This document shows positions 1 through 64,000 of a stretch of 64,000 nucleotides of DNA, piece by piece. Origin of the DNA: Nitrospirota bacterium (lineage in GTDB: Bacteria; JACPQY01); NCBI GenBank assembly GCA_016180645.1, contig JACPAV010000018.1, positions 1 to 64,000 on the forward strand. The letters are read 5' to 3'. The translations under genes were made by a program, and so were the position numbers. How positions within the stretch are numbered: position 1 is the stretch's first letter; each line of letters opens with the position of its first letter. The notes beneath the pieces were generated by a model. It did no database searches. It saw only the letters and a program-made list of their open reading frames with translations, and was not told where the DNA came from.

Positions 1-91
1 CTTCCCCAAGGAACACCTTGCGCCTCTGGTTCCCTCGGGCAATCACGTGATACAGGAGTCCCGGCGCAAGCGGACGGAGTTGGCGAGCCAC
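1..91 (-). CDS. REP-associated tyrosine transposase (RAYT), N-terminal part, cut by window edge
   Basis: On the minus strand the first 30 codons read VARQLRPLAPGLLYHVIARG followed by NQRRKVFLGE. This is the typical N-terminus of Y1-transposase-fold RAYT proteins (R-x-L-R ... G-x-x-Y-H-V-x-x-R-G-N). These enzymes nick single-stranded REP palindromes and are thought to spread them. The GTG at 91-89 gives the usual start, and an in-frame TTG at 100-98 is an alternative. The HUH and tyrosine motifs lie outside the window, so activity cannot be judged. A second, dead copy of this 5' end lies at 2011-2101, and REP-like palindromes occur elsewhere in the window. Confidence 0.75.
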   Translation of the reverse strand, partial: MARQLRPLAPGLLYHVIARGNQRRKVFLGE

Positions 92-152
92 GGCAGCCAA
101 CCTGCATGTTCATCCCCACATTGTCAAGATACAAATGTCTGACCCTATGGCC
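62..152. repeat. RAYT 5'-end repeat, copy A
   Basis: This 91-bp segment matches 2011-2101 at 88 of 91 positions by eye. It holds the first RAYT codons plus the upstream leader ending TGTCAAG...TGACCC. Copy A continues into an intact RAYT reading frame on the left. On the right, at 152, it abuts a truncated PIN-domain gene, so the repeat edge is a recombination or insertion boundary. Confidence 0.85.
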
Positions 153-307
153 TACAAGCCGCCTTGAAAAAGCTGGGGCGCCCCACCGAAGTCGTAGACG
201 CAATGATCGCCGCAACCGTCATGAGCCAGAGTGGTTTCCTAGTCACCCACAATGTTCGCGACTTTGAGCACATCGCGGGACTCGCACTCGAGGACTGGCT
301 CGGATGA
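152..307 (+). pseudogene. PIN-domain (VapC-like) toxin, C-terminal remnant
   Basis: The reading frame LQAALKKLGRPTEVVDAMIA, then ATVMSQSGFLVTHNVRDFEH and IAGLALEDWLG, stops at 307. It carries the second half of a PIN domain: the D-x-x-I-A-A helix with a catalytic Asp, the T-x-N-x-x-D-F motif and the terminal acidic helix. No start codon or N-terminal D-T-N motif precedes it, because the frame runs straight into the 91-bp RAYT repeat at 152. It is therefore a truncated toxin gene, probably destroyed when the RAYT region arrived. No VapB partner is visible. Confidence 0.8.
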
Positions 308-372
308 TAAGAGGTGCGGATTCAGCACGCGCAAGTTAGGCGGGTCGATCCGGGCATGATGGCGGAACTTGG

Positions 373-789
373 ATGACGAAGGCACTCTGGTTCAAGATCA
401 AAGATCTCACCCCCAGATTCATGAGAAGAGAACGATCACGGAAAGCCGTTCAAGGAGTCCGTGATAAGGTACCCGACCTCCGCGGCAGGATCCTTGTATT
501 GGACCTCCGGAATACTCAAAATCTATCAGGCTCCTTTCTTGATGAGCTACTCCTACGCCGGTGGGACATGCTGAACGAGGGGATTGCCGATCTCCAGTTC
601 GCCGCTTCATCGGAGGTGGCTACCCGGCTCAAGGCAGCAGCTCAGCTACGGCAGGTGGTAGTAACGATCCACGAAAACGGCCAAGTCCGACGGTTCGTAC
701 CGCAGCGGTCCACTCCTGCACAGCCGACACAGTCACTCCCAGTAGGCTCACTCACCAATCTTCCGCCCGAAGCTTTGGGCGGGGATTGA
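373..789 (+). CDS. hypothetical protein with STAS-like (DUF4325-type) segment
   Basis: A 138-residue protein. Residues 38-65 (ILVLDLRNTQNLSGSFLDEL) resemble the core strand and helix of STAS-like DUF4325 domains, where a hydrophobic strand ends in D-L/F and is followed by S-S-x-F-x-D-E. These domains are often paired with ATPases or methylases in signalling or restriction contexts, but no such partner is adjacent. The last 30 residues are Pro/Ser/Thr-rich and look disordered. No clear Shine-Dalgarno precedes the ATG. The gene sits in a decayed region, so it may itself be a leftover. The family call is from pattern only. Confidence 0.45.
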   Translation: MTKALWFKIKDLTPRFMRRERSRKAVQGVRDKVPDLRGRILVLDLRNTQNLSGSFLDELLLRRWDMLNEGIADLQFAASSEVATRLKAAAQLRQVVVTIHENGQVRRFVPQRSTPAQPTQSLPVGSLTNLPPEALGGD

Positions 790-887
790 ACTGCGTCCGA
801 GCGACGCATCCTCCTCCTGCGAGCGATCCTACGGCTGCGAGACGAGCGGAACGGGATGGGGAAGACCCACAGGAAATGGGTCGAAAG

Positions 888-1097
888 CTAAGGCTTGATT
901 CCGATCTCGCGTAGGAGGCGGAGGACCAAATCGACGTCTTTCGGCGCAGCCTTCTTCAAGAGCGATTGGGCCGTCTTCACCTTGTCCGCGTCGGTAAGAC
1001 TTGCCTCCTGGATTGCAAAGAATTCCCAGATCGGAACGCCGAGCGACGCAGCGGCGGAGATGAAGGCGACTTTCTTCAAGTGCGGCCTCACGGTCAC
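888..1097 (-). CDS. small helical hypothetical protein
   Basis: A 69-residue frame with a GTG start (an ATG in another frame lies 4 bp upstream). Composition is protein-like: two amphipathic helices and a C-terminal run LLKKAAPKDVDLVLRLLREI. That tail resembles the helical tails of the XRE regulators at 4121 and 9687, but there is no helix-turn-helix here. It may be a remnant of such a regulator. No function assigned. Confidence 0.35.
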   Translation of the reverse strand: MTVRPHLKKVAFISAAASLGVPIWEFFAIQEASLTDADKVKTAQSLLKKAAPKDVDLVLRLLREIGIKP

Positions 1098-1438
1098 GCA
1101 TTGGGCCGTGGGGACGATCCTGTGAATTTCCCTCCAGATTCTCTCCGAAAGGCCCGTTCGGCGGTTGCAGACATGAATCTGTTTTCGGTCATCCCGGTAG
1201 TCGCAAGGTCGAGCTGAGCTGGTTCAGAATCAGTGCAAGGACATACGCTCCGTGATGCTTCGAGGAGCCAAGGACTGAGAAATGGCCGCGAACGTGGCCC
1301 ACAGGCCGGGAGAGCCGCGAATTCCGACTTCCTTCTGATTTCGCCCCTATTCTGCTGGCTCTGGCGGGGGGGTCTCCGCAGGCTACAATAGAATCCATCG
1401 CCTTGACCACGCAGGTCTGTGGATAGATAATCGGAAAT
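1098..1438. other. no gene seen
   Basis: About 340 bp without a convincing coding frame on either strand. The overlapping frames have skewed, low-quality composition. No RNA gene or repeat was recognised. Confidence 0.4.
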
Positions 1439-1636
1439 GTGAGCACCGATGTTGCCGATCTCGTGAAGAGAATCCGCACGTTGCCGATCGAAAAGCGGAG
1501 GGAATTCCTCCAGGTACTCCCAACCGCGCTGGGTCTCACATCCGAAGACCTCGGGTGGCTGAAGGCGACGGAGACGGCGTTCGGATTCTGGGAGAACCCG
1601 GAAGACGAGGTCTACGATCATCTACAAGTCCGGTGA
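1439..1636 (+). CDS. putative antitoxin of a MazEF-like pair
   Basis: A 65-residue acidic protein starting at GTG (VSTDVADLVKRIRTLPIEK). The short helical N-terminus with L-x-x-x-I-x-x-L-P-x-x-x-R-x-x-x-L matches many small antitoxins encoded just upstream of PemK/MazF toxins. Its stop at 1634-1636 overlaps the first codons of the toxin frame, the usual translational coupling. Identity as an antitoxin is inferred from position and size. Confidence 0.6.
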   Translation: MSTDVADLVKRIRTLPIEKRREFLQVLPTALGLTSEDLGWLKATETAFGFWENPEDEVYDHLQVR

Positions 1637-1961
1637 CGTCGTCCTCGTCCCATTTCCTTTCACCGACCTGACGACGACCAAACAACGGCCGGGAGTTGTC
1701 ATGGGTACCCAGGAACAAGACCTCCTCGTGGCCGCCATCACTTCCCGTATCCCCTCAGATCTACTGCCGACCGACCTACAGGTGTCTGCTGAGGAACAGC
1801 GCGGTGCAGGCTTACCCAAAAGATCAATTGTCAAGGTCACGAAGATTTTCACTCTCCACGAGCGGCTCGTTCGCGGACGGTTGGGTGCGTTCCCGGCGCC
1901 GTTCGTGAAACAAATCGTCGCGGCTCTGTCGTCATTTCTACAGCGGCAACATCCAGGATAG
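1617..1961 (+). CDS. mazF: MazF/PemK-type endoribonuclease toxin, start codon missing or non-standard
   Basis: From 1617 the frame reads IIYKSGDVVLVPFPFTDLTT and continues TKQRPGVVMG. This is the N-terminal SH3-like strand pair of MazF/PemK mRNA interferases (G-D-V-x-L-V-x-F-P-F-T-D plus K-x-R-P-x-V-V). The frame is open only from 1563, and no ATG, GTG or TTG lies before the core motif. The first ATG is at 1701, after the conserved strand. Codons at 1617 and 1620 are ATC, exactly where an overlapping ATG would be expected. Either an ATC start is used or the start was lost by a G-to-C change, leaving a silent toxin. The coordinates take 1617 as the natural start. Confidence 0.7.
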   Translation: MIYKSGDVVLVPFPFTDLTTTKQRPGVVMGTQEQDLLVAAITSRIPSDLLPTDLQVSAEEQRGAGLPKRSIVKVTKIFTLHERLVRGRLGAFPAPFVKQIVAALSSFLQRQHPG

Positions 1962-2010
1962 GCTTCTTATGGGCCGGTGAACGAATGCAAGACCTGGCCC
2001 CACAATTGCG

Positions 2011-2101
2011 CGGCGCAAGCGGACGGAGTTGTCGAGCCACGGCAGCCACCCTGTATGTTCATCCCCACATTGTCAAGATACAAATGTCTGACCCTATGGC
2101 C
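2011..2101. repeat. RAYT 5'-end repeat, copy B (dead)
   Basis: Matches 62-152 at 88 of 91 positions. On the minus strand it still encodes AAVARQLRPLAP and then leaves the RAYT sequence, so only about 13 codons survive. The upstream leader (TGTCAAG...TGACCC) is fully conserved. Confidence 0.85.
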
Positions 2102-2402
2102 CAGCATACCCATTACCTTCGATCGTTCGGCAAGGTGGCACCCCGCCTTCAGGGGCCTCCCATCGCCCCTTGCGCTTCGCTCCAGGGACGATGAGCGGCA
2201 GGGCTATGGGGTCTCTGCATCGTGGTCGGCACGGAGGGCGGGGTACCGTCCCCTCCGCTTCGCTGCACGGACGGCGATCAGAATCTCATGGGAACCGGAC
2301 GCCGCACTATCCATGGCTGGTGTTGAGAACTGCCATATGCGTCAGAATGGCTTCGCAAGACAGGCAGCGATGGGCGGGCTGAGAAGGCAGATCTTCGGTG
2401 GG

Positions 2403-2430
2403 AGACTTGCATGAGCGGGCGATGGGAATT
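2403..2430. repeat. partial copy of tRNA-Gly 3' end and its flank
   Basis: This 28-bp stretch matches 2514-2541 at 26 positions. It covers the acceptor end of tRNA-Gly and about 11 bp beyond. It lies 110 bp outside the intact tRNA, which suggests an earlier insertion, duplication or imprecise excision at the same target. Confidence 0.7.
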
Positions 2431-2524
2431 CACGATCGTCGTCGTGACGCTCCGTGCTTTCCTGTGGAAGTCGGGCTCCTGCCCTCCACCCAGATTACCC
2501 TCTACCGCTGCGAAGACTTGCGTC

Positions 2525-2596
2525 AGCGGGCGATGGGAATTGAACCCACGACCCTCTGCTTGGGAAGCAGATGCTCTGCCCCTGAGCTACACCCGC
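2525..2596 (-). tRNA. tRNA-Gly (CCC anticodon)
   Basis: The minus strand folds into a full cloverleaf of 72 nt. The acceptor stem GCGGGTG pairs with CGCCCGC with one G-T wobble, and the discriminator base is T. The anticodon stem TCTGC/GCAGA encloses loop TTCCCAA, so the anticodon is CCC. The T arm contains GGTTCAATTCC. CCA is not encoded. The 5' half (2560-2596) is repeated at 36616 and 46932. The intact gene has therefore been rebuilt with a 5' half supplied by island 1, and its upstream promoter is also island-derived. Confidence 0.95.
2560..2596. other. attachment-site core (left end of island 1) inside tRNA-Gly
   Basis: These 37 bp, from the anticodon loop to the tRNA 5' end, recur without mismatch at 36616-36652 and 46932-46968. 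The integrase gene of island 1 begins 2 bp beyond. This is the geometry of a tyrosine-recombinase att core that uses the anticodon half of a tRNA. Confidence 0.85.
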
Positions 2597-2597
2597 G

Positions 2598-3974
2598 TTA
2601 CTGAGTCAGTTCGGGATGATACGTTGAATCGCCGGCGGAGTCAATTTTTGGTGGGACACTTTTTGGGTCACTTTTGCCCGCCACACTCCCGCCAGACCGC
2701 GGGTGATCGGGTCTTGTCCCGCTCGGTAGCAGCGCAAAATCGCTTGGGGTGAGCCCGGCGGCTCCCAGCCCTGCGGAAATTGCTTCTGCCTTGGCCGCTA
2801 CTGCCGCAGCGACGGGCTTCGGATATCGCATGGCCATCTCAGGCGACTTCCAACCGATGAAATCTTGGAGATCCTTCGTCGTCGTTCCCGCCTCGTTTAG
2901 CCAAGACGATACGGCGTGCCGGAGATCATGTAAGCGAAGATCCTCGGTGCGGACAAGCCCCTTCTTGTAGAGGCTCCGGACCGCCCTCATGAATGCGTGG
3001 CTCACGTATCCCGCCGAGACCGGGAAAACTCTCGGCTCACCCGCGATGACCGGTTGGACTCTAAGGCAATCCACCGCCATGCCAACGAGTGGATACCACC
3101 CCGGTCGGCCGCGCTTCTCGGGACGGCAGAAGTACTCCTTCTTTTCGAGTCGCACGTGGACCCTTTCCAGGCGAACCGCCTCCCCTACCCTCCTGCCTGT
3201 GCAGGCCATGAAGACAAGAACCGGACGCACGATAGCGGGACACTCCCGGAGAATGAGTACAAACATGCCAAACGTCATGCTGACCATGGAGCGATCTTCC
3301 GTTCCTTGTCGGGCAATACCATAGTGGAACGGGTTTTCTTGGACCTCAATCCTCAATCGCTTTTTTTCCACGTAGTTGAATGCCGCCGCCAGGGTCGTGC
3401 GTCGATGGTTCACCGTCCATGGCGACAACCCCGCCTTCCTCCACCCATCGAGAACCTCGGTAATCCTTCCGATCAGTCGCGCAATCCCCTTCTTGTCCAG
3501 CCCCGTGACCCTCTCGCTTCCAAGCTTCTCATTCCAGTGCTTCGCGTCGTTCTTGATGTCCGCAATCGATTCCCGCGATTGCCTTGAGTCCACGTAGAGT
3601 TTGAGGATGTCCCCGACCGACAGGATCTCATCCCCTCCTACGATCGAGCTCGCAAGCGAGCGAAGATCGTTCGGGAGCGGCGCCCCGACCCTTCGCCACT
3701 TCCTGAGTGCCTTGAAGAGTCGTTCGCCGGTCTCACCATCCGGTACCGGGAATTTGCGCATCTTTCCGCCAAAGCGGATTCGAGTGTACAACCGACCGTT
3801 CTGGGAAATCACTCCACGCACCTTTTTCCGAGAATGCCGCACCCCTCTACGGGCCACCGGATCTTGCACGGGTACCGGGGCAGGATTGCCTCCGGGAGGC
3901 ACGCCATGTTCTGCCTGAAGCGCCTCCATTGTCGGCGGCTGCTCCTGAAGTGAAAATGCTTCGACGCCGGCCAT
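2598..3974 (-). CDS. int: tyrosine recombinase / integrase of island 1
   Basis: A phage-type integrase of about 458 residues if started at the ATG at 3974, which follows a strong Shine-Dalgarno (GGAGAGGTAGG). The frame extends upstream to 4058. The catalytic domain has box I TGRRVGEA with its Arg near residue 261, box II H-D-L-R-H near 349-353, a G-W in place of the third-box His, and the nucleophile in M-R-Y near 384. An N-terminal SAM-like core-binding domain precedes it. Its 3' end abuts the tRNA it targets and overlaps the tandem arm-type repeat at 2653-2677, which encodes part of the Lys/Pro-rich tail. It should excise and integrate island 1 at tRNA-Gly(CCC). Confidence 0.92.
   Translation of the reverse strand: MAGVEAFSLQEQPPTMEALQAEHGVPPGGNPAPVPVQDPVARRGVRHSRKKVRGVISQNGRLYTRIRFGGKMRKFPVPDGETGERLFKALRKWRRVGAPLPNDLRSLASSIVGGDEILSVGDILKLYVDSRQSRESIADIKNDAKHWNEKLGSERVTGLDKKGIARLIGRITEVLDGWRKAGLSPWTVNHRRTTLAAAFNYVEKKRLRIEVQENPFHYGIARQGTEDRSMVSMTFGMFVLILRECPAIVRPVLVFMACTGRRVGEAVRLERVHVRLEKKEYFCRPEKRGRPGWYPLVGMAVDCLRVQPVIAGEPRVFPVSAGYVSHAFMRAVRSLYKKGLVRTEDLRLHDLRHAVSSWLNEAGTTTKDLQDFIGWKSPEMAMRYPKPVAAAVAAKAEAISAGLGAAGLTPSDFALLPSGTRPDHPRSGGSVAGKSDPKSVPPKIDSAGDSTYHPELTQ
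2653..2677. repeat. island 1 arm-type repeat, left
   Basis: Two imperfect copies of GGGACACTTTT with a 12-bp period, lying 57 bp inside the tRNA end. The same doublet occurs at 36467-36491 near the other end of the island (24 of 25 positions). Tandem short repeats at both ends of an element are typical of integrase arm sites. Confidence 0.7.
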
Positions 3975-4056
3975 TCCTACCTCTCCTATCGACCTAGACA
4001 GCCCTCGCCACTTGGTTTCCACTCTGTTAGGATCTGAACTTGTGTCCACAGACAGC

Positions 4057-4084
4057 ATGATACGCGCCTATACTTTTACGTCAA
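4057..4084 (-). promoter_or_regulatory. predicted promoter of island 1 integrase
   Basis: On the minus strand TTGACG (4084-4079) is followed after 16 bp by TATCAT (4062-4057), a good sigma-70 match. It lies about 85 bp upstream of the integrase ATG at 3974 and directly upstream of the divergent XRE regulator, which could control it. Confidence 0.5.
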
Positions 4085-4120
4085 GTGAATCGCGGTACAG
4101 GTCTAGTACGGTGGACTCAC

Positions 4121-4522
4121 ATGGCTGACACCGACGAACCCGACATCAAGGCAGAAATCGGACGCAACCTGCGCGAACTCCGAGAGGAGCGCGGCCTGAC
4201 CCAACAGGCGCTTGCGAAGGAGGCCGACTTGGCCGATGAGACGGTCTCCCGCATCGAGCGGGGGCATTTGAACCCCTCCGCAGAGGTGCTGGGGAGGTTG
4301 GCGAACGCCCTCAAGGTGGCCGCGCAGAGACTCCTCCTGATGCCTTCTGCAGAGGAAAAGGCCCAAAAGGAACTTCTCATCCAGGACATTGCCGCCCGCC
4401 TCAAGAAGGCCTCCGTGGACGACATCCAGTTCTACCGCGAGCTTCTATACCGGCTCACCCGCCACCGGGGAATCCTCAAGGAATCGATCCCGGTCGAGCG
4501 GAAATCCAAGGACCGGACCTAG
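4121..4522 (+). CDS. XRE-family transcriptional regulator
   Basis: Starts at ATG 4121 (MADTDEPDIKAEIG), although the frame runs upstream to 4085. Residues 10-65 form a Cro/C1-type helix-turn-helix (LRELREERGLTQQALAKEAD, then ETVSRIERG and P-S-A-E-V-L). The C-terminal 60 residues are helical and charged. It is divergent from the integrase and shares the 100-bp intergenic region, so it is probably the repressor or copy-control regulator of island 1. It resembles the regulator at 9687, suggesting a shared family in this element. Confidence 0.85.
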   Translation: MADTDEPDIKAEIGRNLRELREERGLTQQALAKEADLADETVSRIERGHLNPSAEVLGRLANALKVAAQRLLLMPSAEEKAQKELLIQDIAARLKKASVDDIQFYRELLYRLTRHRGILKESIPVERKSKDRT

Positions 4523-4682
4523 CGGCCCTCGATCTCCTAGAAGCCCTCTTTCCACCTTCAGTTTGGGAGCCCTATCTGTAGGATGGGGCGTTCATCCTAC
4601 TTGTTGTACGAGTCATACTAGTTGACTTATATATCATTACCTGCCAGACTGTCCGCGGTTGAATGGTCATGGGGGTATTCGC

Positions 4683-5159
4683 ATGAAAGTCGCCTTCACG
4701 GGTAGAAGAGATGCCGGCCCGGGGGTGCGGGAGGTCATCGGAAAAATCGTTGCCGAGGAAATCTCCCTCCACGCTCCCGTGGAACTCCTGTTCGGCGGTG
4801 CGTCCGGCGCCGATACCATTGCCCTCGATGAAGCGGCGAAGGTGATCGCCGAGCTCCCTTCGGAAAAGCGCACGCGCCTTGTGGTCATCCTGCCCGGTCG
4901 TCTGCCGGACCAGCCCCATGATGCCAGGGCGGTCATCGAGCAGCATGCCGATGAGATCCATCAACTGAAGCTCCGGCCCTGTTTTCCATCGAGCTATCGC
5001 AAGCGAAATCAAGTTCTGGTGGACCGATCAGATCGCGTGGTGGCTTTCTGGGACGGGCGAGAGAAGGGAGGCACCCACATGACGATGGCCCTAGCCAGGA
5101 AGATGGGACGGGACCTGCGCGTGGTGAGGATCGACCGAGTCGAGGAGTCGGACCGATGA
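4683..5159 (+). CDS. SLOG-superfamily (YspA-like) nucleotide-binding protein
   Basis: A 158-residue Rossmannoid protein. ATG 4683 follows GGGGG, and the frame extends 8 codons upstream. It begins MKVAFTGRRD and has the glycine-rich loop FGGASGADTIALDEA (about residues 36-50). The second motif is R-N-x-x-L-V-D-x-S-D (about 109-118), followed by FWDGREKGGTHMT. This is the SLOG fold, related to DprA and LOG, whose members sense or process nucleotides such as NAD or ADP-ribose derivatives. SLOG proteins are common in conflict systems. Its stop overlaps the next start (ATGA), beginning a string of coupled genes to about 9.7 kb, so it is probably the sensor or effector of that operon. The exact ligand cannot be told. 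Confidence 0.75.
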   Translation: MKVAFTGRRDAGPGVREVIGKIVAEEISLHAPVELLFGGASGADTIALDEAAKVIAELPSEKRTRLVVILPGRLPDQPHDARAVIEQHADEIHQLKLRPCFPSSYRKRNQVLVDRSDRVVAFWDGREKGGTHMTMALARKMGRDLRVVRIDRVEESDR

Positions 5160-5515
5160 TCGCTGGAGTGTTCCGATTCGTCTTGGAGGACCTCGTGGTC
5201 TCGGTCTACCTCTCCGACGCCGAAACGAATGTGTCTCGATCCGTGGCCGCAGCGGTTCACGCCCGAGGCGAGGTGGAGGGAATCAAGCTGGAGTACGACT
5301 ACCTGGTGCCTATGGGTTTGGCCGGGCAGGGAACCGGCCTCGTGCACCTCTGGAATCCCTTCGAGGTCCCGGGGTTCGTGTCCATCGCCGGCCGATACGA
5401 AATCGAAGTGGCTCCACATCATCGCGTGCTGATCGCAGCCCGCGCCGAAAGCAAGGTCAGACTCCGGAGTGAGCGCCAAACTGCCGCAACCGCAAGTGAG
5501 GAGGAACACTCATGA
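5156..5515 (+). CDS. hypothetical protein between SLOG and cREC genes
   Basis: A 119-residue protein coupled on both sides by 4-bp ATGA overlaps. It looks like an all-beta domain: strand-like runs FRFVLEDLVVSVYL, KLEYDYLVPMG, VSIAGRYEIEVA and HHRVLIAARA. There is no signal peptide or membrane segment. I do not recognise the family. Its fixed position between a nucleotide-binding protein and a cyclic-phosphate receiver suggests a dedicated partner in the same pathway. Confidence 0.6.
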   Translation: MIAGVFRFVLEDLVVSVYLSDAETNVSRSVAAAVHARGEVEGIKLEYDYLVPMGLAGQGTGLVHLWNPFEVPGFVSIAGRYEIEVAPHHRVLIAARAESKVRLRSERQTAATASEEEHS

Positions 5516-6390
5516 AGGTTTTCCTGGACGATCAACGACCCGCACCGGAGGGCTGGACTCTGGTCAAGACGGCCAAGGAGGCCATCGCGCTCCTCGAAGC
5601 CGGACAGGTTGAGGAGATCAGCCTCGATCATGACCTGGGGGACGTGGAGGAAGACACGGGGTACGACGTGCTCGTCTGGATCGAGGAAGGCGTCGAGTGG
5701 CGCGACTTCGTCCCACCGTCGATGAAGGTCCACTCCGCCAACCCTCCCGCGGCCGAGCGTATGGAACAAGCCATCCGCGCCATCGAACGGCGTGCCGCCC
5801 ACACTCGCGAATTCCCCACACGCGAGGACTGGAAACGGTTCCTGAAGGAGTCCGAAAAGAAGTCCCAGGAAGACTGGCAGAAAGAGATCGCCGAAATTCC
5901 GGAGGAGAAGAGGTTCGAGCATGCGCTGGGGAGCGGCGACAAGGAGGTTCATCGACCGGCGGTCCAGTACCTCCTACGTCGTCTGAAAGACGCCCTCCCC
6001 GATCTGGAACATGTACTGGAAAGCGTGGACGACCACTGGGCCTCCGAAGACGGCGTCTATCGCTTCTACCATCAGTCGTACAAGGTCTTCTATCTGAACA
6101 ACTCGACAAGCAAGATCATGAATGCCCTGCGGGCGATCCTCCCTCACCAGCCCCTGAACAAATGGCTCCAGACCATCGTGGCGGACGCGATGTCGAGGGA
6201 TTGGGATCGTGAGCGGAGCGGCTACATCAACGACAGCTGGCTCAACTACACAAGGCCGGTCGTCGAGGCGTTCTTTCACGCCCGTTACTTCCTCGGGATG
6301 TGCGTCAAGTACGCGAAGGAACTGCCCCACGCCCCTCGCACCATGCCGAGCGGGTGGGCCGCCGTGCTCTACCTCTACGATCTGCGGTGA
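5512..6390 (+). CDS. cyclic-phosphate-processing receiver (cREC) domain fused to a novel C-terminal domain
   Basis: A 292-residue protein. Residues 1-85 match the cREC family described from conflict systems: M-K-V-F-L-D-D-x-R-x-P, then EEISLDHDLGD, G-Y-D-V-L-x-W-I, and M-K-V-H-S-A-N-P. The acidic residues of L-D-D and L-D-H-D-L-G would hold a metal as in receiver domains. Residues 95-150 are charged and coiled-coil-like. Residues 165-292 (LLRRLKDALPDLEHVL, ...HQSYKVFYLN) form an alpha-rich domain I do not recognise, ending VLYLYDLR. Overlap with the upstream gene implies co-translation with the SLOG protein. Handling of a cyclic-phosphate nucleotide signal is inferred. Confidence 0.7.
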   Translation: MKVFLDDQRPAPEGWTLVKTAKEAIALLEAGQVEEISLDHDLGDVEEDTGYDVLVWIEEGVEWRDFVPPSMKVHSANPPAAERMEQAIRAIERRAAHTREFPTREDWKRFLKESEKKSQEDWQKEIAEIPEEKRFEHALGSGDKEVHRPAVQYLLRRLKDALPDLEHVLESVDDHWASEDGVYRFYHQSYKVFYLNNSTSKIMNALRAILPHQPLNKWLQTIVADAMSRDWDRERSGYINDSWLNYTRPVVEAFFHARYFLGMCVKYAKELPHAPRTMPSGWAAVLYLYDLR

Positions 6391-6407
6391 CGAGGGGATG
6401 ATCGCGG

Positions 6408-7340
6408 ATGTTTTCCAGAAAGAATCGGAAGCGCGCCGCATCCCTGGACCAGTTCGTCCGAATGCTTTATCGCAGTCCCAAGCCGAACCTGACTCTGGAG
6501 GAGGCGCTGACGCAGATCGGACCGGGATGGCATCCCATCCTCAACGACCTGTGGCCGAGACTGGAAGGCGCCCAGATCGTGCAGGTGAAGGAGAAATTCG
6601 GCGGGCTGAGGGTCTATTGCCTCAAAGACGGCAAACGGGAGGGACACCACGAGGAACTCCTGAACAGTCTTCGGGAGGCGGAGGGAAGAAGCTACAGGAC
6701 CTGCGAGGTCTGCGGTGAACCGGGGAGCCTTATTGCCAAACCCCGGCAGTGGAACCGGACGCGTTGCGCGGCACACCGGGATGTCCCCGCGCCTGACTCG
6801 ATGAGAGATCCGCAATACCAGCGAGCCTGGATCAGCGTTCTCATACAATCCCGACAGCACCTCCTGATCGGGACTTCGGCCGTCAAACGGTACCTCACAA
6901 CCGTGCAAGGCGAGACCGAACTCGACTTCCTCGTGAGAGAGCTCTTCACGCTGGAGATTCCCGCTTTCTTGAGCCACTGGAGCGCCGAACACCGTCGGAA
7001 CGGAGACGCGATCATCGTCCCCGCATGGGGGATGGACTTCATCAACGCGGAAGCGAGTCCCACGCTTCTGCGCATCTTCGACAAGGAGGCCACCTTCGGC
7101 CGCTACGCGACGGCGTCCTTGGAGGCGCTTGCCGCCACCAAGTTTCCGGCGGCGATCAGTCCCAGCCGGTCCATGGAGAAGAGAAGGAGGGACGTGGAGG
7201 AACTCGCCGGGCTGGTACGATTGGCGGGTTTCAGCAGAAGAAGAGCCCTTGCCGTTCTCAAGGACGAACACCGGGACATTCGGAAGCGGGCGCGTGATAT
7301 CTTCGATGCGCTCAAGAAAGGACGCGGGGTGGAGTTGTGA
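6408..7340 (+). CDS. zinc-ribbon protein of phage/mobile-element type, unknown function
   Basis: A 310-residue protein starting 17 bp after the cREC gene. The N-terminal 125 residues (G-P-G-W-H-P-I-L ... V-K-E-K-F-G-G-L-R-V-Y) match a conserved family seen in phages and islands. It includes a C-x2-C at about 99-102 (CEVCGEPG) and a C-x2-H at about 118-121, a likely zinc site. The C-terminal half is alpha-helical and basic, with a final KKRA-like region (EKRRRDVEEL ... RKRARDIFDALKKG). It overlaps the following gene by 4 bp (GTGA). No catalytic motif was seen. Confidence 0.6.
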   Translation: MFSRKNRKRAASLDQFVRMLYRSPKPNLTLEEALTQIGPGWHPILNDLWPRLEGAQIVQVKEKFGGLRVYCLKDGKREGHHEELLNSLREAEGRSYRTCEVCGEPGSLIAKPRQWNRTRCAAHRDVPAPDSMRDPQYQRAWISVLIQSRQHLLIGTSAVKRYLTTVQGETELDFLVRELFTLEIPAFLSHWSAEHRRNGDAIIVPAWGMDFINAEASPTLLRIFDKEATFGRYATASLEALAATKFPAAISPSRSMEKRRRDVEELAGLVRLAGFSRRRALAVLKDEHRDIRKRARDIFDALKKGRGVEL

Positions 7341-7852
7341 AGGTAATTCTGGGCGCTTGGACGAGGAGAGACTTCTTTCGCAGGATGATTGGAGGTCTTG
7401 CCGCTGGGGTGGGTGTGAGCCTAATCGACAGGCTTGGCGCAGGCATTTGTCCTGCGGGGGACCCGAGTGGAGAGCGGATGCTCCCTTCCGATCGACCGGG
7501 GCGGCCCGATGTCATCGTCGCCACCGATTTCGACACGGATCCCGCTATCGCCGTGGGTCTGGTGTACGTCCCGCATGAAATGGAGGCGCCGGTGATCACC
7601 GGCGCTTACAGGGGTCCTTTTGCCGAAACGTGTATTTACCGGGCCGTCATGAATGACGTGCCGCTGTACCTGGATTTTGACCATTGTCTTCCTGAAGCAC
7701 TGGCCAAGGCAGCACGGTCATCGAGTGTGGTTCCCCGCGAGTTGTACTGGGCCGTCTCCTCCGCCTACGTGTACGCTCTCAAGAAGAACCCAACGAGAAA
7801 CGAGCGGCTGGTGAGGTTCCGGGTTGAGGTGCTGGAAGTTGCGAATGCGTAA
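7337..7852 (+). CDS. hypothetical protein with Tat-like N-terminus
   Basis: 171 residues from a GTG start that overlaps the previous stop. Residues 8-33 read WTRRDFFRRMIGGLAAGVGV, a textbook twin-arginine signal (T-R-R-D-F-F plus a hydrophobic stretch), with a C-G/A-rich segment to about residue 45. The rest (DVIVATDFDTDPAIAVGLVY ... VPLYLDFDHCL) is a small alpha/beta domain I cannot place. A Tat export signal within a string of cytosolic defence-like genes is unexpected. The signal could be real, or it could be a fused relic. Confidence 0.5.
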   Translation: MKVILGAWTRRDFFRRMIGGLAAGVGVSLIDRLGAGICPAGDPSGERMLPSDRPGRPDVIVATDFDTDPAIAVGLVYVPHEMEAPVITGAYRGPFAETCIYRAVMNDVPLYLDFDHCLPEALAKAARSSSVVPRELYWAVSSAYVYALKKNPTRNERLVRFRVEVLEVANA

Positions 7853-8087
7853 CAAGGAGCCCAAGGGCAGGAAGACCCGCGCTTTCCCCGTGATCATCGA
7901 GCGGGATGCGAACGGCTACTACGTCGGGATCATCCCGGATCTCAACGGTTGTCACACGCAGGCGCCATCGTTCATGGCCCTGGAATCCCGGCTGAAGGAC
8001 GTCATTGCCCTCTGCCTGAGGATGGAGGGGCGCAAGTCCCCGCGCAGCCGGTTCGTCGGCGTCCACATGATCGAGGTGAAGGCGTGA
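7845..8087 (+). CDS. hicB: HicB-family antitoxin
   Basis: About 80 residues from ATG 7845, overlapping the upstream stop. The core FPVIIERDANGYYVGIIPDL, then N-G-C-H-T-Q-A and A-L-E-S-R-L-K-D-V-I-A-L, is the RNase H-like HicB fold (Y-V-G-I-I-P-D-L-x-G-C motif). The usual C-terminal DNA-binding helix-turn-helix is absent, so this is a short HicB. Gene order is antitoxin then toxin, with a GTGA overlap to hicA. Confidence 0.85.
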   Translation: MRNKEPKGRKTRAFPVIIERDANGYYVGIIPDLNGCHTQAPSFMALESRLKDVIALCLRMEGRKSPRSRFVGVHMIEVKA

Positions 8088-8296
8088 GGAGGCTGCCCGA
8101 CCTTGCTCGCGACCTTCCGGAATCCGTGAGCCGTTCCATCGGATTCGCGACGATTCGTCGGGAGGCAGGCCACAAGTATTTCCGGCATCCCGATGGCCGG
8201 GCCTCGGTCGTCGCACCGCCGAAAAATGGGGAACATATGGCGAGGGGGTTGCTTCGTGCAATCCTGAAAAGTCCGGAGCAAGAAAGACGAAAATAA
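8084..8296 (+). CDS. hicA: HicA-family mRNA interferase toxin
   Basis: 70 residues from GTG 8084, coupled to hicB by GTGA. The double-stranded-RNA-binding-like core reads IRREAGHKYFRHPDGRASVV, then G-E-x-M-A-R-G-L-L-R-A-I-L-K. The catalytic His of the G-[SH]-H motif is retained (A-G-H), as are R-H-P-D-G-R and R-G-L-L-R. It should cleave mRNA when free of HicB. It sits in the middle of the 4.7-9.7 kb gene string, so it may stabilise the element. Confidence 0.85.
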   Translation: MRRLPDLARDLPESVSRSIGFATIRREAGHKYFRHPDGRASVVAPPKNGEHMARGLLRAILKSPEQERRK

Positions 8297-8434
8297 ATGG
8301 GAGGGAAGCCTGGGCCTCGACTGCCGGGTGGCCGGAACAACAGACCTGCAACCATAGAAGCCCGATCACGGGAGCCATTTTCGGTTCGGCCTGCGGATCG
8401 TCCGCATCCTTTGCGTAGGCATATCTCAGCACCG

Positions 8435-8677
8435 ATGGAGACACCTCCACGCCAATCTGCGGCTTCAGGGGGTCCTCGACGCCAGGCTGTTCAGGCGCAG
8501 GCATCGCACTCCGTCGACTTCGATAGACTTTACGACATTCTCGACCACATGGCGGATTGGCTGATGCGGGAGGATCTCAGGGCCCACCGGCGGAATCAAC
8601 TGGAGGATGAGGTCCTAGACGGACTGGACATGCTCCAATCGCTCCGCCGTCCGCAACCGGGAAGGAAAAGAGCGTGA
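8435..8677 (+). CDS. small hypothetical protein
   Basis: An 80-residue frame from ATG 8435. It is open from 8297 with a poor Pro/Arg-rich N-terminus, so I prefer the inner start. The C-terminal half (FDRLYDILDHMADWLMREDL ... DEVLDGLDMLQSL) is an acidic amphipathic helix pair. Its stop overlaps the next start (GTGA), arguing that it is translated. Family unknown. Confidence 0.45.
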   Translation: METPPRQSAASGGPRRQAVQAQASHSVDFDRLYDILDHMADWLMREDLRAHRRNQLEDEVLDGLDMLQSLRRPQPGRKRA

Positions 8678-9414
8678 CTCAGAGGGTCCGTTTCGTGGCC
8701 TTCACGGATCATCACGCCGACGTGGGGTGCATCGAATCGGTGATCACACTCGTACACGACAGCCGATCGGCCTTCATCGTCTGCGCGGGTGATTTCACGA
8801 TCATGACGGAAGGTATCCATCCCTCCATGATGATTCTGGGCCGATGCGAGTTACCGGTGTATTTCATCGGTGGCAACCACGAGCACGACGGGATTTGCCG
8901 ATTCCTGGAGAGTGCGTATCCGACCCTCCACTACGTCGATCTGAAGGTTGAGATCGAGCCGCTCCCCGGGGGCCTCCGAGTCCAGATCGCCGGCCTGGAC
9001 GGCACCGAGGATCTGAACCCCCACTACGGAGAGAAGGGAGAGTTCTACGCGTCCTACCTCGAGATCCTGAAAGCGCAGGCCGACCCACTCCTTCCGCTGG
9101 TTCTTCTCTCGCACTTCCCGCCGGCGGGAACGGCCACTTGCGGGAAGGAGCCTGTTTTCAAGGGCGACCTGTGCGTGGGTTTCAAGGAGGGACCCGCTCT
9201 CGGCAGTCGAAATGTAAGAAGGATGGTCGAGAGTCTCAAGCCCGCCGTCGTCGTTACGGGCCACTTCCATGATCGATTCGGTGAATCCGATCGAAACGGC
9301 GGGTCTTGGATCGTGAACCCTGGCCCGGACGGGATGCTGATCGAGATGGCATTCCCTTCGGAGGGAGGAGAGGCTACGGTCACGCTGCGGAAAACGTCAA
9401 GAGCCGCGGCATGA
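8674..9414 (+). CDS. calcineurin-like metallophosphoesterase
   Basis: 246 residues from GTG 8674. It has all five metal-binding blocks: D-H-H near residue 12-14, A-G-D-F at about 38-41, G-G-N-H-E at about 66-70, L-L-S-H-F near 146-150 and V-T-G-H-F-H near 191-196. This is the binuclear-metal fold of phosphodiesterases, including cyclic nucleotide and nucleic-acid phosphatases. Its coupling to the SLOG/cREC string makes degradation of a nucleotide signal an attractive role, but this is inference. There is no signal peptide. Confidence 0.8.
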   Translation: MTQRVRFVAFTDHHADVGCIESVITLVHDSRSAFIVCAGDFTIMTEGIHPSMMILGRCELPVYFIGGNHEHDGICRFLESAYPTLHYVDLKVEIEPLPGGLRVQIAGLDGTEDLNPHYGEKGEFYASYLEILKAQADPLLPLVLLSHFPPAGTATCGKEPVFKGDLCVGFKEGPALGSRNVRRMVESLKPAVVVTGHFHDRFGESDRNGGSWIVNPGPDGMLIEMAFPSEGGEATVTLRKTSRAAA

Positions 9415-9448
9415 GGATCTGGTTTGTCCGCAGGAAGGAGGTGAAGGT

Positions 9449-9730
9449 GTGAGGGAGCTGCCGGTTTTCTCGCCTGCCCACTTGAGCGAGATCCTCACAT
9501 CCCTGGGGTTCAAGCTCGCCGGAAAGTCCGTCATGAGGGAAGGCAAGCATCTCTATTTCCGCCATCCCGATGGGCGGGCAACTGTGGTCCCCACTCACGA
9601 CGGCGACGACATCTGCCCCCGTCTCCTCTCCGCGGTTCTGAAGGACATCGAGCCGAAGCCGGAGACCGGCCCGACCGCGGCCCAGTCTACCCTTTCTTCT
9701 TCCCGCCGAGGTCGGAGAATCGGCCGATGA
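9449..9730 (+). CDS. HicA-like toxin, no adjacent HicB
   Basis: 93 residues from GTG 9449, preceded by GGAAGGAGGTGAAG, a strong ribosome site. The core LTSLGFKLAGKSVMREGKHL, then YFRHPDGRATVVP and R-L-L-S-A-V-L-K-D-I, is HicA-like, with the G-K-H replacing G-S-H (His kept). The last 20 residues are Ser/Arg-rich and overlap by 44 bp, tail to tail, the XRE gene on the other strand. No HicB follows. The XRE protein may act as its antitoxin or regulator. Confidence 0.75.
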   Translation: MRELPVFSPAHLSEILTSLGFKLAGKSVMREGKHLYFRHPDGRATVVPTHDGDDICPRLLSAVLKDIEPKPETGPTAAQSTLSSSRRGRRIGR

Positions 9731-10049
9731 AGGTCCGTACAAGGGTCAGGTCTTTACGGTCGAGTCGTCTAAGCGCCGAGATGATCTGGTGAACGACTCG
9801 ATTCTTCTCGATCTCCTCGTGCTTCGCTTTGGGCAGGAACAGTTCGTGGTGCTCCATGCCGAGTGCCTGTGCGATGCACCCCAGACTCCGCATGGTCGGG
9901 TTCGGCTCCACGCCACGCTCGATCCGACTGACCGTCTCGGTCGGAAGGTCCGCCTTCTCCGCCAGGTGGGCCTGCGTCCAGCCACGGTTTGTGCGAACAT
10001 CGCGGATCCGCTGCCCGACCTCATTCTGTAGGTTCTCCATCCATCCCAT
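9687..10049 (-). CDS. XRE-family regulator
   Basis: About 120 residues from ATG 10049, preceded by AAAGGAGGTCGTC. The longer frame to 10142 lacks such a site. Residues 5-65 are a Cro-type helix-turn-helix (IRDVRTNRGWTQAHLAEKAD, ETVSRIERG). The helical tail ends GGKKKG. It is convergent with and overlaps the HicA-like gene, and divergent from the lipoprotein gene at 10164. The inverted repeat at 10089-10124 lies in the shared promoter region. Confidence 0.85.
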   Translation of the reverse strand: MGWMENLQNEVGQRIRDVRTNRGWTQAHLAEKADLPTETVSRIERGVEPNPTMRSLGCIAQALGMEHHELFLPKAKHEEIEKNRVVHQIISALRRLDRKDLTLVRTFIGRFSDLGGKKKG

Positions 10050-10088
10050 GACGACCTCCTTTGCATCACGGATGAATGGACGGAAGAA

Positions 10089-10124
10089 GGGTATATGTCT
10101 TCTGCCATATTGACATTTATACCC
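10089..10124. promoter_or_regulatory. inverted repeat, candidate XRE operator
   Basis: GGGTATATGTC (10089-10099) faces GACATTTATACCC (10112-10124), an imperfect palindrome in the AT-richer gap between the divergent XRE and lipoprotein genes. A TTGACA at 10110-10115 could be the -35 of the rightward promoter. The XRE regulator is the obvious candidate ligand. Confidence 0.5.
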
Positions 10125-10163
10125 TCCTCCACTAACCTTCACTCAGCACGGATACCCGATCAA

Positions 10164-11510
10164 ATGGCAGCACCGCCGATCCGAAAACTTCCACTGGCAC
10201 ATTGTCCCCGCGTATCCAAGTGGCTGTTGTCGACGCTTTGCGTCCTGACAGCAGGATGCGGCAGTGCAAAGGAGGAATTATCAGTCCCAACCACCGCTGG
10301 GCCCAGCTCCCAATCAAAGAAATCAGTCTCCGTACATGGAACACTGGTGGGCCAAACGTGCAAGAAGCCGCTCGCCGGCGTTACGGTCTATCTGAAAACA
10401 AAGAGTTCGACCGGGGGAAACGAGGCCAAGGTGACCGACTTTGTGCCCACGGGACAGGAGGGAGGTTTCGCATTCGATGGGGTCCAAGAAGGGACCTACA
10501 CACTGGTGGTAGCCGGCTGCTACCAGGAATCACAATCATCACTGGCCGGAATCGAGGAGACGTCGTATTTCCTGCCCGAGGGGCAGGAGAAACCCGTCAC
10601 AATTTCCTCTGAGACAGCTGCTCGGTCGATTGATATCACATTGGATGTGGAGCGGACAGATCCGTTCAACAAGACATGTGGGGTCGACCGGGATTGCGAT
10701 GGAGTCGTGGACAAGGCGGCCGGAGGCACCGATTGCAAGGATGACGACGCGAACATCAAGCCCAAGGCTGCGAACGAGCAGGAGTGTAATGGGCTCGCAA
10801 AGATGTTCTCCACCCGATCCCTCATCGCGAATTCGATGGCTTGGACCGGCAGTAGTTATCTCCTGTCCGATGCAGCAAAGAGCGCCATTGTCACCATCGA
10901 CTCAACAGGCACAGTGAAATCGACCATTCCAGCCGGCTCAGACGGGGGCATTGCGGACGGGATCGCCTGGATCGGAGATAGCCTCTCCGCCAAGCAAATC
11001 TTTGCTGCGGTAGGCGGCAAGATTCTTGCTCTCTCGAGTTCCGGGGCCACGGTTTCCTCGTTCGCGGCGCCATCGTCGAGTATTTGCAGCCTCGCCCGGG
11101 ATGGTTCCACTTTATGGGCCTCCGACGACAAGAGCGTCTACAAGCTGTCATCCTCCGGCACGACCGAGAGTTCATTCTTCCACTTCGCACAGGCTCCCAG
11201 CCGCGAACTGGTCATATCGCAGATCATCTTCGCAGCACCTAGCCGAGCCACATCCGCATCTTTGGTTTGTCCTGAGATCACCTGGGACGGGAAACAACTT
11301 CTCGTGCTTACAAAAGCAACAATCTCGGCGGGCGGGGCGTACGAATCAACCGTCTCAAAGTTCAGCACGGCCGGAATCAAGCAGACCAGCGACATCCTTG
11401 TTCCAGCAAGAATCTCCGGCATGGCATGGGTGAACGACCGCCTGCACATGGCCGCGAGCAACGCCCCGACACCGGTCGGAGAGACCATTGTTTATGAGGT
11501 ACTCCCATGA
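10164..11510 (+). CDS. secreted lipoprotein with carboxypeptidase-regulatory-like and Ca-binding repeat domains
   Basis: About 448 residues from ATG 10164. A lipoprotein signal ends at the lipobox L-T-A-G-C (residue 32 or so). A CarboxypepD-regulatory-like beta-sandwich follows (GVTVYLKTKSS ... GFAFDGVQEGTYTLVV). Next is a D-x-D-x-D-G repeat with GGTDCKDDD, the calcium-binding style frequent in myxobacterial surface proteins. The rest (to 448) has repeated W/S/G-rich blades (ANSMAWTGSSYLLS, DGIAWIGDSL, GMAWVNDRLHMA) suggesting a beta-propeller. It is probably anchored to the outer membrane. It is first of four envelope genes carried by island 1. Confidence 0.75.
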   Translation: MAAPPIRKLPLAHCPRVSKWLLSTLCVLTAGCGSAKEELSVPTTAGPSSQSKKSVSVHGTLVGQTCKKPLAGVTVYLKTKSSTGGNEAKVTDFVPTGQEGGFAFDGVQEGTYTLVVAGCYQESQSSLAGIEETSYFLPEGQEKPVTISSETAARSIDITLDVERTDPFNKTCGVDRDCDGVVDKAAGGTDCKDDDANIKPKAANEQECNGLAKMFSTRSLIANSMAWTGSSYLLSDAAKSAIVTIDSTGTVKSTIPAGSDGGIADGIAWIGDSLSAKQIFAAVGGKILALSSSGATVSSFAAPSSSICSLARDGSTLWASDDKSVYKLSSSGTTESSFFHFAQAPSRELVISQIIFAAPSRATSASLVCPEITWDGKQLLVLTKATISAGGAYESTVSKFSTAGIKQTSDILVPARISGMAWVNDRLHMAASNAPTPVGETIVYEVLP

Positions 11511-11610
11511 CCCCGGCGCATGATTGTGACTCCCCGCGATTGTCCCGGCGAAATGCAAATGCTGTCCCTATCGGCGGACGAATCCTATTGTTCCCATGAA
11601 GCGAGGCAAC

Positions 11611-12375
11611 ATGACGCGACCGCGGCTCGACCCCAGGATGATCATTCATCCGCTCCATCTTATTGGCGTTCTATTCTGGCTGTCGTGCGGGGAAGAACGT
11701 CCACAACCCGAGCAACCTCCCGTGAAGAGCACGTCGGATACTCCTTCCGACCCGGTGATTGTTTCCTGTTCCCTCGGCTATGACGATTGGGGCTGGACCA
11801 ATCGGGAAGAACAAGTAATTGCCAAAATCCGCGTCTCCGACAGAAGCCAGCCTCCAGCCCTCTTTCGGTATTCGACAGGTCCGGGCGCAAGCAAGACGGA
11901 AGTGGCCCTCACCTATGCCCTTTCCCCCGCAACGGGAGAGCTGGAGTATGCTGCGAAGCTCACATTCAAGTCGCCCGGAAAAGTTCTCGGCGAGTGCTCC
12001 ACGAAGGATGCAAGCGGCACGGAAATCGCCCCCGAGAAGAGGAAAACGACATCTCAGCTTATGTATCTTGGCGAGGGTGACGCAAGGAGCGCCATTGAGG
12101 GCGCACTCAAAGACGTGAATGCTGCCTACACGAAGGATTCGGAGATTGCGACAACGGGTGCCAGTATTCGAGTGGACTTCCTCGTCACGTCGGTACTCGG
12201 CCTCCCGGCTAAGGGTGCTATCGACTATCGAGGGGAAACGGATCTTTCAGTCTCAACTATCGGCCTCATCGACACGGGGTACCAGTCCCTTTTCATCTCG
12301 GAGATTGGAAATGAAACTCCCTTGAACGCGATGGATCTTCGGAGCAAGACCCTGGCATTCATGAAGAAGCTGTAA
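11611..12375 (+). CDS. putative lipoprotein, unknown function
   Basis: About 254 residues from ATG 11611 (alternative ATG 11596). The hydrophobic segment LHLIGVLFWLSC supplies a plausible lipobox, followed by a Pro-rich linker (EERPQPEQPP). The mature part has beta-rich stretches and three further Cys (V-S-C-S-L, G-E-C-S-T). No known domain recognised. It is collinear with the lipoprotein genes on both sides and probably co-expressed. Confidence 0.65.
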   Translation: MTRPRLDPRMIIHPLHLIGVLFWLSCGEERPQPEQPPVKSTSDTPSDPVIVSCSLGYDDWGWTNREEQVIAKIRVSDRSQPPALFRYSTGPGASKTEVALTYALSPATGELEYAAKLTFKSPGKVLGECSTKDASGTEIAPEKRKTTSQLMYLGEGDARSAIEGALKDVNAAYTKDSEIATTGASIRVDFLVTSVLGLPAKGAIDYRGETDLSVSTIGLIDTGYQSLFISEIGNETPLNAMDLRSKTLAFMKKL

Positions 12376-12428
12376 CGACGTGGAACCACACTTGGCCCCG
12401 AACCATCCACCGAGGAGTTGATTCCGGA

Positions 12429-12839
12429 ATGAGGCTCTTGCTTTCGTTCCTGCTCATTGCGTTCCTCCAAGGGAGTTGTGGCGATGTCTGCGAGGATGTT
12501 GGCCTCTGCGACAAGGATGATGACACCACCGCAGTAGCAACGACCACGGGTACCACAACGACAACGACATCCACGAAAACCAGCGGCGGGTCCACTTCAA
12601 CGACGACCACCACGAAGGTCATGACCGGGGTCGAGTGGCGTTGCAGTTGCACAGCGGATTGCGCGTTGGCTGTCGACCAGTCAACGAGCATCACCGAATG
12701 TGAGAAACAGACCGCGGCGTCGGGCACCGTCGCCATCGTGGCCCAATCCACCTGTACCAGCCCGTCCAAGAACGTCTGCGGATCTGCGACCACCAGGGGT
12801 TGCGTGTGCTCCTGCGCGGCAACCTCGACCCCATGCTGA
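12429..12839 (+). CDS. small Cys-rich lipoprotein with Thr linker
   Basis: 136 residues. A signal MRLLLSFLLIAFLQGSC ends in a lipobox. A low-complexity Thr/Ser linker follows (roughly residues 37-65, encoded by ACN repeats), then a compact domain with eight or more Cys (WRCSCTADCALA ... GCVCSCAA), presumably disulfide-bonded outside the cytoplasm. No family recognised. Confidence 0.7.
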   Translation: MRLLLSFLLIAFLQGSCGDVCEDVGLCDKDDDTTAVATTTGTTTTTTSTKTSGGSTSTTTTTKVMTGVEWRCSCTADCALAVDQSTSITECEKQTAASGTVAIVAQSTCTSPSKNVCGSATTRGCVCSCAATSTPC

Positions 12840-12944
12840 AACAGACACAGTGCCACCGGTGGGACAAGTCTTCACCGTGACATTTGTCCCGAGATAACCG
12901 CTACGTCGAAAGTCCTACCTCCTCTCCCAATTCTGCTGACGGCT

Positions 12945-13583
12945 TTGCTGTTCCCAGGAGGACTTGCCGCAATCCCTGCAGAGCCGGATGGCGTTACAAC
13001 TTTGAGTCAGGCTGACCCGCTGGGGGCCAACGCATGGGGTTTTGCCGAAGAGCAAGGAAAACTGTATCTCTCCGGGAAGTCCAAGAGGGCCACCGGCAAG
13101 AAATTCAGACGCAGGGGATTCCTAATGGGCGCAGAAGGAGGCTTCGGAGCACTCGTCTTTCGGCCCGACCCGCAAGGATTTGAGGAGGATCCGAGAGATA
13201 TCGGAGCTGCTGTGCCACTTCTGGCACTCGATCTGGGAATTGCCACACCCGGCGGCACGGGCGCCGGACTGAGGCCCTTCGCCGGCGTCGCGAAGGTGAA
13301 GGGAGCCACCGCGGGCTACTACGTTCTGGAGTTCTACACCAGACGGTTTTTCGCTCAACACTTCTATGCCGGACCCGGAATCGCCATCGGAAAAGTTTTC
13401 GCCGACTACGTTCCTCAGTTTTCCGACTCGGGCTTCACGTACCGGATCGACTTGGGTCGGGAGTTCCCGATGGCAAGACATTTCGCACTCGGAATCGAGG
13501 GAGTACATCTCGGAATGCTGGGCAAGAACGGGAGATACTTCATATTCGGGATCCAGTTATCCCCTCGGATCTACCTCAACTGA
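12945..13583 (+). CDS. outer-membrane beta-barrel-like protein, start uncertain
   Basis: 212 residues from TTG 12945. The frame stays open upstream to 12840, right after the previous stop. Those extra codons read SKVLPPLPILLTALLFPGG, a good signal peptide with no ATG, GTG or TTG in front. The true start may be a rare codon, or it may be damaged. The mature protein has alternating aromatic/hydrophobic strands (GFLMGAEGGFGALVF, YYVLEFYTRRFF, YFIFGIQLSPRIYLN) ending in a barrel-like terminal strand. It is probably an outer-membrane protein partnered with the preceding lipoproteins. Confidence 0.6.
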   Translation: MLFPGGLAAIPAEPDGVTTLSQADPLGANAWGFAEEQGKLYLSGKSKRATGKKFRRRGFLMGAEGGFGALVFRPDPQGFEEDPRDIGAAVPLLALDLGIATPGGTGAGLRPFAGVAKVKGATAGYYVLEFYTRRFFAQHFYAGPGIAIGKVFADYVPQFSDSGFTYRIDLGREFPMARHFALGIEGVHLGMLGKNGRYFIFGIQLSPRIYLN

Positions 13584-13985
13584 ACGCCGCACCCTACACC
13601 TTACCTCTTGGACTGGATGGCTGAGAGCCGTCTCGCCCGCAGGCTTACGAGGTTTGGCGAATTTGCCGAGAAGAAAAACGCGCGGGCCCCCTGCGAGGAT
13701 ACGGGGGAGCGAGGGGACCCGCGCTATGTGGGCTTGAATCCTGGTGAAGTCGCCTCCTTCGAGGCGGATTCAACACAGGGAAATCCAACGATCCGACCGA
13801 CCCAAGATTTCCGATTGCGCTTCCGTAGAACCCCCGTGACGGTTTCCATAGTGACTCCGCAAATTGTATCCCCTGCTCCATCCATGTCAACTGACTTCAC
13901 GATTACGGAGGGAAGCGCACTGAGACCGACGGCAACCGATTCGGCCGCAGCAGTGGAGATTCTTGCCTTCGTCTATGCCGAATCC
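13584..13985. other. no confident gene
   Basis: About 400 bp between the barrel gene and the convergent DUF2188 gene. A plus-strand frame from 13608 runs through it but overlaps DUF2188 antisense and has non-protein-like composition. GCCTCCTTCGAGGC at about 13751-13764 is a short hairpin without a T-tract. Confidence 0.5.
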
Positions 13986-14207
13986 CTAGCCGGCAGGAGG
14001 GTAAGGATCCCTACCATGCGAGTCCTTTTGCCGAATGGTTCCGTCCCGGGCCTGAATGATGAGTTCCGAACGATGCCTCTCCGAGATCTCACGGCCAAGA
14101 CCGATGGCATCCGACTGTTTCTCGAATGCCTTGGTTACCCGTGAGTTCCCCTCGCCTCGCACGGCCCACCCCTTGCCGTATCGCACGATCCACTGATTCT
14201 TGGACAT
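13986..14207 (-). CDS. DUF2188 family protein
   Basis: 73 residues from ATG 14207, preceded by AAGGAGGACAGC. The sequence MSKNQWIVRYGKGWAVRGEG, with A-F-x-x-Q-x-x-A-I, then S-E-L-I-I-Q-A-R-D-G-T-I-R and the terminal D-P-Y-P-P-A-G, matches the short DUF2188 family found widely on islands. Function unknown. It is transcribed toward the envelope genes, opposite to the defence operon at 14397. Confidence 0.85.
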   Translation of the reverse strand: MSKNQWIVRYGKGWAVRGEGNSRVTKAFEKQSDAIGLGREISERHRSELIIQARDGTIRQKDSHGRDPYPPAG

Positions 14208-14360
14208 GCTGTCCTCCTTAACCTGATGTTCAGCTTCCCCGCCTCCAGTATTCCTCGAAGGGGACGCGGTGATTCCCTTCAATCCATTCATGCTCTTCCT
14301 GAGCACCTTCCAATTCTGGGTCCCCGCGCTCCCAATTGTCAAGAGGAATGCCGTGGCAAC

Positions 14361-14387
14361 TTGTGCCCGAATTGGGCCTGATATATT
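14361..14387 (+). promoter_or_regulatory. possible promoter of the defence operon
   Basis: TTGTGC (14361-14366), a 15-bp gap and TATATT (14382-14387). The -10 ends 9 bp before the GTG at 14397, and no Shine-Dalgarno is present, so the mRNA would be leaderless. Spacing is short, so this is tentative. Confidence 0.35.
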
Positions 14388-14396
14388 GTTCCCCCC

Positions 14397-17300
14397 GTGA
14401 CAGCCGAGTTGCCATCAGGGGGAGAACCCGATCCTCTTCGCGAAGGCCAAGTCCTGGCCGGCCCCCTGTTCAACGAGCCTATGCGGGTCGAAACGGTCCG
14501 GCCCAACGGCCCCGCCTCGTGGATAGCCGGGCTGGTCGGCGTTCAGTCCGAAAGGTTCCGAAGCGTCACGCTCACCGCCACCGACCTCAAGACTCTCACC
14601 ATCCTGGACTCCCGCGCCACCTACGATGGAAACGGCCAACTCCTCCGTCTCGGCCTCCAAGCCTACACCCTCGGGATCGCCTACGAATTCGATCCCTATT
14701 TCGGCCTCTCCATCTCACGGGTAGACCCCCTCCCCCATCAGCTTGAAGCGGTCTACGACTACCTCCTCAAACTCGCCCGCGTCCGCTTCCTCCTGGCCGA
14801 CGACGCCGGCGCGGGCAAGACCATCATGGCCGGCCTCCTCATTCGGGAACTCAAGCTCCGCGGACTCGCCGAGCGTATCCTGGTCGTCTGCCCCGCCAAC
14901 CTCGCCTTCCAATGGCAACGTGAACTCAAGGAGAAGTTCGACGAGAAATTCCTCGTCATGAAGGGAAGCGACATCCGCGACCAGTTCGGCGTCAATCAGT
15001 GGATGGAGCAGAAGCAGACGATCACGTCGCTCGACCTCGCGAAGCGGGAGGATATCCTGCCGGGACTCCGGCAGGTACACTGGGACGTCATCATCGTGGA
15101 CGAAGCCCATAGAATGTCCGCCGCCGATGAAACCCACAAAAGCCAGCGGTACCGATTGGGCGAACTCCTGCGAGATATCTCGGACCACCTGCTTCTCCTT
15201 ACGGCCACGCCGCACAAGGGAGACCCCATCAATTTCACCTTGTTCCTCCAGCTCCTGGATCCCGATACCTACGCCGATGTCCGATCGATCCGTGAGGCCA
15301 TGACCCGCCAGCGCGCGCCGTTCTACCTGCGACGAACCAAGGAGGCGATGGTCTACTTCCCGGAGCGACAACCGGATGGCACATGGACAGCCACGAAGAT
15401 CTTCAAGAAGCGGATTCCGAAGACGGTGGACTTCAACATCGACGGTCCCGAATTCGACCTCTACCGCCAGGTCACCCGATACGTGAAGGCCCAAAGCGTC
15501 AGGGCCGCCGCGGCGGGAGACGATCCCCGATCCCGCGCAGTCGGATTTCTTATGTCCCTCTACCAACGCCGCCTGGCCTCAAGCATGTACGCCCTCCGCC
15601 ACTCTCTGGAGAACCGAGCCACGCGCCTCGAAATGGCCCTGAAACGCGCCCAGGATCTCGCCCAAATCGCTCCACCTGAAATCCCCAGCCCGGAGGAATT
15701 GGAGGAAATGGAGGAAAGTGAACGCGAGCGCCTTGAAGAAATCCTTGAAGCCATCACCATCGCGGGCAACGCCGACCAGGTGCGAGAAGAAATCCGTGAG
15801 CTGTCCGACCTGGCCGGGAAGGCCAAGGCCGTTGAAGATGCCGGTTCTGAAGCCAAGCTCTCCAAGCTCAAGGCCACGCTTCAGGCGGAGGGGTTTTTCG
15901 ACCACCCCGATAGGCGGCTTCTCCTCTTTACGGAGTTCAAGGATACTTTGGACTACCTGGTCGGGAAGCTCAAGGACTGGGGCTTCCGCGTGGGATACAT
16001 CCACGGCAGCATGAAGGCCGGATCCAGAGATGATGAAGGAACACGCCTCCACTCGGAGCAACAGTTCAAGGAAGGGAAGATCCAAGTACTCGTGGCCACC
16101 GAAGCAGCAGGCGAAGGGATCAACCTCCAAGTTTGTAATATCCTTTTCAACTACGATATCCCGTGGAACCCGAACCGTCTCGAGCAGCGCATGGGCCGCA
16201 TCCACCGCTACGGCCAGAAGAAGGACTGCCTCATCTTCAATTTCGTGGCCTCGAACACCATCGAAGGGCGCGTCCTACAGCGCCTCCTCGAAAAGCTTCA
16301 GGAGATCCGAAACGCCCTCGATGACGACGCGGTCTTCAATGTCGTCGGCGAAGTCTTGCCGTCCGCTCACATTGAGCGGGTTCTTCGGGACTACTACTCA
16401 GGGAAGTTGGGAGATGCCGATCTCGAAGATCGGCTCCTCCGGGACGTGGATGAAAGCCGATTCCGCGCCATCTGCCGGAACGCTCTTGAAGGGCTGGCGT
16501 CGAAGAAATTGAACCTCGCCATGCTCATCGAGCGGCGCGCCCGGGCGCAGGAACGACGGGTTGTACCGGAGACCATCGCTCGGTTCGTCGCGGAGTCCGC
16601 CCCAATGGCGTCCTTGACCATCAAAGAAATTGCCTCTCTGCCCCATACCTTCGAGCCGGGCCGAACACCCCCCGCGCTCCGGCGGTTCGAGTCTCAATCG
16701 GATTGGAAACTGCCCGCCCTCGCAGGCAAGTATCCCCGCCTCTCAACCGAACGCGAGACCGCCGAGAAGCACAATCTCGAATGGGTCACCCCGGGGCATC
16801 CTCTCTTCGAGGCCCTGCGTCGTCATGCCTTGGATCAGGCGCTGCCGGAATTTTCCAGGGGAGCCTGTTTCCATTCCCTCCAGCACGACAAGCCCGCCCG
16901 GCTCGACTTCTATCGCGCGAAGGTAGTGGACGGTTTGGGGCATGCCATTCATGAGCGATTATTCGTCGTGGAGTATCCTGATGGCGGGGGGCCGCGATTG
17001 CTCAACGCAGCGGCCATTGGCGACTACACCCCGGCGCCGCCTCCAGACAAGCTGCCGTCTGTCGCTCTCGCGCCCGCTAACGCAGCCTGGCTGAACGAGA
17101 CGGCCCTCAAGCCCTTTCTGGACGAAGTGAAATCCGAGCGGCTGGCCGAGGTGGACCGAATCGCCAACCATGTCGAATTCTCTCTCACGGAACTCCTTCA
17201 CAAGGTGGATGAAGAAATCGGGAGGGCCGACGCCGATGTGGAGAGGAAAGCGCCCGGCGCGGAGGGTCGCCTCGCCCAAGCCGAGGCGCGCCACGCCGAC

Positions 17301-17855
17301 CTCATGGCTCGGCGCGAGAAGCGACGACAAGAACTCAATCGCGAACGGGCACTGTCCCTCCAAGGCGTCGAACGGATTGCCAGCGCGCTGGTTCTGCCCC
17401 ACCCCGAGCGCGATGCCGCCGACATCCGGCGACTGCGGCCTGATCCCCTAACGGAGGCCACGGCCATGCGTGTCGTCATCGAGCACGAGCAGTCCCAAGG
17501 ACGGCAGGTGGAGGATGTGCATGAAAAGAACCTGGGATACGACATCACCAGCATTGACACGAAATCGGGCCACCTCCGCCTTATCGAAGTCAAGGGCCTC
17601 GGCGGGTCCACGGGCACCGTCCTCCTTACTCCCAACGAGAAGCGCGTGGCCGAAGACCGCCGCGATTGCTACTGGCTGTACGTGGTTACAAACTGCAAAG
17701 CCACGCCGAAACTTGAAGATCCGATTCGCGATCCCGCTCGCCTGCCCTGGCATGAGGTGAAGAAGGTCGAGCATTATTGGCTCCAGGTGGATGCAATGAC
17801 CCAATCGATACAGCTGCGCGAGGATTCGCCTCCGTATGGAGGTGATCGCCCATGA
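14397..17855 (+). CDS. drmD: DrmD-type SNF2 helicase with C-terminal DUF3883
   Basis: 1152 residues from GTG 14397. The SNF2 motor has Walker A DDAGAGKTIMAG (about 136-147), V-D-E-A-H-R (about 235-240), L-L-T-A-T-P-H-K-G (about 264-272), and motif V/VI in TEAAGEGINLQ and QRMGRIHRYGQ. A coiled acidic segment follows at 425-480. The C-terminus carries DUF3883 (about 1035-1125: NLGYDITSIDTKSGHLRLIE, V-K-G), a fold related to restriction endonucleases, with E-V-K as part of a possible active site. This matches DrmD of class 1 DISARM, a DNA translocase in anti-phage restriction. It heads a run of genes each overlapping the next by ATGA (to 26806). Confidence 0.88.
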   Translation: MTAELPSGGEPDPLREGQVLAGPLFNEPMRVETVRPNGPASWIAGLVGVQSERFRSVTLTATDLKTLTILDSRATYDGNGQLLRLGLQAYTLGIAYEFDPYFGLSISRVDPLPHQLEAVYDYLLKLARVRFLLADDAGAGKTIMAGLLIRELKLRGLAERILVVCPANLAFQWQRELKEKFDEKFLVMKGSDIRDQFGVNQWMEQKQTITSLDLAKREDILPGLRQVHWDVIIVDEAHRMSAADETHKSQRYRLGELLRDISDHLLLLTATPHKGDPINFTLFLQLLDPDTYADVRSIREAMTRQRAPFYLRRTKEAMVYFPERQPDGTWTATKIFKKRIPKTVDFNIDGPEFDLYRQVTRYVKAQSVRAAAAGDDPRSRAVGFLMSLYQRRLASSMYALRHSLENRATRLEMALKRAQDLAQIAPPEIPSPEELEEMEESERERLEEILEAITIAGNADQVREEIRELSDLAGKAKAVEDAGSEAKLSKLKATLQAEGFFDHPDRRLLLFTEFKDTLDYLVGKLKDWGFRVGYIHGSMKAGSRDDEGTRLHSEQQFKEGKIQVLVATEAAGEGINLQVCNILFNYDIPWNPNRLEQRMGRIHRYGQKKDCLIFNFVASNTIEGRVLQRLLEKLQEIRNALDDDAVFNVVGEVLPSAHIERVLRDYYSGKLGDADLEDRLLRDVDESRFRAICRNALEGLASKKLNLAMLIERRARAQERRVVPETIARFVAESAPMASLTIKEIASLPHTFEPGRTPPALRRFESQSDWKLPALAGKYPRLSTERETAEKHNLEWVTPGHPLFEALRRHALDQALPEFSRGACFHSLQHDKPARLDFYRAKVVDGLGHAIHERLFVVEYPDGGGPRLLNAAAIGDYTPAPPPDKLPSVALAPANAAWLNETALKPFLDEVKSERLAEVDRIANHVEFSLTELLHKVDEEIGRADADVERKAPGAEGRLAQAEARHADLMARREKRRQELNRERALSLQGVERIASALVLPHPERDAADIRRLRPDPLTEATAMRVVIEHEQSQGRQVEDVHEKNLGYDITSIDTKSGHLRLIEVKGLGGSTGTVLLTPNEKRVAEDRRDCYWLYVVTNCKATPKLEDPIRDPARLPWHEVKKVEHYWLQVDAMTQSIQLREDSPPYGGDRP

Positions 17856-19351
17856 AGGCCGTCGCGATTCCCAAGAGCACAAAACAGCTTGCCGCGCTCG
17901 TCAAGCAGGGCGAAGGCACTACACTGGAATTCAAGCGTTCGACAGGCGAACTGAAGGAGGGCATGCAGACGCTGTGCGCCTTCCTGAACGTATCCGGCGG
18001 CACGGTGCTCTTCGGGGTTCGGCCCGAAGGCACGATTGAGGGACAGGATGTTTCCGACAAGACGCTCCGCGACATCGCACAGGCCGCAGCTCGTTTCGAG
18101 CCTCCCGCTCATGTTGCCATTGAGCGCATCAAGATCAAAGTGGGCCGCATGGTTGTGATCGTCACGGCCGAGAGCGGTCGGGATGTCCGTCCCTTCACCT
18201 ATGAAGGCCATCCCTACGAGCGCCTGGGCAGCACGACGCGCCGGATGCCGCAGGCGAAGTACGAGCGTCTGCTCGTCGATCGCGGCCACGCGAAGCGTCG
18301 CTGGGAGAACCTCCCCGCCGAAGGCCTGGCGCTGAAGGACTTGGACCGCAAAGAGATCCTGCGCACGCGCGAGCTGGCCATTCAGCAGAACCGGATTTCG
18401 CCGGACACCCGCCGGGACGTCGGCGAAATCCTCGACCGGTTGGGATTGCGGATTGACAGTGTTCTCACGCAGGCCGCACTGATACTTTACGGCAAGAGAT
18501 TCCTGCCGGATTACCCTCAATGCCTCTTGAAAATGGGCCGGTTCCGGGGAACGGAGATTACCGGCGAGATCGTGGACAACCGGCAGGAATACATGAACGC
18601 CTTTGCCATGGTACGCGAGGGAATGGAATTCCTGAAGCGAACCATGCCCCTGGGTGCGCGCTTCCCCGAGGGACAGATTTTTCGTGAAGATCGTTTCCCC
18701 ATCCCCTTGGACGCTCTCCGGGAAATCCTCCTCAACGCCGTCATGCACCGCGACTACTCCCACTACTCCGGCCACGTCGCCATTGTGGTCTTTGACGACC
18801 GGGTCGAGATCAGAAGCTACGGTCGCCTGCCCAATGGCGTGACGCTGAAGCAGCTTTCGGGGAAACATATATCAAAGCCGACCAATCCCCTGATCGCCGG
18901 GGCCTTTCACCGCACGGGCGCGGTGGAGGTTTGGGGCCAGGGAACCAACCGCGTGATCGCGGCCTGCAAACGTCACGGAGCCGCCCCTCCGAAATTCGAG
19001 GAATTGCAGGGGTTCCTGATCGTAACGTTCAGAGCACAGATGGTCGCCGGGGGCAAGACGGAGGTTGCCGGGGCCCAGTCAGGAGCCCAGTGGAGGGCCC
19101 AGTCAGGGGCCCAGTCGGTTCGGGTTCTGAACGTCTTGTCACGGAGTGCCTTGTCCGCTCGTGCGCTGGCAGAAGCCCTTGGGCTGCGAAGCAAGACCGG
19201 CGCATTGAAGCGGACTCTCAACGAATTGCTCGCTGAAGGATTGATCGAGTACACGTTGCCTGAAAAGCCCAGCAGCCGCCTGCAAAAGTACCGTCTTACT
19301 CGGGCTGGGGAGAAGGCGCAGAAAACGCACAGCGGAAAGGATGGGAAATGA
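17852..19351 (+). CDS. Schlafen AlbA_2 domain / ATP-binding protein with winged helix
   Basis: 499 residues. The AlbA_2 domain is at about 15-140 (GEGTTLEFKRS, LCAFLNVSGGTVLFGV), followed by a GHKL-like ATP-binding segment (LREILLNAVMHRDYS, about 290-305; A-F-H-R-T-G-A-V-E-V-W-G-Q-G-T-N-R, about 353-370). A winged helix lies at the C-terminus (SALSARALAEALGLRSKTGA). Between them, about 406-425, is a short repeat of G-A-Q-S. Such proteins accompany restriction and DISARM-like loci and may act as regulators or nucleic-acid-binding effectors. The start overlaps the helicase stop and the end overlaps rmuC, so all are co-translated. Confidence 0.85.
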   Translation: MKAVAIPKSTKQLAALVKQGEGTTLEFKRSTGELKEGMQTLCAFLNVSGGTVLFGVRPEGTIEGQDVSDKTLRDIAQAAARFEPPAHVAIERIKIKVGRMVVIVTAESGRDVRPFTYEGHPYERLGSTTRRMPQAKYERLLVDRGHAKRRWENLPAEGLALKDLDRKEILRTRELAIQQNRISPDTRRDVGEILDRLGLRIDSVLTQAALILYGKRFLPDYPQCLLKMGRFRGTEITGEIVDNRQEYMNAFAMVREGMEFLKRTMPLGARFPEGQIFREDRFPIPLDALREILLNAVMHRDYSHYSGHVAIVVFDDRVEIRSYGRLPNGVTLKQLSGKHISKPTNPLIAGAFHRTGAVEVWGQGTNRVIAACKRHGAAPPKFEELQGFLIVTFRAQMVAGGKTEVAGAQSGAQWRAQSGAQSVRVLNVLSRSALSARALAEALGLRSKTGALKRTLNELLAEGLIEYTLPEKPSSRLQKYRLTRAGEKAQKTHSGKDGK

Positions 19352-20832
19352 TCTACGCCCTCTGCGTATTGGGTGGTTTGCTAATCGGCGGCCTTGTGGC
19401 TTGGCTGCTCGCGTCCGCACGCGTTGCAAAATCCCTGACCGCCAAAATTGAGGAGCTTGCGAGGCAGGCGAACACGGCCGAGGGTCGGGCCTCTGGACTG
19501 GAAGGGACCATCGCAGAACTGCGTGCGCAGAATCAGAAGGCTTCCGACGACTTCACGAAGCTCCGAGAGCAGTTGGCCGGCGAGAACAGCGCAAGGGTGA
19601 AGGCGGAAACCCAACTGGCGGAAACCGTCCAACGGCTTGAAGAAGAGAAGAAACTTCTTGAGGATGCGAAGGTCAAGCTCACGGACACCTTCAAGGTGCT
19701 CGCCGGGGACACGCTCAACAACAACACGACGGCGTTCCTGAAACTGGCGAAGGAGACACTCGATAAGGTTCTCACGGACGCAAAGGGAGACCTCGGCAAG
19801 CGCCAGGAGGCCATTCAAGGAATGGTCAAGCCCTTGTCGGAATCCATCACGAAATTCGAGGAGCATGTCCGCACGATTGAGAAGAACAGGCAGGAGGCGT
19901 ATTCGGGGCTGACTGAGCACCTGAAGGGCCTCTCTGCAAGCCAGCAGCAACTTCAGAAGGAAACCGCGAACTTGGTCACGGCCCTGCGAAAGCCGCAGGT
20001 GCGAGGCCGTTGGGGAGAGATGACGCTGCGCCGGGTGGTGGAATTGGCGGGAATGTCCGAGCACTGCGACTTCGCCGAACAGGTCACCGCCAATACCGAC
20101 CTGCCTGCCGCGGCGCGGACCTCCGCGGCGCAGGCAGGGGAAGGCAGGCAGCGCCCCGATCTCATCGTTCGCCTGCCCGCCCAGCGCGAAATCGTCGTGG
20201 ACGCGAAGGTATCTCTGGAAGCCTATTTGGACGCAGTCGCTGCGGACTCGGAAGAAACGCGGAAAGTTGCCATGGCGCGGCACGCGGCGCAGGTCCGCAG
20301 TCACATGAACGCTCTTGCCAACAAGCAATACTGGGCGCAGTTCACCCAAGCCCCTGAATTCGTCGTGATGTTCATTCCCGGCGAGTCGTTTTTCGGTGCT
20401 GCGGTGGACGCGGATCACAGCCTTATCGAAGATGGCCTGGAACAACGCGTGGTGTTGGCGACCCCCACGACCCTGATAGCCCTCCTTCGTGCCGTGGCTT
20501 ATGGCTGGCGGCAGGAACAGGTCGCCAAGAACGCTCAGGAGATCAGCGAACTCGGAAAGCAGCTCTACGAACGCATGAGAATCTTTGCCGAGCACATCGG
20601 CGAAGTCGGCAAAGGGCTTGAGAAGGCCAATGCCTCTTACAACAGCGCCGTAGGGTCGATGGAGGCGCGGGTCCTTCCGGCCGCGCGGCGATTCAAGGAT
20701 CTTGGGGCCGCGCCCGGTGCCGAAGTTCCTCTGGTTCAACCCATCGAAACGACGCCGCGCGTACTCACGGCACCTGAACTTTCGGAAGACCAGTCTGAAC
20801 AGCAGGACATTGCTGGGGAGGATGGGAAATGA
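19348..20832 (+). CDS. rmuC: RmuC-family DNA recombination protein
   Basis: 494 residues: an N-terminal membrane helix (ALCVLGGLLIGGLVAWLL), a long coiled coil (about 30-215), then the conserved RmuC nuclease-like domain (RKPQVRGRWGEMTLRRVVEL, RPDLIVRLP, VVDAKVSLEAYLDAV, ARHAAQVRSHMNAL, E-F-V-V-M-F-I-P-G-E). RmuC limits recombination at inverted repeats. Here it is embedded in a defence operon and probably works on invading DNA with the SNF2 helicase. Residues about 251-263 are extra relative to usual RmuC and are encoded by a GC-rich palindrome at 20100-20138. Confidence 0.88.
   Translation: MIYALCVLGGLLIGGLVAWLLASARVAKSLTAKIEELARQANTAEGRASGLEGTIAELRAQNQKASDDFTKLREQLAGENSARVKAETQLAETVQRLEEEKKLLEDAKVKLTDTFKVLAGDTLNNNTTAFLKLAKETLDKVLTDAKGDLGKRQEAIQGMVKPLSESITKFEEHVRTIEKNRQEAYSGLTEHLKGLSASQQQLQKETANLVTALRKPQVRGRWGEMTLRRVVELAGMSEHCDFAEQVTANTDLPAAARTSAAQAGEGRQRPDLIVRLPAQREIVVDAKVSLEAYLDAVAADSEETRKVAMARHAAQVRSHMNALANKQYWAQFTQAPEFVVMFIPGESFFGAAVDADHSLIEDGLEQRVVLATPTTLIALLRAVAYGWRQEQVAKNAQEISELGKQLYERMRIFAEHIGEVGKGLEKANASYNSAVGSMEARVLPAARRFKDLGAAPGAEVPLVQPIETTPRVLTAPELSEDQSEQQDIAGEDGK
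20100..20138. repeat. REP-like GC palindrome inside rmuC
   Basis: CCTGCCTGC (20100-20108) faces GCAGGCAGG (20130-20138), with nested CGCGG/CCGCG. It is 39 bp, exactly 13 codons, and encodes the Ala-rich D-L-P-A-A-A-R-T-S insertion before the conserved R-P-D-L-I-V strand, so the frame is kept. Confidence 0.65.
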
Positions 20833-23792
20833 CACAGCAAATATCCCCTTATCAAGATCTCTTGGAGACATTGGACCAGCTTCGGATACGGACCGCTCGG
20901 TTTCGCCGAGTGGCGCTTCACCTGCACTCTCCGGACAGTTACGACTGGAACCGTACGGGGGACAAGACGCTCAATGACCGCGAAAGGCTAATCGCTGACG
21001 ACGGTGATAGCGAGTTCATCGGCGCGTTGAAAAAGCATCTCGACCTAGTCGTCATAACCGACCACATGAGATGCACCTACGCCAGCCGGGTATCCCAGCT
21101 CAGTCGAGGTGAAAAGAACTTCCTGGTCTTGCCTGGAATGGAAGTGAACTTCCAGCCAGAGGCGGCCATCAGTTGCTTTCGCGTGCATCTTCTCATCGTC
21201 CTTCCCGAGGGAGCAACCGTGGAGAAGTTCAGTCGAATTTTCGCAGGGGTGAAAGACATTCCAGACGATGAGAAAAGAGAAGGTCAGGAGGAGGTCCAAA
21301 ACCTGCGCCTGTCGGACTTTATTAAGCATGTTCACGACGAAGGCGGCTTGTGCGTCGCGGCACATGTCAATTCCCAGCAAGGCATCCGTCACCTTTTCCG
21401 ACAAACCGGCGCGGAAATCATCAAACAATTCACCTCCGATCCAGCCGCCCAGGAAGAGCAGGAAAAAGATCTCTCTACGGAACTCAAGAAATACCTGTTT
21501 TCCGTCGAGTTCGATGCTCTTGAGATCGCGAAAGCGGCGGACAAAAGGCACTACCGCTGGTCCATGCCCGAGAAGGGGTATGAGGTTGCAATCCCCGTGA
21601 CGATGCGATTTGACGCACACTGCATAGAAGACTTTTCACGGACTGACTTGGTTACTTGGATCAAGATGACCACTCTTGGCCTTAAGGGGCTCCGCGACGC
21701 ATTGAAAATTCCAGAGACGCGAATCCGATTCGCAACTGACCTGCCCATGCCACCCAGTCCCCGACTCCTTGGAATTGAAATCTTGGGTGACAGCAGCTCC
21801 CTATTTGAGAAAGAACGCATCGCCTTTGCCGAAAACCTCAATTGCCTCATCGGACCAAGAGGATCGGGAAAATCCACTATCGTCGAGGCGCTGCGCTACG
21901 TGTTCGGCTATAATCGCACACTTTCAGAACTCGACTCGACGAACAAGCTCTCCGAACGCATCCGTGAGATGCAAGAAGCAAATCTATCCGGATGTCTGAT
22001 CCGTGTCGTCTATCAAACCCGGTCCGGCGAGAAGCGGGTTCTTGAAGCAACATTCGACCCACAGGAGGATTACGTCACCAAGGTATTCGATGCCGATGGC
22101 GAGCCACTTTCCGTTGCTGATGTTGAATCGAGCGGCGATTATCCCGTGCGACTCTTCGGATGGAGCGAAATCGAGACGCTCGGCCGGGACACCGCACGGC
22201 AGCGGGATTTATTGGACCGTCTTATCGTGGAATTGCCCCCGGTCAAGCAGGAACGTGACGAACTGACCCAGCAGTTCCAGGCTAACCGAAAAGAAATTGA
22301 GAAGACTATAGCCGATCTCAAGGCCATCTATCATCGCAACAATGGTGTGATTCGTCGCTTTTCCGAATATAAGGCTGCCTTCGAGAAGATCAACACGGAG
22401 GACGTTAAGAAGCATTTCGGCGATCTCGACCTCGCCCAGATGAAAGGGCAAGCGTTGGAGCTCATCAAGAAGAACGTCGATTCTTTTAGCTCCAAGGTAA
22501 GCGCACTTGACGCTACTTCCCTACGTGAGGGATTGTCTGAACTTCTCGAATCCGCACCACAGGAACTCCGTGACTGGTGGATGAACAATGCCACGCCGAT
22601 ACTGCACATTGTAGAATCCGAGGCAGATGTGCAGAAAACACTTTCGTCCGCGACCCATGCGTTGACGGGACTGGCCGGACTGATCGTTCAGAATATCGCG
22701 GTTGCCAAAGCTGAAATCGAGGCGATCCAGTTGAGAATAAGGGGGTCATTGGCAGACGACTCATCCATGCAAAAGATCGCGGATCTTCGCTCGAACGCCG
22801 AGCGTCGATTACGCGAGGCATCCGCGGTCCGCGACGAGTACCTGAAAACATGGAAACGCTTGCAAACCTCGTTGACATTGCGGGAAAACTCCGCGGGCAA
22901 GATTGTAGAAATCCACGAACGGATTGCAGAAATCCGAGCTGCCAGTAATCTGAAGATAGAGACGACGCTCAATCAATACCTTGCCGGCCACATGAAGGTG
23001 TCGCTTAGTTTCCGTGCTGGGTGTGATACACAGGCGTTTGCTGATTCGGTCGTCAAGAAAAAGGTCGCCGCATCGTTCGCCACGCAGTACAAGAACCGAC
23101 GAATTCCAGACATTCTCGCCGCCCATTTCAATCCCTTCACCCTAGTGCGTGCGCTTCTTGGCGGCGATCCCCACGCCTTTGAGGGAAAGCAGTTGCCAGA
23201 CGATCCGTCAGCCCAGATCACCGCCACTGAAGCTCAGAAGGCGGTGGATGCATGGAAACCGTGGGGGAAGGATGAAGCCGCTCAAGTCGAAGCCCTGAAT
23301 GAGGACGGCGAACGTCTCACGAATCTGTTGAAGCTGCAGGAGGTCGAATGGGACGACGAGGAGAGCATTCTCCTCAATGACAGACCTGTTGGAGAGTTAT
23401 CGCCCGGGCAGCGGTCCAGTGCCATGTTACCGCTCATTGCATTGGCGGAGTCGACTCCGCTCGTCATCGACCAACCCGAAGACAATCTCGACAACCGCCT
23501 TATTGGCCAGATTTTGGCGGACATCCTCGCGGCGCTGAAGGAAAGGCGGCAAATCATCGTCTGCACACATAATCCGAATATCGTTGTTTCCGGTGATGCT
23601 GAGCAAGTGATCGTTCTGAATGCGATTAGCGACCGCAAGGCGACTGTGGAGAAACACGGTTCAATTGACAACGACGACATCGTGCAGTCGGTCATTGACA
23701 TCATGGAAGGTGGGCGCGATGCCTTCCGTGTTCGACAGCATCGCTATGGTATGGATCTCCCACCCGCCCTTGCAGTGGTGGGTGGCGCATGA
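20829..23792 (+). CDS. PHP-domain plus SMC-like ATPase (TrlF-like)
   Basis: 987 residues. The N-terminal PHP phosphoesterase domain has H-L-H-S (about 31-34), V-I-T-D-H (about 75-79), L-P-G-M-E-V (about 100-105) and A-A-H-V-N-S. An ABC/SMC-type ATPase follows, with Walker A GPRGSGKSTIVEAL (about 342-355), a coiled-coil insert (about 470-720), signature L-S-P-G-Q-R-S (about 856-862), Walker B P-L-V-I-D-Q-P-E-D-N-L-D (about 877-888) and a His switch in C-T-H-N-P. The family (TrlF-like PHP-ATPases) is frequent in defence islands. It probably couples ATP-driven DNA sensing to hydrolysis of a phosphoester. ATGA overlaps on both sides. Confidence 0.85.
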   Translation: MTQQISPYQDLLETLDQLRIRTARFRRVALHLHSPDSYDWNRTGDKTLNDRERLIADDGDSEFIGALKKHLDLVVITDHMRCTYASRVSQLSRGEKNFLVLPGMEVNFQPEAAISCFRVHLLIVLPEGATVEKFSRIFAGVKDIPDDEKREGQEEVQNLRLSDFIKHVHDEGGLCVAAHVNSQQGIRHLFRQTGAEIIKQFTSDPAAQEEQEKDLSTELKKYLFSVEFDALEIAKAADKRHYRWSMPEKGYEVAIPVTMRFDAHCIEDFSRTDLVTWIKMTTLGLKGLRDALKIPETRIRFATDLPMPPSPRLLGIEILGDSSSLFEKERIAFAENLNCLIGPRGSGKSTIVEALRYVFGYNRTLSELDSTNKLSERIREMQEANLSGCLIRVVYQTRSGEKRVLEATFDPQEDYVTKVFDADGEPLSVADVESSGDYPVRLFGWSEIETLGRDTARQRDLLDRLIVELPPVKQERDELTQQFQANRKEIEKTIADLKAIYHRNNGVIRRFSEYKAAFEKINTEDVKKHFGDLDLAQMKGQALELIKKNVDSFSSKVSALDATSLREGLSELLESAPQELRDWWMNNATPILHIVESEADVQKTLSSATHALTGLAGLIVQNIAVAKAEIEAIQLRIRGSLADDSSMQKIADLRSNAERRLREASAVRDEYLKTWKRLQTSLTLRENSAGKIVEIHERIAEIRAASNLKIETTLNQYLAGHMKVSLSFRAGCDTQAFADSVVKKKVAASFATQYKNRRIPDILAAHFNPFTLVRALLGGDPHAFEGKQLPDDPSAQITATEAQKAVDAWKPWGKDEAAQVEALNEDGERLTNLLKLQEVEWDDEESILLNDRPVGELSPGQRSSAMLPLIALAESTPLVIDQPEDNLDNRLIGQILADILAALKERRQIIVCTHNPNIVVSGDAEQVIVLNAISDRKATVEKHGSIDNDDIVQSVIDIMEGGRDAFRVRQHRYGMDLPPALAVVGGA

Positions 23793-26700
23793 TCCCCAAG
23801 GAATGTAAACGCCTGGCGGAGGTGGATTTTCCGATTGCGGTGGTGTCAAAGCACGCCGCGCGGGAGAAATCGATCCGGCATGGACACCCGAGCACACTGC
23901 ACCTCTGGTGGGCGCGGCGACCACTCGCCTCGTGCCGGGCGATGCTGCTTGGGCTTCTGCTCCCTGATCCGTGCGACGAGCACTGCCCCAAGGAATTCAA
24001 GGATCGGGCACGGGCACTCCTGCCCCACACGGTCGGGCCTACGGATGAAGACCTGCGCAAAGGGCTTCTGAAATTCATCGGGGATTTCTCAAACTGGGAT
24101 CTGGCCAATAATCCTGCGTATGTTGAGGCAGGGCGCGGCCTCGTGAAGGCCGCACACGGGGAGGAAGCGCCTCTCGTCGTAGATCCATTCGCCGGCGGCG
24201 GATCGATCCCCCTTGAGGCCCTGCGGCTGGGCTGCGAGGCGTTTGCCTCGGACCTCAACCCCGTGGCCTGCCTCATCCTCAAGGTCATGCTGGAGGACAT
24301 TCCACGCCACGGCCCGAAGCTTGCCGAGGAACTCCGGCGCGTGGGCGGTGAGATCAAGAAAGCGGCAGCAGAAGAACTGGCTGAGTTCTATCCTCACGAT
24401 CCCGATGGTGCCACGCCCATCGCCTACCTCTGGGCGCGAACGGTGCGCTGCGAAGCTCCGAACTGCGGCGCGGAGATTCCGCTCATGCGCTCATTCTGGC
24501 TCTGCAAGAAAGCGAACCGGCGACGCGCGCTTCGGCCAAAAGTTGTAAAGCGCCGCGGCGAACAACGGAGAATCGATTTCGAGATCTTTGAGCCGAAAAA
24601 GGAGAGCGATGTGGGAGCCGGGACGGTCACCCGAGCGAAGGCGACGTGTCTATGCTGCAATGCTGTTCTTCCACCGGAACGGGTGCGGGCGCAACTCGCG
24701 GCCCAGCGCGGCGGCGCGGATGTTATTTTCGATGGCAAAGGGAACCGCAGCGGCGGTGCGGTCATGGCGGCGGTAGTGACGCTGCATCCGGGCAAGCCAG
24801 GGCGCAACTACCGCCTGTCCACAGTGCGCGAGTATCAGGCCGTCTGGAGGGCACAGAAGCGGCTCAAGTCGATCCTCGGCGAGTGGGAACGTGGCGGCAA
24901 GAAGGGGCTTTGCCCGGTGCCGGATGAAGTGATCTCGCTCAACGAGATTCGCAGGATTAGTGTTCCGATCTACGGAATGAGCAGTTGGGGCGACCTGCTC
25001 ACTTCGCGGCAAAAGATCGCGTTGGTGACTCTCGCTCGGTTTGCTCGCGAGCGACTAATTGAGGGTGAGGCTGCACTATCGACTGCTCTTGCGCTGGGGG
25101 TGGATCGAGCAGCGGATCAGCTGTCTAGCTTGGTGCGGTGGTTAGAAACCATCGAGGCCATCGCGAGCACTTTCGGGCGTCAGGCCATCGGAATGGTGTG
25201 GGACTTCTGTGAGACAATTCCCATCGGCGATCACTCGTCCAACTTCGGAGCCGCGCTCGAATGGATAGCGAAGGTCATTCAACACTGGCCAGCGTCGAGT
25301 ACCGGTCAGGTTCAGGTTGCAGACGCGGCCAATCACCCACTTCCCGACCAGACAACTTCGATTTGGTTCACCGATCCACCCTACTATGACGCCGTACCCT
25401 ACGCGCACTTGTCAGACTACTTCTACGTGTGGCTGCGGCGAATCTTTCCGATCACCGGCGGGACGCACTTTGGTTCGGAGGTGTCGCCGAAGGATGCCGA
25501 GATCGTTGTAGACAGACCGCACACTCGGAGTACTTCCAAGAAGAATGCGACTTCCTACGAAGCTGGGATGGCCACCGCCTTCAGAGAAGGGCGACGTATC
25601 CTTTCTCAAGAAGGTGTCGGCTCGGTAGTGTTTGCTCATAAGACAACCGAAGGTTGGGAAGCCTTGCTGTCCGGGATGATTCGTGGTGGATGGACGATCA
25701 CGGGCTCGTGGCCCATTGCGACAGAAAGGACTGCGCGGGTCAATGCACAGGAGACAGCTTCCCTCGCCACCAGCGTCCACCTCGTCTGCCGCCCGCGGCC
25801 AAGAGATGCCGGCGTGGGCGACTGGGGCGAAGTCCTACGGGAACTGCCCAAGCGCGTCGGAGATTGGATGGAGCGCCTACAGGGCGAGGGCATTCGCGGT
25901 GCGGACTTGGTCTTTGCCTGTATCGGCCCGGCATTGGAAATTTACAGCCGATACTCGAAGGTTGTGGATGCGGAGGAACGCGAGATTCCGCTTGGGGGCA
26001 ATCCTGAGGCAAAAGAACCTCACCTACGCGGCTACCTTGCCTACGTATGGGAAATCGTCGGTCGGATAGCTCTTGAGCACGTGCTCGGCACCGCGGAAGC
26101 GAAGGCCAGAAACGGCGCGGCCGGAGCTTTGGAAGAGGACGCGAGGCTGACGGCGCTGTTTCTGTGGACGTTGCAGAGTACCCAACAGGAAGGCAAAAGT
26201 GAAAAGGGAAAAGGCAAAATTGAGGAGATGGAAGATGAGGCGCCAGAAGAGATAGATGAAGATGAAGACATTCCGCGAGGGAAGACGTCGGGATACAGCC
26301 TCGTTTTTGATGTGGTCCGGCGGTTTGCGCAGCCCTTGGGGATCAAGCTCCCGGAATGGGAAGACCGCGTCATCGAAACGAAAAAAGGCGTGGTGCGACT
26401 CTTCGCGGTGTCCGAGCGAGCAAAACAACTCTTCGGCTCGGATGGCGCCCGCGCCGTGGCCGATCAAATCGAGAAAGACCCGGCCTCGGCGAGCCAATTG
26501 GTCCTCTTCGGCGAACGGCAGGAGGAACTTCCGCTTAGGAAGAAGGGACGCACCAGGAAGTCGGGTGGTCAGGTATCCGATGAGGCCATGAAGCCCCAGC
26601 GTGAAGCGACCACGCTCGACCGCGTCCACGCGGCTATGCTTCTTCAGGCCGGCGGCCGAACCAACGCCCTCCGCGCCCTCCTCAAGGCCGAGCAAGACCG

Positions 26701-26806
26701 TGGCCCAGACTTCGAGCGCCTCGCCAATTCCCTCTCCGCCCTCTATCCCCGGTACAGCGAAGAAAAACGCCTCCTGGACGCAATGCTCCTCGCCGTGCCA
26801 AGATAG
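23789..26806 (+). CDS. drmMI: DUF1156 adenine-specific DNA methylase (DrmMI-type)
   Basis: 1005 residues. The N-terminal DUF1156 (REKSIRHGHPSTLHLWWARR) is followed by the SAM-binding motif VVDPFAGGGSIPLEALRLG (about 127-145), Cys pairs CEAPNC and CLCC that probably bind zinc, and the catalytic T-D-P-P-Y-Y-D (about 527-533) of N6-adenine methylases. This is the COG1743 class used as the modification arm in class 1 DISARM and in DUF499-linked systems. The linker near residues 801-830 (EGKSEKGKGKIEEMEDEAPE) is encoded by an A-rich repeat unlike the flanking codon use. The start overlaps the PHP-ATPase stop. Confidence 0.9.
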   Translation: MIPKECKRLAEVDFPIAVVSKHAAREKSIRHGHPSTLHLWWARRPLASCRAMLLGLLLPDPCDEHCPKEFKDRARALLPHTVGPTDEDLRKGLLKFIGDFSNWDLANNPAYVEAGRGLVKAAHGEEAPLVVDPFAGGGSIPLEALRLGCEAFASDLNPVACLILKVMLEDIPRHGPKLAEELRRVGGEIKKAAAEELAEFYPHDPDGATPIAYLWARTVRCEAPNCGAEIPLMRSFWLCKKANRRRALRPKVVKRRGEQRRIDFEIFEPKKESDVGAGTVTRAKATCLCCNAVLPPERVRAQLAAQRGGADVIFDGKGNRSGGAVMAAVVTLHPGKPGRNYRLSTVREYQAVWRAQKRLKSILGEWERGGKKGLCPVPDEVISLNEIRRISVPIYGMSSWGDLLTSRQKIALVTLARFARERLIEGEAALSTALALGVDRAADQLSSLVRWLETIEAIASTFGRQAIGMVWDFCETIPIGDHSSNFGAALEWIAKVIQHWPASSTGQVQVADAANHPLPDQTTSIWFTDPPYYDAVPYAHLSDYFYVWLRRIFPITGGTHFGSEVSPKDAEIVVDRPHTRSTSKKNATSYEAGMATAFREGRRILSQEGVGSVVFAHKTTEGWEALLSGMIRGGWTITGSWPIATERTARVNAQETASLATSVHLVCRPRPRDAGVGDWGEVLRELPKRVGDWMERLQGEGIRGADLVFACIGPALEIYSRYSKVVDAEEREIPLGGNPEAKEPHLRGYLAYVWEIVGRIALEHVLGTAEAKARNGAAGALEEDARLTALFLWTLQSTQQEGKSEKGKGKIEEMEDEAPEEIDEDEDIPRGKTSGYSLVFDVVRRFAQPLGIKLPEWEDRVIETKKGVVRLFAVSERAKQLFGSDGARAVADQIEKDPASASQLVLFGERQEELPLRKKGRTRKSGGQVSDEAMKPQREATTLDRVHAAMLLQAGGRTNALRALLKAEQDRGPDFERLANSLSALYPRYSEEKRLLDAMLLAVPR
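26191..26231. repeat. A-rich microrepeat in methylase linker
   Basis: The words GGCAAAA, GTGAAAA and GGGAAAA are repeated over about 40 bp, far more A-rich than the surrounding gene. It stays in frame and encodes a Lys/Glu/Gly linker. Confidence 0.5.
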
Positions 26807-26817
26807 CGCCATCACTC

Positions 26818-27246
26818 ATGCTGACCCAGGCGGAGGCCGATCTTCTGATTGCGATGAAGAAAACTTTCGCAGATCCCAAACCCCTGCGGCTCACACCGGG
26901 ACGTAAGCGAGTGTATGAACTGCTCGGCGATGACAAGAAGGAACAATTCCTACTCGACATATGGCGGGCAAGCCTGAAGTTATCGAAAGTGTCCTTCAAC
27001 ACCCGGGGCAGGAAGGTGGTCGTGCTGGTACGAGTTGATCTGGACGGGGCACCGCACACGAACCCAGATGAAACCAAGATTGGGGGAAGCCACATACACT
27101 TGTACCGTGAGGGCTACGATGACAAGTGGGCATACCCTCTCGACCAATCTGAATTCAGGAAACCGTCAAGCGTTGTCCAAACCCTCCTCGATTTTCTCGC
27201 CTATTGCAGAATTGGCGGATATCCTCCCGTCCAGGACGAGAACTGA
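26818..27246 (+). CDS. DUF6978-like protein
   Basis: 142 residues from ATG 26818. Features are MLTQAEADLLIAMKK at the start, F-L-L-D-I-W-R-A, then K-V-V-V-L-V-R-V-D-L-D-G-A-P-H-T-N-P-D-E and H-I-H-L-Y-R-E-G with D-K-W-A-Y-P-L. This pattern fits the DUF6978 family, usually encoded next to DUF1828 proteins in defence islands. It overlaps the DUF1828 gene (TGATG). No catalytic function known. The pair is probably a self-contained toxin-antitoxin-like cassette placed between methylase and ATPase. Confidence 0.65.
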   Translation: MLTQAEADLLIAMKKTFADPKPLRLTPGRKRVYELLGDDKKEQFLLDIWRASLKLSKVSFNTRGRKVVVLVRVDLDGAPHTNPDETKIGGSHIHLYREGYDDKWAYPLDQSEFRKPSSVVQTLLDFLAYCRIGGYPPVQDEN

Positions 27247-28013
27247 TGAACCGTCTGGAATGTGAACAATTGGTGGAGTCATACGTCGAGTGGATCAAGA
27301 AAGGACTCTCGGTCGCCCAACTTCAAGACGCCTGCGAATTGACCACACCGTTCCTGGACAGACACAATGACCACCTGCAAATCTACGCCCAGAAGAAGGA
27401 TGGCAAGATTCTGATCACCGACGACGGATATATCCTTGCGGACTTGGAAACGAGCGGGATGGACCTGCTTACTCCGAAGCGACGAGCCGTCCTCGAGACG
27501 ATGTTGAAGGGATACGGCGTCAGGATGGAGGAGGATCGTTTGATCGTGGATGCCACACCCCGCAATCTTGGGCAACGCATTCATTCGCTGGTTCAAGCGA
27601 TGCTTTCAATCAATGACATGTTTGTGATGGCCCAGCCTCGGGTCTCCGGTTTTTTCTGGGAGGACGTAAGAGGCTTTCTGGATGAGAACAGGATCCGATA
27701 TAGCCCTCGCGTAAAAATATCTGGCAGAAGCGGATTCGATCAGGCAATCGATTTTCTAATCCCAAAATCCCAGAGCCGGCCTGAACGACTGATACAAGCG
27801 ATCAACACGCCAAGCAAGAACACTATCGGTTTCTATCTCTTTTCCCTCTCGGACACTCGTGAGGCAAGGGTGGACGCTTCCGAAGCGTATGCATTTCTGA
27901 ATGATCAAGATCGCAAGGTGGGTGGCGAGATCATGGATGCACTGCAAGTCTATGAGGTGAAACCCGTGATTTGGAGTGGACGCCAGCAGGCTGTTCATGC
28001 ATTGGCCGAATAG
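27246..28013 (+). CDS. DUF1828/DUF1829 protein
   Basis: 255 residues from ATG 27246. The N-terminal DUF1828 region (Y-A-Q-K-K-D-G-K-I-L-I-T-D-D-G-Y, about 45-65) is typical, with L-T-P-K-R-R and the amphipathic R-N-L-G-Q-R-I-H-S-L-V-Q-A. The C-terminal DUF1829 part (ISGRSGFDQAIDFLIPKSQS ... VKPVIWSGR) resembles restriction-nuclease-like folds. It is translationally coupled to the DUF6978 gene. It may be a nuclease effector, but direct evidence is lacking. Confidence 0.7.
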   Translation: MNRLECEQLVESYVEWIKKGLSVAQLQDACELTTPFLDRHNDHLQIYAQKKDGKILITDDGYILADLETSGMDLLTPKRRAVLETMLKGYGVRMEEDRLIVDATPRNLGQRIHSLVQAMLSINDMFVMAQPRVSGFFWEDVRGFLDENRIRYSPRVKISGRSGFDQAIDFLIPKSQSRPERLIQAINTPSKNTIGFYLFSLSDTREARVDASEAYAFLNDQDRKVGGEIMDALQVYEVKPVIWSGRQQAVHALAE

Positions 28014-28022
28014 GGCGAGAGC

Positions 28023-28682
28023 GTGGAATACTGGTACAAGGTCGTAGCGCCGGAGAAGGAGGTTCGCGAGGGGCAGTCGTTTGACCCGGAGCAAGACATG
28101 ACAAAGGTTTTCATCGCCGGTTCCAGGCATGTGACGAGACTCGACACAGAGGTGATGGCCAGAATTGACCGAATGATGGAGCAGAACTTCTCAATCTTGA
28201 TCGGCGATGCCAACGGCGCCGACAAGGCGGCACAAAAGCACCTCCATGCAAAGGGCCACAGGAACGTCCAGGTGTTCTGCGTCGAAGGTGAGTGCAGGAA
28301 CAATCTCGGCGGCTGGCCGGTCAGATCCGTGCGTTCCTCCTCCGTCAGGAAGGACTTCGCCCACTTCGCCAGCAAGGACGCCGTCATGGCCAATGAGGCT
28401 ACGGTGGGGTTCATGTTGTGGGATGGCAAGAGCACAGGGACTTTGGCGAACGTTTCGCGGCTCATCGGCCAAGGCAAATCCGTCCTGGTGTACCTTGCTC
28501 CAACCCGCTCGTTTCTCGAATTGAAGAATGAAGCGGACTGGCAGAAGCTCCTTTCTGATTGCCCTGCACCGGTGAGAAATCGTTTCTTGACGAAGGTGAG
28601 CGGTAGCAAGAAGCGCCCGCCGCGCCCCCACCCTCTCAGCCTCTTTCCGCAAGCCCCTCGATGGAACCCTGGTACAAGGTAG
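28023..28682 (+). CDS. SLOG-family nucleotide-binding protein with DUF499-derived N-terminus
   Basis: 219 residues if started at GTG 28023. The SLOG domain begins at ATG 28098 (MTKVFIAGSRHVTRLD), with G-D-A-N-G-A-D-K-A-A (about 64-73) and M-A-N-E-A-T-V-G-F-M-L-W-D-G-K-S-x-G-T. Codons 1-24 instead copy the first codons of the next gene: 15 of 24 residues and 52 of 72 bases agree with 28661 onward (W-Y-K-V, E-V-R-E-G, S-F-x-P). The gene therefore sits inside an old DUF499 5' end. It overlaps DUF499 by 22 bp. Its C-terminus is Pro/Arg-rich. It is probably an accessory nucleotide sensor. Confidence 0.75.
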   Translation: MEYWYKVVAPEKEVREGQSFDPEQDMTKVFIAGSRHVTRLDTEVMARIDRMMEQNFSILIGDANGADKAAQKHLHAKGHRNVQVFCVEGECRNNLGGWPVRSVRSSSVRKDFAHFASKDAVMANEATVGFMLWDGKSTGTLANVSRLIGQGKSVLVYLAPTRSFLELKNEADWQKLLSDCPAPVRNRFLTKVSGSKKRPPRPHPLSLFPQAPRWNPGTR

Positions 28683-31417
28683 CCACGCCTCGTAGGGAGG
28701 TACGGGAGGGACGGTCGTTCAACCCGGACGAATTCGCCATCGCGCTGGAGCAGGTGGTGGCGGGAAATGCGCCAGAGGACTACCAAGACCCGACAAAGTT
28801 CTTCGCCCGAACGTGTTTCACGCGCGCCCTGCGGGAATACTCCGGGTTGGTCTTGCGACGGCTCCAAGGCAAGACGGAAAGCACGGCGCCTGTCCTCACG
28901 TTGGTCACGCAGTTCGGCGGCGGGAAAACTCACACGTTGACAACCCTTTACCACATCGCCAAGAACGGCAAGGCACTCCACAAGAACAAGGATACTTCCG
29001 ACCTTCTATCCCATGCCGAGCTACCCATCGTCGAGAACGTCCGGGTCGCCGTCTTCGTCGGCAACGCCTGGGACCCGCGCGAAGGCCGAGAAAATCCATG
29101 GATCGACATTGCGCGCCAGCTTGCGGGCGAGAAGGGAGTTGCCGAACTGGGCCAGGCGGCCAAGACCACCCCGCCGGGCACGGAGGCTCTGCATCGCGTC
29201 TTTCAGGCCGCAAACGGTCCTATTCTGATCCTGATGGACGAGGTGTTGAATTTCTTCAATCGTCATCGGCCGCTGGTGGAGCCAACTTACGCGTTTTTCG
29301 ACAATCTGAACCGGGCCATGACCGGTACGACCCACGGCGCCATGGTGATCAGCCTGCCCCGCAGCCAGGTGGAAATGACGGACTGGGATACGCAGTGGCA
29401 GGAGCGGATCACCAAGGTCGTGAGGCGAGTGGCCAAGGAGCTCATCGCGAACGACGAGACGGAAATCAGCGAAGTCGTCCGCAGGAGGCTTTTCGAGGAC
29501 CTCGGCAGCGAGAAGGCCCGAAAGAACGTGGCCAAGACGTTTGCCGACTGGTGTTTTGAGAGGCGAGCCCAACTTCCACCCGAATGGACGGCAGTGGATA
29601 CGAGCGCGACGGACGCCAAATCGCGCGAGTTTCTTCAGAAGAGGTTCGAGGACTGCTACCCCTTCCATCCCGCCACCCTCTCGGTTTTCCAGCGCAAATG
29701 GCAAGCCCTTCAGCAGTATCAGCAAACCCGAGGCACCCTGGCCATGTTCGCCCAATGGATCTCCATCGCTGCCCAAGAGAGCTTCAAGAAGGCCCGGACG
29801 GAACCGCTCATCACGCTAGGCTCCGCGCCCCTTGAGGTTCCTGAGTTCCGGAGCGTGGTGCTGGGGCAGATCGGAGAGGCCCGGCTCGCCACGGCCATCG
29901 ATTCCGACCTGGCTGGAGCTCATTCGCATGCCAAGGCCCTCGATGCGGATACAAAGGGCCCTCTCCGGGACATACACAGGCGAGTCGGCGCAGCGATCCT
30001 GTTCGAGTCTTCCGGTGGGCATGCGCAGAAGGTGGCCCACCTTCCCGAGCTCCGCTTTGCGCTAGGGGAACCCAGTATCGATACAACCTCCGTCGATAGC
30101 GCCGCCTTCGCCATGGAAGCCAGTGGCTACTACGTCCGGAAGGTCGGAACCGACGGCTTCCAGATCCACCACCAAGCAACCCTCAAGAAAGTGGTGAGCG
30201 ATCGGCGAGCGTCGCTGGACCAGGAATCAGAGGTCAAACCCACGATGAGGGATCTCGTGCGCGGGGAATTCAGGAGGGGCGCCGGCATCCCCGTTATCGA
30301 TTTCCCCAACGATGGGGCGGAGATTCAGGATTCGCCGAAGCTCACAATCATTACAATGGATCCTGAACTGGAATGGATTGGGAAGGGGTCCTTACGGGTG
30401 CAGGTGGCCGAGTGGACAAAGCAGCGGGGGAAGTCGCCTCGGCTTTATCCCGGGTCGCTCGTGTGGTGTTTCAAGAAACCCGGCCGGGAGCTGAGAGACG
30501 ATGTAGAGAATTGGCTTGCGTGGAAGCGAGTTGCACAGGAGCTGGCGAACGGAACCCTTGGGAGCGACTTTGATAAGTCTGATCGCTCGGAGGTGCAAGC
30601 GAGAGTGAAGATTGCCGAGGATACCGCCCGGGAGGAGGTCTGGGGCGGGTATCGGTACGTGGTGCTCTCCGATCCCGCCGAGAAGGACGGCCTCAAGGTG
30701 ATCGATTTGGGAGCCGGGCACGCCAGCGCGTCGGAAACGCTTTGCGGGCGGGTTATCGCGGCACTCAAGTCACAGGCACTCCTCAATGAATCGGTGGGCG
30801 CGGGCTACCTTGATCGGCACTGGCCTCCGGCGCTGAAGAAAACCGGAGGGTGGCCGCTCGCGAGCCTTCGGCAAAGCTTTCTGAACGGTGCCCTCACCCG
30901 CCTAGTGGACCCGGATCTGGTGCTAAGGGCCAAAGTTGTGGAATTCGTCGGCCGGGCAGAGTTCGGCTTGGCTTCCGGGCAGAAGAAGGACGGTTCGTTC
31001 GAGCGGATCTGGTTCGAGGAAATGCTGCCCGTGGATGAGGTCAATTTCGACGAAGGCGTTTTTCTCCTGACGAGAGCCAAGGCCAAGGAACTCAAGGGAG
31101 GCGGCATTGTAGTTACGTCAACGCCCACGGGTCCGACCGCCCTGACGACGCCACCACCAACGGTGGGCCCAACGCCTCATCCCCCGGTGGAGCCAGTAGC
31201 GGGCACCCGGACCATCCGGCTGGTCGGCGACATCCCTCCCGAACTCTGGAACCGACTGGGCACGAAGATTCTCCCGAAACTCCGCTCAGGCGACAACCTC
31301 AAGGTGGGCGTCGAATTCACCGTGACCGTCAAGTCCGGCGTTGCCCCTTCCCTGGAATCGGACCTCCGCCAAATCCTTGCCGACCTCGGCCTCACCAACC
31401 GCATTCGCATCGAGTAG
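28661..31417 (+). CDS. DUF499 AAA-type ATPase (COG1483)
   Basis: 918 residues. It begins MEPWYKVATPRREVREG and has Walker A T-Q-F-G-G-G-K-T-H-T (about 83-92) and Walker B I-L-I-L-M-D-E-V (about 188-195). A large helical region and a Pro/Thr linker follow (about 805-830: TTPPPTVGPTPHPP), then a C-terminal 80-residue domain (TRTIRLVGDIPPELWNRLG). DUF499 ATPases co-occur with DUF1156 methylases and SNF2 helicases in predicted phage-defence loci. It closes the operon that begins at 14397. The detached C-terminal domain may contact the methylase or DNA. Confidence 0.88.
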   Translation: MEPWYKVATPRREVREGRSFNPDEFAIALEQVVAGNAPEDYQDPTKFFARTCFTRALREYSGLVLRRLQGKTESTAPVLTLVTQFGGGKTHTLTTLYHIAKNGKALHKNKDTSDLLSHAELPIVENVRVAVFVGNAWDPREGRENPWIDIARQLAGEKGVAELGQAAKTTPPGTEALHRVFQAANGPILILMDEVLNFFNRHRPLVEPTYAFFDNLNRAMTGTTHGAMVISLPRSQVEMTDWDTQWQERITKVVRRVAKELIANDETEISEVVRRRLFEDLGSEKARKNVAKTFADWCFERRAQLPPEWTAVDTSATDAKSREFLQKRFEDCYPFHPATLSVFQRKWQALQQYQQTRGTLAMFAQWISIAAQESFKKARTEPLITLGSAPLEVPEFRSVVLGQIGEARLATAIDSDLAGAHSHAKALDADTKGPLRDIHRRVGAAILFESSGGHAQKVAHLPELRFALGEPSIDTTSVDSAAFAMEASGYYVRKVGTDGFQIHHQATLKKVVSDRRASLDQESEVKPTMRDLVRGEFRRGAGIPVIDFPNDGAEIQDSPKLTIITMDPELEWIGKGSLRVQVAEWTKQRGKSPRLYPGSLVWCFKKPGRELRDDVENWLAWKRVAQELANGTLGSDFDKSDRSEVQARVKIAEDTAREEVWGGYRYVVLSDPAEKDGLKVIDLGAGHASASETLCGRVIAALKSQALLNESVGAGYLDRHWPPALKKTGGWPLASLRQSFLNGALTRLVDPDLVLRAKVVEFVGRAEFGLASGQKKDGSFERIWFEEMLPVDEVNFDEGVFLLTRAKAKELKGGGIVVTSTPTGPTALTTPPPTVGPTPHPPVEPVAGTRTIRLVGDIPPELWNRLGTKILPKLRSGDNLKVGVEFTVTVKSGVAPSLESDLRQILADLGLTNRIRIE

Positions 31418-31502
31418 TTGGTGCGGGCTTCCCCCGGGGAGCAGCCCAACACCTGCACTGTTCAGTTGGCCCCTACCTGAAGGCGTTCGGGGGCGACAGC
31501 CC

Positions 31503-32393
31503 CTACTTTTCCCTTCTGAGCTGCTCGATTTCTTTTTCGAGAGATTCTTTGAGCCAAGCCGCATCTTGAATCTGCTTCGCGAGTTCCATGACTTCATCCA
31601 CCTTCCGTTTCTCGTCAGCCAGCATCTGCCGGTACACATCTCGCTGGTTCTGGAGGATCCTAATTTCTTGCTTGATCGATTCGATCTTCGCATGGAAGTC
31701 AACAATGGCATTGATCATCTCATCGAGTTCTCCAGAGCGTAAGGCTTTCTGGATTTCGAGATGCGCCAACTGAGCCTGCAACTTTTTCCGGTCCTCCTTG
31801 TACCAGAACGGGAACGCCAGAACGTTCGCGGTGCTTTCGCTGAGGGCATTCGCCACTTCCCGGGCCCCGAGAAGTAGATCGGCCACCTCGGAGGGCGCCA
31901 ATCCCTCCTGTCGGAGAATCTCCAAGGCATTCAGTGCGTCGGAAACTCCGGTCATTCTACACCAGTCCAGCACCACCTTCTCCGCCTCGGCCGGGGTCAT
32001 TCCAATCTCCTTCACCAAGGCTTTCGGGTTGTATTCCTTATCGAGCGAAATGAAAGCGCGAGACATTCGATCCCTCTCCGACTGGTTCGGGGTCGCGGGA
32101 ACAGGAGAGGTCGGCTTTGCCAGCGTGGTTGCCGACGGCGGGTGGACGGCAGCAGGCTTCGTGGAGCCGTTGGTTGGAATGGGAGCGGTAGGCTGTTTGG
32201 ACTGGATGCCTGGCGGATTGTTGAGGGTGGACCCATTGGAGCCCTCCGCGACAGGTTCTGCTTCCCGTCGCAGCAGACGCGCAACGCTATTGCGGTGGAG
32301 ATCAACAGCCGCCGCGATAGCCTTGTAGCTCCAGCCTTGTTCGGCCATCTCCAACACCTTGGCGCGTGTGGGGGGATCAATCGTCTTCGACAT
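31503..32393 (-). CDS. helix-turn-helix protein with long C-terminal coiled coil
   Basis: 296 residues. The N-terminal helix-turn-helix (ILEMAEQGWSYKAIAAAVDL, HRNSVARLL) resembles resolvase or transposase DNA-binding domains. A Pro/Thr/Ser linker (about 50-105) leads to a helical region (about 110-190) and a coiled coil to the end (KKLQAQLAHLEIQKAL ... KESLEKEIEQLRREK). It is convergent with DUF499. It may be a partition-like or regulatory protein of the island. Family not recognised. Confidence 0.65.
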   Translation of the reverse strand: MSKTIDPPTRAKVLEMAEQGWSYKAIAAAVDLHRNSVARLLRREAEPVAEGSNGSTLNNPPGIQSKQPTAPIPTNGSTKPAAVHPPSATTLAKPTSPVPATPNQSERDRMSRAFISLDKEYNPKALVKEIGMTPAEAEKVVLDWCRMTGVSDALNALEILRQEGLAPSEVADLLLGAREVANALSESTANVLAFPFWYKEDRKKLQAQLAHLEIQKALRSGELDEMINAIVDFHAKIESIKQEIRILQNQRDVYRQMLADEKRKVDEVMELAKQIQDAAWLKESLEKEIEQLRREK

Positions 32394-32841
32394 GCTACAA
32401 CGCGGCCTTCAGTGCGAGGTCACCGTATCTAATCCTGCACCCGTCATGCAACCCACGCGAATCCGTGGAAGCACCACAGGCTCAATCGGGCAGCGGAATT
32501 GCACCATCCGCGTGCTGAACATGCCACTTTCCGCGCACGGATACGTCGGCAAAATGCCCTGGATCGGTCGCATTAGTTCTGCCCATCTCACGAATGCGAT
32601 CTTCCAGGGTACCCCGCGGGCACCCCAATGGTCGCATGTGCACCTTTCCACTGTCCGAATGAGTGCCGGAATTGTGCCCACGGACTACCACGGACAGGAA
32701 CGAGTCTGCACAGAGTTACCCCATACCGAAGATGGGATGGAACGGGGAGCCGGGCCCGCCAGTGGCATCCGCACGATGCCCGGGCGCTGAAGCCCGACTC
32801 CCCGAGGGTTATTTCGCGGGAGGAATAGAAGGAGGGCAGAC
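32394..32841. other. no gene seen
   Basis: About 450 bp. Frames on both strands are Gly/Pro/Arg-biased and lack start signals. No RNA or repeat recognised. It may hold the promoter of the leftward gene at 32393. Confidence 0.4.
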
Positions 32842-33162
32842 TCAGCGGCGTGCCCCCTCTGCTTCCTCTTCTTCCGGGGCATTCTCGACCAACAGGAGAA
32901 AGCGTGACGCTCGATCACCTACCTGTTCGAGTTCGGCGACCAACGGCGCGCCCAGATCGGCCTCCACTTCATCGGCATACTTGAGAACCGCCTCAACGGC
33001 TGCCCGCGCTCTCGAGGCGGACTGTCGCGCCGACGCATACCTGTGGGTGTGCAAGTGCCCAAGAGCTTCAGCCAGATGTTTCTCCGCCTCGGTAACGCTG
33101 GCGGCTCCGAACTCGTTGACCGCCGTCCGCAGGTCCGAGAGATTTGCTTTTCTCGTGGCCAT
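32842..33162 (-). CDS. small helical protein, unknown
   Basis: 106 residues from ATG 33162, preceded by AAAGGAGGCCTTG. The frame extends to 33243 without such a site. It is fully alpha-helical (EAEKHLAEALGHLHTHRYAS, ARAAVEAVLKYADEVEADLG), with a Glu-rich acidic tail. It is in line with the leftward replication genes of island 1. Function unknown. Confidence 0.6.
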   Translation of the reverse strand: MATRKANLSDLRTAVNEFGAASVTEAEKHLAEALGHLHTHRYASARQSASRARAAVEAVLKYADEVEADLGAPLVAELEQVGDRASRFLLLVENAPEEEEAEGARR

Positions 33163-33244
33163 CAAGGCCTCCTTTCTTTCTAGATGATGAAGACGCGGGA
33201 GTGTCCCGAGCCGTTCGCCCGTAAATCCCGCTTTGTTTCCCATT

Positions 33245-33628
33245 TCAATGAATCTCCGGCGAAAGAAACGCCTTCTTGAAGGCCGTTACCTTCGCAGGGT
33301 CTTGCCTGACGAATTCCACATCGTCCGTGTCCAAGTAGTACACCGCCTCTCCATCTTCCCGGATGATCCCAGCTTGCAGGGCCTCGCCTCGATTCCGGGC
33401 AATCCAAACGTGCTCATCGAAAATCCCAGACCATATGCGGTGGGCCAGTGGCCGAGCCTGAGCATCCAATTTCCGTTCACAGACGGGGGACCTGGCCGCG
33501 TTATGGTGAAGCTGGCACATCCTTGGATCGCTTTTTTCGCTTGTTTCGCATCTCTCGATGGGACCAGTCGGGTGGGCAGGTAGTAGGCCAATCCCTCTCA
33601 CCTTCCGAGCGATGTCCAAGTACCCCAT
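33245..33628 (-). CDS. hypothetical protein of the replication module
   Basis: 127 residues. It contains possible metal ligands in R-M-C-Q-L-H-H-N and S-P-V-C-E-R (a C-x3-H-x8-C type cluster), then aromatic/acidic strands (DGEAVYYLDTDDVEFV). It lies 55 bp downstream of the helicase gene on the same strand. No family recognised, but its composition is protein-like and its position suggests an element replication accessory. Confidence 0.5.
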   Translation of the reverse strand: MGYLDIARKVRGIGLLPAHPTGPIERCETSEKSDPRMCQLHHNAARSPVCERKLDAQARPLAHRIWSGIFDEHVWIARNRGEALQAGIIREDGEAVYYLDTDDVEFVRQDPAKVTAFKKAFLSPEIH

Positions 33629-33683
33629 TTCCGGATCTACCGCCCCTGCGAAAAATGCGAAATATGCGAAAGAAGGCTCCCCG

Positions 33684-35003
33684 TCACCGTGCGAACCACC
33701 TTTCAGCCGTCCTGCCTGCCGTTACGGAGCTTGTCCGCGAGACCAAGCTATGCGAGAGCAGCAGTGCCAGTGCTGCGTCGATTTGGCCTTCAGAGCGGTG
33801 TCGCCCGAACAGGGCGTGGATTTCCGTTCGGGTCATCCCTTCCTGAATGGTCCGGAGAGAGCGATAGATGGTGTCTGCGTCCGGATCACCCAGCGAATCT
33901 CCGAAAATGAATCGGGCGGAAGCCTCGGCGTAGTCCCAGACAGCCAACGCCGCCTCCAAGTGGGGGCGGCGAATGATCCCTGATCCGTCCAGAACCGCGT
34001 ACAGACATGGCAGCCGCAGCACATGCGCCTCGGCCCGGGCGCAGATTGCGCCGAATAGGCCCGGCCGGTCGGCGGAAAGAGTGGGATATACCTCCGCCCA
34101 AATTCGTCGTGATTCCTCATCCCTCCGGATCTCGTCGAACGTACGCGCAAGCTCCAGGGCCGACCCGAATCGGGTCGCGAGCGGCCGAAGGGTCTCCTCG
34201 TCGAGTGTTCCCCCATCCGGCAGCAGCTTGGAGCGCCGCACACAAAGCCACATGAACCGATTTGCGAACCCATTTGCAATTTCAGTCCGCGTCAACTCAC
34301 GTCGAACTTCCTCGGTCGTGACGTGCCCGATAATCGAGACGTGTGCTCCCGTCGCCCTCAGCGGGCTGTTTTTGGTCAGCGTCCGCAAGACGTCGCCATC
34401 CCACGCCCTGCGCACTATGGGCGATAGGGTATTGCCCTCCCTCGCGATGACGCGGAGCAACGAGGCGAATTCAGGTTCAACGATGAGAATCCTCTTGTCG
34501 TTGACCCCTGGATCATCGACGACCAATTCGCCCTTCACGCATTTCTCCGTCGCGTCGCGTACGTGAAAGATCAGCCCCTCACCGCTCGACAGTCCACTCG
34601 CGATTCGGCCTGCCTCCCAACCTTCGTCAGCGTACTTCATCACCTGGCGCACTCGACCTAGAGACGTGCCCTTCCGTGCTTTTGAGGTCCTCCCCACTAG
34701 CACGGCAAATTCATTCAGTCCGTGGCGGGTACCCTCGACTACGAAGTGTGGTTTCGGCCCGAGCGCGTTGCCAAACCCCAAGAGAATCTGGAGGAGGAGA
34801 GCCACCGAATCGGCTTCGGTGTGTGGTTCGACGCTACGAACAAAGTCACCGGCAAGTCCGTGGAGTGCCGCGCTGTCGAGCGTCGGCCACGGATGATCTC
34901 TTTTCGCCGCAGGGGTCTTGATCCCGATCGGATCATCGAGGAGTTCTCCGATCCGAGCAGTCGCGCCGGATTTCGCGAGCAGATCGTCGGTGCGGCTGGT
35001 CAC
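33684..35003 (-). CDS. DUF3987-type replication helicase/primase-associated ATPase of island 1
   Basis: 439 residues. The sequence A-V-L-V-G-R-T-S-K-A-R-K-G-T-S-L (about 99-114) is the modified P-loop of DUF3987 proteins. I-L-I-V-E-P-E-F-A-S-L-L (Walker B-like), T-G-A-H-V-S-I-I-G-H-V-T (sensor-like), E-I-A-N-G-F-A-N-R-F-M-W and a C-terminal winged-helix-like region (MTRTEIHALFGRHRSEGQID) follow. Such proteins drive autonomous replication of phage-like elements. It overlaps the upstream 82-residue gene by ATGA. It is equivalent in position to 41265-42710 in island 2, though the sequences differ. Confidence 0.75.
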   Translation of the reverse strand: MTSRTDDLLAKSGATARIGELLDDPIGIKTPAAKRDHPWPTLDSAALHGLAGDFVRSVEPHTEADSVALLLQILLGFGNALGPKPHFVVEGTRHGLNEFAVLVGRTSKARKGTSLGRVRQVMKYADEGWEAGRIASGLSSGEGLIFHVRDATEKCVKGELVVDDPGVNDKRILIVEPEFASLLRVIAREGNTLSPIVRRAWDGDVLRTLTKNSPLRATGAHVSIIGHVTTEEVRRELTRTEIANGFANRFMWLCVRRSKLLPDGGTLDEETLRPLATRFGSALELARTFDEIRRDEESRRIWAEVYPTLSADRPGLFGAICARAEAHVLRLPCLYAVLDGSGIIRRPHLEAALAVWDYAEASARFIFGDSLGDPDADTIYRSLRTIQEGMTRTEIHALFGRHRSEGQIDAALALLLSHSLVSRTSSVTAGRTAERWFAR

Positions 35004-35248
35004 AGCACTCCTCGTTTCAGCCGATCTGCGAATTCGCGCACGCGAAGCTCCAACGGCAAGCGCTCGAAGGTGTCCAGTGCCACCCGCGCCCTTTCGTCGG
35101 CCTCTCGTGCGAGGGATAGGAGTTCTGCGTCGTGCGGGAATTTCCCCTCCGCGACCTCGCGGACTCCGCGATAGACCCGGTAGTCATCTCGGAGCTCCAT
35201 CAGCCGGTGCGCCGCCCATGCACGAAACAGCGCTGCGTCGCGAGTCAT
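35000..35248 (-). CDS. small helical protein upstream of island 1 helicase
   Basis: 82 residues, helical and charged (MTRDAALFRAWAAHRLMELR ... LPLELRVREFADRLKRGVL). It overlaps the helicase start by 4 bp. A same-length counterpart at 42707 in island 2 ends LPLRAKVAAFNTALERGSL and occupies the same place. It is probably a helicase loader-like or regulatory subunit. Confidence 0.6.
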   Translation of the reverse strand: MTRDAALFRAWAAHRLMELRDDYRVYRGVREVAEGKFPHDAELLSLAREADERARVALDTFERLPLELRVREFADRLKRGVL

Positions 35249-35261
35249 GTCGATGCGCTCG

Positions 35262-35516
35262 TCATCCCACCGATTTGCGTCTGTGGCGATCGACGAACTT
35301 ATCCAATTCGGCCGGCTCGATGTAGATTCGGGTCCCGATCATCACTGGCGTGATTTCGCCTGAGCGGACAAGGCGGTACATCGATGCGTACGAAATACCC
35401 ATCACCTGCGCGGAATCCCGAAGGCGGAGCAGTCGAGGGGGCACGTCCATGTCCGTGGCCCCGTTTCCGGCTCCAGGGACTGGGTTCTCGTTGCGCGATT
35501 CGTCACGTGGTGACAT
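35262..35516 (-). CDS. AlpA/excisionase-family DNA-binding protein of island 1
   Basis: About 84 residues from ATG 35516 (a second ATG at 35528). The core LLRLRDSAQVMGISYASMYR, L-V-R-S-G-E-I-T-P-V-M-I-G-T-R-I-Y-I-E-P-A-E-L is the winged helix of AlpA and excisionase proteins. It probably regulates integrase or acts as the directionality factor. It is divergent from the gene at 35584 and followed by the 82-residue protein and helicase. Confidence 0.85.
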   Translation of the reverse strand: MSPRDESRNENPVPGAGNGATDMDVPPRLLRLRDSAQVMGISYASMYRLVRSGEITPVMIGTRIYIEPAELDKFVDRHRRKSVG

Positions 35517-35583
35517 GCTCTCGATCATCCCGCAATCCCGGATGGCGGGCGTAAACGTAGCGAAATGGAGACAACGAGGCGAC

Positions 35584-36459
35584 ATGACAAGAGAACGTGA
35601 GCAGTATCTGTTCCTCGGAGAAACGGGGCCGAGCTCCGCGATAACTATTTTCGATGTCCGGTGGAATCCTGGTCTACTCTCGAAGGCTCTGTGGATTTCC
35701 TCAGTATGGGGCGAACACGAACTTGTGCGGCCTTTCCTCCCTCTGCACCTTCCTCCCAAACGCGGCAGAACGGAAGAGTTCGAGAAACACTTCTGCATAG
35801 CGTCCGCGATCAGGCGGGAGGTCCGCCAGCTCAAGGACTTCCCGCTGGGTGTGCCAATCGCCGAATTCGAGCGATTCCAACAACGACTCTACAAAGCCGG
35901 TGATCTGAAATTGCGGCTGCTCCATTCGACCGAAGAGGTACTGGACAAGATGTCAGCAGGACAACTGTACGGCCAGAAATATGAAAAGGAGTCGCTGCGA
36001 CAGATTTACATGGAGTACGAGCCGTATGCTAGGCCACGACGATACCTGCTCCTTGGGAACGACGGGAAGAATTGTCTGGTCGATCCTTGGGGGACCGTCA
36101 TGCCTCTCGATTACGGTTTGCCCGATCAATCTGCACTCAGAGATAGACACGACATTATTGGCGTGATTCCACTCAAGAGGAGGTCTGATGGGCTGATCAT
36201 CTCCACTCCCGATCCAGATCCAACCGAGTCTGTGGTGCTCAGCGCGCTGAAAAAGGTAAAAGACATTGCTCCAAGGCTTCTAAATCTTCCTCCCGAAGAC
36301 ATTCCGCCTGAGAAACTACCGGAGGCTGCCCGCGTAATGATCGAGGAATCCGACAAAATATCGAAATCAGAAAGGTCAGGATGGAAGGGTGATCGCAATG
36401 CTGCTTACATCATCATCTGGATCCCGCCAATCAGAGAAGATAGCCCACAGTCCGCCTGA
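35584..36459 (+). CDS. hypothetical protein at the right end of island 1
   Basis: About 291 residues from ATG 35584 (the frame is open from 35350, but the inner start avoids overlap with the divergent AlpA gene). Sequence: MTREREQYLFLGETGPSSAI, then W-G-E-H-E-L-V-R-P-F-L-P-L and L-L-G-N-D-G-K-N-C-L-V-D-P-W-G-T-V-M-P-L-D-Y. It is soluble, mixed alpha/beta, with no motif I recognise. It ends 8 bp before the right arm repeat of island 1. Cargo genes at this position in satellites often have anti-phage roles, but there is no direct evidence here. Confidence 0.6.
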   Translation: MTREREQYLFLGETGPSSAITIFDVRWNPGLLSKALWISSVWGEHELVRPFLPLHLPPKRGRTEEFEKHFCIASAIRREVRQLKDFPLGVPIAEFERFQQRLYKAGDLKLRLLHSTEEVLDKMSAGQLYGQKYEKESLRQIYMEYEPYARPRRYLLLGNDGKNCLVDPWGTVMPLDYGLPDQSALRDRHDIIGVIPLKRRSDGLIISTPDPDPTESVVLSALKKVKDIAPRLLNLPPEDIPPEKLPEAARVMIEESDKISKSERSGWKGDRNAAYIIIWIPPIREDSPQSA

Positions 36460-36466
36460 AGAACCC

Positions 36467-36491
36467 GGGACACTTTTTGGGACACTTTTGC
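36467..36491. repeat. island 1 arm-type repeat, right
   Basis: Two copies of GGGACACTTTT with a 12-bp period. It matches 2653-2677 at 24 of 25 positions and lies 125 bp from the attachment core at 36616. Confidence 0.7.
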
Positions 36492-36615
36492 ATGGAATGA
36501 TGGCGAAATGGCCCCGAAAGGGGTGAAACGTTCCGGAACGTTCAGTTCAAGATTTCATCGAAGCTGCGCAGCGTTACGCAACATTCGTGAACGTACTGAA
36601 AAGGGTTACTGCGTG

Positions 36616-36652
36616 TTGGGAAGCAGATGCTCTGCCCCTGAGCTACACCCGC
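36616..36652. other. tRNA-Gly 5'-half remnant: attachment site between islands 1 and 2
   Basis: 37 bp identical to 2560-2596, on the same strand, but the adjoining sequence does not complete a tRNA. It marks the right end of island 1 and the left end of island 2. Confidence 0.85.
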
Positions 36653-36703
36653 CTTACTGTGATTTCAAGGAGTTAGCCTACCGCCGTTTTCGGGGCTTCG
36701 TCA

Positions 36704-36728
36704 ACTCCAAATTTACTCCAAATTTCGG
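36704..36728. repeat. island 2 arm-type repeat, left
   Basis: ACTCCAAATTT twice in tandem (11-bp period), 51 bp inside the attachment core. The doublet recurs at 46796-46818, close to the other end of island 2. Confidence 0.7.
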
Positions 36729-36762
36729 ACCCTAATAAGTTAGATTGAAGCGTGAGCATCAC

Positions 36763-37164
36763 TCAACCGACTGGCTGAGATAGGACCTTATCTGCGGGAT
36801 GAGTTGGTATGGTAACGTTCAACTTCGCTCCAATAGGTACCAGCTCATTTGCGTAGAGCCCTCTGGGCTCCTCCGACCCAACCCTCTTGTTCGTGTACCT
36901 CGCGTCCCACGCCTTGTCTTCCAAAGCGCGATAGTTGTCATATATCTCTCTGGCCACGGGATGAGCACAAATCTTCATTTGGCGATCTTGGTGGCTACTC
37001 GAATGCTGCCTGGGAGCAAAGAATCCCTCCACAGAATGCACCGCTGCATAGAAAATGCTTACTACTGCTTGATCGGGATAGGTGCGCCAGAGCCCAGACT
37101 CCACCCCGGAAAGATAGAAGGCTAGCAATCTGTCCTTCTTTGCGTAATGTGCCTTTCTTTCCAA
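36763..37164 (-). CDS. HEPN-domain protein
   Basis: 133 residues if started at TTG 37164. The frame continues to 37257 inside the upstream gene. K-K-D-R-L-L-A-F-Y, then YPDQAVVSIFYAAVHSVEGF, H-P-x-x-x-E-I-Y-D-N-Y-R-A-L-E-D-K-A-W-D-A-R-Y form the antiparallel helices of a HEPN fold. A strict R-x4-6-H is not obvious: S-S-S-H-Q-D-R lies in the loop. HEPN proteins are RNases in toxin-antitoxin and abortive systems, or substrate-binding scaffolds. It is last in a three-gene leftward operon next to the integrase. Confidence 0.6.
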   Translation of the reverse strand: MERKAHYAKKDRLLAFYLSGVESGLWRTYPDQAVVSIFYAAVHSVEGFFAPRQHSSSHQDRQMKICAHPVAREIYDNYRALEDKAWDARYTNKRVGSEEPRGLYANELVPIGAKLNVTIPTHPADKVLSQPVG

Positions 37165-37180
37165 CCGAGGAGGCAGGCGT

Positions 37181-37606
37181 CTAAAGGGTTGAATACACGA
37201 AATTGTCAGGTAGATATTCCAGAATCCCAGACCCGTCCGACAGAACCTTGAAGTCAAATCTCAATTGGGGAAATCTCTCGAATAGGTTCCGTTCTTGCTG
37301 ATATATTTTCGAGGCAACGGTTCGGTCATCACATTCAACAACCGACCAGAGAACAATCGAAGATTCAGTAGGCCCAATTCCCCAGATTAAGCCTCTAGCA
37401 CCTTGAATCTCTCTCAGCTTGCTCTGGAATTCTTGAAGCGCCAGCATCGTCTCATGGGCTTTCGCTAAGCTGGACAGAAAGTCCCGTCCTAACTTGAGCA
37501 CCTTCGAGTTGGCCAATGAGGGAGCCGACAAGTCGGGTGGGTCGTGATCAGGTACCACCACAAAATCATGTGGAGGATGGTCCATAACTTCTACTACCTT
37601 AGACAT
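37181..37606 (-). CDS. hypothetical partner of HEPN protein
   Basis: 141 residues. The C-terminal 80 are alpha/beta: G-L-I-W-G-I-G-P-T-E-S-S-I-V-L-W-S-V-V-E, then YQQERNLFERFPQLRFDFKVL, a pattern like small domains that pair with HEPN or nucleotidyltransferase proteins. The N-terminus is Pro/Asp-rich. It overlaps the gene upstream by 8 bp and lies 17 bp before the HEPN start, so stoichiometric co-expression is likely. An antitoxin role is plausible but not shown. Confidence 0.5.
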   Translation of the reverse strand: MSKVVEVMDHPPHDFVVVPDHDPPDLSAPSLANSKVLKLGRDFLSSLAKAHETMLALQEFQSKLREIQGARGLIWGIGPTESSIVLWSVVECDDRTVASKIYQQERNLFERFPQLRFDFKVLSDGSGILEYLPDNFVYSTL

Positions 37607-38264
37607 GTTTTCTTTCCTCGACCATCAGGAATTGCCGAGCCATCGCGGACATTTCCCCCAGCAATACGGGGAAATTCTTCGAGTCCAGATCCTCCTTCGG
37701 AACTGTTCGAACCCTTGCAGTTCCCCATTCCTTTCCATATTCGCAATAGATCTTGAAGACATCCTTCCCCTTCTGGGAGAATCTCATGTCCATCGACACG
37801 GTTCTGATATCAGTTGACAAGTCCTTCCGCGGCGTACTCCTTAGTATTGTATGTCTTGGTTCAAATCTTGTCCAAGGAAATCGAAATCCGGCTCCAATTA
37901 CGTGAACGCGGCTCTTGGTCAATCCTGAGAGGATACGCCCGAAAGCCATTCCGTCATGTTCAGAACTCGGAGGATGTTTTCGCCGAATCGCCCTGCCGGT
38001 GAATGGAAATTCGATGTCGATATCCAAGTGTGAATTGTAGCCACCGTGGTCATCTGGAAAATACGTCAATCGCAAGCGAGCGCCTTTACTTCGAATTCGG
38101 ATACTCAGCAACTTGTCTGGCGCATGAAGCTTCTTGACTCTGGCATGGAAACAGACGTGCACCTCAGAACAATCTCGGTCGAATCCGCTTAGGATTGAAA
38201 GATACGGGAATGCCTCTCCTACCAGTTGACCAGTCAACACTTGATCTTGAAGACTCATGCCCAT
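37599..38264 (-). CDS. hypothetical protein, first gene of HEPN operon
   Basis: 221 residues, beta-rich: HVCFHARVKKL, LLSIRIRSKGARLRLTYFPD, VHVIGAGFRFPW, DIRTVSMDMRFSQKGKDVFK. No membrane segment or known motif. It starts 12 bp after the integrase stop and overlaps the next gene, giving an operon of unknown, partner and HEPN genes expressed behind the integrase. Confidence 0.55.
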   Translation of the reverse strand: MGMSLQDQVLTGQLVGEAFPYLSILSGFDRDCSEVHVCFHARVKKLHAPDKLLSIRIRSKGARLRLTYFPDDHGGYNSHLDIDIEFPFTGRAIRRKHPPSSEHDGMAFGRILSGLTKSRVHVIGAGFRFPWTRFEPRHTILRSTPRKDLSTDIRTVSMDMRFSQKGKDVFKIYCEYGKEWGTARVRTVPKEDLDSKNFPVLLGEMSAMARQFLMVEERKHV

Positions 38265-38275
38265 GGACTAAGATC

Positions 38276-39526
38276 CTATCCAATCATCAAACTGCGTTCA
38301 TGTCGAACCTGGGCAGACTGGGCACGACTGGACCGCATTAGGGGCGCCTGGGCTACCATGGTCCCGACCTTCGGCACGCAAATTCTGTCTCCTGAGTAAA
38401 CGTCCAAGCGCTTAACCGCCTCGGCCTTGTGTTCGTCCCCGATGTGCGCGTAAACTTCCACCATCTCCAAGCTACTCCATCCGCCAAGCTCCATCAAGGT
38501 CTTGATCGGCACCCCGGCCATGACAAGGCGACTCGCCCACGTATGCCTGAGGGAATGCCACACCACGCCGTCAAGGGTCACTTTCTCAAGGTCGATCCTT
38601 TCGGCCCCCTCCCCTTCCCCGATCCTGTAGAACTTCGCGCCCTTGTTCCGGGCCTCCGCAACCTTCGCGGCCAGGTCCCGGACCGCAAGCGTAAACCTGT
38701 GTGACATGAAGCTACCGCAATGCCGGAATATCCGGTCATCATCCAGGAAGTGAACCTTCAAGGCATCGCTCAATAGCGCGTGTACCGTGTCGTTCATGGG
38801 AACCGCGCGGGGCTTGCCGCTCTTGGTGTGTTCGACGTAGATGATCCGCTTTTCAAGGTCCACGTCCTGCCGCGTGAGTCGCGCCGTCTCCCCCAGCCTC
38901 AATCCGGTGTGAAGGCTGAACGTGATGACGGGCCGGAGCCAGCCCTCGGCATGGTGGAGGATCAAGGCTTCCTCTTCCGGCGAGAGGAATTTCAAGCGGC
39001 CTTTCTTCTCCAGCTTCAAGAGTTTCACCGCCGGGAACGGGGTTGAATCCAGCCTGCCGTGAGACTTGGCCTTGTTCAGCACCCGCCGCAGCATGGCGAG
39101 CCAGTGATTCACGCTCGGCCTTCCGTACCCTTCATCAACTTTGATCTGCTTGAATGCCTCCACGTCCGCCGGTGCTATCTCGCGGATGTCCTTCTCCCCG
39201 AAATGCTTTCGGAGTTCCTTCAAGCAGAACACGTCCCGCGTGTATGCCTTCAAGTGAATGCGCGAGTAGTTGAGCCACTCATCGGCCAGCATGTTGAACG
39301 TGGTCACAGGCTCCGGGACAATCGCGGCCAGCCTCTCCCACGGCCTTTCACCCGCCTGGACCTTCCCTTTCAGGTCGTCCAGAATCCCGATCGCCGTCTC
39401 AATCGTTCCGGCCTCATGCCGCTCAAGAATCCTCTCATGGTACTTCCTTCCAAGGTCCGGGTAGCGAACGAGAAACCGGCCGTCCGGTAACTGCCTCACG
39501 CCCTTGTACCGTTTGATCTTCGGCAT
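38276..39526 (-). CDS. int: tyrosine recombinase / integrase of island 2
   Basis: 416 residues. Catalytic residues: Arg in HTGLRLGETA (210), Lys near 235 (EHTKSGKPR), H-S-L-R-H (324-328), G-G-W (348-350) and Tyr in E-V-Y-A-H (359). It has an N-terminal arm-binding region and a SAM-like domain (about 75-165). It is preceded by GGGGGCAGGTAAG. It differs from the island 1 integrase, yet the flanking att cores show that both use tRNA-Gly(CCC). It lies 1.6 kb inside the att core, with the HEPN operon between. Confidence 0.92.
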   Translation of the reverse strand: MPKIKRYKGVRQLPDGRFLVRYPDLGRKYHERILERHEAGTIETAIGILDDLKGKVQAGERPWERLAAIVPEPVTTFNMLADEWLNYSRIHLKAYTRDVFCLKELRKHFGEKDIREIAPADVEAFKQIKVDEGYGRPSVNHWLAMLRRVLNKAKSHGRLDSTPFPAVKLLKLEKKGRLKFLSPEEEALILHHAEGWLRPVITFSLHTGLRLGETARLTRQDVDLEKRIIYVEHTKSGKPRAVPMNDTVHALLSDALKVHFLDDDRIFRHCGSFMSHRFTLAVRDLAAKVAEARNKGAKFYRIGEGEGAERIDLEKVTLDGVVWHSLRHTWASRLVMAGVPIKTLMELGGWSSLEMVEVYAHIGDEHKAEAVKRLDVYSGDRICVPKVGTMVAQAPLMRSSRAQSAQVRHERSLMIG

Positions 39527-39527
39527 C

Positions 39528-39728
39528 TTACCTGCCCCCTTTCTTCTTCGGGATTGCCTGTCCGCACGTCGGGCACCTGTCGGGCACGGCCTCTTTGCGG
39601 ATCAGCCGGTTGACCATTTCGTTGAAATTCTCACCCCGTGCTTTCAGGAGCGCGTCTATACGTCCTTCAAGTTCCGAATGCAAGCGCACGGAACGAAGGA
39701 ACGATTTGTCATGTTGTCTCTTGCTCAT
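39528..39728 (-). CDS. ribbon-helix-helix-like small protein with CxxC
   Basis: 66 residues. FLRSVRLHSELEGRIDALLK, N-F-N-E-M-V-N-R-L-I-R-K-E is an Arc/MetJ-like strand-helix-helix. C-P-T-C at the end may bind zinc. It ends one base before the integrase start codon, so it is probably a co-transcribed repressor of the integrase. Confidence 0.65.
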   Translation of the reverse strand: MSKRQHDKSFLRSVRLHSELEGRIDALLKARGENFNEMVNRLIRKEAVPDRCPTCGQAIPKKKGGR

Positions 39729-39761
39729 TGTGTTACATAGTCACACATTCTAGAGTTCTTG

Positions 39762-40505
39762 TCAAGCCCTTCTCCGGGAACGTCGATTCCGGTTCCGTAT
39801 TTCGGCCCGAAGTGCTTTCACCGCCGCACCGAATGCGTCCACCGCCCTGCCATACCGGGACATCTTCCGCTGCCATCGGGCCACGTACAGAGGATTGGTC
39901 ATCCGCCTCAATCGGCTCGTCATCCAACGTTCCCAAGTCCATCCAGCGGGGGGGCACCGTCCATGTGGGGAAGGGTGATCGTCGCGCCCGTGAACACTTT
40001 TCCTTGCCGCTCGGAACTCGGCCCCCACCTGCCGGTGCATCCGCCTGCTATCGTAGGTAAGCCGTCCGCACAGACGGCACCGCCAGCGCCCGGTGAAAAA
40101 GAGGGTCTGACAACGCCGACTACACTCCGGGCATCGGAACCAAGGGCGCACACCCCCGAAATGGCAGGTCGTCCGTTCAAGGGGAATCGCGGTACCGTTC
40201 AACTCAAACTTGCTTTCCGATGCGGCGTAACTCAACGTCGCCAAGGGTTGCCCGTCCAGCGTCCATGAGAGCGTACCCGTGACAAAACCGACCCCCCCGG
40301 CCCCGGCGGGCGCAAGAAACCTTTTGCGATGAAGCCAGAGAACGTCTACCGCCTGAGCAGCTTCAACCGTCCCCGCGTGGCGAGCCGGGGGACCGCTCCC
40401 GCTACCGCCCAAAGGCCGCCTCTCTCGTGTGCATATCCCCTTTTTTCCCCAGGCCGTGGAAGGTTGGCGACGTTCGCAGCTTTCCGTAATCGTAAGGGGT
40501 TGCAC
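39762..40505 (-). CDS. zinc-ribbon protein common on prophage-like elements
   Basis: The frame spans 247 codons. The conserved part begins near 40370 (VDVLWLHRKRFLAPAGAGG), so the N-terminal 50 codons are doubtful and the real start may be non-ATG. G-T-L-S-W-T-L-D-G, L-S-Y, then LERTTCHFGGVRPWFRCPEC, C-Q-T-L-F-F and CRLCGRLTYDSRR match a family with a C-H ... C-x2-C ... C-x2-C ribbon seen in many phages. The C-terminus is very basic. Function unknown. Confidence 0.6.
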   Translation of the reverse strand: MQPLTITESCERRQPSTAWGKKGICTRERRPLGGSGSGPPARHAGTVEAAQAVDVLWLHRKRFLAPAGAGGVGFVTGTLSWTLDGQPLATLSYAASESKFELNGTAIPLERTTCHFGGVRPWFRCPECSRRCQTLFFTGRWRCRLCGRLTYDSRRMHRQVGAEFRAARKSVHGRDDHPSPHGRCPPAGWTWERWMTSRLRRMTNPLYVARWQRKMSRYGRAVDAFGAAVKALRAEIRNRNRRSRRRA

Positions 40506-40639
40506 CTGGATGTTTCAATCCCTCCGCAACACCGATAGCGGTCCCGCCACCGACGCACCCCCCCTCTAGCCCTGGTAGGCACGGGAATGAGTGGAGCGAT
40601 AACCGTTTTCCCGGCGAAGGGATGCGATCCGTCTGCCCG

Positions 40640-40668
40640 TTGACGCGCGAGTGAGTGGGGACTAGAAT
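40640..40668 (+). promoter_or_regulatory. sigma-70 promoter for 40681 gene
   Basis: TTGACG (40640-40645), a 17-bp spacer and TAGAAT (40663-40668). The start codon at 40681 is 12 bp after the -10, so the transcript would be nearly leaderless. Confidence 0.6.
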
Positions 40669-40680
40669 GAGTGAGTCGCC

Positions 40681-40857
40681 ATGAAGAACGGGAAGGGTAA
40701 AACGCGGAGAAAGAGAATTCCCCGGTACGGTAAGACCTACGCTGAATCCCTCGCCATCAAGCGGATGCTGGACAAGCTGCCGGAGGTTCACTACCGCTCT
40801 TGGAAAGAAGCGTTCACGCCGGAGGAATACAAGCTCTGGCGCAAGACCGCCCGGTAG
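40681..40857 (+). CDS. 58-residue basic protein, possible antitoxin
   Basis: It reads MKNGKGKTRRKRIPRYGKTY, A-E-S-L-A-I-K-R-M-L-D-K-L-P-E-V-H-Y-R-S-W-K-E-A-F-T-P-E-E-Y and ends K-T-A-R. It has a good promoter directly upstream and the RelE-like gene 18 bp downstream. The very basic N-terminus suggests nucleic-acid binding. The pair looks like a toxin-antitoxin unit, although the family is not recognised. Confidence 0.55.
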   Translation: MKNGKGKTRRKRIPRYGKTYAESLAIKRMLDKLPEVHYRSWKEAFTPEEYKLWRKTAR

Positions 40858-40875
40858 GTTCCCCCCTCTCATCAC

Positions 40876-41157
40876 GTGCCCACCGCCCGATTTGAAGTCG
40901 TCATCCCGTCTGCAATTCTTGAAGTGGTGGACGCCTGGGAGAAGAACGCGAAAGCCCGGTTCATCAAGGCGTGTCGGCTTGCCTCCGTCGATCTGTCCCA
41001 TCCCTCTCTACACGCCAAGAAGGTCACTCTCCACAGTGGTGAACCGGCCGTCCGATGCAGGATAGATGATCTGCACCGAATCCATTTCAACCCACCCACC
41101 GGAGGGCAATTGAGAATCAGAGAAGTCGGTGGCCACCGCTTGGAGGGGATCGGGTAG
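40876..41157 (+). CDS. RelE/ParE-like small protein
   Basis: 93 residues from GTG 40876. F-E-V-V-I-P-S-A-I-L-E-V-V-D-A-W-E-K-N, then A-V-R-C-R-I-D-D-L-H-R-I-H-F and R-I-R-E-V-G-G-H follow the helix-plus-beta-sheet order of RelE-superfamily toxins (central R-x-R ... R-I and terminal G-H). Overall similarity is weak. It ends 10 bp before the iteron array. Confidence 0.5.
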   Translation: MPTARFEVVIPSAILEVVDAWEKNAKARFIKACRLASVDLSHPSLHAKKVTLHSGEPAVRCRIDDLHRIHFNPPTGGQLRIREVGGHRLEGIG

Positions 41158-41166
41158 CTCATTTCA

Positions 41167-41328
41167 GTGTATCGACCACCCCGAAGTGTATCGAGTGGTG
41201 TATCGAAACCCCTTCCCCCCTCTTTCCGATACACTCGATACACCAAAGCATGAAATCGACGTAGTTAGAAGCACTTAGGTGGTGTATCGGTTGGTGTATC
41301 GGACCCCGCCAGTGTATCGAGTGTATCG
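41167..41328. repeat. iteron-like array of GTGTATCG, candidate replication origin
   Basis: Nine exact copies of GTGTATCG in 162 bp: forward at 41167, 41186, 41198, 41282, 41294, 41312 and 41321; inverted at 41227 and 41236. Neighbouring copies within the subclusters start 9-19 bp apart (12 bp in two of the pairs). The array overlaps the last 20 codons of the helicase, where it encodes the repeated D-T-L and D-T-P. Repeats next to a replication helicase are the usual form of an iteron origin. Confidence 0.75.
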
Positions 41329-42710
41329 GTTTTGGGGGGTAGAGGGTACCGGGCGAGAACGTCCGCAAGTTGATCCATTGTCACCCGGAAACGCTTTCCT
41401 TGTTTCGTTCGTCCCTTGCCCTTGAATCCCAGCCGCGTCAGCTCAGCCCCGAACGCACCCGATTCCGCCCTGAAGTTCCGTTCCCCCGGCTTAGTACCAA
41501 AGTAGGCCGCCAGTTGGCCGGGATAGATCACGCTTTCGGCATCGGTCGCAAGATCACGGAGAGCAACAAGGGTGTTTTCAGTTCGCTCGCTCATGCAGTT
41601 CCCCTCCCCGTGCGTCTCCCTCGCCTTTTCTTCAAGAGTCTCCCGGGTTTTGAACTCCGGCGCGTCCGCTTGGACGCAATCCGCTATTGCAAAGAGGGGC
41701 CGCCAGAGTTCACGGGCACGGCCCACAAGGAAGGCCGGGGCGGTGTCCGCGTCATTGGCTTTCGTCACGTCCCGGAACCGGCTCAGGGCCAGGATGTAAA
41801 GCAGGTCCCGCGCCTCGGCCAAGTCGCCGATGATGTCCCGAACACCTCGGTTCAGCCGGTCCCGATCCTTCCCCCGCTGCATGAGGATTTCGACCGTGCG
41901 AGAACTGGTAACATCCCCGATTCCACGGATTCCCGCGAACGCCTTGGGCGAGTATGCGTTGAACCACGCCACATGGTCCTTCCCTTCGCCGACCATCCGC
42001 AATGCCCACGCTTCCTGCCGGTATCCGCTATTGACCAGAGGCATGATTTCGGACTTTTCATCCTTGCCCCAATTTTCCAGGTCATCGAAAAGAATCGTTG
42101 CCCCCGTCGCATGGACCAGGCGGTACAGGACCGCCGCGCTCACGCTCTCGCTCTTGATCGCGTTGAAGGCGACTGCCGCAAGGAATTCTTCCAGCTTGCT
42201 CTTGCCCGTCGCCATTCCGCCCAGGATGTTGAGGTACGGGAACCCCGGAAACAGGCGGTAGAAGTACGTCCCGATGACCCACGCTGCGATCAGGACGTGC
42301 ATGGATTCGGGGGCGTCGAAGAGATACCGGGACATCGTGACGATCCGGCCCGTGATTTTCTTGAAGTCGCCCTTCACCCCGCTCTTGAAGGCGTGGATAG
42401 ACTCCGTGCGCCAGCGGTTGAGAAAACCGTGTCCCTCGATCTTGGGAAGGACGCTCGCGGTGTAGCTGTGGGCGGCCAGGTCCGCGTGGGGGATCACTTC
42501 ACCGTGTGAGGTGACCAGGTGCCACACGGGGGGCTTCCCGGCGGGGCCGGGTAGCGCGACCGAAAGACACGCGAAGTCGTTTTCAAAGTGCAGGGCGGGA
42601 TGGATGATCTTCGCCCGGATCATCTCCGCGGCCCCGTTCGGGCGCATGAGGCGTTCAACCTTCTCCGTCGCCCCGCTCTCGCGGAGGAGGGTTTCAAGAT
42701 GTTCGCTCAC
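41265..42710 (-). CDS. replication helicase/ATPase of island 2 (DUF3631-like)
   Basis: 481 residues. Walker A is in NILGGMATGKSKLEEFL (about 160-176) and Walker B is A-T-I-L-F-D-D-L-E-N-W (about 205-215). R-I-V-T-M-S-R-Y-L-F-D upstream is typical of element helicases. The C-terminal part (ALRDLATDAESVIYPGQLAA, L-T-R-L-G-F-K-G-K-G-R-T-K-Q-G-K-R-F) resembles DUF3631. It overlaps the upstream 82-residue gene (4 bp). Its last codons lie within the iterons, so the protein probably acts at its own 3' end. Confidence 0.8.
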   Translation of the reverse strand: MSEHLETLLRESGATEKVERLMRPNGAAEMIRAKIIHPALHFENDFACLSVALPGPAGKPPVWHLVTSHGEVIPHADLAAHSYTASVLPKIEGHGFLNRWRTESIHAFKSGVKGDFKKITGRIVTMSRYLFDAPESMHVLIAAWVIGTYFYRLFPGFPYLNILGGMATGKSKLEEFLAAVAFNAIKSESVSAAVLYRLVHATGATILFDDLENWGKDEKSEIMPLVNSGYRQEAWALRMVGEGKDHVAWFNAYSPKAFAGIRGIGDVTSSRTVEILMQRGKDRDRLNRGVRDIIGDLAEARDLLYILALSRFRDVTKANDADTAPAFLVGRARELWRPLFAIADCVQADAPEFKTRETLEEKARETHGEGNCMSERTENTLVALRDLATDAESVIYPGQLAAYFGTKPGERNFRAESGAFGAELTRLGFKGKGRTKQGKRFRVTMDQLADVLARYPLPPKTDTLDTLAGSDTPTDTPPKCF

Positions 42711-42955
42711 AATGACCCTCGCTCCAGGGCGGTGTTGAACGCCGCTACCTTCGCCCGGAGCGGCAGCTCGCGCCAGGCGCGGAGATCATTATCCGCTTTC
42801 TCGGAGAAGTTCTGTGCAAGCGAGAGTGACAGCGTATCATCTCTCATGCGCGTCTCGGCGTGTTTGAGGGCTTCGCGCATTGCGTTGCGTTCATCGAGAA
42901 GATCCCGCTCGCGGTCGCGGCACCACTCAGCGAACAGCGGAGCGACTTCCGGCAT
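42707..42955 (-). CDS. small helical protein upstream of island 2 helicase
   Basis: 82 residues (MPEVAPLFAEWCRDRERDLL ... LPLRAKVAAFNTALERGSL). It has the same length, position and C-terminal pattern (L-P-L-x-x-x-V-x-x-F-x-x-x-L-x-R-G) as 35000-35248 in island 1. It overlaps both neighbours. Confidence 0.6.
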   Translation of the reverse strand: MPEVAPLFAEWCRDRERDLLDERNAMREALKHAETRMRDDTLSLSLAQNFSEKADNDLRAWRELPLRAKVAAFNTALERGSL

Positions 42956-43232
42956 CGCCCGCTCCCTCGCTTGTTTTCTGATTGCGCTTCACCGGGGGGC
43001 CGATTTTCAATTCGCCGGACACGATGCGGGCGAGGTCGCTTTCTCGAAATCTGACGGCGCGGCTCCCGATTCGGACCGGCTCAATTGGAAACCGCCCGGC
43101 GGAAACAAGATTTCGCACGGTGCCGCCGGATAGTCCGATCATCTCGCCGGACTGGGGGTAAGTGCGTAGTCGATCCGTCACTCGAACACCTCCTGTGTTT
43201 CTGGTAATTTCACCGAAAGGATTGTCATTCAT
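42927..43232 (-). CDS. AlpA-family DNA-binding protein of island 2
   Basis: About 101 residues from ATG 43232 (alternative GTG 43250). R-L-R-T-Y-P-Q-S-G-E-M-I-G-L-S-G-G-T-V-R-N-L-V, then GRFPIEPVRIGSRAVRFRES, D-L-A-R-I-V form the AlpA-type winged helix. It is a probable regulator of excision and of the replication genes downstream, which it overlaps. Confidence 0.8.
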   Translation of the reverse strand: MNDNPFGEITRNTGGVRVTDRLRTYPQSGEMIGLSGGTVRNLVSAGRFPIEPVRIGSRAVRFRESDLARIVSGELKIGPPVKRNQKTSEGAGDAGSRSAVR

Positions 43233-43329
43233 GCGCCCATTTTCGCGCACACCCCCATTTCTGAAAAGCAGCGTGGAAAAATGTGGGAGGAGATAAGGTC
43301 AAATCCCCCCTGATTCCAACCGTCCGCGG

Positions 43330-43950
43330 CTATCGGATTTTGGCGGTGTCTGGATTCAGGAGACGTTGGACAATAGCCCGGCGATGAATTCTATTCGGCG
43401 AAAGCGAGGTCAGTTCCACCGGGCTAACGACGCGGCCTTTGTGAACAACTCCCGACTTTCGCCACTCCCGGAGGACCTGCAACCGGAAGCTTCTCATCTG
43501 CGGATTTCGCTTTCCGTATGAAGCTTTGACTACATCGCGCACCCGGTCCGCCTTGATTCCCAACTCTTGTGAGGTCTCGATCACCGCGAATTCGGACGGC
43601 GTGCGAGCTAGTGACAGGTAGTTGGCTATCACCACCGGATCAATGGGCGGGAGATCGTTCAGCTTGAGGTTCTGATTGTGGTTTAGAAGCCACTCCTTGA
43701 GCCATTCACGTCGATCGGTTCGTCTCACGTCGCGCAGGCTCCCGTTAAAAAGATGCCAGATCCCACAGTAGGAGGAGACGTACTTGAGGATGATACTTTC
43801 CGGCGAAGCAGTTTTCCGCTCCGCCTCAAATTGCCTCAAGACATCAGGATGCTTCGTGGCCAGGAACCGGCGCAGGTCCCTACAGTAGTTGCGAGGTTTT
43901 CTCAGCCCCCCGCGAGGGGCGCTGCGCACTCGTTTGGCTGGGCGATTCAT
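43330..43950 (-). CDS. hypothetical basic protein
   Basis: 206 residues, basic N-terminus (MNRPAKRVRSAPRGGLRKPR), helical middle (LNHNQNLKLNDLPPIDPVVI) and R-R-A-I-V-Q-R-L-L at the end. It is collinear with the AlpA gene. No family recognised. It may be a DNA-binding factor of the element. Confidence 0.5.
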   Translation of the reverse strand: MNRPAKRVRSAPRGGLRKPRNYCRDLRRFLATKHPDVLRQFEAERKTASPESIILKYVSSYCGIWHLFNGSLRDVRRTDRREWLKEWLLNHNQNLKLNDLPPIDPVVIANYLSLARTPSEFAVIETSQELGIKADRVRDVVKASYGKRNPQMRSFRLQVLREWRKSGVVHKGRVVSPVELTSLSPNRIHRRAIVQRLLNPDTAKIR

Positions 43951-44031
43951 GCGGAATAACAGAAAGTCCTTCGATGTTCCCCGAGCCTACCAATGAATCT
44001 CGTCCCATTCAATTCTCCCCATCTCCCACCG

Positions 44032-44799
44032 CTACCGGGTCGCGGTGAAGGTATAGCTGAACGTGCAATACCTCACGATGGCTCCAGATTGGGAGTATGA
44101 AGCGATCACCGATTGGGTGCCGACAAGCCCAGTACCGTCGAACTTCCCAGAGTAGGAAAAATCTACTGTGACCGTATCTTGGGAACATGAGGAGACGGAA
44201 CGTTTGGAGAGGGAGAATATACCTGTGGAGGAAATCACGCCCGATAGTTCTGTGTCTGAGAGTTTTTGGCAGCCAGGGAGTATCCCGGACAATCCACGAT
44301 CCGCAATGGCTTGGCCGTTTCGTTCCAAGATGATTACCTCCGAATTCGTTTTGCCCTTCTCCTCCGGAGAACATGAATTGCCCGTCATCAGATTCGCAAA
44401 AAGCCAAGTTCCCTCAATGGCCATCAAATCGACCTGAGCGGGAGTCGGCGGCGGTTGGGGTGTCGGGGGAGTTGGAGGCTGCGTCGTCGGAGGCGGCTCG
44501 ACCGTCTGCGTTACGGTCGGTGGTGGTTCCGCTGGCGGTGGCTGTGATTCGGTTGAAGTTGGGGGAGGCTGCGGTGTAACCGTTGTCGTCGTCGGCGGAG
44601 TCTGCGTCTGTGGAGCGACGGTCGCGGCCTGCTCTGGTTTCGCACAGAGGCCCGCCTTGAACTCAGTCCCAACCGGGCAGCAACTCAGGCCATCGTTGAC
44701 GGGGTACTCTCCCTCCTTGCAGGTCGGATCTCCCTCCTTGCCGCAACCCGCGAGCAGGAGGAGCAGGGCGGCCCCGATGAACTTCACAGATCGTTTCAT
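44032..44799 (-). CDS. lipoprotein with Pro/Thr linker
   Basis: 255 residues from ATG 44799, preceded by AAAGGGGGAATC. Signal MKRSVKFIGAALLLLLAGC ends in the lipobox L-A-G-C. A small Cys-rich part follows (C-K-E-G-E-Y-P, S-C-C-P-V-G), then a Pro/Thr/Gln linker (about 60-125) and a beta-rich domain (GTWLFANLMTGNSC ... YCTFSYTFTATR) resembling lipocalin-like extracellular folds. The linker style is like the lipoproteins of island 1. Confidence 0.75.
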   Translation of the reverse strand: MKRSVKFIGAALLLLLAGCGKEGDPTCKEGEYPVNDGLSCCPVGTEFKAGLCAKPEQAATVAPQTQTPPTTTTVTPQPPPTSTESQPPPAEPPPTVTQTVEPPPTTQPPTPPTPQPPPTPAQVDLMAIEGTWLFANLMTGNSCSPEEKGKTNSEVIILERNGQAIADRGLSGILPGCQKLSDTELSGVISSTGIFSLSKRSVSSCSQDTVTVDFSYSGKFDGTGLVGTQSVIASYSQSGAIVRYCTFSYTFTATR

Positions 44800-44868
44800 G
44801 ATTCCCCCTTTCGATTCGCCCCCACCTTCACATGGCGATTGTAATACAACAATGCCGCTATTAATAGC

Positions 44869-45129
44869 GTGTTCCTTCGGCGGAAGCAAGGCTACACATA
44901 CGAGGTGCTTCAGTCGTCAGCCAAGGAACGTCAAGCGGGCAAGAGACTCGGAGGAAAAGTCCGCTCTTTGAGGAGAAGAAGAGGGATCACCCAGGAGAAG
45001 CTTGCCGAATTGGTCCAGATCGATGCCCGGCACATCCAGAGGATCGAGGCAGGCGACGGCAACCCAAGTCTTTTTCTGATCGTGCGTCTGGCCGGCGCTC
45101 TGGCGGTGCCACCCTCCAGCCTGCTTTGA
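44869..45129 (+). CDS. XRE-family regulator
   Basis: 86 residues from GTG 44869. GKVRSLRRRRGITQEKLAEL, H-I-Q-R-I-E-A-G is a Cro-type helix-turn-helix, with a short C-terminus (LAGALAVPPSSLL). It is divergent from the lipoprotein gene, 70 bp away, so it is a likely local regulator. Confidence 0.8.
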   Translation: MFLRRKQGYTYEVLQSSAKERQAGKRLGGKVRSLRRRRGITQEKLAELVQIDARHIQRIEAGDGNPSLFLIVRLAGALAVPPSSLL

Positions 45130-45226
45130 GGCCATGGCATCCGGGCAACCCTTCAAATCCGCTCCCGACCAGAATTCTCCCTCCCTTCGGAACGTCTGAT
45201 CGGAATTCAGGCAAAGTTCTCGCGCG

Positions 45227-45298
45227 ACCCCCTGGACGGAATCAAGCCGGGGGGCGTGTCGGTTTTCCGACTCGGATGCTTCCACCGATGCCCCGCCG
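45227..45298. repeat. 72-bp direct repeat, copy 1
   Basis: Matches 46592-46663 at 71 of 72 positions. It contains the perfect hairpin GTCGGTTTTCCGAC. It lies between the XRE gene and the convergent membrane-protein gene. Confidence 0.85.
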
Positions 45299-45308
45299 CG
45301 CGCGGCTG

Positions 45309-45932
45309 TCACCGCCCAACGCCGCAGATGCCAGGGTACATCATCCGACAATCCTCCAGCGTCGCGTGCCGGACGGGGGCGAGCCACAAGCCCAGCCCAA
45401 ACGCCAGCAGGACGGCCACCCAAATACCCCACTTGCGTACCCGCCCCGACAAAGGCAATTTGCCCACACCCGAAAGCGCACGGAGATCATCGTGCAGGTA
45501 GGCAGATTGGACGAAGTCTAGAGTAACAAGCTGGAAGAGGTTGAAGGCTATCGATTCTTCGAACCGGCTCCCTGTTTCAGAAATCCCCGCTCGAAATTGT
45601 TTGACCACCCCATCGAGGACGGAGGCAGTGTCAAGCCGCCAGAAGCGCCAGTCATAGGCATGGCCCCGGGTGCTGGCCAGGACACGGGACGCGACCTCGG
45701 CCTCTTCGCGATTAAATGCCGCGACGTGACCGTAGATGGCGGCCCGGATCTGGGGAAGCTTCTGTTTTGCCATGTGAGCAGTTACCAACTCACGATATTC
45801 CGTGCCCGCGAATTGGGCGGAAAGTTGTCCAACCGATACGTCGCGGATTGCCATCCTGGACCGGATGTGATCTTCAGGGGAGACGGACTCACGGGAGGGT
45901 ATGTGCTCTGCCCAAGGAGTTGAATCGATCAT
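45309..45932 (-). CDS. hypothetical protein with one C-terminal membrane helix
   Basis: 207 residues. The soluble helical N-terminal region (about 1-165) has A-E-V-A-S-R-V-L-A-S-T and F-N-L-F-Q-L-V-T-L-D-F. A single membrane segment (WGIWVAVLLAFGLGLWLAP, about 170-188) and a short tail with two Cys follow. It looks tail-anchored. Family unknown. Membrane-anchored proteins of this type are sometimes abortive-infection effectors, but nothing here shows that. Confidence 0.55.
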   Translation of the reverse strand: MIDSTPWAEHIPSRESVSPEDHIRSRMAIRDVSVGQLSAQFAGTEYRELVTAHMAKQKLPQIRAAIYGHVAAFNREEAEVASRVLASTRGHAYDWRFWRLDTASVLDGVVKQFRAGISETGSRFEESIAFNLFQLVTLDFVQSAYLHDDLRALSGVGKLPLSGRVRKWGIWVAVLLAFGLGLWLAPVRHATLEDCRMMYPGICGVGR

Positions 45933-46074
45933 CGCGACACAATGCGGCCGCTCTGGGCGGCCCGACGAGGGCCTTCTATTGCGTTGAAGCCGTCATGAAT
46001 CATCGGTCCCATGCTGTTCCCCCTTTCAGCCCGGCGGGTTGGGAGACTCTCGCCGGGATTTTCCCATCATGACA

Positions 46075-46335
46075 TTACCGGTAGGCGTCCTTGCGGTGGC
46101 GGATGTGGGTTACGTCTACGACTTTCGATCCGTCGTCAATCCCGTAGATGACCCGGTAGGTCCCGACGCGAATGCGCCACAGGTTGAGGCGCCCTTTCAG
46201 TTTTACCACTCCAAGCGGGCGGGGGTTGACTGATAACTTGTCGATGGCCGCCTCTGCTCGATTCTGTGCTGACAGCGGAAGTTTCAAAAGCTCGCGCTCG
46301 GCGGACGACGCAAGGGTGACGCGGTACTCAGCCAC
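46075..46335 (-). CDS. relE: RelE-family mRNA interferase toxin
   Basis: 86 residues. M-A-E-Y-R-V-T-L-A-S-S-A-E-R-E-L-L-K-L, then P-R-P-L-G-V-V-K-L-K-G, L-W-R-I-R-V-G-T-Y-R-V-I-Y and H-I-R-H-R-K-D-A-Y-R are the full RelE signature, including the R-x-R ... Y-R-V-I-Y and terminal R-H-R-K-D-A-Y-R. It overlaps the antitoxin gene by 8 bp. Confidence 0.9.
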   Translation of the reverse strand: MAEYRVTLASSAERELLKLPLSAQNRAEAAIDKLSVNPRPLGVVKLKGRLNLWRIRVGTYRVIYGIDDGSKVVDVTHIRHRKDAYR

Positions 46336-46525
46336 GCCGGGGTCGGCGCGAGGAAAGACGTTTCTTCACGTCCTCCCATTTCACCCGCGGTTCGTTCCGG
46401 CGGCTCCGCGCCACCAGCGAGTCGTAAACGTCCTCCCAAATCCTACCATGGCGGGCAAGATCCAATACGACGGCCTTCTTTCTGCCGTCCGAGTCGGAAA
46501 TGAACTGAACGCCTTTGATGCTCAC
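46328..46525 (-). CDS. RelB/Phd-type antitoxin
   Basis: 65 residues from GTG 46525 (the frame is open to 46561). V-S-I-K-G-V-Q-F-I-S-D-S-D-G-R-K-K-A-V-V-L-D-L, W-E-D-V-Y-D-S-L and V-K-W-E-D-V-K-K-R-L match antitoxins cognate to RelE: a DNA-binding strand-helix part and a toxin-neutralising tail. It forms a standard antitoxin-toxin operon with the gene at 46075. Confidence 0.85.
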   Translation of the reverse strand: MSIKGVQFISDSDGRKKAVVLDLARHGRIWEDVYDSLVARSRRNEPRVKWEDVKKRLSSRRPRRG

Positions 46526-46591
46526 AAGATCAAGAATATCACGCCATCCTGTTCGGTTCAACGCGGGAAAAATGGCTGAAGTTTCCGTGCA

Positions 46592-46663
46592 ACCCCCTGG
46601 ACGGAATCAAGCCGGGAGGCGTGTCGGTTTTCCGACTCGGATGCTTCCACCGATGCCCCGCCG
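46592..46663. repeat. 72-bp direct repeat, copy 2
   Basis: 71 of 72 positions match 45227-45298, on the same strand, about 1.3 kb away. It flanks, together with copy 1, the membrane-protein and RelBE genes. Confidence 0.85.
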
Positions 46664-46795
46664 TTCGCACCGGTCGGCACGTGGGTGCATCCCACCGCCT
46701 CGGTCGATTCGCACTTCATCCGCGCGGAAGAAATCGCGCCACGGGCTTGCAATCGCATTTTCCGTATGGCGCGAAAATCCCGGCCGGAAATTCCG

Positions 46796-46818
46796 ACTCC
46801 AAATTTACTCCAAAGTTT
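46796..46818. repeat. island 2 arm-type repeat, right
   Basis: ACTCCAAATTTACTCCAAA, the same 11-bp doublet as 36704-36728 with a one-base difference after the second unit. It lies about 114 bp from the att core, close to the 125 bp seen in island 1. Confidence 0.7.
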
Positions 46819-46931
46819 GTACCGTAATCCCACGTAACGGCTTGTCATCGGACTTCACACCGATTGGGAAAACGTCGATTCTTCAAGGGGGAATGACAAC
46901 CTGTGAGCAGTGATTATGTGTTAGGTTGAAA

Positions 46932-46968
46932 TTGGGAAGCAGATGCTCTGCCCCTGAGCTACACCCGC
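46932..46968. other. tRNA-Gly 5'-half remnant: right attachment site of island 2
   Basis: 37 bp identical to 2560-2596 and 36616-36652. This is probably the original 5' half of the chromosomal tRNA-Gly gene, pushed 44 kb away by the two insertions. Confidence 0.85.
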
Positions 46969-47071
46969 CTTACTCGGTCAAGCTTCCGCGATGCGGTGCC
47001 ACTCGTCAAGGGCGTAGGGTGTCGCCCACCTGGCTCAGGGACAACGGAATGAACTCCATTCGGTCCTGGCG

Positions 47072-47093
47072 CTGCCCCTGAGCAACACCCGCG
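47072..47093. repeat. degenerate tRNA-Gly 5' fragment
   Basis: CTGCCCCTGAGCAACACCCG plus CG differs from the tRNA 5' end at one base. It may mark an older integration event at the same tRNA. Confidence 0.55.
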
Positions 47094-47161
47094 CAAGATC
47101 GCTTTCAGCACTCGGCGTTCAGCCGCCAGCTCTCGGAATGTATGCTTTCGCGAATCGATCG

Positions 47162-48214
47162 TCAAGGCGGGCGCTGGCCGGGCAGAAGCAGGTTCTCGCC
47201 GTCGGAACGGATGACGACGTCTCCATCCGAGGCTGTCACGTAGAGCGGCAGATCGGTCCTCAATGAAGTCCAGAGGTTCCGACGCGAATCGAAAACACGG
47301 AAGTCGGATGCTGGTCGGAGCAGAGCGTGCGGCATTGCCGACATGAGGGCGGCCACAGTCGCCAAGCGGGGATGCCGGTAATTTCGATTGGTAAATTGAC
47401 CCGGCGGACCGGCGCTTACGACAACTACCTTGGGGGAGACCGCAGCGAGAAATCCCCGCGAACTCGATGTTTCAGATCCGTGATGCGCCACTTTCAGAAC
47501 ATCCGCGTCGAGGAGCCCCCTGGCAGCCGGGTCGCCCAAGTATCGCTCTTCCGCCTCGCGCTCAGAGTCCCCTGTGAAGAGGTAGGAGGTCTTGCCGTAA
47601 TCCATACGAACGACCACCGAGCAGTTGTTCGGATCGTCGGCGCAGTCGCCCCATCTCCGTCGTGGACCAAGGATCTTTAGGGAGACGCGACTGCCCGGAC
47701 AGGGTTCAAGCGGCTCGATGGCGGAGTCAGGATTCAGCCGTCTCGTTCCGTCCGCCGCTACTTCCGAGTTTACTGCCACTTCCAAACTTCGAAACGTGCG
47801 CGATGCCTTCCGTGGGGGCTGCCCATTGTCGAGATAGGCGCGAATTTCGAACTGACCGAAAAGCCACGCGAGATTGCCGATGTGATCGGAATGCGGGTGG
47901 GTCGCGATGACGAGTGGAATGGTTTTGGATGCGTGGAAATAGTTTCCGATTCCTGCTTGAAACCGTTGGCGGGCATCCGGAACCCGGCCGGGCACGTCCC
48001 CAGAATCTATGACAATCCCCGGCGAGCCGTTAGGACAATTCACCAGGATCGCATCGCCCTGCCCCACGTCAAGAAAGACGACCTGGACTGTGCCCTCAAT
48101 TGCAGATGACGGGTCGACACGCGCCGGCTCTGATCCACCCACGGATCTGCACAAAAGGGTGAAGGAGACTAGGATACCGACGATTCGGGAGCCCACGCCA
48201 TTCACCTCGCACAC
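47162..48214 (-). CDS. secreted ComEC-like metallo-beta-lactamase-fold hydrolase
   Basis: 350 residues. An N-terminal signal (VGILVSFTLLCRSVGGS) is followed by the ComEC/Rec2-type hydrolase: VQVVFLDVGQGDAILV (about 43-58), A-T-H-P-H-S-D-H-I-G (about 103-112), Y-L-F-T-G-D-S-E and V-L-K-V-A-H-H-G-S-E-T-S. All metal-binding His/Asp are present. There are no competence channel helices, so it is a stand-alone extracytoplasmic enzyme, perhaps a nuclease or phosphodiesterase acting on DNA or nucleotides. It lies outside the islands. Confidence 0.8.
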   Translation of the reverse strand: MCEVNGVGSRIVGILVSFTLLCRSVGGSEPARVDPSSAIEGTVQVVFLDVGQGDAILVNCPNGSPGIVIDSGDVPGRVPDARQRFQAGIGNYFHASKTIPLVIATHPHSDHIGNLAWLFGQFEIRAYLDNGQPPRKASRTFRSLEVAVNSEVAADGTRRLNPDSAIEPLEPCPGSRVSLKILGPRRRWGDCADDPNNCSVVVRMDYGKTSYLFTGDSEREAEERYLGDPAARGLLDADVLKVAHHGSETSSSRGFLAAVSPKVVVVSAGPPGQFTNRNYRHPRLATVAALMSAMPHALLRPASDFRVFDSRRNLWTSLRTDLPLYVTASDGDVVIRSDGENLLLPGQRPP

Positions 48215-48258
48215 GATAGGCTACCCGTTTCCGATCGATTAGGCTCCGTACACGGCGT

Positions 48259-50025
48259 TCACGCGGGCGGAAGCGTCCTGCGGAACTCCTCGCCCGTCAT
48301 CTGCTGGACCAGCTCACCACGGCTGAGCACCCAGACCTGGTCGCACTCGGCGATGGTGGACAGCCGGTGGGCAATGACCAGTAGCGTGCGGTCGCGGAAG
48401 GCGTCGGCGAGGATCTGCCGGATCTTGTGCTCCGCCTCGGGATCCACGTAGGAGGTCGCTTCATCGAAAATGACCAGTTTCGCGTTGTAGGCCAACGCCC
48501 TCACCAGGGAGAAGACTTGGCGTTCGCCCATGGAGAGATTGACGCCACCGCCGCGAATATTCCGTTGCAACTTGTCCAGAAGGGATTCGAGGCCGTAGCG
48601 CTCGAGCCAGCGGGCGACATCTCCTGCCCCGTTCCGATGTTCGTTCAAGAACCGCTCCATCGATCCGGAGAACAGAAAAGGCTCTTGCGAAACGAGGCCG
48701 ATCCTCCGCCGCACGTCTTCGCGCGACATCCGGCGGAGGTCCACCCCATCCAGGAGAATCCGACCTTCCGACGGCTCATAGAACCGTACCATCAGGTGCG
48801 CGACGGTGGTTTTGCCGGATCCGGTCACGCCCACGAGGGCATTCCGCTTTCCCGGTACCAGCGAAAGGTTGATGTCCTTGAGAACGGGTGAGCCCGGGAT
48901 GTAGTGAAAGCTGACGTGGTCGAAATCCACTCGGGCCGGCCCCCTTGGGGTCAAGTCTTGAATTGATACAGGTTCGAATTCCGCAACCTGTGTCAATTCA
49001 AGACTTGACCCCACCTCGGGGGGTTCATTGAACACGGTCCACACGCGCTCCCCGGAGCTCATCGCGGCCTGGAAGATGTTGAACTTGTCGATCATGTCCC
49101 GAATGGGCGTGTGGAGGTTCTGGCTGTACGAGAGGAACGCCACCAGCACGCCCATGGTAATTTCCTGGTTCTCCAGATACATGTGCCCGCCTTGAAAGAG
49201 GATCAGGCCGACCCCGATGGAAGTCAGCACGGTGATGATGGGATGGAACATGCCGTAGGTCCGCGTCGAGTGCATCAGCTCTTGGAAGTAGTCTTCCACG
49301 ATCGCGGCGAACCGGGATGAGGTTTTCTCCTCCGCGTTGTACAGCTTGATGGTCGACATGGCCGTGGGGTTCAGCCGCTCTCCCAGGAATCCATTGATCA
49401 GCGCGAGCTTGCGACGGATTTCACGGTAGATCCCTTTCATTCTGCGGGCGAAGTACATCGAAGCCCAGACCATGGGGGGAAACGTGAGGAGAAACAGGAG
49501 CGTGAGTTTCAGGTTCATGGCCGCCATAAACCCGACCGAACCGGCGATGACGCACACATCCCCGACGATGACGACCAGCCCGGATGAAAAGAGGTCGCCG
49601 AGGGCGCTCACATCGTTCGTGAGTCGAGTCACGACGCGGCCGGTGGGGTGCCGGTCGAAATAGGAGACGGGGAGTTTCTGGACGTGCCGGAAGAGATCCG
49701 TGCGCAAGTCGAGCATCACATTTTGTCCCATCGCCTGGAGGAGGTACCGGTAGGCCGATTGCGTGGCCACCCGCACGGCCTCAAAGCCGAGGACCAGGCC
49801 GCCCATGAGGTAGAGAACACGGCGATCGTTCCGGAGGATGCCCTCGTCGATGGCCCGGGCCACGAAGTACGGCACCGCGCTGCCCAGCAGCATCGAGAGG
49901 ACGACAAAGAACGAGCCGCCCCAGAAGAGGAGCGGATATTTCCGGATGAACGGCAGGAGCCGGCGCGCGAGGGTTCCATAGTCCGTGGGCCCCTTGACCG
50001 CATCTTCCGCCGCGTAGGTGTCCAT
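48259..50025 (-). CDS. ABC exporter half-transporter, second gene of pair
   Basis: 588 residues: six-helix transmembrane domain (about 25-310), then an ATPase with Walker A L-V-G-V-T-G-S-G-K-T-T (about 386-396), Q-loop G-L-V-S-Q-E-P-F, signature N-L-S-M-G-E-R-Q (about 488-495), Walker B L-V-I-F-D-E-A-T and H-loop I-A-H-R-L-S. The signature L-S-M-G-E is atypical against L-S-G-G-Q in the partner, as usual in heterodimers with one degenerate site. Residues about 338-360 in the linker are encoded by a REP-like palindrome (48947-49012). It is downstream of the partner with a 3-bp gap. Confidence 0.9.
   Translation of the reverse strand: MDTYAAEDAVKGPTDYGTLARRLLPFIRKYPLLFWGGSFFVVLSMLLGSAVPYFVARAIDEGILRNDRRVLYLMGGLVLGFEAVRVATQSAYRYLLQAMGQNVMLDLRTDLFRHVQKLPVSYFDRHPTGRVVTRLTNDVSALGDLFSSGLVVIVGDVCVIAGSVGFMAAMNLKLTLLFLLTFPPMVWASMYFARRMKGIYREIRRKLALINGFLGERLNPTAMSTIKLYNAEEKTSSRFAAIVEDYFQELMHSTRTYGMFHPIITVLTSIGVGLILFQGGHMYLENQEITMGVLVAFLSYSQNLHTPIRDMIDKFNIFQAAMSSGERVWTVFNEPPEVGSSLELTQVAEFEPVSIQDLTPRGPARVDFDHVSFHYIPGSPVLKDINLSLVPGKRNALVGVTGSGKTTVAHLMVRFYEPSEGRILLDGVDLRRMSREDVRRRIGLVSQEPFLFSGSMERFLNEHRNGAGDVARWLERYGLESLLDKLQRNIRGGGVNLSMGERQVFSLVRALAYNAKLVIFDEATSYVDPEAEHKIRQILADAFRDRTLLVIAHRLSTIAECDQVWVLSRGELVQQMTGEEFRRTLPPA
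48947..49012. repeat. REP-like 66-bp palindrome in frame within ABC exporter gene
   Basis: Arms 48947-48974 and 48985-49012 (28 bp each) pair with a single mismatch around a 10-bp loop. The outer sequence GGGGTCAAGTCTTGAATTGA is of the type carried by RAYT-associated repeats, and TGTCAA...TGACCC also occurs in the RAYT leader at 123-146. It is 66 bp, 22 codons, frame preserved. Confidence 0.85.
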
Positions 50026-50028
50026 GCC

Positions 50029-51792
50029 TCAGTCTTCCTCCAGCATCATCGAGGCCAAGGCCTGCTGCCGACGGAAGAGGCGCGCATAGAGTCCGTCTCT
50101 CCGCATCAGATCATCGTGGGTGCCGTCTTCCACCACACGGCCGCCCTCCATGACCCAGATGCGGTCCATCCACGTAATCGAGCTGAGGCGATGGGTGATC
50201 AGGATCAAGAGGCCGTAGCGGTCAAGAGAACGGATCGACGCGGCAATCTTCGCCTCGGTCTCGTGATCGACCGCGGAGAACGGATCATCCAGAATCAGGA
50301 CGGGCGACCGCTTTGCCAGTGCCCGGGCGATGGCCACGCGCTTCTTCTGCCCCCCGGAAAGGTTGATGCCTTTTTCCCCGAGGACGGCGTCGTAGCGTCC
50401 TCGGAAGCCTTCTATTTCTTCGCGGATGGAAGCCAGGTGCGCCAACTCTTCGATTCCCTGGTCCCGGCCGTTCCCACTCTCTGCTTCGAGCAGCACGTTT
50501 TCTCGTACGGTATCCGAGAAGAGATACGGTTCCTGCGGGACCACGGCGAACCGCTTTCGCAGGCCGGCCGGCGTGAGATCCAACACATCCCGGCCATCCA
50601 CAAACACGGTGCCGCGGGGCGGATCATAGAGTCGGGTGACAAGCTGCACGAGTGTGCTCTTTCCGACGCCGATGGGACCGACGATCGCGAGGCGACAGGG
50701 CGCCTCAATTCGCATGTTCAATTCCGACAGCACAGGCTGGGATTCGCCCGGATAGGTGAACCGGACCGAGCGGAAATCGATGGATCGAACCGCGTCGCCG
50801 TTCGGGGCGGCGGCAGCCGCGCTCACGGAGCCGTCCCCATTGCCCTCCGGAACCGATGCGAGCACCTCCTGCACTCTCCGCTGAGAGGCGCCGCCTTCCT
50901 TGAACATCGAAAAGCTCCAGCCGAACGCGCTCATCGGCCAGACCATCTTCCCGATGTAGCTCTTGAGGGCGACGAAGGTCCCGATGGTGATGGCCCCGGT
51001 CATGACGTCCGGACCTCCCACAAAAAGAAGCACGGCCACGCCGATGGCCGTGGAGAATTCAAGGATGGGCGCGAAATAGGATTCCGTCTTCGCCAGACTC
51101 AGGCCGTGCTTCCGATACCACCCGCAGGCCTCGCCGAACCGCTTCTGTTCGTCCTCCTGGAGATTGTACGACTTCACGACTCGGATGCCGGCCACGCTTT
51201 CCTGAACGCGTTCGGTCATCATTTCGAAAGCCTCTTGAACTTTCGTAAATCGGCGGTCGATCACGCCCCCGACGATGAAGACGAAGAAAGGCACTCCGGG
51301 GAGCGCAATGAAGCTGAGGAGAGCGAGTTTTGGCGAGAGATGAAGCATGAGCGGCGGGATCGTCAGGCAGTAGAACACCGCGTCGAAGAAGATGAGCAGC
51401 CCCAGCCCCATGGCATCCTTTACGGCCTGCACGTCGTTCGTCGCCCGCGCCATCAGATTTCCCGTCGATTTTTCGTGAAACGTGTTGATCGGAAGGCGCA
51501 CGAGTCGCGACAGCAACCGTATCTTGAGGGATCGGTCGATCCGGTGCGCGTTGCCCATGAACCGGATGCGCCAGTGGAAACGGAAGAGTCCCTGGCCCGC
51601 CACGATGGCCACATAGAGGAACGCCAAAAGCAGGAGCCGATGTTCCGGAAGATGGGCCGTAAGCGCGTCCACTCCCCACATGATCACCAGCGGCGGGAGA
51701 AGGTCCAGGAGATCGACGGCCGCAAGAGCCGCAATCCCCCAGAGGTAGGTTCGGCGGTGCTCTTTGAAGTAGCCGACGAAATCTTTCAGCAT
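50029..51792 (-). CDS. ABC exporter half-transporter, first gene of pair
   Basis: 587 residues: membrane domain (about 15-310) and ATPase with Walker A I-V-G-P-I-G-V-G-K-S-T (about 373-383), Q-loop A-V-V-P-Q-E-P-Y, canonical signature N-L-S-G-G-Q-K (about 475-481), Walker B V-L-I-L-D-D-P-F and I-T-H-R-L. The D-D replaces D-E at the catalytic position, so this protein carries the degenerate Walker B while the partner carries the degenerate signature. A heterodimeric MdlAB-like or multidrug/lipid exporter is likely. Confidence 0.9.
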   Translation of the reverse strand: MLKDFVGYFKEHRRTYLWGIAALAAVDLLDLLPPLVIMWGVDALTAHLPEHRLLLLAFLYVAIVAGQGLFRFHWRIRFMGNAHRIDRSLKIRLLSRLVRLPINTFHEKSTGNLMARATNDVQAVKDAMGLGLLIFFDAVFYCLTIPPLMLHLSPKLALLSFIALPGVPFFVFIVGGVIDRRFTKVQEAFEMMTERVQESVAGIRVVKSYNLQEDEQKRFGEACGWYRKHGLSLAKTESYFAPILEFSTAIGVAVLLFVGGPDVMTGAITIGTFVALKSYIGKMVWPMSAFGWSFSMFKEGGASQRRVQEVLASVPEGNGDGSVSAAAAAPNGDAVRSIDFRSVRFTYPGESQPVLSELNMRIEAPCRLAIVGPIGVGKSTLVQLVTRLYDPPRGTVFVDGRDVLDLTPAGLRKRFAVVPQEPYLFSDTVRENVLLEAESGNGRDQGIEELAHLASIREEIEGFRGRYDAVLGEKGINLSGGQKKRVAIARALAKRSPVLILDDPFSAVDHETEAKIAASIRSLDRYGLLILITHRLSSITWMDRIWVMEGGRVVEDGTHDDLMRRDGLYARLFRRQQALASMMLEED

Positions 51793-51800
51793 CCGCCTAT

Positions 51801-51828
51801 TTTACACAGACTCCGCCCATGCTAGAAT
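51801..51828 (+). promoter_or_regulatory. sigma-70 promoter for DUF2203 gene
   Basis: TTTACA (51801-51806), a 16-bp spacer and TAGAAT (51823-51828). The TTG start at 51838 is 9 bp further, so the transcript is leaderless. It overlaps the divergent promoter region of the ABC operon. Confidence 0.5.
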
Positions 51829-51837
51829 CGTTCCCTG

Positions 51838-52197
51838 TTGAGTCAACAACCGGAAATCATTGTGAAGAGGACCTTCTCGTTCGAGCAGGCCAGGAAGCTT
51901 CTGCCCGACATCCGGCGGATTACCCGCGAGGCGGCAACCAAGGCGGACCTCATGCTCGCCGATCTCCGGACCACCCCGAAAACAGATCCGCAATCCCCGG
52001 CCCTCCACCAAGACTACGAAAATCTTCTGAACGAGTGGGCCGACCGAATCGTCGATTTGGGTTGCGAGGTCAAAGGCGTTTGGCTCGTCGACTTCGACAG
52101 CGGTCACGGATACTACTGTTGGAAGCATCCTGAAGAAGACTTGGGCTATTTCCACTCGTACGAAGACGGTTTCCGCGGTCGGCAGCGGATTCAGTAG
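51838..52197 (+). CDS. DUF2203 family protein
   Basis: 119 residues from TTG 51838. K-R-T-F-S-F-E-Q-A-R-K-L-L-P-D-I-R-R-I-T, then W-A-D-R-I-V-D-L-G-C-E-V-K-G-V-W-L-V-D-F and Y-Y-C-W-K-H-P-E-E-D-L-G-Y-F-H match DUF2203, a widespread small family of unknown role. The C-x-W-x-x-x-E-x-x-x-x-x-x-H pattern is its hallmark. No Shine-Dalgarno, consistent with leaderless initiation. Confidence 0.85.
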   Translation: MSQQPEIIVKRTFSFEQARKLLPDIRRITREAATKADLMLADLRTTPKTDPQSPALHQDYENLLNEWADRIVDLGCEVKGVWLVDFDSGHGYYCWKHPEEDLGYFHSYEDGFRGRQRIQ

Positions 52198-52210
52198 CTC
52201 AGGAGCAGGC

Positions 52211-52348
52211 TCAAGCCGCCTGCGGTCGAGACTCAGAATCCCAATCCATCGTGACCCCACCCCCTTCCGGGAGACCACGCAGGGCTTCTGAAATGTCTGT
52301 AGCCCGTTGCAATGGCTCAGTCGTGAGTTGGGCTTCATCTTCGGCCAT
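52211..52348 (-). CDS. possible 45-residue acidic protein
   Basis: MAEDEAQLTTEPLQRATDIS, then E-A-L-R-G-L-P-E-G-G-G and a short tail. ATG and stop are clear, but the ribosome site is weak. It may be a small antitoxin-like protein or chance. Confidence 0.25.
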   Translation of the reverse strand: MAEDEAQLTTEPLQRATDISEALRGLPEGGGVTMDWDSESRPQAA

Positions 52349-52635
52349 GACCCGACTCTAGCACGCCCCCCGCCCAAGCCACAACCCTGGGATGCACATT
52401 TGTGGTGCATGCCGCACCATCTGATTGCATAGAACTACGAATAGGAACTGTTGTACCAAGAGTGGTTTGGAATTTGTGTTATCTCAATTCGATGCATTGA
52501 GGCCAAGAACAGAATTGTATTTCATGGCACGGAATCTGCTCACTTTGTCTAGAGACACCATGTTGCTCGGGTATTACCTCAAACAAAAGGGCTTATTACC
52601 TGCGGCAACATGGTGCGTACGCCCCGCCTCTAGTA
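52349..52635. other. AT-richer upstream region of the sigma-54 activator
   Basis: No confident gene. It is markedly AT-richer than its surroundings. CACCATGTTGC (52556-52566) and GCAACATGGTG (52605-52615) form a perfect 11-bp inverted repeat with a 38-bp spacer, upstream of the regulator, which may be an autoregulatory site. Confidence 0.45.
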
Positions 52636-54282
52636 TTGAATCCTTGTGGAAGCGGGGCGACCGTACGGCGCGTCGATCGGGATCCACCCAATGAATTGGT
52701 AGGCGCCGTACTCGTGGCAGAGCAGAGGTCGCACGATCTGCGCCGTTGGCAGGGTCAGAGCTACTTGGCGCAGCTTGAGATCCTTTACGAAATCAGCAAG
52801 ACGTTCCGCCAAAACCTCAAGCCGCAGGAGCAGATCCGTCGGGGACTCCACGTGCTCTCCGAAATGCTTCATCTGAAGCGGGCAATTTTCGTGGTGGAGG
52901 ATGGCCGGAGCGGCCTTCTACGGATCACTGAGGGCTACGGCCTCTCGCCGGAGGAACGCCAGCGGGCAAGTTTCAAATCCGGTGAAGGACTGATCGGACA
53001 AGCGTTCAAGAACGGCTCGCCGATCGTTGCCTCGCTCGCGGATTCGAGCCGCGAGCCGCTGCCATGGGATCATGCACAATCCTGGTCGGGGGAACGGAAA
53101 TGGGGCTTCCTCGCCGTTCCGATCAGAACCACCGAGCGCGTGTGTGGCGTGTTGGCGCTTGAGTACGAGGCATCGGAGGGGCTTCCGACCCAGGAGTTGA
53201 CGCGTCTCATCTACTCCGTCTGCAATTTTTGGTCGAAACTTCTGACGCCGACTCCTCCCGAATCCATGCCGGCGAAATCCTCGATCGCCCCGAAGGGAAA
53301 GAGGCACGCCATGGAGCGGCTGGTCGGCGAGAGCCGAGCCATGCACAAGATCGTCGAATTGATCGCCACGGTGAGCCATGCCAAGACGCCGATTCTCCTC
53401 CGGGGCGAAAGCGGCACGGGGAAGGGGCTTGCGGCCGAGACCATTCACCAATCGAGCCGATACTCCAGAGGGCCGTTTGTGAAAGTCGTGTGCGCATCGA
53501 TCCCGGAGGCGCTCTTCGAGAGTGAGCTTTTCGGCTATCACAAAGGGGCATTCACCGGGGCGCTGAGGGATAAACCCGGTCTGGTGGAGACCGCCTCCGG
53601 TGGATCGCTGTTTCTGGACGAGATCGGCGACATTCCCCTGCCTGTGCAGGTGAAACTTCTCCGGTTCTTACAGGAGAAGACCTTCGAACGGCTGGGTGGA
53701 ACCCGGCCGCTGCGCGTCGACACACGGGTCATCGCCGCCACGAATCAATCTCTGGAAGATCTGGTTCGGAGAGGACTACTCAGAGAAGATCTCTACTACC
53801 GACTGAATGTTCTGCCGATCACGCTGCCGCCTTTGCGGGAACGGGTGGAAGACATCCCGATCCTCGCGGCGTTCTTCCTCGATGCGGCCAATCGCGAGCA
53901 CGCGAAGGACGTGAGCCTGACAGCGGAGGCCATCCAAATGCTACGGGAATACTCGTGGCCGGGGAACATCCGAGAGCTCGAAAATTTCGTCGAAAGACTC
54001 GTCGTTTTGTCACCGGGCGGCGCGGTTCGACCGGAAAATATCGTGCTGCACGGGCTCGACCCGCATCAAACACCACGCCCCGCCACCGCCCTTTCCACGG
54101 AACCCTCTCCACCGTCTCTCGGAACGCTCCGTGACCTGGAACGCGAGAAGATCGTTGAAGCACTACGGCAGGCCGATGGAGTTCAAGAGAAAGCCGCGCG
54201 ACTTCTCGGGATCACCCGGCGCCAGATCGGACACCGGATCAAGAAGTTCGGTATCCGGCGCGATCCGACACCGTTTCAGTAG
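52636..54282 (+). CDS. sigma-54-dependent activator (GAF-AAA-Fis), probable nitrate/nitrite regulator
   Basis: 548 residues. GAF domain (about 45-190: LHVLSEMLHLKRAIFVVEDG), sigma-54 interaction AAA domain with Walker A R-G-E-S-G-T-G-K-G (about 255-263), the sigma-54 contact loop G-A-F-T-G-A (about 309-314), Walker B G-G-S-L-F-L-D-E-I-G-D (about 326-336) and arginine fingers. A Fis-type helix-turn-helix is at the end (AARLLGITRRQIGHRIKKFG). This is NifA/NorR architecture. It lies directly upstream of narK, so it probably switches on the nitrate locus in response to a small molecule bound by GAF. The N-terminal start is uncertain. Confidence 0.88.
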   Translation: MNPCGSGATVRRVDRDPPNELVGAVLVAEQRSHDLRRWQGQSYLAQLEILYEISKTFRQNLKPQEQIRRGLHVLSEMLHLKRAIFVVEDGRSGLLRITEGYGLSPEERQRASFKSGEGLIGQAFKNGSPIVASLADSSREPLPWDHAQSWSGERKWGFLAVPIRTTERVCGVLALEYEASEGLPTQELTRLIYSVCNFWSKLLTPTPPESMPAKSSIAPKGKRHAMERLVGESRAMHKIVELIATVSHAKTPILLRGESGTGKGLAAETIHQSSRYSRGPFVKVVCASIPEALFESELFGYHKGAFTGALRDKPGLVETASGGSLFLDEIGDIPLPVQVKLLRFLQEKTFERLGGTRPLRVDTRVIAATNQSLEDLVRRGLLREDLYYRLNVLPITLPPLRERVEDIPILAAFFLDAANREHAKDVSLTAEAIQMLREYSWPGNIRELENFVERLVVLSPGGAVRPENIVLHGLDPHQTPRPATALSTEPSPPSLGTLRDLEREKIVEALRQADGVQEKAARLLGITRRQIGHRIKKFGIRRDPTPFQ

Positions 54283-54324
54283 CCGCAGAGCAACCGCTCG
54301 TCCCTAGCCCCAGACCATCGCTCA

Positions 54325-54375
54325 CCTATAGAGGCTTAGCCTCGATAGCGGCTATCGAAGCTAAGCCTCAATAGG
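54325..54375. promoter_or_regulatory. 51-bp near-perfect palindrome, candidate activator-binding site
   Basis: Two 25-bp arms around a single G (CCTATAGAGGCTTAGCCTCG ... and its complement) with two mismatches. It lies 42 bp after the activator stop and about 140 bp upstream of the possible sigma-54 promoter. It has no T-tract, so it is more likely an enhancer site (UAS) than a terminator. Confidence 0.6.
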
Positions 54376-54514
54376 AACACCACCGTACGCTTCTGTACCT
54401 CCGTACAAAAGCGTGCCACGTGCACGTGAAGGAATGAGTTCTGTTTATCGGAGTGGACGGGCGCATCTTTTCTCCTGTTCTTTCAACTCATTTGGCACGA
54501 CGCGACTGGACCTC

Positions 54515-54528
54515 GGCACGAATGTTGC
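54515..54528 (+). promoter_or_regulatory. possible sigma-54 promoter
   Basis: GGCACGAATGTTGC has GG and GC separated by exactly 10 bp, and both the GGCACG and TTGC blocks of the consensus. Transcription would start near 54540, only a few bases before the ATG at 54543 and beyond the Shine-Dalgarno, which is a problem. An adjacent TTGGCACG at 54493-54500 lacks its TTGC block. Confidence 0.3.
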
Positions 54529-54542
54529 CCTTGGAGGTCTAC

Positions 54543-55778
54543 ATGAGTGCAAACCTGAAGGAAGCTCTTCGGAGCGGCCACTTCCCCTCGCTGGTTGCGG
54601 CCTTCCTGTTTTTCGACATGAGTTTCATGATCTGGGTTCTCCTGGGTCCGCTCGGAAATCACATTTCAGCGGAACTCGGGCTATCGCCATCGCAGAAGGG
54701 ACTCCTGGTTGCGATTCCGATCCTCGGCGGCGCATTTTTCCGAATCTTCATGGGCATCCTGACCGATTGGATCGGCCCGAAGAAATCCGCCCTGTTGGCG
54801 ATGACGCTGACTCCCCTTCCGCTACTCTGGGGCTGGCTCGGCGCGGAGCGATTCGGCGAGATCCTAGGTGTAGGCCTTCTACTGGGAATTCCCGGCGCCA
54901 GTTTCGCCGCGGCACTCCCGCTCGCTTCGAGGAACTATCCGGCGAAGCATCAGGGACTCGCCATGGGGCTTGCCGGCGCGGGAAACAGCGGAACGGTCCT
55001 GACCGCCCTCTTCGCGCCGCGACTGGCCGACGCCTTCGGATGGAATGCCGTGATGGGGCTGGCCCTGATTCCACTCGTCCTCGTGTTTGTGGCCTTCTTG
55101 CTCCTCGCGCGGGAGCCCGTCCTGCCTCCCAGAAAAAAGCTCTCGGGCTATTTTTCGATTCTTGCCGAAGGGGATCTCTGGTTCTTCAACCTGTTCTACA
55201 GTTTGACGTTTGGCGGGTTCGTCGGTCTCGGCTCTTTCCTGCCCATTTTCTTCCACGATCAATACGGCGTTTCGAAAGTCATGGCCGGAACGCTGACGGC
55301 CTTCTGCGTCATGTCAGGATCTTTTCTCAGACCGGTGGGCGGAGCCTTGGCCGATCAAACCGGTGGACTCCGGGCCCTGTCGCTCTTCTTCTCGGTCGTT
55401 GCCGTGCTCATCCTGGGACTCGCCTGCCTTCCGACCTTGGGTGTGGCGGTGGCGCTGGCATTCCTTACGCTCGGGGTTCTCGGCCTGGGCAACGGGGCAG
55501 TCTTCCAACTTGTGCCGCAACGATTTCGGGACGAGATCGGCGTGGCCACCGGCTGGATCGGGGCGGCCGGAGGCGTCGGCGGGTTTTGTCTACCTCCGCT
55601 GCTGGGTGTGCTGAAGGAGACGCTAGGGACGTATGCCGCCGGTTTCGGGGCGTTCGCCGTGGGGATTGTTTTCTGCGCGGGGGTCCTGCGCTTCGTCCGG
55701 AAGGACTGGGAGAGATGGTCGGGTTCGTCCCGTGAAGTCCGCTCGGAAACGGTCCTGGTGTCAGTCGGAGGGCGATGA
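54543..55778 (+). CDS. narK: NarK-type nitrate/nitrite transporter (MFS)
   Basis: 411 residues from ATG 54543, preceded by TTGGAGGTCTAC. The frame extends to 54453 without a ribosome site. It has twelve hydrophobic segments with NNP-family motifs: FFDMSFMIWVLLGPLG (TM1), R-I-F-M-G-I-L-T-D-W-I-G-P-K-K (loop 2-3) and the glycine-rich nitrate signature G-L-A-G-A-G-N-S-G-T (TM5), then A-G-G-V-G-G-F-C-L-P (TM11). It imports nitrate for the reductases encoded downstream. 80 bp separate it from the nitrite reductase gene. Confidence 0.9.
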   Translation: MSANLKEALRSGHFPSLVAAFLFFDMSFMIWVLLGPLGNHISAELGLSPSQKGLLVAIPILGGAFFRIFMGILTDWIGPKKSALLAMTLTPLPLLWGWLGAERFGEILGVGLLLGIPGASFAAALPLASRNYPAKHQGLAMGLAGAGNSGTVLTALFAPRLADAFGWNAVMGLALIPLVLVFVAFLLLAREPVLPPRKKLSGYFSILAEGDLWFFNLFYSLTFGGFVGLGSFLPIFFHDQYGVSKVMAGTLTAFCVMSGSFLRPVGGALADQTGGLRALSLFFSVVAVLILGLACLPTLGVAVALAFLTLGVLGLGNGAVFQLVPQRFRDEIGVATGWIGAAGGVGGFCLPPLLGVLKETLGTYAAGFGAFAVGIVFCAGVLRFVRKDWERWSGSSREVRSETVLVSVGGR

Positions 55779-55784
55779 CGTGAA

Positions 55785-55859
55785 CCCCGCACCTATCCTT
55801 GGGACACCGCGAGGTCCGTCTCGGTGCTTGAAGATACGACGGCTAGGATAGGTACGGGG
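55785..55859 (+). promoter_or_regulatory. RBS-sequestering stem-loop leader of nitrite reductase
   Basis: CCCCGCACCTATCCT (55785-55799) pairs with AGGATAGGTACGGGG (55845-55859) at 14 of 15 positions. The right arm covers the Shine-Dalgarno-like region and the first base of the GTG start. Inside, CACCG/CGGTG forms a second hairpin. The structure would block initiation, as in a riboswitch, thermosensor or protein-controlled leader. Confidence 0.6.
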
Positions 55860-58800
55860 TGAACAAGGTCGAAGTTTTGAAGGCCGAGAAGGACGGACTG
55901 GATTCCCTGTGGGACATCTATCGATTCGCGGAGCGGGGCGGCGGCAGCATGACGGAATCCGATGCGCAGAGGATGAAATGGTACGGCGTATTCCAACGAA
56001 ACCCGACGCCCGGATTCTTCATGATCCGCGTCCGCATGACGAACGGCCTCTCGAACGCAGAGCAATTTCGAGTGCTGGCCGATCTCGCCGACGAGACTGG
56101 GCGGGGATTCGTCCACCTCACCACCCGCCAGCAGGTCCAGCTCCGGTGGGTGGCCATCGAGCGGGTGCCGGAAATCTTCGCGCGGCTCAAGAGCGTCGGT
56201 CTCCACGCGATGCAGACGGGAATGGACAACGTTCGCAACATCTGCGGCTGTCCGGCGGCGGGTCTCACTCCACAGGAACTTTTCGATGCGGCGCCCGTGG
56301 CACAGGCACTCGCGAACACCTACCTCGGCAATCCGCTGTACTCGAATCTACCCCGCAAGTTCAACGTCTCCATCACGGGTTGCTTGGAAAATTGCACGCA
56401 CGCCGAGACGCAGGACCTCGCACTGGTCCCTGCCCTTTCGCCGGACAGTTCGCGTACCCCGGGATTCAACGTGCTCGTGGGGGGGAAAAACGGCTCGGGC
56501 GGATACCGGCCTGCATCGCCACTGAACGTATTCGTCACACCCGACGAAGCCGTGGGTGTGTGTCTCGCCATACTCGCCCTGTACCGGGATTTCGGTCACC
56601 GCGAACAGCGCAATCGGGCCCGTCTTTCGTTCCTGCTGGATGAGTGGGGCACGGAACGATTCAGGTTGAAAGTTGAAGAGCGCGTCGGACGGAAGCTGGC
56701 GGGCGAGGGTGAAGACCGGCGTTCGACCCGGCGGCATGTCGATCACGTCGGCGTCCTCCGGCAGAAACATGCGGGACTCAACTACGTCGGTCTCACCGTT
56801 CCCGTCGGCAAAATGACCACCGCTCAACTCCGCGAAGCCGCCCACCTGAGCGAGGCTTATGGCGACGGCGAGATCCGCCTCACGAGCAACCAAAATCTGA
56901 TCCTCCCTCACGTGCCCGACGCCAAACTCGGCTCGCTGTTGGAGGAGCCCTTTGTGAAGGAGTTTCCGTATGCGCCCACCGAGATCATGCGGGGGTTGGT
57001 CGCCTGCACGGGCACCGATTTCTGCAATCTGGCCGTCATAGAAGTGAAGGACATCGCGATCCAGACCGCGCGCGCACTGGAAGCGCGACTCCCGTCCACT
57101 CAACCTCTTACGATGCACTGGTCCGGCTGCCCGGCGGGATGCGGGAACCATCAGCAGGCGGACATTGGTTTTCTCGGAAAGAAGATCAAGATCAATGGGA
57201 CGGTTCAGGATGGCGTGGACATCTTCGTCGGCGGACGTTCGGGGCCCGGAGCCACACGTCCCCTCCGGGTGATCGAAGACATCCCCGTGGGGGAGGTCGA
57301 GGATTTTTTGGTTTCAATGGTGAAGTATCACCCGCGCGAGAAACTGGTCGAGGCGCTGCGGAAGAGAGGGCGGGAGGTTTCCTTGGATGGAAATCCCACG
57401 AACCGTTCGAGCGGTTCAGTCAACCCCCCATCGGCCGCGTCAATCGCCACCCTTCGCCAGGACGACATTCCCTCATCGGGTGCGGCGGTCACATCGTTGG
57501 GCGGCAAACCCGTTGCGGTGCTCAGGAATGCCGGTCGCCTGTGCGCCTTTTCGAATGTGTGTCCCCACGAGAATGCCCCGCTTGATGAGGGCGTCGTGGA
57601 TGGCGATGAAATCATTTGTCCCTTGCATGCCTACCGATTCAGCTTGACCACCGGGGCGTGCAGTACCGTGCCCGGGCTCAGCCTCGAAATCTATGATGCC
57701 GCCGAGAGCGCATCGGGAGAAATTACGGTTCGGGAGCGTTCAGCCGAACCTTCAGGGACTCCGGCCCCTCCGGCACTCACCACTTGGAGTTGCCGGTCGT
57801 GCCGTTTCGAACAGAAAGGGGAAAGGCCGCCGACGATTTGCCCCGTGTGCGCTTCGGGAACGGACCAATTCTACGCTGGCACGGAGCCTGCAAAAGCGGC
57901 GACGCGGGATCGGAGCGGCAAACGGGTCGTCATTGTGGGTGGGAGCATCGCGGCCCACGTCGCCGCGCAAACGTGCCGGCAGGTCGACCCTGAGGCGCAT
58001 GTGCAGATCATCACCGATGAAGCGGTGTCTTTTTACAATCGATTGGGCCTCACACGGTGGATGTCCGACGAAATCCAGGAGACCCACCTCTTCGACTATT
58101 CACCCGATTGGTACGTGACGCAGGGGATCGAGGTGGTGACGCGGAGCCGCGCCGTTGCCCTCGACCCGGTCCTACGTCGCCTCATGCTTTCTACCGGTCA
58201 GGAGATCGGTTTCGATGTCCTCATTCTGGCGCACGGGAGTGGGGCGTTGACCCCGCCGTTCTATCGTGGGGCGACTCCCGGAGCTTACCTGCTGCGCACG
58301 CTGGAAGATGTTCGCGGTATTCTTGCCGCTGCTTCGGAGGCCACCCGCGCGGCGGTGATCGGGGGGGGGGTGCTGGGGCTCGAAGCAGCCCACGGGCTGC
58401 TGAAGCGAGGTGCCCGCGTATCGGTGTTTGAGTATGCCGCTCACCTCATGCCCCGCCAGCTCGATGCGGAGGCCGCGGGATTGCTCGCAGCCTACATATC
58501 CTCGAAGGGCACTCACGTCCATGTCGGGGCGGGGGTTGCCGCGCTGGAATCCAGCGGGACGTCGTACCTGATTCGGACGACGGACGGTCGCGAGTTCGAG
58601 GCCGATCTCGTGGTCGTTTCCACGGGCATCAAGCCCAATATCGACTGGGTCTCCGCATCCGGCATCCGTTGCGAGCGCGGCATTCAGGTCGACGATCGGA
58701 TGAAGACCTCCAGCGATTCGGTCTATGCCGCGGGAGATGTCACCGAGTGGAGGGGCCAGGTGGTGGGGTTGTGGGCGAACGCGATCGAGCAGGCGCGCGT

Positions 58801-59152
58801 GGCGGCGGCCAACGCCATGGGCCAAGAGAAGCGATTTTCGGGTTTCATCCCGGCCACCATCCTGAAATGTTGGGACTACCCGGTGTTTTCCATTGGGGAA
58901 ATCGCTCCCATTCCCGCACCCTCCGCTGCCGTTCCTGGCGCTTCGGGGAGCAACGGTACAGAGTCAAAAACCTTCTTGGACCCGGTGAAAAAGGTATATC
59001 GGCGGATCGACTATCGGCATGGCCTCCCCATCGGGGCCATCCTCGTCGGTACCCGGGAGGGGACGGCCGAGCTGAAGAAACTGGTGGAATGGCGACTCCA
59101 AATCCAATCGATCGAGACCAAGCTGTTCGGGGATCACGCGGCCGAAGCGTAA
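55859..59152 (+). CDS. single-chain nitrite reductase: NirA-type sirohaem domain, Rieske, rubredoxin and FAD/NAD reductase
   Basis: 1097 residues from GTG 55859. Residues 1-510 are a ferredoxin nitrite/sulfite reductase (two repeats; HLTTRQQVQLRWV; sirohaem/4Fe-4S Cys in CTGTDFC, 382-388, and GCPAGCG, about 422-428). Residues 525-625 are a Rieske domain (C-P-H at about 567, C-P-L-H at about 587). Residues 640-670 are rubredoxin-like (C-R-S-C, C-P-V-C). Residues 690-1000 are an FAD-NAD(P) reductase (V-V-I-V-G-G-S-I-A-A, VIGGGVLGLEAAHGLL, VYAAGDVTEW). It reduces nitrite to ammonia with electrons probably from NAD(P)H through internal carriers. NirB has the opposite order (FAD first). A run of ten G lies at 58371-58380. 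Confidence 0.85.
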   Translation: MNKVEVLKAEKDGLDSLWDIYRFAERGGGSMTESDAQRMKWYGVFQRNPTPGFFMIRVRMTNGLSNAEQFRVLADLADETGRGFVHLTTRQQVQLRWVAIERVPEIFARLKSVGLHAMQTGMDNVRNICGCPAAGLTPQELFDAAPVAQALANTYLGNPLYSNLPRKFNVSITGCLENCTHAETQDLALVPALSPDSSRTPGFNVLVGGKNGSGGYRPASPLNVFVTPDEAVGVCLAILALYRDFGHREQRNRARLSFLLDEWGTERFRLKVEERVGRKLAGEGEDRRSTRRHVDHVGVLRQKHAGLNYVGLTVPVGKMTTAQLREAAHLSEAYGDGEIRLTSNQNLILPHVPDAKLGSLLEEPFVKEFPYAPTEIMRGLVACTGTDFCNLAVIEVKDIAIQTARALEARLPSTQPLTMHWSGCPAGCGNHQQADIGFLGKKIKINGTVQDGVDIFVGGRSGPGATRPLRVIEDIPVGEVEDFLVSMVKYHPREKLVEALRKRGREVSLDGNPTNRSSGSVNPPSAASIATLRQDDIPSSGAAVTSLGGKPVAVLRNAGRLCAFSNVCPHENAPLDEGVVDGDEIICPLHAYRFSLTTGACSTVPGLSLEIYDAAESASGEITVRERSAEPSGTPAPPALTTWSCRSCRFEQKGERPPTICPVCASGTDQFYAGTEPAKAATRDRSGKRVVIVGGSIAAHVAAQTCRQVDPEAHVQIITDEAVSFYNRLGLTRWMSDEIQETHLFDYSPDWYVTQGIEVVTRSRAVALDPVLRRLMLSTGQEIGFDVLILAHGSGALTPPFYRGATPGAYLLRTLEDVRGILAAASEATRAAVIGGGVLGLEAAHGLLKRGARVSVFEYAAHLMPRQLDAEAAGLLAAYISSKGTHVHVGAGVAALESSGTSYLIRTTDGREFEADLVVVSTGIKPNIDWVSASGIRCERGIQVDDRMKTSSDSVYAAGDVTEWRGQVVGLWANAIEQARVAAANAMGQEKRFSGFIPATILKCWDYPVFSIGEIAPIPAPSAAVPGASGSNGTESKTFLDPVKKVYRRIDYRHGLPIGAILVGTREGTAELKKLVEWRLQIQSIETKLFGDHAAEA

Positions 59153-59205
59153 GCCCGCTCGGCCTGGTTCAATCGCTGGGGCCGGAGGAGCAGCTCCGGT
59201 TCCAC

Positions 59206-60684
59206 GTGGATGTGGGCAAATGCATTGGTTGCAACGCTTGCATGGTCGCCTGCAACGAACAACACGGAAATCCGTCCAACCTCTTCTGGAGGCGCGTGGG
59301 TGAATGCGAGATCGGCTCCTACCCCGAAGCGAGACGGCTCTTCACCTCCATGGCGTGCAATCACTGCCTCGATCCCGCCTGCCTCAAGGGCTGTCCGACG
59401 GAGGCGTACGTCAAAAACCCGCGAACGGGCATCGTCCGCCACATCGATGAGGAATGTATCGGCTGCGAGTATTGCGTCTGGAATTGCCCCTACACCGTGC
59501 CTCAGTACGATAAGGCCCGTCACATCGTCACCAAGTGCGACATGGGTTTTGAGGAGCTGATGAACGACCAGTGGCCGGCGTGCGTGAGCACGTGCCCCAC
59601 CGATGCCCTGGCCATCGAGACCGTTGACACACGGGAATGGCGTGAACGACCGGACTCGGGTGACGCCCCGGGTCTCCCTTCGGTACGGATGACGTACAGC
59701 ACGACCCGGTTCTCGTTTCCAGACGGACGTTCCTCCGCCGGGACCGATTTGCTCCATGGGGACCATGCGGTGGCCGCCCGATTTCGGCTCCATCCCGAAA
59801 AGCCGCATCTCCCGCTGGTGCTCTTCACCGTGTTGACGCAAATGGCCGTCGGCACCCTCTTCATGTTCTGGGTGGCCCGGCTGCGTTCGGCGCCCGACCC
59901 CGTTTCGGCGAACACGATCTTGCTGCCCCTCTCGATCGTGATGCTGTCACTCCTCGCCGCCACGCTCCATTTGGGAAGGCCCTTGCGCGCGTACCGGGCG
60001 CTGAGGAACTGGCGACACTCCTGGCTGAGCCGCGAGATCGGATCGTTTGGCGCGTTTGCAGCGCTGACGACCGCCGCGGTGCTGATTCCCAAAGTGTGGT
60101 CTACCCTGCCCTCCGCAACCCTCCGCGTTCTGGAGGGATGCGCCGTCCTTCTGGGTCTGGCCTCCCTCTACTGCACGGCCCGGATCTACCGCGTGCCCGC
60201 CCGGCCTTCGTGGGATTCCCCCCGCACCACGGCTTCGTTCCTGCTCAGTTCACTGATTCTCGGCCCGGCCCTCGCGGGTGTGTTGGTCGCGTGCGTTCCC
60301 TCCTGGACGCCGGCCCGATCACTGGATTTCGCCGAACTCTGCCGATGGGTGACGTTGGGCGCCGCCGCGACCTTGCTGGCCATGGAGCTGGTCTGGCTGA
60401 TATTGACTCGCCGCGACTCGCGACGCGAAATCCAAGGGACCCGGTCTCTGCTTTTCACGGATTTTCTGAACCATGCGGCCGTCCGCATTCTCATGCTGAT
60501 CGTCGGCGGCATCCTCCTTCCTCTCGGGGTCTCCGGTCGGCTGAATCCCCTGCTTGTTGCCATCGGCCTCGGCTTGCTCCTCGCCGGCGAGCTGATGGGC
60601 CGATATCTGTTTTTCGTCACCGTGGTTCCCATGAGTATTCCCGGAACGATCCCCGGAACACCCTTCAGCCGGCGCCTGCCATGA
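59206..60684 (+). CDS. DmsB-DmsC fusion: 4Fe-4S ferredoxin subunit joined to membrane anchor
   Basis: 492 residues if started at GTG 59206. In-frame CTG codons at 59164 and 59176 would add the FHV strand usually found before the first cluster. Residues 1-170 are a four-cluster DmsB/NarH-like protein (CIGCNACMVAC, CNHCLDPACLKGCP, CIGCEYCVWNCPY, CVSTCPTDA). Residues 200-490 have eight or so membrane helices of DmsC type (PLVLFTVLTQMAVGTLFMFW, L-H-L-G-R-P). It should pass electrons from quinol to the nitrate reductase. CCGGAG-N6-CTCCGG at 59182-59199 overlaps the ribosome site. ATGA overlap with the next gene. Confidence 0.85.
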   Translation: MDVGKCIGCNACMVACNEQHGNPSNLFWRRVGECEIGSYPEARRLFTSMACNHCLDPACLKGCPTEAYVKNPRTGIVRHIDEECIGCEYCVWNCPYTVPQYDKARHIVTKCDMGFEELMNDQWPACVSTCPTDALAIETVDTREWRERPDSGDAPGLPSVRMTYSTTRFSFPDGRSSAGTDLLHGDHAVAARFRLHPEKPHLPLVLFTVLTQMAVGTLFMFWVARLRSAPDPVSANTILLPLSIVMLSLLAATLHLGRPLRAYRALRNWRHSWLSREIGSFGAFAALTTAAVLIPKVWSTLPSATLRVLEGCAVLLGLASLYCTARIYRVPARPSWDSPRTTASFLLSSLILGPALAGVLVACVPSWTPARSLDFAELCRWVTLGAAATLLAMELVWLILTRRDSRREIQGTRSLLFTDFLNHAAVRILMLIVGGILLPLGVSGRLNPLLVAIGLGLLLAGELMGRYLFFVTVVPMSIPGTIPGTPFSRRLP

Positions 60685-62873
60685 CAGTAGGTCCACTCTG
60701 GCGAAAACTCCGGTCGTGGATCGGAGAGTCCGAGCTGCTGAGTCGCGAACGGATGGGGAAGGATTCCCGCTTCGGAGTCATGGCCGCCGACACGATCCCG
60801 GATCGGTGGGTACAAACGGTGTGTGGCTATTGCTCCGTCGGCTGCGGGATGTATGTGGGTGTCAAGAAGGGTGAGGCCGTGGCCGTCAAAGGCGATCCGA
60901 AATATCCCGTGAACGAGGGGAAATTGTGCCCGAAGGGACTCTCCGAACACCACACCCTCCGAGCACCCTCTCGCGCACGCGCGCCCATTCTCCGGGGAGC
61001 GGATGGAAAACCGCACCCGATTGGATGGGACGACGCCTTGGATCTATTTCTCGGTCGCGTTCGCAGCCTCCAATCTCGATATGGATCAGCGGCGTTTGCC
61101 GTGCTCAGTACCGGACAACTGGTCACGGAGGAATTCTACGCGCTGGGAAAGCTGGTCCGACTCGGAATGCGCGTGCCGGATTTCGACGGAAACACCACGC
61201 TCTGCATGGCGAGCGCCGTGGCCGGATACAAGCGTTCGTTCGGGAGCGACGGTCCACCCGGGAGTTACCTCGATTTCGAAACGTCCGATGTCATCCTTCT
61301 CGTCGGAGCCAACATCTACGATAATCATCCGATTCTGACGCACCGCCTGGCGAAAAACCCGAAGAAGACGGTCATCGTGGTCGATCCCCGCGCTTCGAAG
61401 ACGGCACTCCTCGCGGATCTCCACCTCCCCATCCGACCGCGTTCGGATCTTGCCCTGTTCAACGGCCTCGCCTATATCCTTCTCCGCGAAGGTTGGATCG
61501 ATCGTCGGTACGTGTCCGAGCACGTGGACGGATTCGACGCCCTCCGGGAGCATCTGGCCGCGTATCCTCCTGAACGCGTGTCGGAAATCACGGGTCTCAC
61601 ACCGGAACTGATCATGCGGGTGGCGCGACTCTACGCTGAGGCGAAGCGACCCTTGATCGCCTGGACGATGGGCGTGAACCACAGCGACCAAGGCACGGAG
61701 ACGGTCAACGCGATCAACAACCTCGCCCTCCTCACGGGGAATGTGGGGAAGGAAGGGGCCTCGCCTTTTTCCATCACCGGACAATGTAACGCCATGGGGA
61801 CGCGCGAGGCAGGATTCACGTCCAGCCTCCCCGGATACCGAGCGTATGACGACCCCGTTTCGCGCAACGAACTGGCCCGGCTGTGGGGAATCGGGCCGGA
61901 AGAACTGCCGGCTGCGCGTGGTCGCGCCTACCCGGACATCATCAACGCCGTCATCGACGGCCGAGTCAAGGGATTGTGGATCATTGGAACGAATCCCATT
62001 GCCTCGTTCCCGAATCTGGCCAACACAGAGGATGCCCTCTCACGACTGGAGTTTCTCGTCGTTCAGGATGGCTTCTACCCCACTCCCACGGCGGAGCGCG
62101 CTCACCTCTTCCTGCCCGCCGCGATCTGGGGTGAAAAGGAAGGCACGTTCACCAACTCGGAGCGCCGCGTGGGGCGTGTGCGTGCGGCCGTTCCCCCCGT
62201 GGCCGGATGCCGCACCGATTTCGACATTATTCTCGATCTGGCGCGGCGCGCGGGTTGGGCCGATCGGCTCTTTCCCGGCTGGACCACCCCGGAGGATGCC
62301 TTCAATGAATGGGCACGGGTCAGCCGGGGCAGGCTGTGCGACTATTCGGGCATGAATTACGGTCGGCTCGACCGGGAGGGAAGCATCCAATGGCCCTGCC
62401 CGGACCACGACCGCCCCGGAGATGAGCGATTGTATTCCAGCGGCGAGTTTCCGACCGCCACGGGCCGGGCGAAACTGTGGTGTGTCGACTGGGCCGAACT
62501 CCCGGAGGAACCGCGCCCCGAGTTCCCCTTCATCCTCAATACCGGACGAACCGTGGAACACTGGCACACACGCACCAAGACGCGCGAGGTCGAAATCCTC
62601 GAAACGCTCTCACCGGAAGCGTGGGTGGAAGTGAACCCCAGGGATGCCGCGCGACTCCGGATCCGGGACCGCCAGCGGATCACCCTCCGATCCCAGCGGG
62701 GAAGCGTGTCCGGAATCCCGGCTCGAATCACTGAAACGGTCGCGCCGGGTCAGGTCTTCGTCCCCTTTCACTTTTTCGAAACGAACGCCAATGCGCTCAC
62801 CCTCAACACATTCGATCCCCTTTCCCGTGAACCCAACTACAAACAGTGCGCCGTTCGGATTGAACCCGTCTGA
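60681..62873 (+). CDS. molybdopterin nitrate reductase catalytic subunit (NarB/NasA-like)
   Basis: 730 residues from ATG 60681, overlapping the DmsBC stop. There is no Tat signal, so it is cytoplasmic. The 4Fe-4S site is C-G-Y-C-S-V-G-C-G (about 48-56) plus L-C-P-K-G (about 80). The Mo-ligand Cys lies in T-L-C-M-A-S-A-V (about 174), as in NapA/NarB. Pterin-binding regions are ILLVGANIYDNHPI, F-S-I-T-G-Q-C-N-A-M-G-T-R-E-A-G and the C-terminal molydop-binding domain (WVEVNPRDAARLRIRDRQRI). It reduces nitrate to nitrite for the nitrite reductase upstream, probably fed by the membrane-bound DmsBC fusion. Confidence 0.9.
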   Translation: MTVGPLWRKLRSWIGESELLSRERMGKDSRFGVMAADTIPDRWVQTVCGYCSVGCGMYVGVKKGEAVAVKGDPKYPVNEGKLCPKGLSEHHTLRAPSRARAPILRGADGKPHPIGWDDALDLFLGRVRSLQSRYGSAAFAVLSTGQLVTEEFYALGKLVRLGMRVPDFDGNTTLCMASAVAGYKRSFGSDGPPGSYLDFETSDVILLVGANIYDNHPILTHRLAKNPKKTVIVVDPRASKTALLADLHLPIRPRSDLALFNGLAYILLREGWIDRRYVSEHVDGFDALREHLAAYPPERVSEITGLTPELIMRVARLYAEAKRPLIAWTMGVNHSDQGTETVNAINNLALLTGNVGKEGASPFSITGQCNAMGTREAGFTSSLPGYRAYDDPVSRNELARLWGIGPEELPAARGRAYPDIINAVIDGRVKGLWIIGTNPIASFPNLANTEDALSRLEFLVVQDGFYPTPTAERAHLFLPAAIWGEKEGTFTNSERRVGRVRAAVPPVAGCRTDFDIILDLARRAGWADRLFPGWTTPEDAFNEWARVSRGRLCDYSGMNYGRLDREGSIQWPCPDHDRPGDERLYSSGEFPTATGRAKLWCVDWAELPEEPRPEFPFILNTGRTVEHWHTRTKTREVEILETLSPEAWVEVNPRDAARLRIRDRQRITLRSQRGSVSGIPARITETVAPGQVFVPFHFFETNANALTLNTFDPLSREPNYKQCAVRIEPV

Positions 62874-62970
62874 CCTGCGGGCGGCATCGAGCGTGGGCGA
62901 TGCCGGGAACGAGGTTGCCACGGGATCGACGCCCCAGGCGCCGATCTCCCTCGCAACGACATCACAGGAA

Positions 62971-63015
62971 GTCATTGCGAGCAGGTTGCTGCACGGGCAA
63001 CTGCGAAGCAATCCC
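62971..63015. repeat. REP-like repeat before moaA
   Basis: GTCATTGCGAGC ... GCGAAGCAATCCC is the form of a dispersed repeat seen in many bacterial genomes, with an internal hairpin (AGGTTGC/GCAACT). It ends 3 bp before the moaA ATG and leaves no room for a normal ribosome site. Confidence 0.55.
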
Positions 63016-63018
63016 CGG

Positions 63019-64000
63019 ATGGATTTGGTGGACCGATTCGGCCGTGTACCGCGCGACTTGCGAATTTCCGTCACCGAGCGTTGCAATTTCCGCTGCACCT
63101 ATTGCCTCCCGGAAGAGGAGCATCTTCACGGTGGCCGCCCCCCCCTTCTGAGTTTTGAAGAAATCGACCGGCTTGCGCGACTTTTCGCGGAACGCGGAAT
63201 CCGGAAGTTCCGGCTGACGGGAGGCGAACCGCTGCTCCGAAAGAACCTTCCGGATCTCGTCGCGAAACTTTCGAGTATGGCCGGCATTGAAGACTTGGCG
63301 CTCACAACGAATGGATTTTTTCTGGCCGAGGTGGCCAGAGACCTGGCCGGAGCCGGTCTCAAGCGAGTCAGTGTCAGCCTCGATTCACTTCAGCCCGACG
63401 TATTCGCCCGGCTCACCGGGCGCCGGGCCCTGAATCGGGTGCTTCAAGGCCTCGATGCGGCGCGCGCCGCGGGCTTTTCTCCCATCAAGCTCAACACCGT
63501 GCTCATTCGCGGAGAAAACGACGGAGAAATCCTCAACCTCGTGGATTTCGCGCGCGAGACCGGCTGTCCGATCCGATTCATCGAATTCATGCCGCTTGAC
63601 TCCGGCCGGGAGTGGACGCGCGATCGGGTCGTCCCCACGGACTTCATTCTCGAAGCCATCTCCGCACGATTCCCTCTCGTGCCGGTGATCCCTCGAACCG
63701 CCTCGGAAACCGCCCGGTGTTTCGCGTTCGAGGACGGCAAGGGTGAAGTCGGGTTCATCGCCTCGGTGACCCGGCCCTTCTGCGCCCATTGCAACCGGCT
63801 TCGGCTGACGGCGGACGGCCGGCTCCGAACGTGCCTCTTCGCGCACACGGAAATCGACCTGTGCACGCCGCTTCGACGATCTGCGCCCGATGAGGAAATC
63901 CATGCCCTCATCGTGAACGGCGTCTACGGGAAGGAGTGGGGACACCGGATTGCCGAACCCGACTTTTTGCCTCCGCAGCGTGGGATGGTCAGAATCGGCG
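63019..64000 (+). CDS. moaA: GTP 3',8-cyclase MoaA, cut by window end
   Basis: 327 codons visible, missing only the last few. From ATG 63019: M-D-L-V-D-R-F-G-R-V-P-R-D-L-R-I-S-V-T, radical-SAM cluster C-N-F-R-C-T-Y-C (about 23-30), F-R-L-T-G-G-E-P-L-L (SAM), SVSLDSLQPDVFARLTGR and the C-terminal second cluster F-C-A-H-C-N-R-L-R-L-T-A-D-G-R-L-R-T-C-L-F. It makes the first molybdopterin intermediate, needed by the nitrate reductase upstream. The frame is open further upstream, but only this start fits the family. A REP-like element abuts the start. Confidence 0.93.
   Translation, partial: MDLVDRFGRVPRDLRISVTERCNFRCTYCLPEEEHLHGGRPPLLSFEEIDRLARLFAERGIRKFRLTGGEPLLRKNLPDLVAKLSSMAGIEDLALTTNGFFLAEVARDLAGAGLKRVSVSLDSLQPDVFARLTGRRALNRVLQGLDAARAAGFSPIKLNTVLIRGENDGEILNLVDFARETGCPIRFIEFMPLDSGREWTRDRVVPTDFILEAISARFPLVPVIPRTASETARCFAFEDGKGEVGFIASVTRPFCAHCNRLRLTADGRLRTCLFAHTEIDLCTPLRRSAPDEEIHALIVNGVYGKEWGHRIAEPDFLPPQRGMVRIG

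Follow-up and report, generated by a model that had tools for sequence, protein, structure and literature searches.

A putative mobile Hma (Type-1 BREX-Related) anti-phage operon with probable backup effectors in a Nitrospirota bacterium

Introduction

The window analysed in this study is a stretch of 64,000 nucleotides from a Nitrospirota bacterium (contig JACPAV010000018.1). On its plus strand lies an operon of nine genes (14397-31417), in which genes for a helicase, a DNA methyltransferase and an ATPase are interleaved with genes of other families. The question raised by this locus is to which defence system its core belongs and what the interleaved genes could contribute. An earlier note, made from the DNA sequence alone, described the locus as a DISARM helicase and methylase combined with a DUF499 ATPase and inserted accessories, and it also suggested that the operon may be a richer relative of the catalogued Hma type.

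The definition of Hma as an operon of a helicase, a methylase and an ATPase goes back to PADLOC in 2021 (Payne et al.; PMC8565338). In the main text of Rakesh and Krishnan (2026), this trio is grouped with BREX among the DUF499-centred BREX-Related systems (PMC12839542). Type 1 of these systems is described there as having a helicase with a C-terminal PD-(D/E)XK nuclease and a DUF1156 N6-methylase, without PglZ or DUF3780. According to the same text, auxiliary and backup effectors, Schlafen included, are known in BREX and BREX-Related systems.

Results

All nine genes placed in the operon by the earlier note were found at the coordinates first given and on the same strand. Its domain assignments were also upheld by Pfam, namely SNF2/Helicase_C with NOV_C (DUF3883), AlbA_2 with HATPase_c_4, RmuC, an SMC/OLD-type ATPase, DUF1156 and DUF499. 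For the genes that it had left unnamed, Pfam gave DUF6978, DUF1828 with DUF1829, and a weak match to DprA. The operon begins with hmaA (14397-17855), which encodes an SNF2/SF2 helicase with a C-terminal DUF3883/NOV_C (PD-(D/E)XK-like) nuclease domain. The interval between hmaA and hmaB (gap 1) holds a Schlafen-like gene (17852-19351; AlbA_2, HATPase_c_4 and wHTH), an RmuC-family gene (19348-20832; hydrophobic N-terminus, coiled coil and RmuC domain) and a TrlF-family gene (20829-23792; N-terminal PHP-like metal site and OLD/SMC-type ABC ATPase). The gene hmaB (23789-26806) encodes a DUF1156 DNA methyltransferase of the adenine type (DPPY), and hmaC (28661-31417) encodes a DUF499 AAA+ ATPase. 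Between these two genes (gap 2) lie a DUF6978 gene (26818-27246; PADLOC candidate PDC-M24A), a DUF1828+DUF1829 gene (27246-28013; PDC-M24B) and, as gene 8 of the operon, a DprA/SLOG-like gene (28023-28682).

The coupling by ATGA overlaps that had been reported through position 26806 was confirmed: four 4-nt overlaps join the genes from hmaA to hmaB (HmaA/Schlafen, 17852-17855; Schlafen/RmuC, 19348-19351; RmuC/TrlF, 20829-20832; TrlF/HmaB, 23789-23792). The DUF6978 gene follows hmaB after 11 nt and overlaps the DUF1828 gene by 1 nt (TGATG), for which the start ATG at 27246, lying in this overlap, was preferred over TTG at 27204. The 3' end of gene 8 overlaps hmaC by 22 nt. A weak terminator-like hairpin 3' of hmaC (31489-31504, plus strand) is a consensus match only, in a region with fewer such matches than expected by chance. 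The GC content was 60-61% in the core, Schlafen-like and RmuC genes, 53.8% in the TrlF and DUF6978 genes and 52% in the DUF1828 gene. Values of 52-54% in the latter three genes, compared with 61% in the core, indicate that the operon was assembled as a mosaic.

When PADLOC models were run, a check that the earlier note had proposed, those of HmaA, HmaB and HmaC were the best matches for the three core genes, and its lead to Hma proved right. The helicase matched HmaA at 573.6 bits, the best of 70 families, and DrmD at 402.6 bits; Pfam found Helicase_C, SNF2 and, at residues 1020-1106, NOV_C. HmaB was matched at 396 bits by PADLOC and by Pfam DUF1156, and HmaC at a modest 283 bits and by Pfam DUF499. 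The HmaA motifs GKT, DEAH and GYD..IEVKG are intact and 89-100% conserved save for one variable position. HmaB contains DPFAGGG, TDPPYYD and zinc-finger cysteines, and HmaC contains Walker motifs, with a Walker A (TQFGGGKTH) that is 100% conserved. Among about 60 relatives, on which all these conservation values are based, Walker A, DEAH, the DUF3883 motif GYD..EVK, DPPY and the zinc-finger cysteines were strongly conserved.

The locus thus shows these features of Type 1 BREX-Related systems: an SNF2 helicase carrying at its C-terminus the predicted PD-(D/E)XK nuclease domain (NOV_C/DUF3883), a DUF1156 methylase with DPPY and a zinc finger, and a DUF499 ATPase. Pfam found neither PglZ/iSTAND of Type 3 nor the DUF3780/HKD helicase of Type 2 among the nine genes, and BREX PglZ and BrxC (DUF6079) were likewise absent from them by Pfam and PADLOC. 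Judged by these matches, the core is of a known kind, Hma, alias Type-1 BREX-Related, and the nine-gene operon is a rich variant of it. The published Hma has three genes, whereas six more occupy the A-B and B-C gaps here. As a separate observation, residues 1 to about 45 of HmaC (28661-28795; WYKVxTPRxEVREGRSFNPDEFAIALEQVV) are near-invariant across phyla and fall outside the Pfam DUF499 match (168-359), which makes this stretch a candidate docking segment.

The assignment to DISARM did not hold. DrmA, DrmB and DrmC were indeed missing from the operon genes by Pfam and PADLOC, as had been noted before. A class 1 DISARM relative that had lost these three genes would account for the helicase, which is of the SNF2/DUF3883 type, is related to DrmD and is matched by DrmD models at 403 bits. 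However, the HmaA model was ahead by 171 bits, the NCBI DrmD model NF038317 scored 365.8 bits against a cut-off of 610, and no DISARM methylase family was among the PADLOC matches of the operon methylase. The DUF499 ATPase is not a DISARM component, and the same Hma trio was found in all complete relatives. A DISARM origin is accordingly hardly credible. A DrmA match of the helicase reflected shared helicase sequence only. The NCBI models for the anti-phage system of DUF499, DUF1156 and a PLD helicase (NF042962/63/64) also missed their cut-offs, with 100.9/1200, 188/1000 and 174/1100 bits, probably because they describe the PLD-helicase type.

Relatives were collected with HmaB as 80 genome loci from many phyla (designated L below). 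The order A-B-C on one strand was found in 57/57 related loci in which all three genes were complete. With this operon itself counted, gap 1 had a median length of 1962 nt and exceeded 900 nt in 49/63 loci, and gap 2 had a median of 975 nt and exceeded 900 nt in 39/73; a gap shorter than 150 nt was present in ten loci for gap 1 and in eleven for gap 2. The cargo of both gaps changes from locus to locus and is dominated by defence families. A set of 100 gap-1 proteins included 15 AlbA_2, 7 UvrD, 6 Fic and 4 GmrSD proteins, and 93 gap-2 proteins included 21 OLD-type ATPases, 10 DUF4276, 10 PIN and 4 HEPN proteins. PADLOC matches of the cargo were mostly to defence ATPases and Gabija-like helicases, and Schlafen-like genes were present in 16 of the 80 loci. 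The reading of the accessories as insertions therefore stands, but not as a trait peculiar to this locus, since in most surveyed Hma loci these two gaps are likewise occupied by variable cargo.

Two further cargo families were seen among the relatives. The commonest gap-2 family of which the tested member lacked a Pfam or PADLOC match (L012:8920-9891 with 15 relatives, about 312 aa) has 16 members, which lie in gap 2 every time. In gap 1, a protein of about 720 aa occurs in L038 (5664-7841) and L059 (7837-9990), and its L038 member had no Pfam or PADLOC match.

Neither RmuC and TrlF nor DprA and SLOG occur in the main text of PMC12839542, and relative to that main text cargo of these types is new. 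With the Type-1 BREX-Related systems as presented there, the operon shares the core trio and the presence of auxiliary or backup effectors, Schlafen among them; it differs in the RmuC, TrlF and DprA/SLOG cargo and in holding three cargo genes in gap 1 at once.

The RmuC-family protein of the operon matched Pfam RmuC at 9.9e-105, and its best PADLOC match was RTasRmuC. It was 83%, 68% and 64% identical to RmuC proteins in the Hma loci L002, L079 and L005, respectively, and only 24% identical to the second, ordinary RmuC of the same genome. The HmaB proteins of this locus and L002 were only 65% identical, whereas the RmuC proteins were 83% identical. In L002 and L005, RmuC precedes a large ATPase gene that abuts hmaB, which is the place of TrlF in this operon; by eye and by the gap-1 family counts, this ATPase is of the OLD/TOPRIM type. 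In a small neighbourhood sample of 395 Desulfobacterota genomes, three of six RmuC proteins that were at least 62% identical to that of the operon lay within about 10 kb of Hma/BR genes or an HmaB remnant, compared with 0/12 of those that were 45-56% identical (Fisher p=0.025, small sample). These comparisons place the operon RmuC in a lineage that travels with Hma. ShdA of the Shield system is an RmuC-domain protein and an established anti-phage DNase, and ShdA RmuC domains degrade DNA in vitro (PMC10270631). The operon protein was likened to ShdA by its domain and hydrophobic N-terminus, which suggest a membrane-anchored RmuC domain; Shield is a separate system, however, and no Shield partners were recognised in the operon.

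The Schlafen-like protein carries an E..E.K motif. It was 88% identical to the product of the gene directly 3' of hmaA in L038 and 74-79% identical to sequences in L004, L008 and L057. In L008 and L057, fragments of the same lineage persist after hmaA. In L004 (5488-8816), the Hma-resident Schlafen gene is split at about codon 99, and an ORF of about 450 aa lies on the opposite strand between its parts.

The assignment of the fourth gene to TrlF was supported by NCBIfam NF045780 (377.3 bits against a cut-off of 350, residues 22-974), and the motifs HxH, TDH, Walker A/B and the signature are present. The protein shares the PHP-like N-terminus and the OLD/SMC-type ATPase of the TrlF family and of Ppl, which PADLOC matched at E=1.3e-38. 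Ppl is known as a single-gene system, whereas this gene is located inside an Hma operon and its product misses the cut-off of the Ppl model NF042955 (192 against 1000 bits). Searches of PDB sequences gave nothing informative for TrlF or the SLOG-like protein and two uninformative matches for the Schlafen-like protein.

Three phyla contributed 80 TrlF loci, and in 39 of these a Schlafen-like gene lies directly downstream of TrlF on the same strand. Among 41 TrlF-downstream genes that were checked, AlbA_2 was present in 40 and HATPase_c_4 in 41. A BR core was near in 7/80 TrlF loci, six of which carry the TrlF-Schlafen pair. Unlike these pairs, the operon has the order Schlafen-RmuC-TrlF, with RmuC upstream of TrlF and no Schlafen gene downstream. 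The history of TrlF differs from that of the Schlafen-like gene. The nearest TrlF (L196, 57% identity) sits after two large genes that, judged by eye only, resemble genes for a helicase of the HKD type and a methylase of the restriction type. The arrangement of TrlF followed by an AlbA_2/HATPase_c_4 Schlafen gene (L116, L117, L126, L148, L183 and 34 other loci) is a recurring two-gene unit that lies mostly outside Hma, and no description of this pairing, nor any paper that names TrlF and Schlafen together, was found in the literature searched. In L125 and L159, the Hma/BR core is divergent, with HmaB at about 400 bits, and the pair occupies the B-C gap and not the A-B gap.

The pair of DUF6978 and DUF1828 genes also occurs in gap 2 of L011, and a DUF1828 gene in that of L033; the DUF1828 homologues in these two loci are 63-70% identical to that of the operon. 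A structure model of the DUF1828/1829 protein was unusable (pLDDT 47). In the viral contigs searched, no relatives of the SLOG-like protein, the DUF1828 protein or HmaC were found.

Gene 8 gave weak matches to Pfam DNA_processg_A (4e-4) and PADLOC ShosA (7e-4). As read from a GTG start at 28023, it begins with about 23 codons that duplicate the beginning of hmaC: a repeat search found a 67-nt stretch (28024-28090, plus strand), corresponding to the first ~23 codons of hmaC, with 75% nucleotide identity to hmaC 28662-28728 (alignment 52/72 nt). An HMM of the HmaC leader matched the leader of gene 8 at E=2e-8, its sole non-HmaC occurrence in the loci surveyed to that point. A docking tag common to the cargo was considered for this leader and rejected, since the leader HMM found no other non-HmaC carrier in those loci. 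The alignments identify the leader as a putative recombination relic at the hmaC start. Alignment with plasmid homologues suggests that gene 8 itself likely starts 3' of the relic, with an ATG at 28098. These homologues are 38-42% identical and lie directly 3' of ComF/PRTase genes, and the same arrangement behind a PRTase is known for PRTase-DprA toxin-antitoxin pairs (PMC9122126, PMC4670107). Gene 8 resembles the DprA/SLOG-like antitoxin of such pairs (ShosTA, RqlHI), but by Pfam no PRTase partner is present among the nine genes, and so the simplest reading of gene 8 is an orphan antitoxin or sensor. In a weak structure model (pLDDT 60), matches to the LOG/SLOG fold were suggestive only, with none at E<=0.001.

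The surroundings of the operon were also studied. Exact copies of a 37-nt att-like core, which represents the 5' half of tRNA-Gly(ccc), lie at 2560, 36616 and 46932. The first copy (2560-2596) is attL-like and the second (36616-36652) forms the right end of a first island of 34,056 bp (2560-36615), which holds the operon; a second island (36616-46931, 10.3 kb) follows in tandem with its own integrase. An integrase gene lies just inside each of the first two copies, at 2598-4058 (minus strand, tyrosine integrase, Pfam PF00589 3.8e-14) and at 38276-39526. Considering these exact repeats and the integrases, it may be concluded that the operon is located in a putative integrative island. Also present in the first island are a gene upstream of the operon for a protein with a cyclic-phosphate-processing receiver domain (5512-6390; PF20274) and a DUF3987 (primase/helicase-like) gene (33684-35003, minus strand), possibly for replication of the element. 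The earlier note, sound as to gene content, had omitted this tRNA-Gly island, the relic of the hmaC start, the DprA/SLOG-like character of gene 8 and the HmaA, HmaB and HmaC models as best matches.

Discussion

Taken together, the findings are best explained by a mobile Hma (Type-1 BREX-Related) operon that acts against phages and carries additional effectors, likely backups, an explanation to which a probability of about 0.75 is given. Judged from the gene families, its likely function is a restriction-modification-like defence with backup effectors. HmaB would methylate self DNA, HmaC would assemble a scanning and restriction complex, and HmaA would translocate on unmodified DNA and cut it through its DUF3883 nuclease. 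The cargo of the two gaps would be co-expressed with this core. Gap 1 would supply an RNase of the Schlafen type, an RmuC DNase anchored in the membrane like that of Shield, and TrlF, a PHP-ATPase related to Ppl; most likely, these proteins would serve as backup effectors when the core has been overwhelmed or blocked by a phage. In gap 2, the candidate pair PDC-M24 would be joined by an orphan antitoxin of the PRTase-DprA type, which was apparently left behind by a recombination that is also the source of the second hmaC start.

Co-transcription is no proof that cargo and core cooperate, and a shared promoter may be all that joins them. Two other explanations, which differ in how closely the genes are tied, were weighed. 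The first five genes are coupled without exception by 4-nt overlaps, which would imply co-regulated stoichiometry, and the Schlafen and RmuC lineages keep to Hma (88% in L038 and 83% in L002, respectively). Both would be expected of one integrated nine-component machine, in which phage detection by the core would switch on Schlafen, RmuC and TrlF directly, for instance via HmaC, as in multi-subunit BREX. However, the cargo varies freely among relatives, and in about 10 loci the gaps are all but empty, which indicates that the core works without cargo. TrlF with Schlafen is found mostly outside Hma, and the low-GC TrlF gene looks recently added. Such a machine is thus unlikely.

A passive defence island, in which independent systems (Hma, Schlafen, RmuC, TrlF and PDC-M24) share one transcription unit at an insertion-tolerant site, is somewhat less improbable but still doubtful. 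Mosaic GC content, the relic of the hmaC start, the mobility of the island, the remnants of Schlafen genes behind HmaA in L008 and L057 and the interrupted copy in L004 agree with it. On the other hand, insertions keep their strand, reading-frame coupling and position between core genes across phyla, and both the RmuC lineage and the Schlafen lineage show specialisation to Hma. The usual occurrence of TrlF without Hma was counted against the preferred reading, an Hma operon loaded with backups, as were the modest HmaC score and the missed cut-offs of the NCBI DUF499 and DUF1156 models.

More tentatively, Hma operons in general could be regarded as weapon racks, with a fixed A-B-C core and two conserved gaps for swappable effector cassettes, some of which (the dedicated RmuC and Schlafen lineages) would be adapted to and triggered by the Hma complex; TrlF and the AlbA_2/HATPase Schlafen would form an undescribed, pluggable two-gene defence unit. 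This generalisation is possible rather than probable.

Because the core is already known, the interest of the locus lies in its cargo. A restriction-modification-like core in fixed order appears as a carrier of exchangeable effectors across many phyla, RmuC and TrlF are named as cargo that the 2026 survey does not mention in its main text, and TrlF-Schlafen emerges as a gene pair that recurs. Should a blocked core trigger the cargo, the operon would offer a compact model in which to test layered immunity, since its layers can be deleted one by one.

Follow-up and report, generated by a model that had tools for sequence, protein, structure and literature searches.

Genes and repeats of island 2

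The window, by which we mean the whole 64,000-nucleotide stretch of DNA analysed here, contains integrative elements that have accreted in tandem behind a tRNA-Gly(CCC) gene (2525-2596), the series extending over 2525-46974. Two elements lie in a row, island 1 (2.6 to 36.6 kb) and island 2 (about 36.6-47.0 kb). Island 2 is flanked by a 43-bp perfect direct repeat that matches the 5' half of the tRNA gene and a few preceding bases, with identical att copies at 36616-36658 and 46932-46974 (both minus strand), which gives an element of about 10.3 kb. It encodes a tyrosine integrase (38276-39526, minus strand; family profile match), so that an integrase and flanking att repeats derived from a tRNA gene mark it as an integrative element. 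A diverged att copy lies at 47069-47092, a 97-bp repeat (90% identical) occurs inside the island at 45214-45310 and 46579-46675, and a broken relative of the integrase is found on another contig (G000:C21:16116-16574) as pieces of 81% and 69% identity.

The minus strand of island 2 also carries an operon with three genes in the order HTH - 82-aa protein - helicase. The first encodes an HTH_17/AlpA-like excisionase or regulator (42927-43250, family profile match), the second (42707-42955) overlaps the helicase start and has a homologue in island 1 (34% identity), and the third encodes a 481-aa helicase (41265-42710). Island 1 shares this gene order, and its helicase has no BLASTP similarity to that of island 2. 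An analogous mirror array lies in island 1 at 33535-33671, just 3' of a DUF3987 helicase gene (33684-35003, minus strand), with the words TTTCGC at 33535/33544 and TGCGAAA at 33647, 33656 and 33665, 9 bp apart. On the far side of the island 2 helicase is a plus-strand gene (40876-41157) which a sequence-only reading of this DNA had called RelE-like, an unsupported label, as its product has no match in Pfam, PHROG or NCBIfam.

The iteron array

Beside that gene, and running into the helicase 3' end, lies an array (41167-41328, no strand assigned) with nine exact copies of GTGTATCG in 162 bp, seven on the plus strand (starts at 41167, 41186, 41198, 41282, 41294, 41312 and 41321) and two on the minus strand (41227 and 41236). 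Purines flank all nine words on both sides, extending the repeat to RGTGTATCGR. When the whole window was shuffled, GTGTATCG occurred on average 0.69 times and at most 4 times per 64 kb. The rest of the 4.72-Mb genome contains 62 further copies, scattered, with no second cluster anywhere in the genome, and from the genome-wide count only 0.002 copies would be expected by chance in 162 bp. These counts uphold the sequence-only reading, which had described seven direct and two inverted 8-mers as far above chance and had regarded an equal density elsewhere as fatal to its proposal of a replication origin.

Four of the copies (41282-41328) fall within the final 65 nt of the coding sequence for the helicase, with spacings of 9, 18 and 12 nt and in a single codon phase (xxC GAT ACA C), so that the helicase C-terminus reads KTDTLDTLAGSDTPTDTPPKCF with D-T repeats; the array does shape the last codons, as had been noticed. 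Could it then be a coding tandem repeat, generated by slippage of D-T codons and devoid of any function as DNA? The four in-frame copies are what such slippage would leave. However, the remaining five copies are intergenic (41157 to 41265), two are inverted, not every spacing outside the gene (19, 12) is divisible by three, and relatives have arrays on both sides of the stop codon (see below), so that we find this explanation scarcely credible.

The two inverted copies pair with the last two direct copies in a perfect 18-bp inverted repeat, with arms at 41226-41243 (CCGATACACTCGATACAC) and 41312-41329 (GTGTATCGAGTGTATCGG; neither arm is assigned a strand), each holding two iterons 9 bp apart; longer, imperfect arms extend over 41208-41243 and 41312-41347. 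Between the 18-bp arms are two more iterons and a 38-bp spacer (41244-41281, no strand assigned). Its A+T content of 58%, where the window as a whole has 41%, puts it at the window's 98th percentile and makes it a candidate melting site. The perfect arms and a folding z-score of -5.9 would also suit a stem-loop origin recognised by its structure rather than by the word, after the model of pRN1, whose stem-loop origin is found just 3' of a replication gene of homologous type (PMC4234260). It is difficult to see, in that case, why all nine copies keep the same word when five of them lie outside the perfect arms, or why the relatives, too, preserve a word, one that varies with the wing of the protein (see below), and we judge a stem-loop origin very unlikely.

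The helicase

At default thresholds the helicase has no sequence match in Pfam, PHROG, NCBIfam or PDB, sequence profiles lead to no solved structure, and no close homologue was found in genome contigs, viral contigs or one other genome of the phylum. Its score against PF12307 is 16 bits (E 0.014), below the gathering cut-off of 24; a PF12307 profile scan of the genomes of 41 relatives gave no match, and neither did the controls. Translated searches, on the other hand, match replication proteins of small plasmids (Streptomyces DUF3631, Thermus, Deinococcus, Sulfolobus pXZ1 and Acinetobacter) and of phages. Identity to the DUF3631/RepAM superfamily is 19-25%, and an alignment of 41 sequences (40 relatives and the window helicase) has 13 invariant columns. 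Walker A (GGMATGKS, residues 164-171; 42198-42221, minus strand) is kept, with G169 and K170 invariant across all 41, as are the Walker B aspartate, arginine R271, the W/P/AD motifs and a C-terminal R-Y. Judged by these alignments, the helicase is a distant member of the DUF3631/RepAM superfamily.

An AlphaFold model (mean pLDDT 78) shows an AAA+ core and, towards the C-terminus, a winged helix (residues 375-455; 41346-41588, minus strand), with its wing at residues 431-444, that we infer to be the iteron-binding domain. Foldseek matches the model to SaPI PriRep1, SV40 T antigen, papillomavirus (BPV) E1, AAV Rep, MCM and ASFV PrimPol, with E values of 1e-5 to 1e-3 and TM-scores of only 0.2-0.4. 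The helicase thus models as an AAA+ ATPase of the initiator type whose C-terminal domain is a winged helix, in keeping with the proposed origin. The model also bears on the mode of replication, since a nicking, rolling-circle origin is reported as predicted for RepAM of pMEA300 from nick-site similarity (PMC3218068). A rolling-circle origin in island 2 seems to us extremely improbable: the protein models as an AAA+ ATPase with a winged helix, matches no nicking-endonuclease family in Pfam, PHROG or NCBIfam, and is accompanied by mirror iteron arrays that fit theta initiation.

Arrays at the helicase gene ends of relatives

Because the host phylum offers only two genomes, distant relatives of the helicase were examined, encoded at 26 viral and 80 genomic loci. 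The search had no preset word and accepted any 8-mer repeated within 250 bp near the helicase gene end; one locus was taken per 70% identity cluster, leaving 62 non-redundant relatives, whose loci also supplied 730 further pieces of 800 bp as controls. At least four copies were found at 28 of 62 gene 3' ends and in 11 of 730 control pieces (p about 1e-25, where pieces from one locus are not fully independent), and at least five copies at 17/62 gene ends versus 2/730 controls. Clustering at 50% identity left 23 usable representatives, ten of them with arrays. The other 34 of the 62 relatives fall short of four exact copies at the gene end, and no strong 3'-end array is present in the Thermus, Deinococcus, Sulfolobus or PhiF3 relatives. 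The hosts, as labelled in the records, include Actinobacteria, Proteobacteria, Acidobacteria, Verrucomicrobia, Chloroflexi, Bacteroidetes and others.

The word varies from locus to locus and mostly has the form CCG-NN-AC, for example CCGCTAC, CCGCAAC, CCGCCAC, CCGTCAC, CCGTGAC, CCGTAAC or CCGAAAC. Streptomyces DUF3631 members have TCCGCNACA arrays at the same place, and the window word, CCGATAC / CGATACAC, fits the same form at the gene 3' end. Inward-facing mirror halves, with the first copy forward and the last reverse, occur at 16 of 27 diverse loci (p=0.0002); at L068, for instance, the two halves lie at -261, -253, -210 and at -186, -142, -134. These arrays are found on both sides of the stop codon and keep a codon phase, 44:14:4 for reverse copies (p<1e-8) and 26:14:9 for forward copies (p=0.009), so that the putative origin is translated into S-A-T, V-A-D or D-T-P tails. 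An A+T-rich spacer was also expected in relatives, and this expectation failed, the mean excess being only 0.017.

The window's own word was sought separately, in a blind scan of 2.9 million viral contigs that looked for pairs of GTGTATCG within 13 bp and of which the first 120 loci were examined. These contained 15 clusters of at least four copies, of which 14 lie inside a replication gene or within 60 bp of its end, counting L174 and L175, which were placed by their likeness to L133/L159. The genes involved encode DnaD-like loaders or initiators, a primase and a DnaB-like helicase. A control word, the letters of GTGTATCG reversed, gave ten clusters and none in a recognised replication gene, two of the ten having no long ORF nearby and one being judged by likeness (14/15 versus 0/10, p=3e-6; 1e-4 once relatives are collapsed). 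DUF3631 helicases had been expected at these viral loci, and profiles found them at 0 of the 80 loci checked among the 120; the clusters are those of initiators from other families, and the word therefore recurs, to our surprise, in unrelated initiators. Eight DnaD-like phage initiator genes (L133, L137, L139, L148, L159, L213, L224 and L236) carry GTGTATCG arrays with 11-12-bp spacing within their coding sequence, an apparent convergence. At three further loci, a large phage primase-helicase gene is followed immediately, on its 3' side, by a three-copy, two-orientation cluster of a different 8-mer; the gene was assigned to phrog_2249 by scan at L288 and L216 and by layout at L313.

Covariation of the wing and the word

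If the winged helix reads the iteron, the two should change together. In 40 Streptomyces relatives whose arrays read CCGCTAC, CCGCAAC or CCGCCAC, mutual information, compared over all columns of the protein, peaks in the winged helix, at the residue two positions ahead of K-G-Y. Valine at this position accompanies T at the variable base, threonine accompanies A and phenylalanine accompanies C, with one exception, L048, which has a mixed array. On a tree built from the ATPase part only, valine versus base T gave eight independent contrasts, of which 6.2 agree and none is opposite (median p 0.03), and proline, leucine or methionine at the next residue versus C at the first variable base gave six contrasts, five in agreement and none opposite (p 0.06). 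The same pairings appear outside the Streptomyces clade, P/L/M occurring with C in 9/9 versus 6/17 (p 0.0024); for V with T the figures are 3/4 versus 3/22 (p 0.028). This wider test is only partly independent, since the wing column had been picked after the Streptomyces data were seen and the scan was the same.

The covarying residues map to the wing tip of the modelled window helicase, TKQG at residues 435-438 (41397-41408, minus strand), which does not conform to the pattern common there, xx[KR]G[YF]; AT-type words occur in two loci only, the window and L065, too few to decode AT. As read from these sequences, two variable bases follow two wing-tip residues in the relatives, and the part of the protein predicted to read the word changes together with it.

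Might the array, bound by the same helicase or by the HTH protein, serve not initiation but copy control, incompatibility or autoregulation? The iterons of known plasmids serve both initiation and these forms of control, and mixed orientations fit regulation too. On the other side, some 2 kb separate the array, which is at the operon's far (3') end, from the operon start, no promoter-like site was found in 40.8-41.7 kb, and the covariation points to the helicase itself. We therefore consider a purely regulatory array unlikely.

A model for initiation in island 2

The best reading of the array remains the one first proposed from the sequence, a putative replication origin of island 2, now joined by the island's att repeats and integrase and by relatives from many phyla in which other arrays occupy this position and vary in step with the winged helix. 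From sequence and structural model, we think it very probable that the array is the iteron origin of the 10.3-kb tRNA-Gly island, bound by a self-loading AAA+ helicase. In this scheme the helicase, encoded immediately upstream of the array, would act as its own loader and initiator. Its winged helix would bind each RGTGTATCGR word, and the two variable bases in CCG-NN-AC would be read by the tip of the wing. Several bound copies would seed ATPase rings, perhaps two, one on each of the inward-facing array halves; the A+T-richer 38-bp spacer would then melt, and the excised circle would start replication there, presumably in both directions.

We lean, with less assurance, towards a wider proposal, in which the origins used by a very large family of mobile-element helicases follow a single design, a CCG-NN-AC mirror array within the 3' end of the helicase's own gene, with two bases read by two wing-tip residues. 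A change of code would alter replication compatibility, the iterons of an array all changing at once, and the S-A-T, V-A-D and D-T-P tails would be translated origin. A family still listed in Pfam as a "domain of unknown function" would thereby gain an origin and an initiation mechanism open to testing, along with a two-residue/two-base recognition code and an explanation for the repetitive C-terminal tails of these helicases. The proposal also predicts theta-type, helicase-led initiation where rolling circle was proposed for RepAM.

Comparison with known systems

An origin inside the gene for its own initiator is familiar from lambda O. The DnaD-like phage initiators with GTGTATCG arrays resemble it in this respect, and both resemble the window in having an origin or iterons inside the initiator gene; however, these proteins are loaders rather than helicases, and their arrays lie in mid-gene, unlike that of the window.

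The AICE RepAM/DUF3631 proteins of actinomycetes (pMEA300 type) belong to the same superfamily, and the Streptomyces arrays occupy the same place, although the window helicase falls under the PF12307 cut-off and the published prediction for RepAM is rolling circle. In the literature searched, DUF3631 and replication are mentioned together only in that same paper, PMC3218068, whose accessible part describes no 3'-end iteron arrays.

Closer in layout are the SaPI/PICI replicons. Bench work supports binding of iterons 3' of their own genes by the C-terminal domains of SaPI Rep and SCC Cch2 (PMC7581432, PMC6092414), and in the SaPI/PICI origin two iteron sets flank a possible melting site (PMC6092414, PMC7581432). 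The window has the same arrangement, with iterons directly 3' of the gene for a putatively self-loading helicase and two sets flanking an A+T-rich region, and PriRep1 is among the Foldseek matches. It differs in that the array overlaps the coding end, the helicase is of a different sequence family, and the spacer of its relatives is not A+T-rich. A non-systematic look at the island showed no terminase or phage-satellite features, and no PICI genes (rpr, terS, capsid) were among the island proteins matched to families.

The other close parallel is pRN1, where bench work places the origin just 3' of the gene for a helicase with a C-terminal winged helix, ORF904 (PMC4234260); the Sulfolobus plasmid pXZ1 is a tblastn match of the window helicase. 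The pRN1 origin is a stem-loop without iterons and ORF904 has a fused prim-pol, both unlike the window. The principle was already known from SaPI and pRN1; in the openly readable literature the array embedded in the gene's 3' end and the wing code look undescribed, and, as far as we have seen, it is the family-wide form that is new.

Follow-up and report, generated by a model that had tools for sequence, protein, structure and literature searches.

NirA, the nitrite reductase of plants, cyanobacteria and bacteria, has two reductase repeats, a [4Fe-4S]-sirohaem centre and a K-x-N motif, and takes its electrons from free ferredoxin. NirB/NirD, fused NirBD and the fungal NAD(P)H-nitrite reductase unite FAD/NAD(P)H, sirohaem and Rieske modules in one chain or complex, arranged as FAD-BFD-NIR(-Rieske) with one sirohaem repeat and no rubredoxin. 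NADH:rubredoxin oxidoreductase with rubredoxin, and BphA4/BphA3-type reductase with Rieske ferredoxin, are separate proteins that serve other acceptors such as oxygenases. In Paracoccus, NasB, NasG and NasC form an NADH-FAD-Rieske chain of separate proteins in nitrate assimilation, with a nitrite reductase of NirB type; one Rieske protein serves nitrite and nitrate reductase simultaneously (PMC5424462; see also PMC4724949 on the supply of NasC). The eukaryotic NAD(P)H-nitrite reductase is reported to have come most likely from Planctomycetes (PMC6400420). The open-access literature yielded no description of NirA fused to a Rieske, rubredoxin or flavin reductase domain.

Here we analyse a 64,000-nucleotide stretch of DNA (the window) with a gene that joins all four modules. 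Judged from its sequence, the encoded protein likely serves nitrate assimilation as a self-sufficient NAD(P)H:nitrite reductase.

Results

The fusion gene is one open frame on the plus strand, running from a GTG start to a TAA stop through 1,097 codons with no internal stop (Table 1). The open frame and Pfam agree on the order and coordinates proposed by the earlier note, and no stop or frameshift separates the parts. Codon-position GC keeps the same frame along the whole gene, most weakly over the Rieske/linker stretch. Together with the alignment of stand-alone NirA relatives, which begins at residue 1, this makes the GTG start probable. A motif scan recovered the complete set of expected cofactor ligands, including the FAD and NAD(P) glycine motifs. 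Where domains join, the linkers are rich in Pro, Ala, Ser and Thr.

Table 1. Features of the fusion gene and its operon in the window
Feature	Position	Strand	Evidence
Sigma-54 activator (GAF-AAA-HTH_8), probable regulator	52636..54282	+	Pfam
NarK-like nitrate/nitrite MFS transporter	54543..55778	+	TIGR00886, 259.7 bits (below cut-off 311.7)
All-in-one nitrite reductase gene (NirA - Rieske - rubredoxin - FAD/NAD(P)H reductase)	55859..59152	+	Single ORF, Pfam, codon pattern
NirA-type sirohaem nitrite reductase module, residues 1-500, two repeats	55859..57358	+	Pfam PF01077 and PF03460, each twice
RKFN motif (Lys-x-Asn, nitrite-type active site)	56354..56365	+	Aligned with RKWN of tobacco NiR
[4Fe-4S]-sirohaem ligands C383, C389, C424, C428	57005..57142	+	Motif scan; aligned with tobacco NiR cysteines
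Rieske [2Fe-2S] domain (532-608), ligands C568, H570, C587, H590	57452..57682	+	Pfam, invariant ligands, fold match
Rubrerythrin-type rubredoxin domain (643-671), Cys 645, 648, 661, 664	57785..57871	+	Pfam PF21349, conserved Cys
FAD/NAD(P)H reductase module (Pyr_redox_2 689-979, Rubredoxin_C 998-1077)	57923..59089	+	Pfam, Foldseek, tree
DmsB-DmsC fusion, 4Fe-4S protein and membrane anchor	59206..60684	+	Pfam DmsC 103 bits, Fer4_11
NasC-like molybdopterin assimilatory nitrate reductase	60681..62873	+	Pfam/NCBIfam; ATGA overlap with DmsBC
moaA, start of molybdopterin biosynthesis run extending past the window	63034..64000	+	Pfam on L141

The catalytic part is NirA-like, as first described: about 500 residues in two repeats. 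Pfam finds NIR_SIR and NIR_SIR_ferr twice each (173 and 139 bits), and these repeats, the four cysteines and Lys-x-Asn together are the features expected of a NirA. The module is 54-55% identical to bacterial stand-alone NirA and aligns to the nitrite reductases of tobacco and spinach at E about 1e-99. Its sirohaem-centre motifs are CTGTDFC at 383 (C-x5-C) and GCPAGC (GCPxxC). The best NCBIfam match of the whole protein, ferredoxin-nitrite reductase NF007125, scores 513.5 bits against a cut-off of 594, and we therefore speak of a NirA-type module rather than a NirA equivalog.

The active-site motif points to nitrite as the substrate. PRKFN corresponds to PRKWN in the tobacco enzyme, and K-x-N appears in 65 of the 71 NirA rows of our alignment; one tobacco PDB sequence set has Lys at this position and is evidently a mutant. 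The only other PF01077 protein of the genome, on contig C33, reads PRKFK. We take the K-x-N/K-x-K position to discriminate nitrite from sulfite enzymes, and on this basis the fusion is most likely a nitrite enzyme and the C33 protein the sulfite enzyme of the same genome.

Two putative electron carriers follow the NirA module. The Rieske domain (60 bits; Pfam cut-off 20.3) has the C-x-H and C-x2-H ligands as CPH-x16-CPLH at 568-590. It scores higher with PF00355, the general Rieske/dioxygenase-ferredoxin family, than with the NirD family PF13806 (39 bits). Structures were predicted in two pieces, one covering the C-terminal part and one the Rieske with the rubredoxin. The high-confidence Rieske model matches the folds of dioxygenase ferredoxins and NirD (Z about 14-16). 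The rubredoxin domain carries the two expected CxxC knuckles, as CRSC-x12-CPVC at 645, and its model has pLDDT above 90; Rieske structures filled the match lists of the fold search with the joint model. With PF21349 it scores 22.8 bits, slightly below the cut-off of 26.5, which the same domain reaches in relatives (50.7 bits at L129, 28.4 at L130). The cluster ligands of both carriers are retained in every relative found.

The flavin module resembles the reductases of rubredoxins and Rieske ferredoxins. Pfam finds Pyr_redox_2 (178 bits) and Rubredoxin_C (27.9 bits; cut-off 25.9), with the FAD and NAD(P) Rossmann motifs and the two-dinucleotide fold of this reductase family. Foldseek matches the model to BphA4, to putidaredoxin and toluene dioxygenase reductases and to rubredoxin reductase; the acceptors of BphA4, toluene dioxygenase reductase and rubredoxin reductase are Rieske ferredoxins or rubredoxins. 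A rubredoxin gene adjoins six stand-alone relatives of the module (L016, L021, L022, L025, L026 and L032), making rubredoxin and its reductase a natural pair. This partly explains the internal rubredoxin that the earlier note had found unusual. In the FAD tree, the module is sister to that of genome G739 (100/99; 52% identity). All NirB-type FAD domains fall together in a clade that excludes it (100/100).

A short interspersed element with the core GCACCCTCCGCTGCCRTYCCTGGCGCTYCGGG, some 35-50 bp long, sits in frame within the fusion gene at 58911-58947. It forms a PAPSAAVPGASG linker in the C-terminal domain of the FAD module, and the G739 relative lacks it. Five more copies (L002-L006) lie on contigs C29, C3, C36, C47 and C9, several of them overlapping long open frames.

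The protein is not a NirB/NirD with its order reversed, as had been suggested. A rearranged NirB/NirD is ruled out by the FAD tree, the two-repeat NirA and the missing BFD: Pfam finds no Fer2_BFD in the fusion, and the FAD-BFD-NIR order is not present. The NirB model TIGR02374 scores 309 bits against a cut-off of 578, and the Rieske domain is nearer PF00355.

The surrounding operon is a nitrate assimilation and molybdenum-cofactor cluster. On the plus strand it runs sigma-54 activator, NarK-like transporter, fusion, DmsB-DmsC, NasC-like reductase, MoaA, MobA, MoaE, MoaC-MoaB, a TauE-type transporter and MoeA. Homologues of the activator adjoin the operons of G739 and G600. Just 5' of narK, at 54514, is a candidate sigma-54-like -24/-12 element (CGGCACGAATGTTGC) with 9 of 10 consensus bases; it lies near the activator gene but is awkwardly spaced relative to the narK ribosome site. 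The gap between narK and the fusion (55785-55859) contains a hairpin with 15-bp arms and one mismatch (-38.1 kcal/mol, z -2.2; 6 of 200 shuffles equally good), for which Rfam returned no match. The hairpin would cover the ribosome site and the GTG start, so translational control is possible.

DmsB-DmsC and NasC recur together across several phyla. We placed the DmsB-DmsC start, at about 59206, from sequence, and the same gene occurs in sister operons. NasC without an evident Tat signal accompanies DmsB-DmsC at 59206-62873 and at L103-L106 and L130-L136. In the NasC tree, the proteins from DmsBC loci, the window's included, group together and apart from those of NirA-NarK-NasC loci; the G739 NasC is a long branch. 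The pair is possibly a quinol-linked assimilatory nitrate reductase, of which we found no description in the literature searched.

Different nitrite reductases occupy the same operon slot. A DmsB-DmsC protein search of 241 diverse genomes found the slot in four others. It holds NirBD fused as FAD-BFD-NIR-Rieske in G234 and G096, separate NirB and NirD genes in G222, and a 968-residue NirA-rubredoxin-Rieske-FNR protein in G137. The FAD-first all-in-one proteins of sister operons span 989-1123 residues. FAD comes first in these proteins, as the earlier note held for standard NirB/NirD, and their Rieske is part of the same chain.

Four relatives have both carriers and a flavin module on NirA, all beside NarK and NasC genes. 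Within the phylum of G137, G822 and G608 also encode NirA-rubredoxin-Rieske-FNR (66-68% identity), and the search of this phylum also found the fourth, a 1275-residue Rieske-Rieske-NirA-rubredoxin-rubredoxin-FAD protein in G739. Three of the four have the DmsB-DmsC fusion. G739 has a DmsB-like frame, together with a NasC-like gene, a NarK-like gene (54% identical to the window's) and a related sigma-54 activator. Other members of the G137 phylum encode NirA alone (L132, L135) or NirBD with a separate FNR gene (L133, L134, L136). This FNR-type flavoprotein gene (257-273 residues) lies between fused NirBD and DmsBC, and its product is homologous to the FNR module of the G137 fusion. The fused NirBD of these three loci would fit the proposed planctomycete source of the eukaryotic enzyme if the G137 phylum is Planctomycetes.

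A search for the same architecture, which had been proposed as a check, turned up these four relatives with shuffled modules, and the exact order only in the window genome. We searched with the whole fusion or its C-terminal part among 386 relatives, the phyla of G006 (77), G040 (84), G222 (52) and G096 (5), the class of G739 (23) and 392 genomes of the G137 phylum. This partial sample held no second genome with the window's domain order, and G739 was the only other carrier of its rubredoxin-FAD module. Neither the two phyla whose stand-alone NirA is closest (77 and 84 genomes searched) nor those of G222 and G096 yielded a NirA fusion. In 20 NirA neighbourhoods, no FAD or Rieske gene of the fusion's type adjoined NirA. 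Peptide patterns found no fusion across 85k species, which is weak evidence of rarity as six exact peptides were used. Plasmid tblastn recovered NirA alone and NirD-FAD and Rieske-FAD fusions, none of them joined to NirA.

An Acinetobacter 'NirD' (L100:7965-9575) is a NirD-FAD fusion beside a full NirB. Its Rieske-like domain lacks the four cluster ligands, which the window Rieske retains.

Phylogeny places the parts of the fusion in different company. The window NirA falls among stand-alone NirA of two other phyla (100/99), and the NirA modules of the four other fusions form their own clade (100/100). Common inheritance of all five NirA fusions is rejected: a constrained single clade gave p-AU 2.5e-7. 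With its NirA in a different clade and its FAD module sister to that of G739, the window fusion argues for at least two separate assemblies of putatively self-sufficient NirA enzymes, in which modules were shuffled and both carriers always retained. From the same two trees, G739 appears to join two sources: its NirA-rubredoxin portion resembles that of the G137 fusion, and its rubredoxin-FAD portion that of the window protein. On this evidence, the history is one of module shuffling, not of a permuted NirB.

Carrier order appears to depend on the flavin module. Rubredoxin is next to the NROR-like FAD module in the window and G739, and Rieske is next to FNR, a known kind of partner for Rieske in dioxygenase systems. 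The FNR form, with its carriers swapped so that Rieske adjoins FNR, suggests that linear order follows the cognate flavin pair, across few independent proteins.

Discussion

Domain order suggests a direct electron path. NAD(P)H would reduce the FAD of the C-terminal module. From there single electrons would travel by way of rubredoxin and then the Rieske cluster until they reach the [4Fe-4S]-sirohaem centre, where the NirA module would use six of them to convert nitrite to ammonium. Ordinary NirA relies on a diffusible ferredoxin, whose place the fused carriers would take. Read from the C-terminus, the modules stand in this same order (FAD-Rbx-Rieske-NirA), and the path is the most economical one that fits the anatomy; activity, transfer order and cofactor preference are our inferences. 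One difficulty is that rubredoxins often have potentials close to 0 mV, which would make transfer to the sirohaem centre uphill; the rubredoxin may instead be a side entry or have a structural role.

Two alternatives concern the carrier arm. It is unlikely that the rubredoxin-like knuckle holds zinc or iron for a structural purpose, with electrons going from FAD to Rieske to NirA directly: rubrerythrin-type spacing and cysteines persist in all relatives, doubled in G739, and rubredoxin genes adjoin stand-alone FAD relatives. In favour of this alternative are a motif score slightly below the Pfam cut-off and a FAD fold like that of BphA4 and toluene dioxygenase reductase, enzymes that pair with Rieske ferredoxins. 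Somewhat less doubtful is a dual supply, in which the FAD-Rbx-Rieske arm has the adjacent NasC as a second, or even the main, acceptor, as NasB/NasG feed NasC in Paracoccus. That precedent makes a second role conceivable, and NasC and Nir share one operon here; the sister operons with a separate FNR gene between NirBD and DmsBC also fit. Yet the window NasC is paired with DmsB-DmsC, which could bring quinol electrons, and the pairing persists where NirA lacks a flavin module (L132, L135).

The remaining alternatives dispute the gene or its substrate, and are far less probable. Least probable is an assembly or sequencing artefact uniting adjacent genes: 3.3 kb in one frame with an even codon pattern, the linkers at the domain junctions and the parallel G739 fusion with its sister FAD module all weigh against it, even though the exact order is found in a single genome. 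A sulfite or mixed reductase is scarcely more credible. NIR_SIR domains are common to both enzyme kinds, but the nitrite-type K-x-N, the setting within a nitrate operon, the best NCBIfam match and the genome's other NIR_SIR protein with K-x-K favour nitrite.

If the fusion is a self-sufficient nitrite reductase, a single gene would encode both a six-electron sirohaem enzyme and the means to supply it from NAD(P)H, with modules that were swapped more than once. Tentatively, NirA may have been made ferredoxin-free at least twice via Rieske, rubredoxin and one of two unrelated flavin reductases, in an order set by the cognate flavin, with an arm that may also power NasC. The protein makes it testable which carriers the sirohaem centre accepts and why Rieske and rubredoxin are both retained, and would offer a single-gene nitrite-to-ammonium enzyme where a host lacks a suitable ferredoxin.

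The fusion draws on several known systems and differs from each. It would catalyse the same reaction as NirB/NirD, fused NirBD and the fungal enzyme, but differs in domain order, sirohaem repeats, rubredoxin and FAD clade. With NirA it shares two repeats, [4Fe-4S]-sirohaem and K-x-N; two carriers and a flavin reductase are attached in place of free ferredoxin. Its flavin module and carriers match those of the rubredoxin and Rieske ferredoxin reductase pairs, here united in one chain. Unlike the separate, NirB-type proteins of Paracoccus that also supply NasC, it puts a comparable chain for nitrate assimilation into one NirA-type polypeptide. Self-sufficient fusions are known elsewhere, P450 BM3 for example, and this protein would be their counterpart among nitrite reductases.
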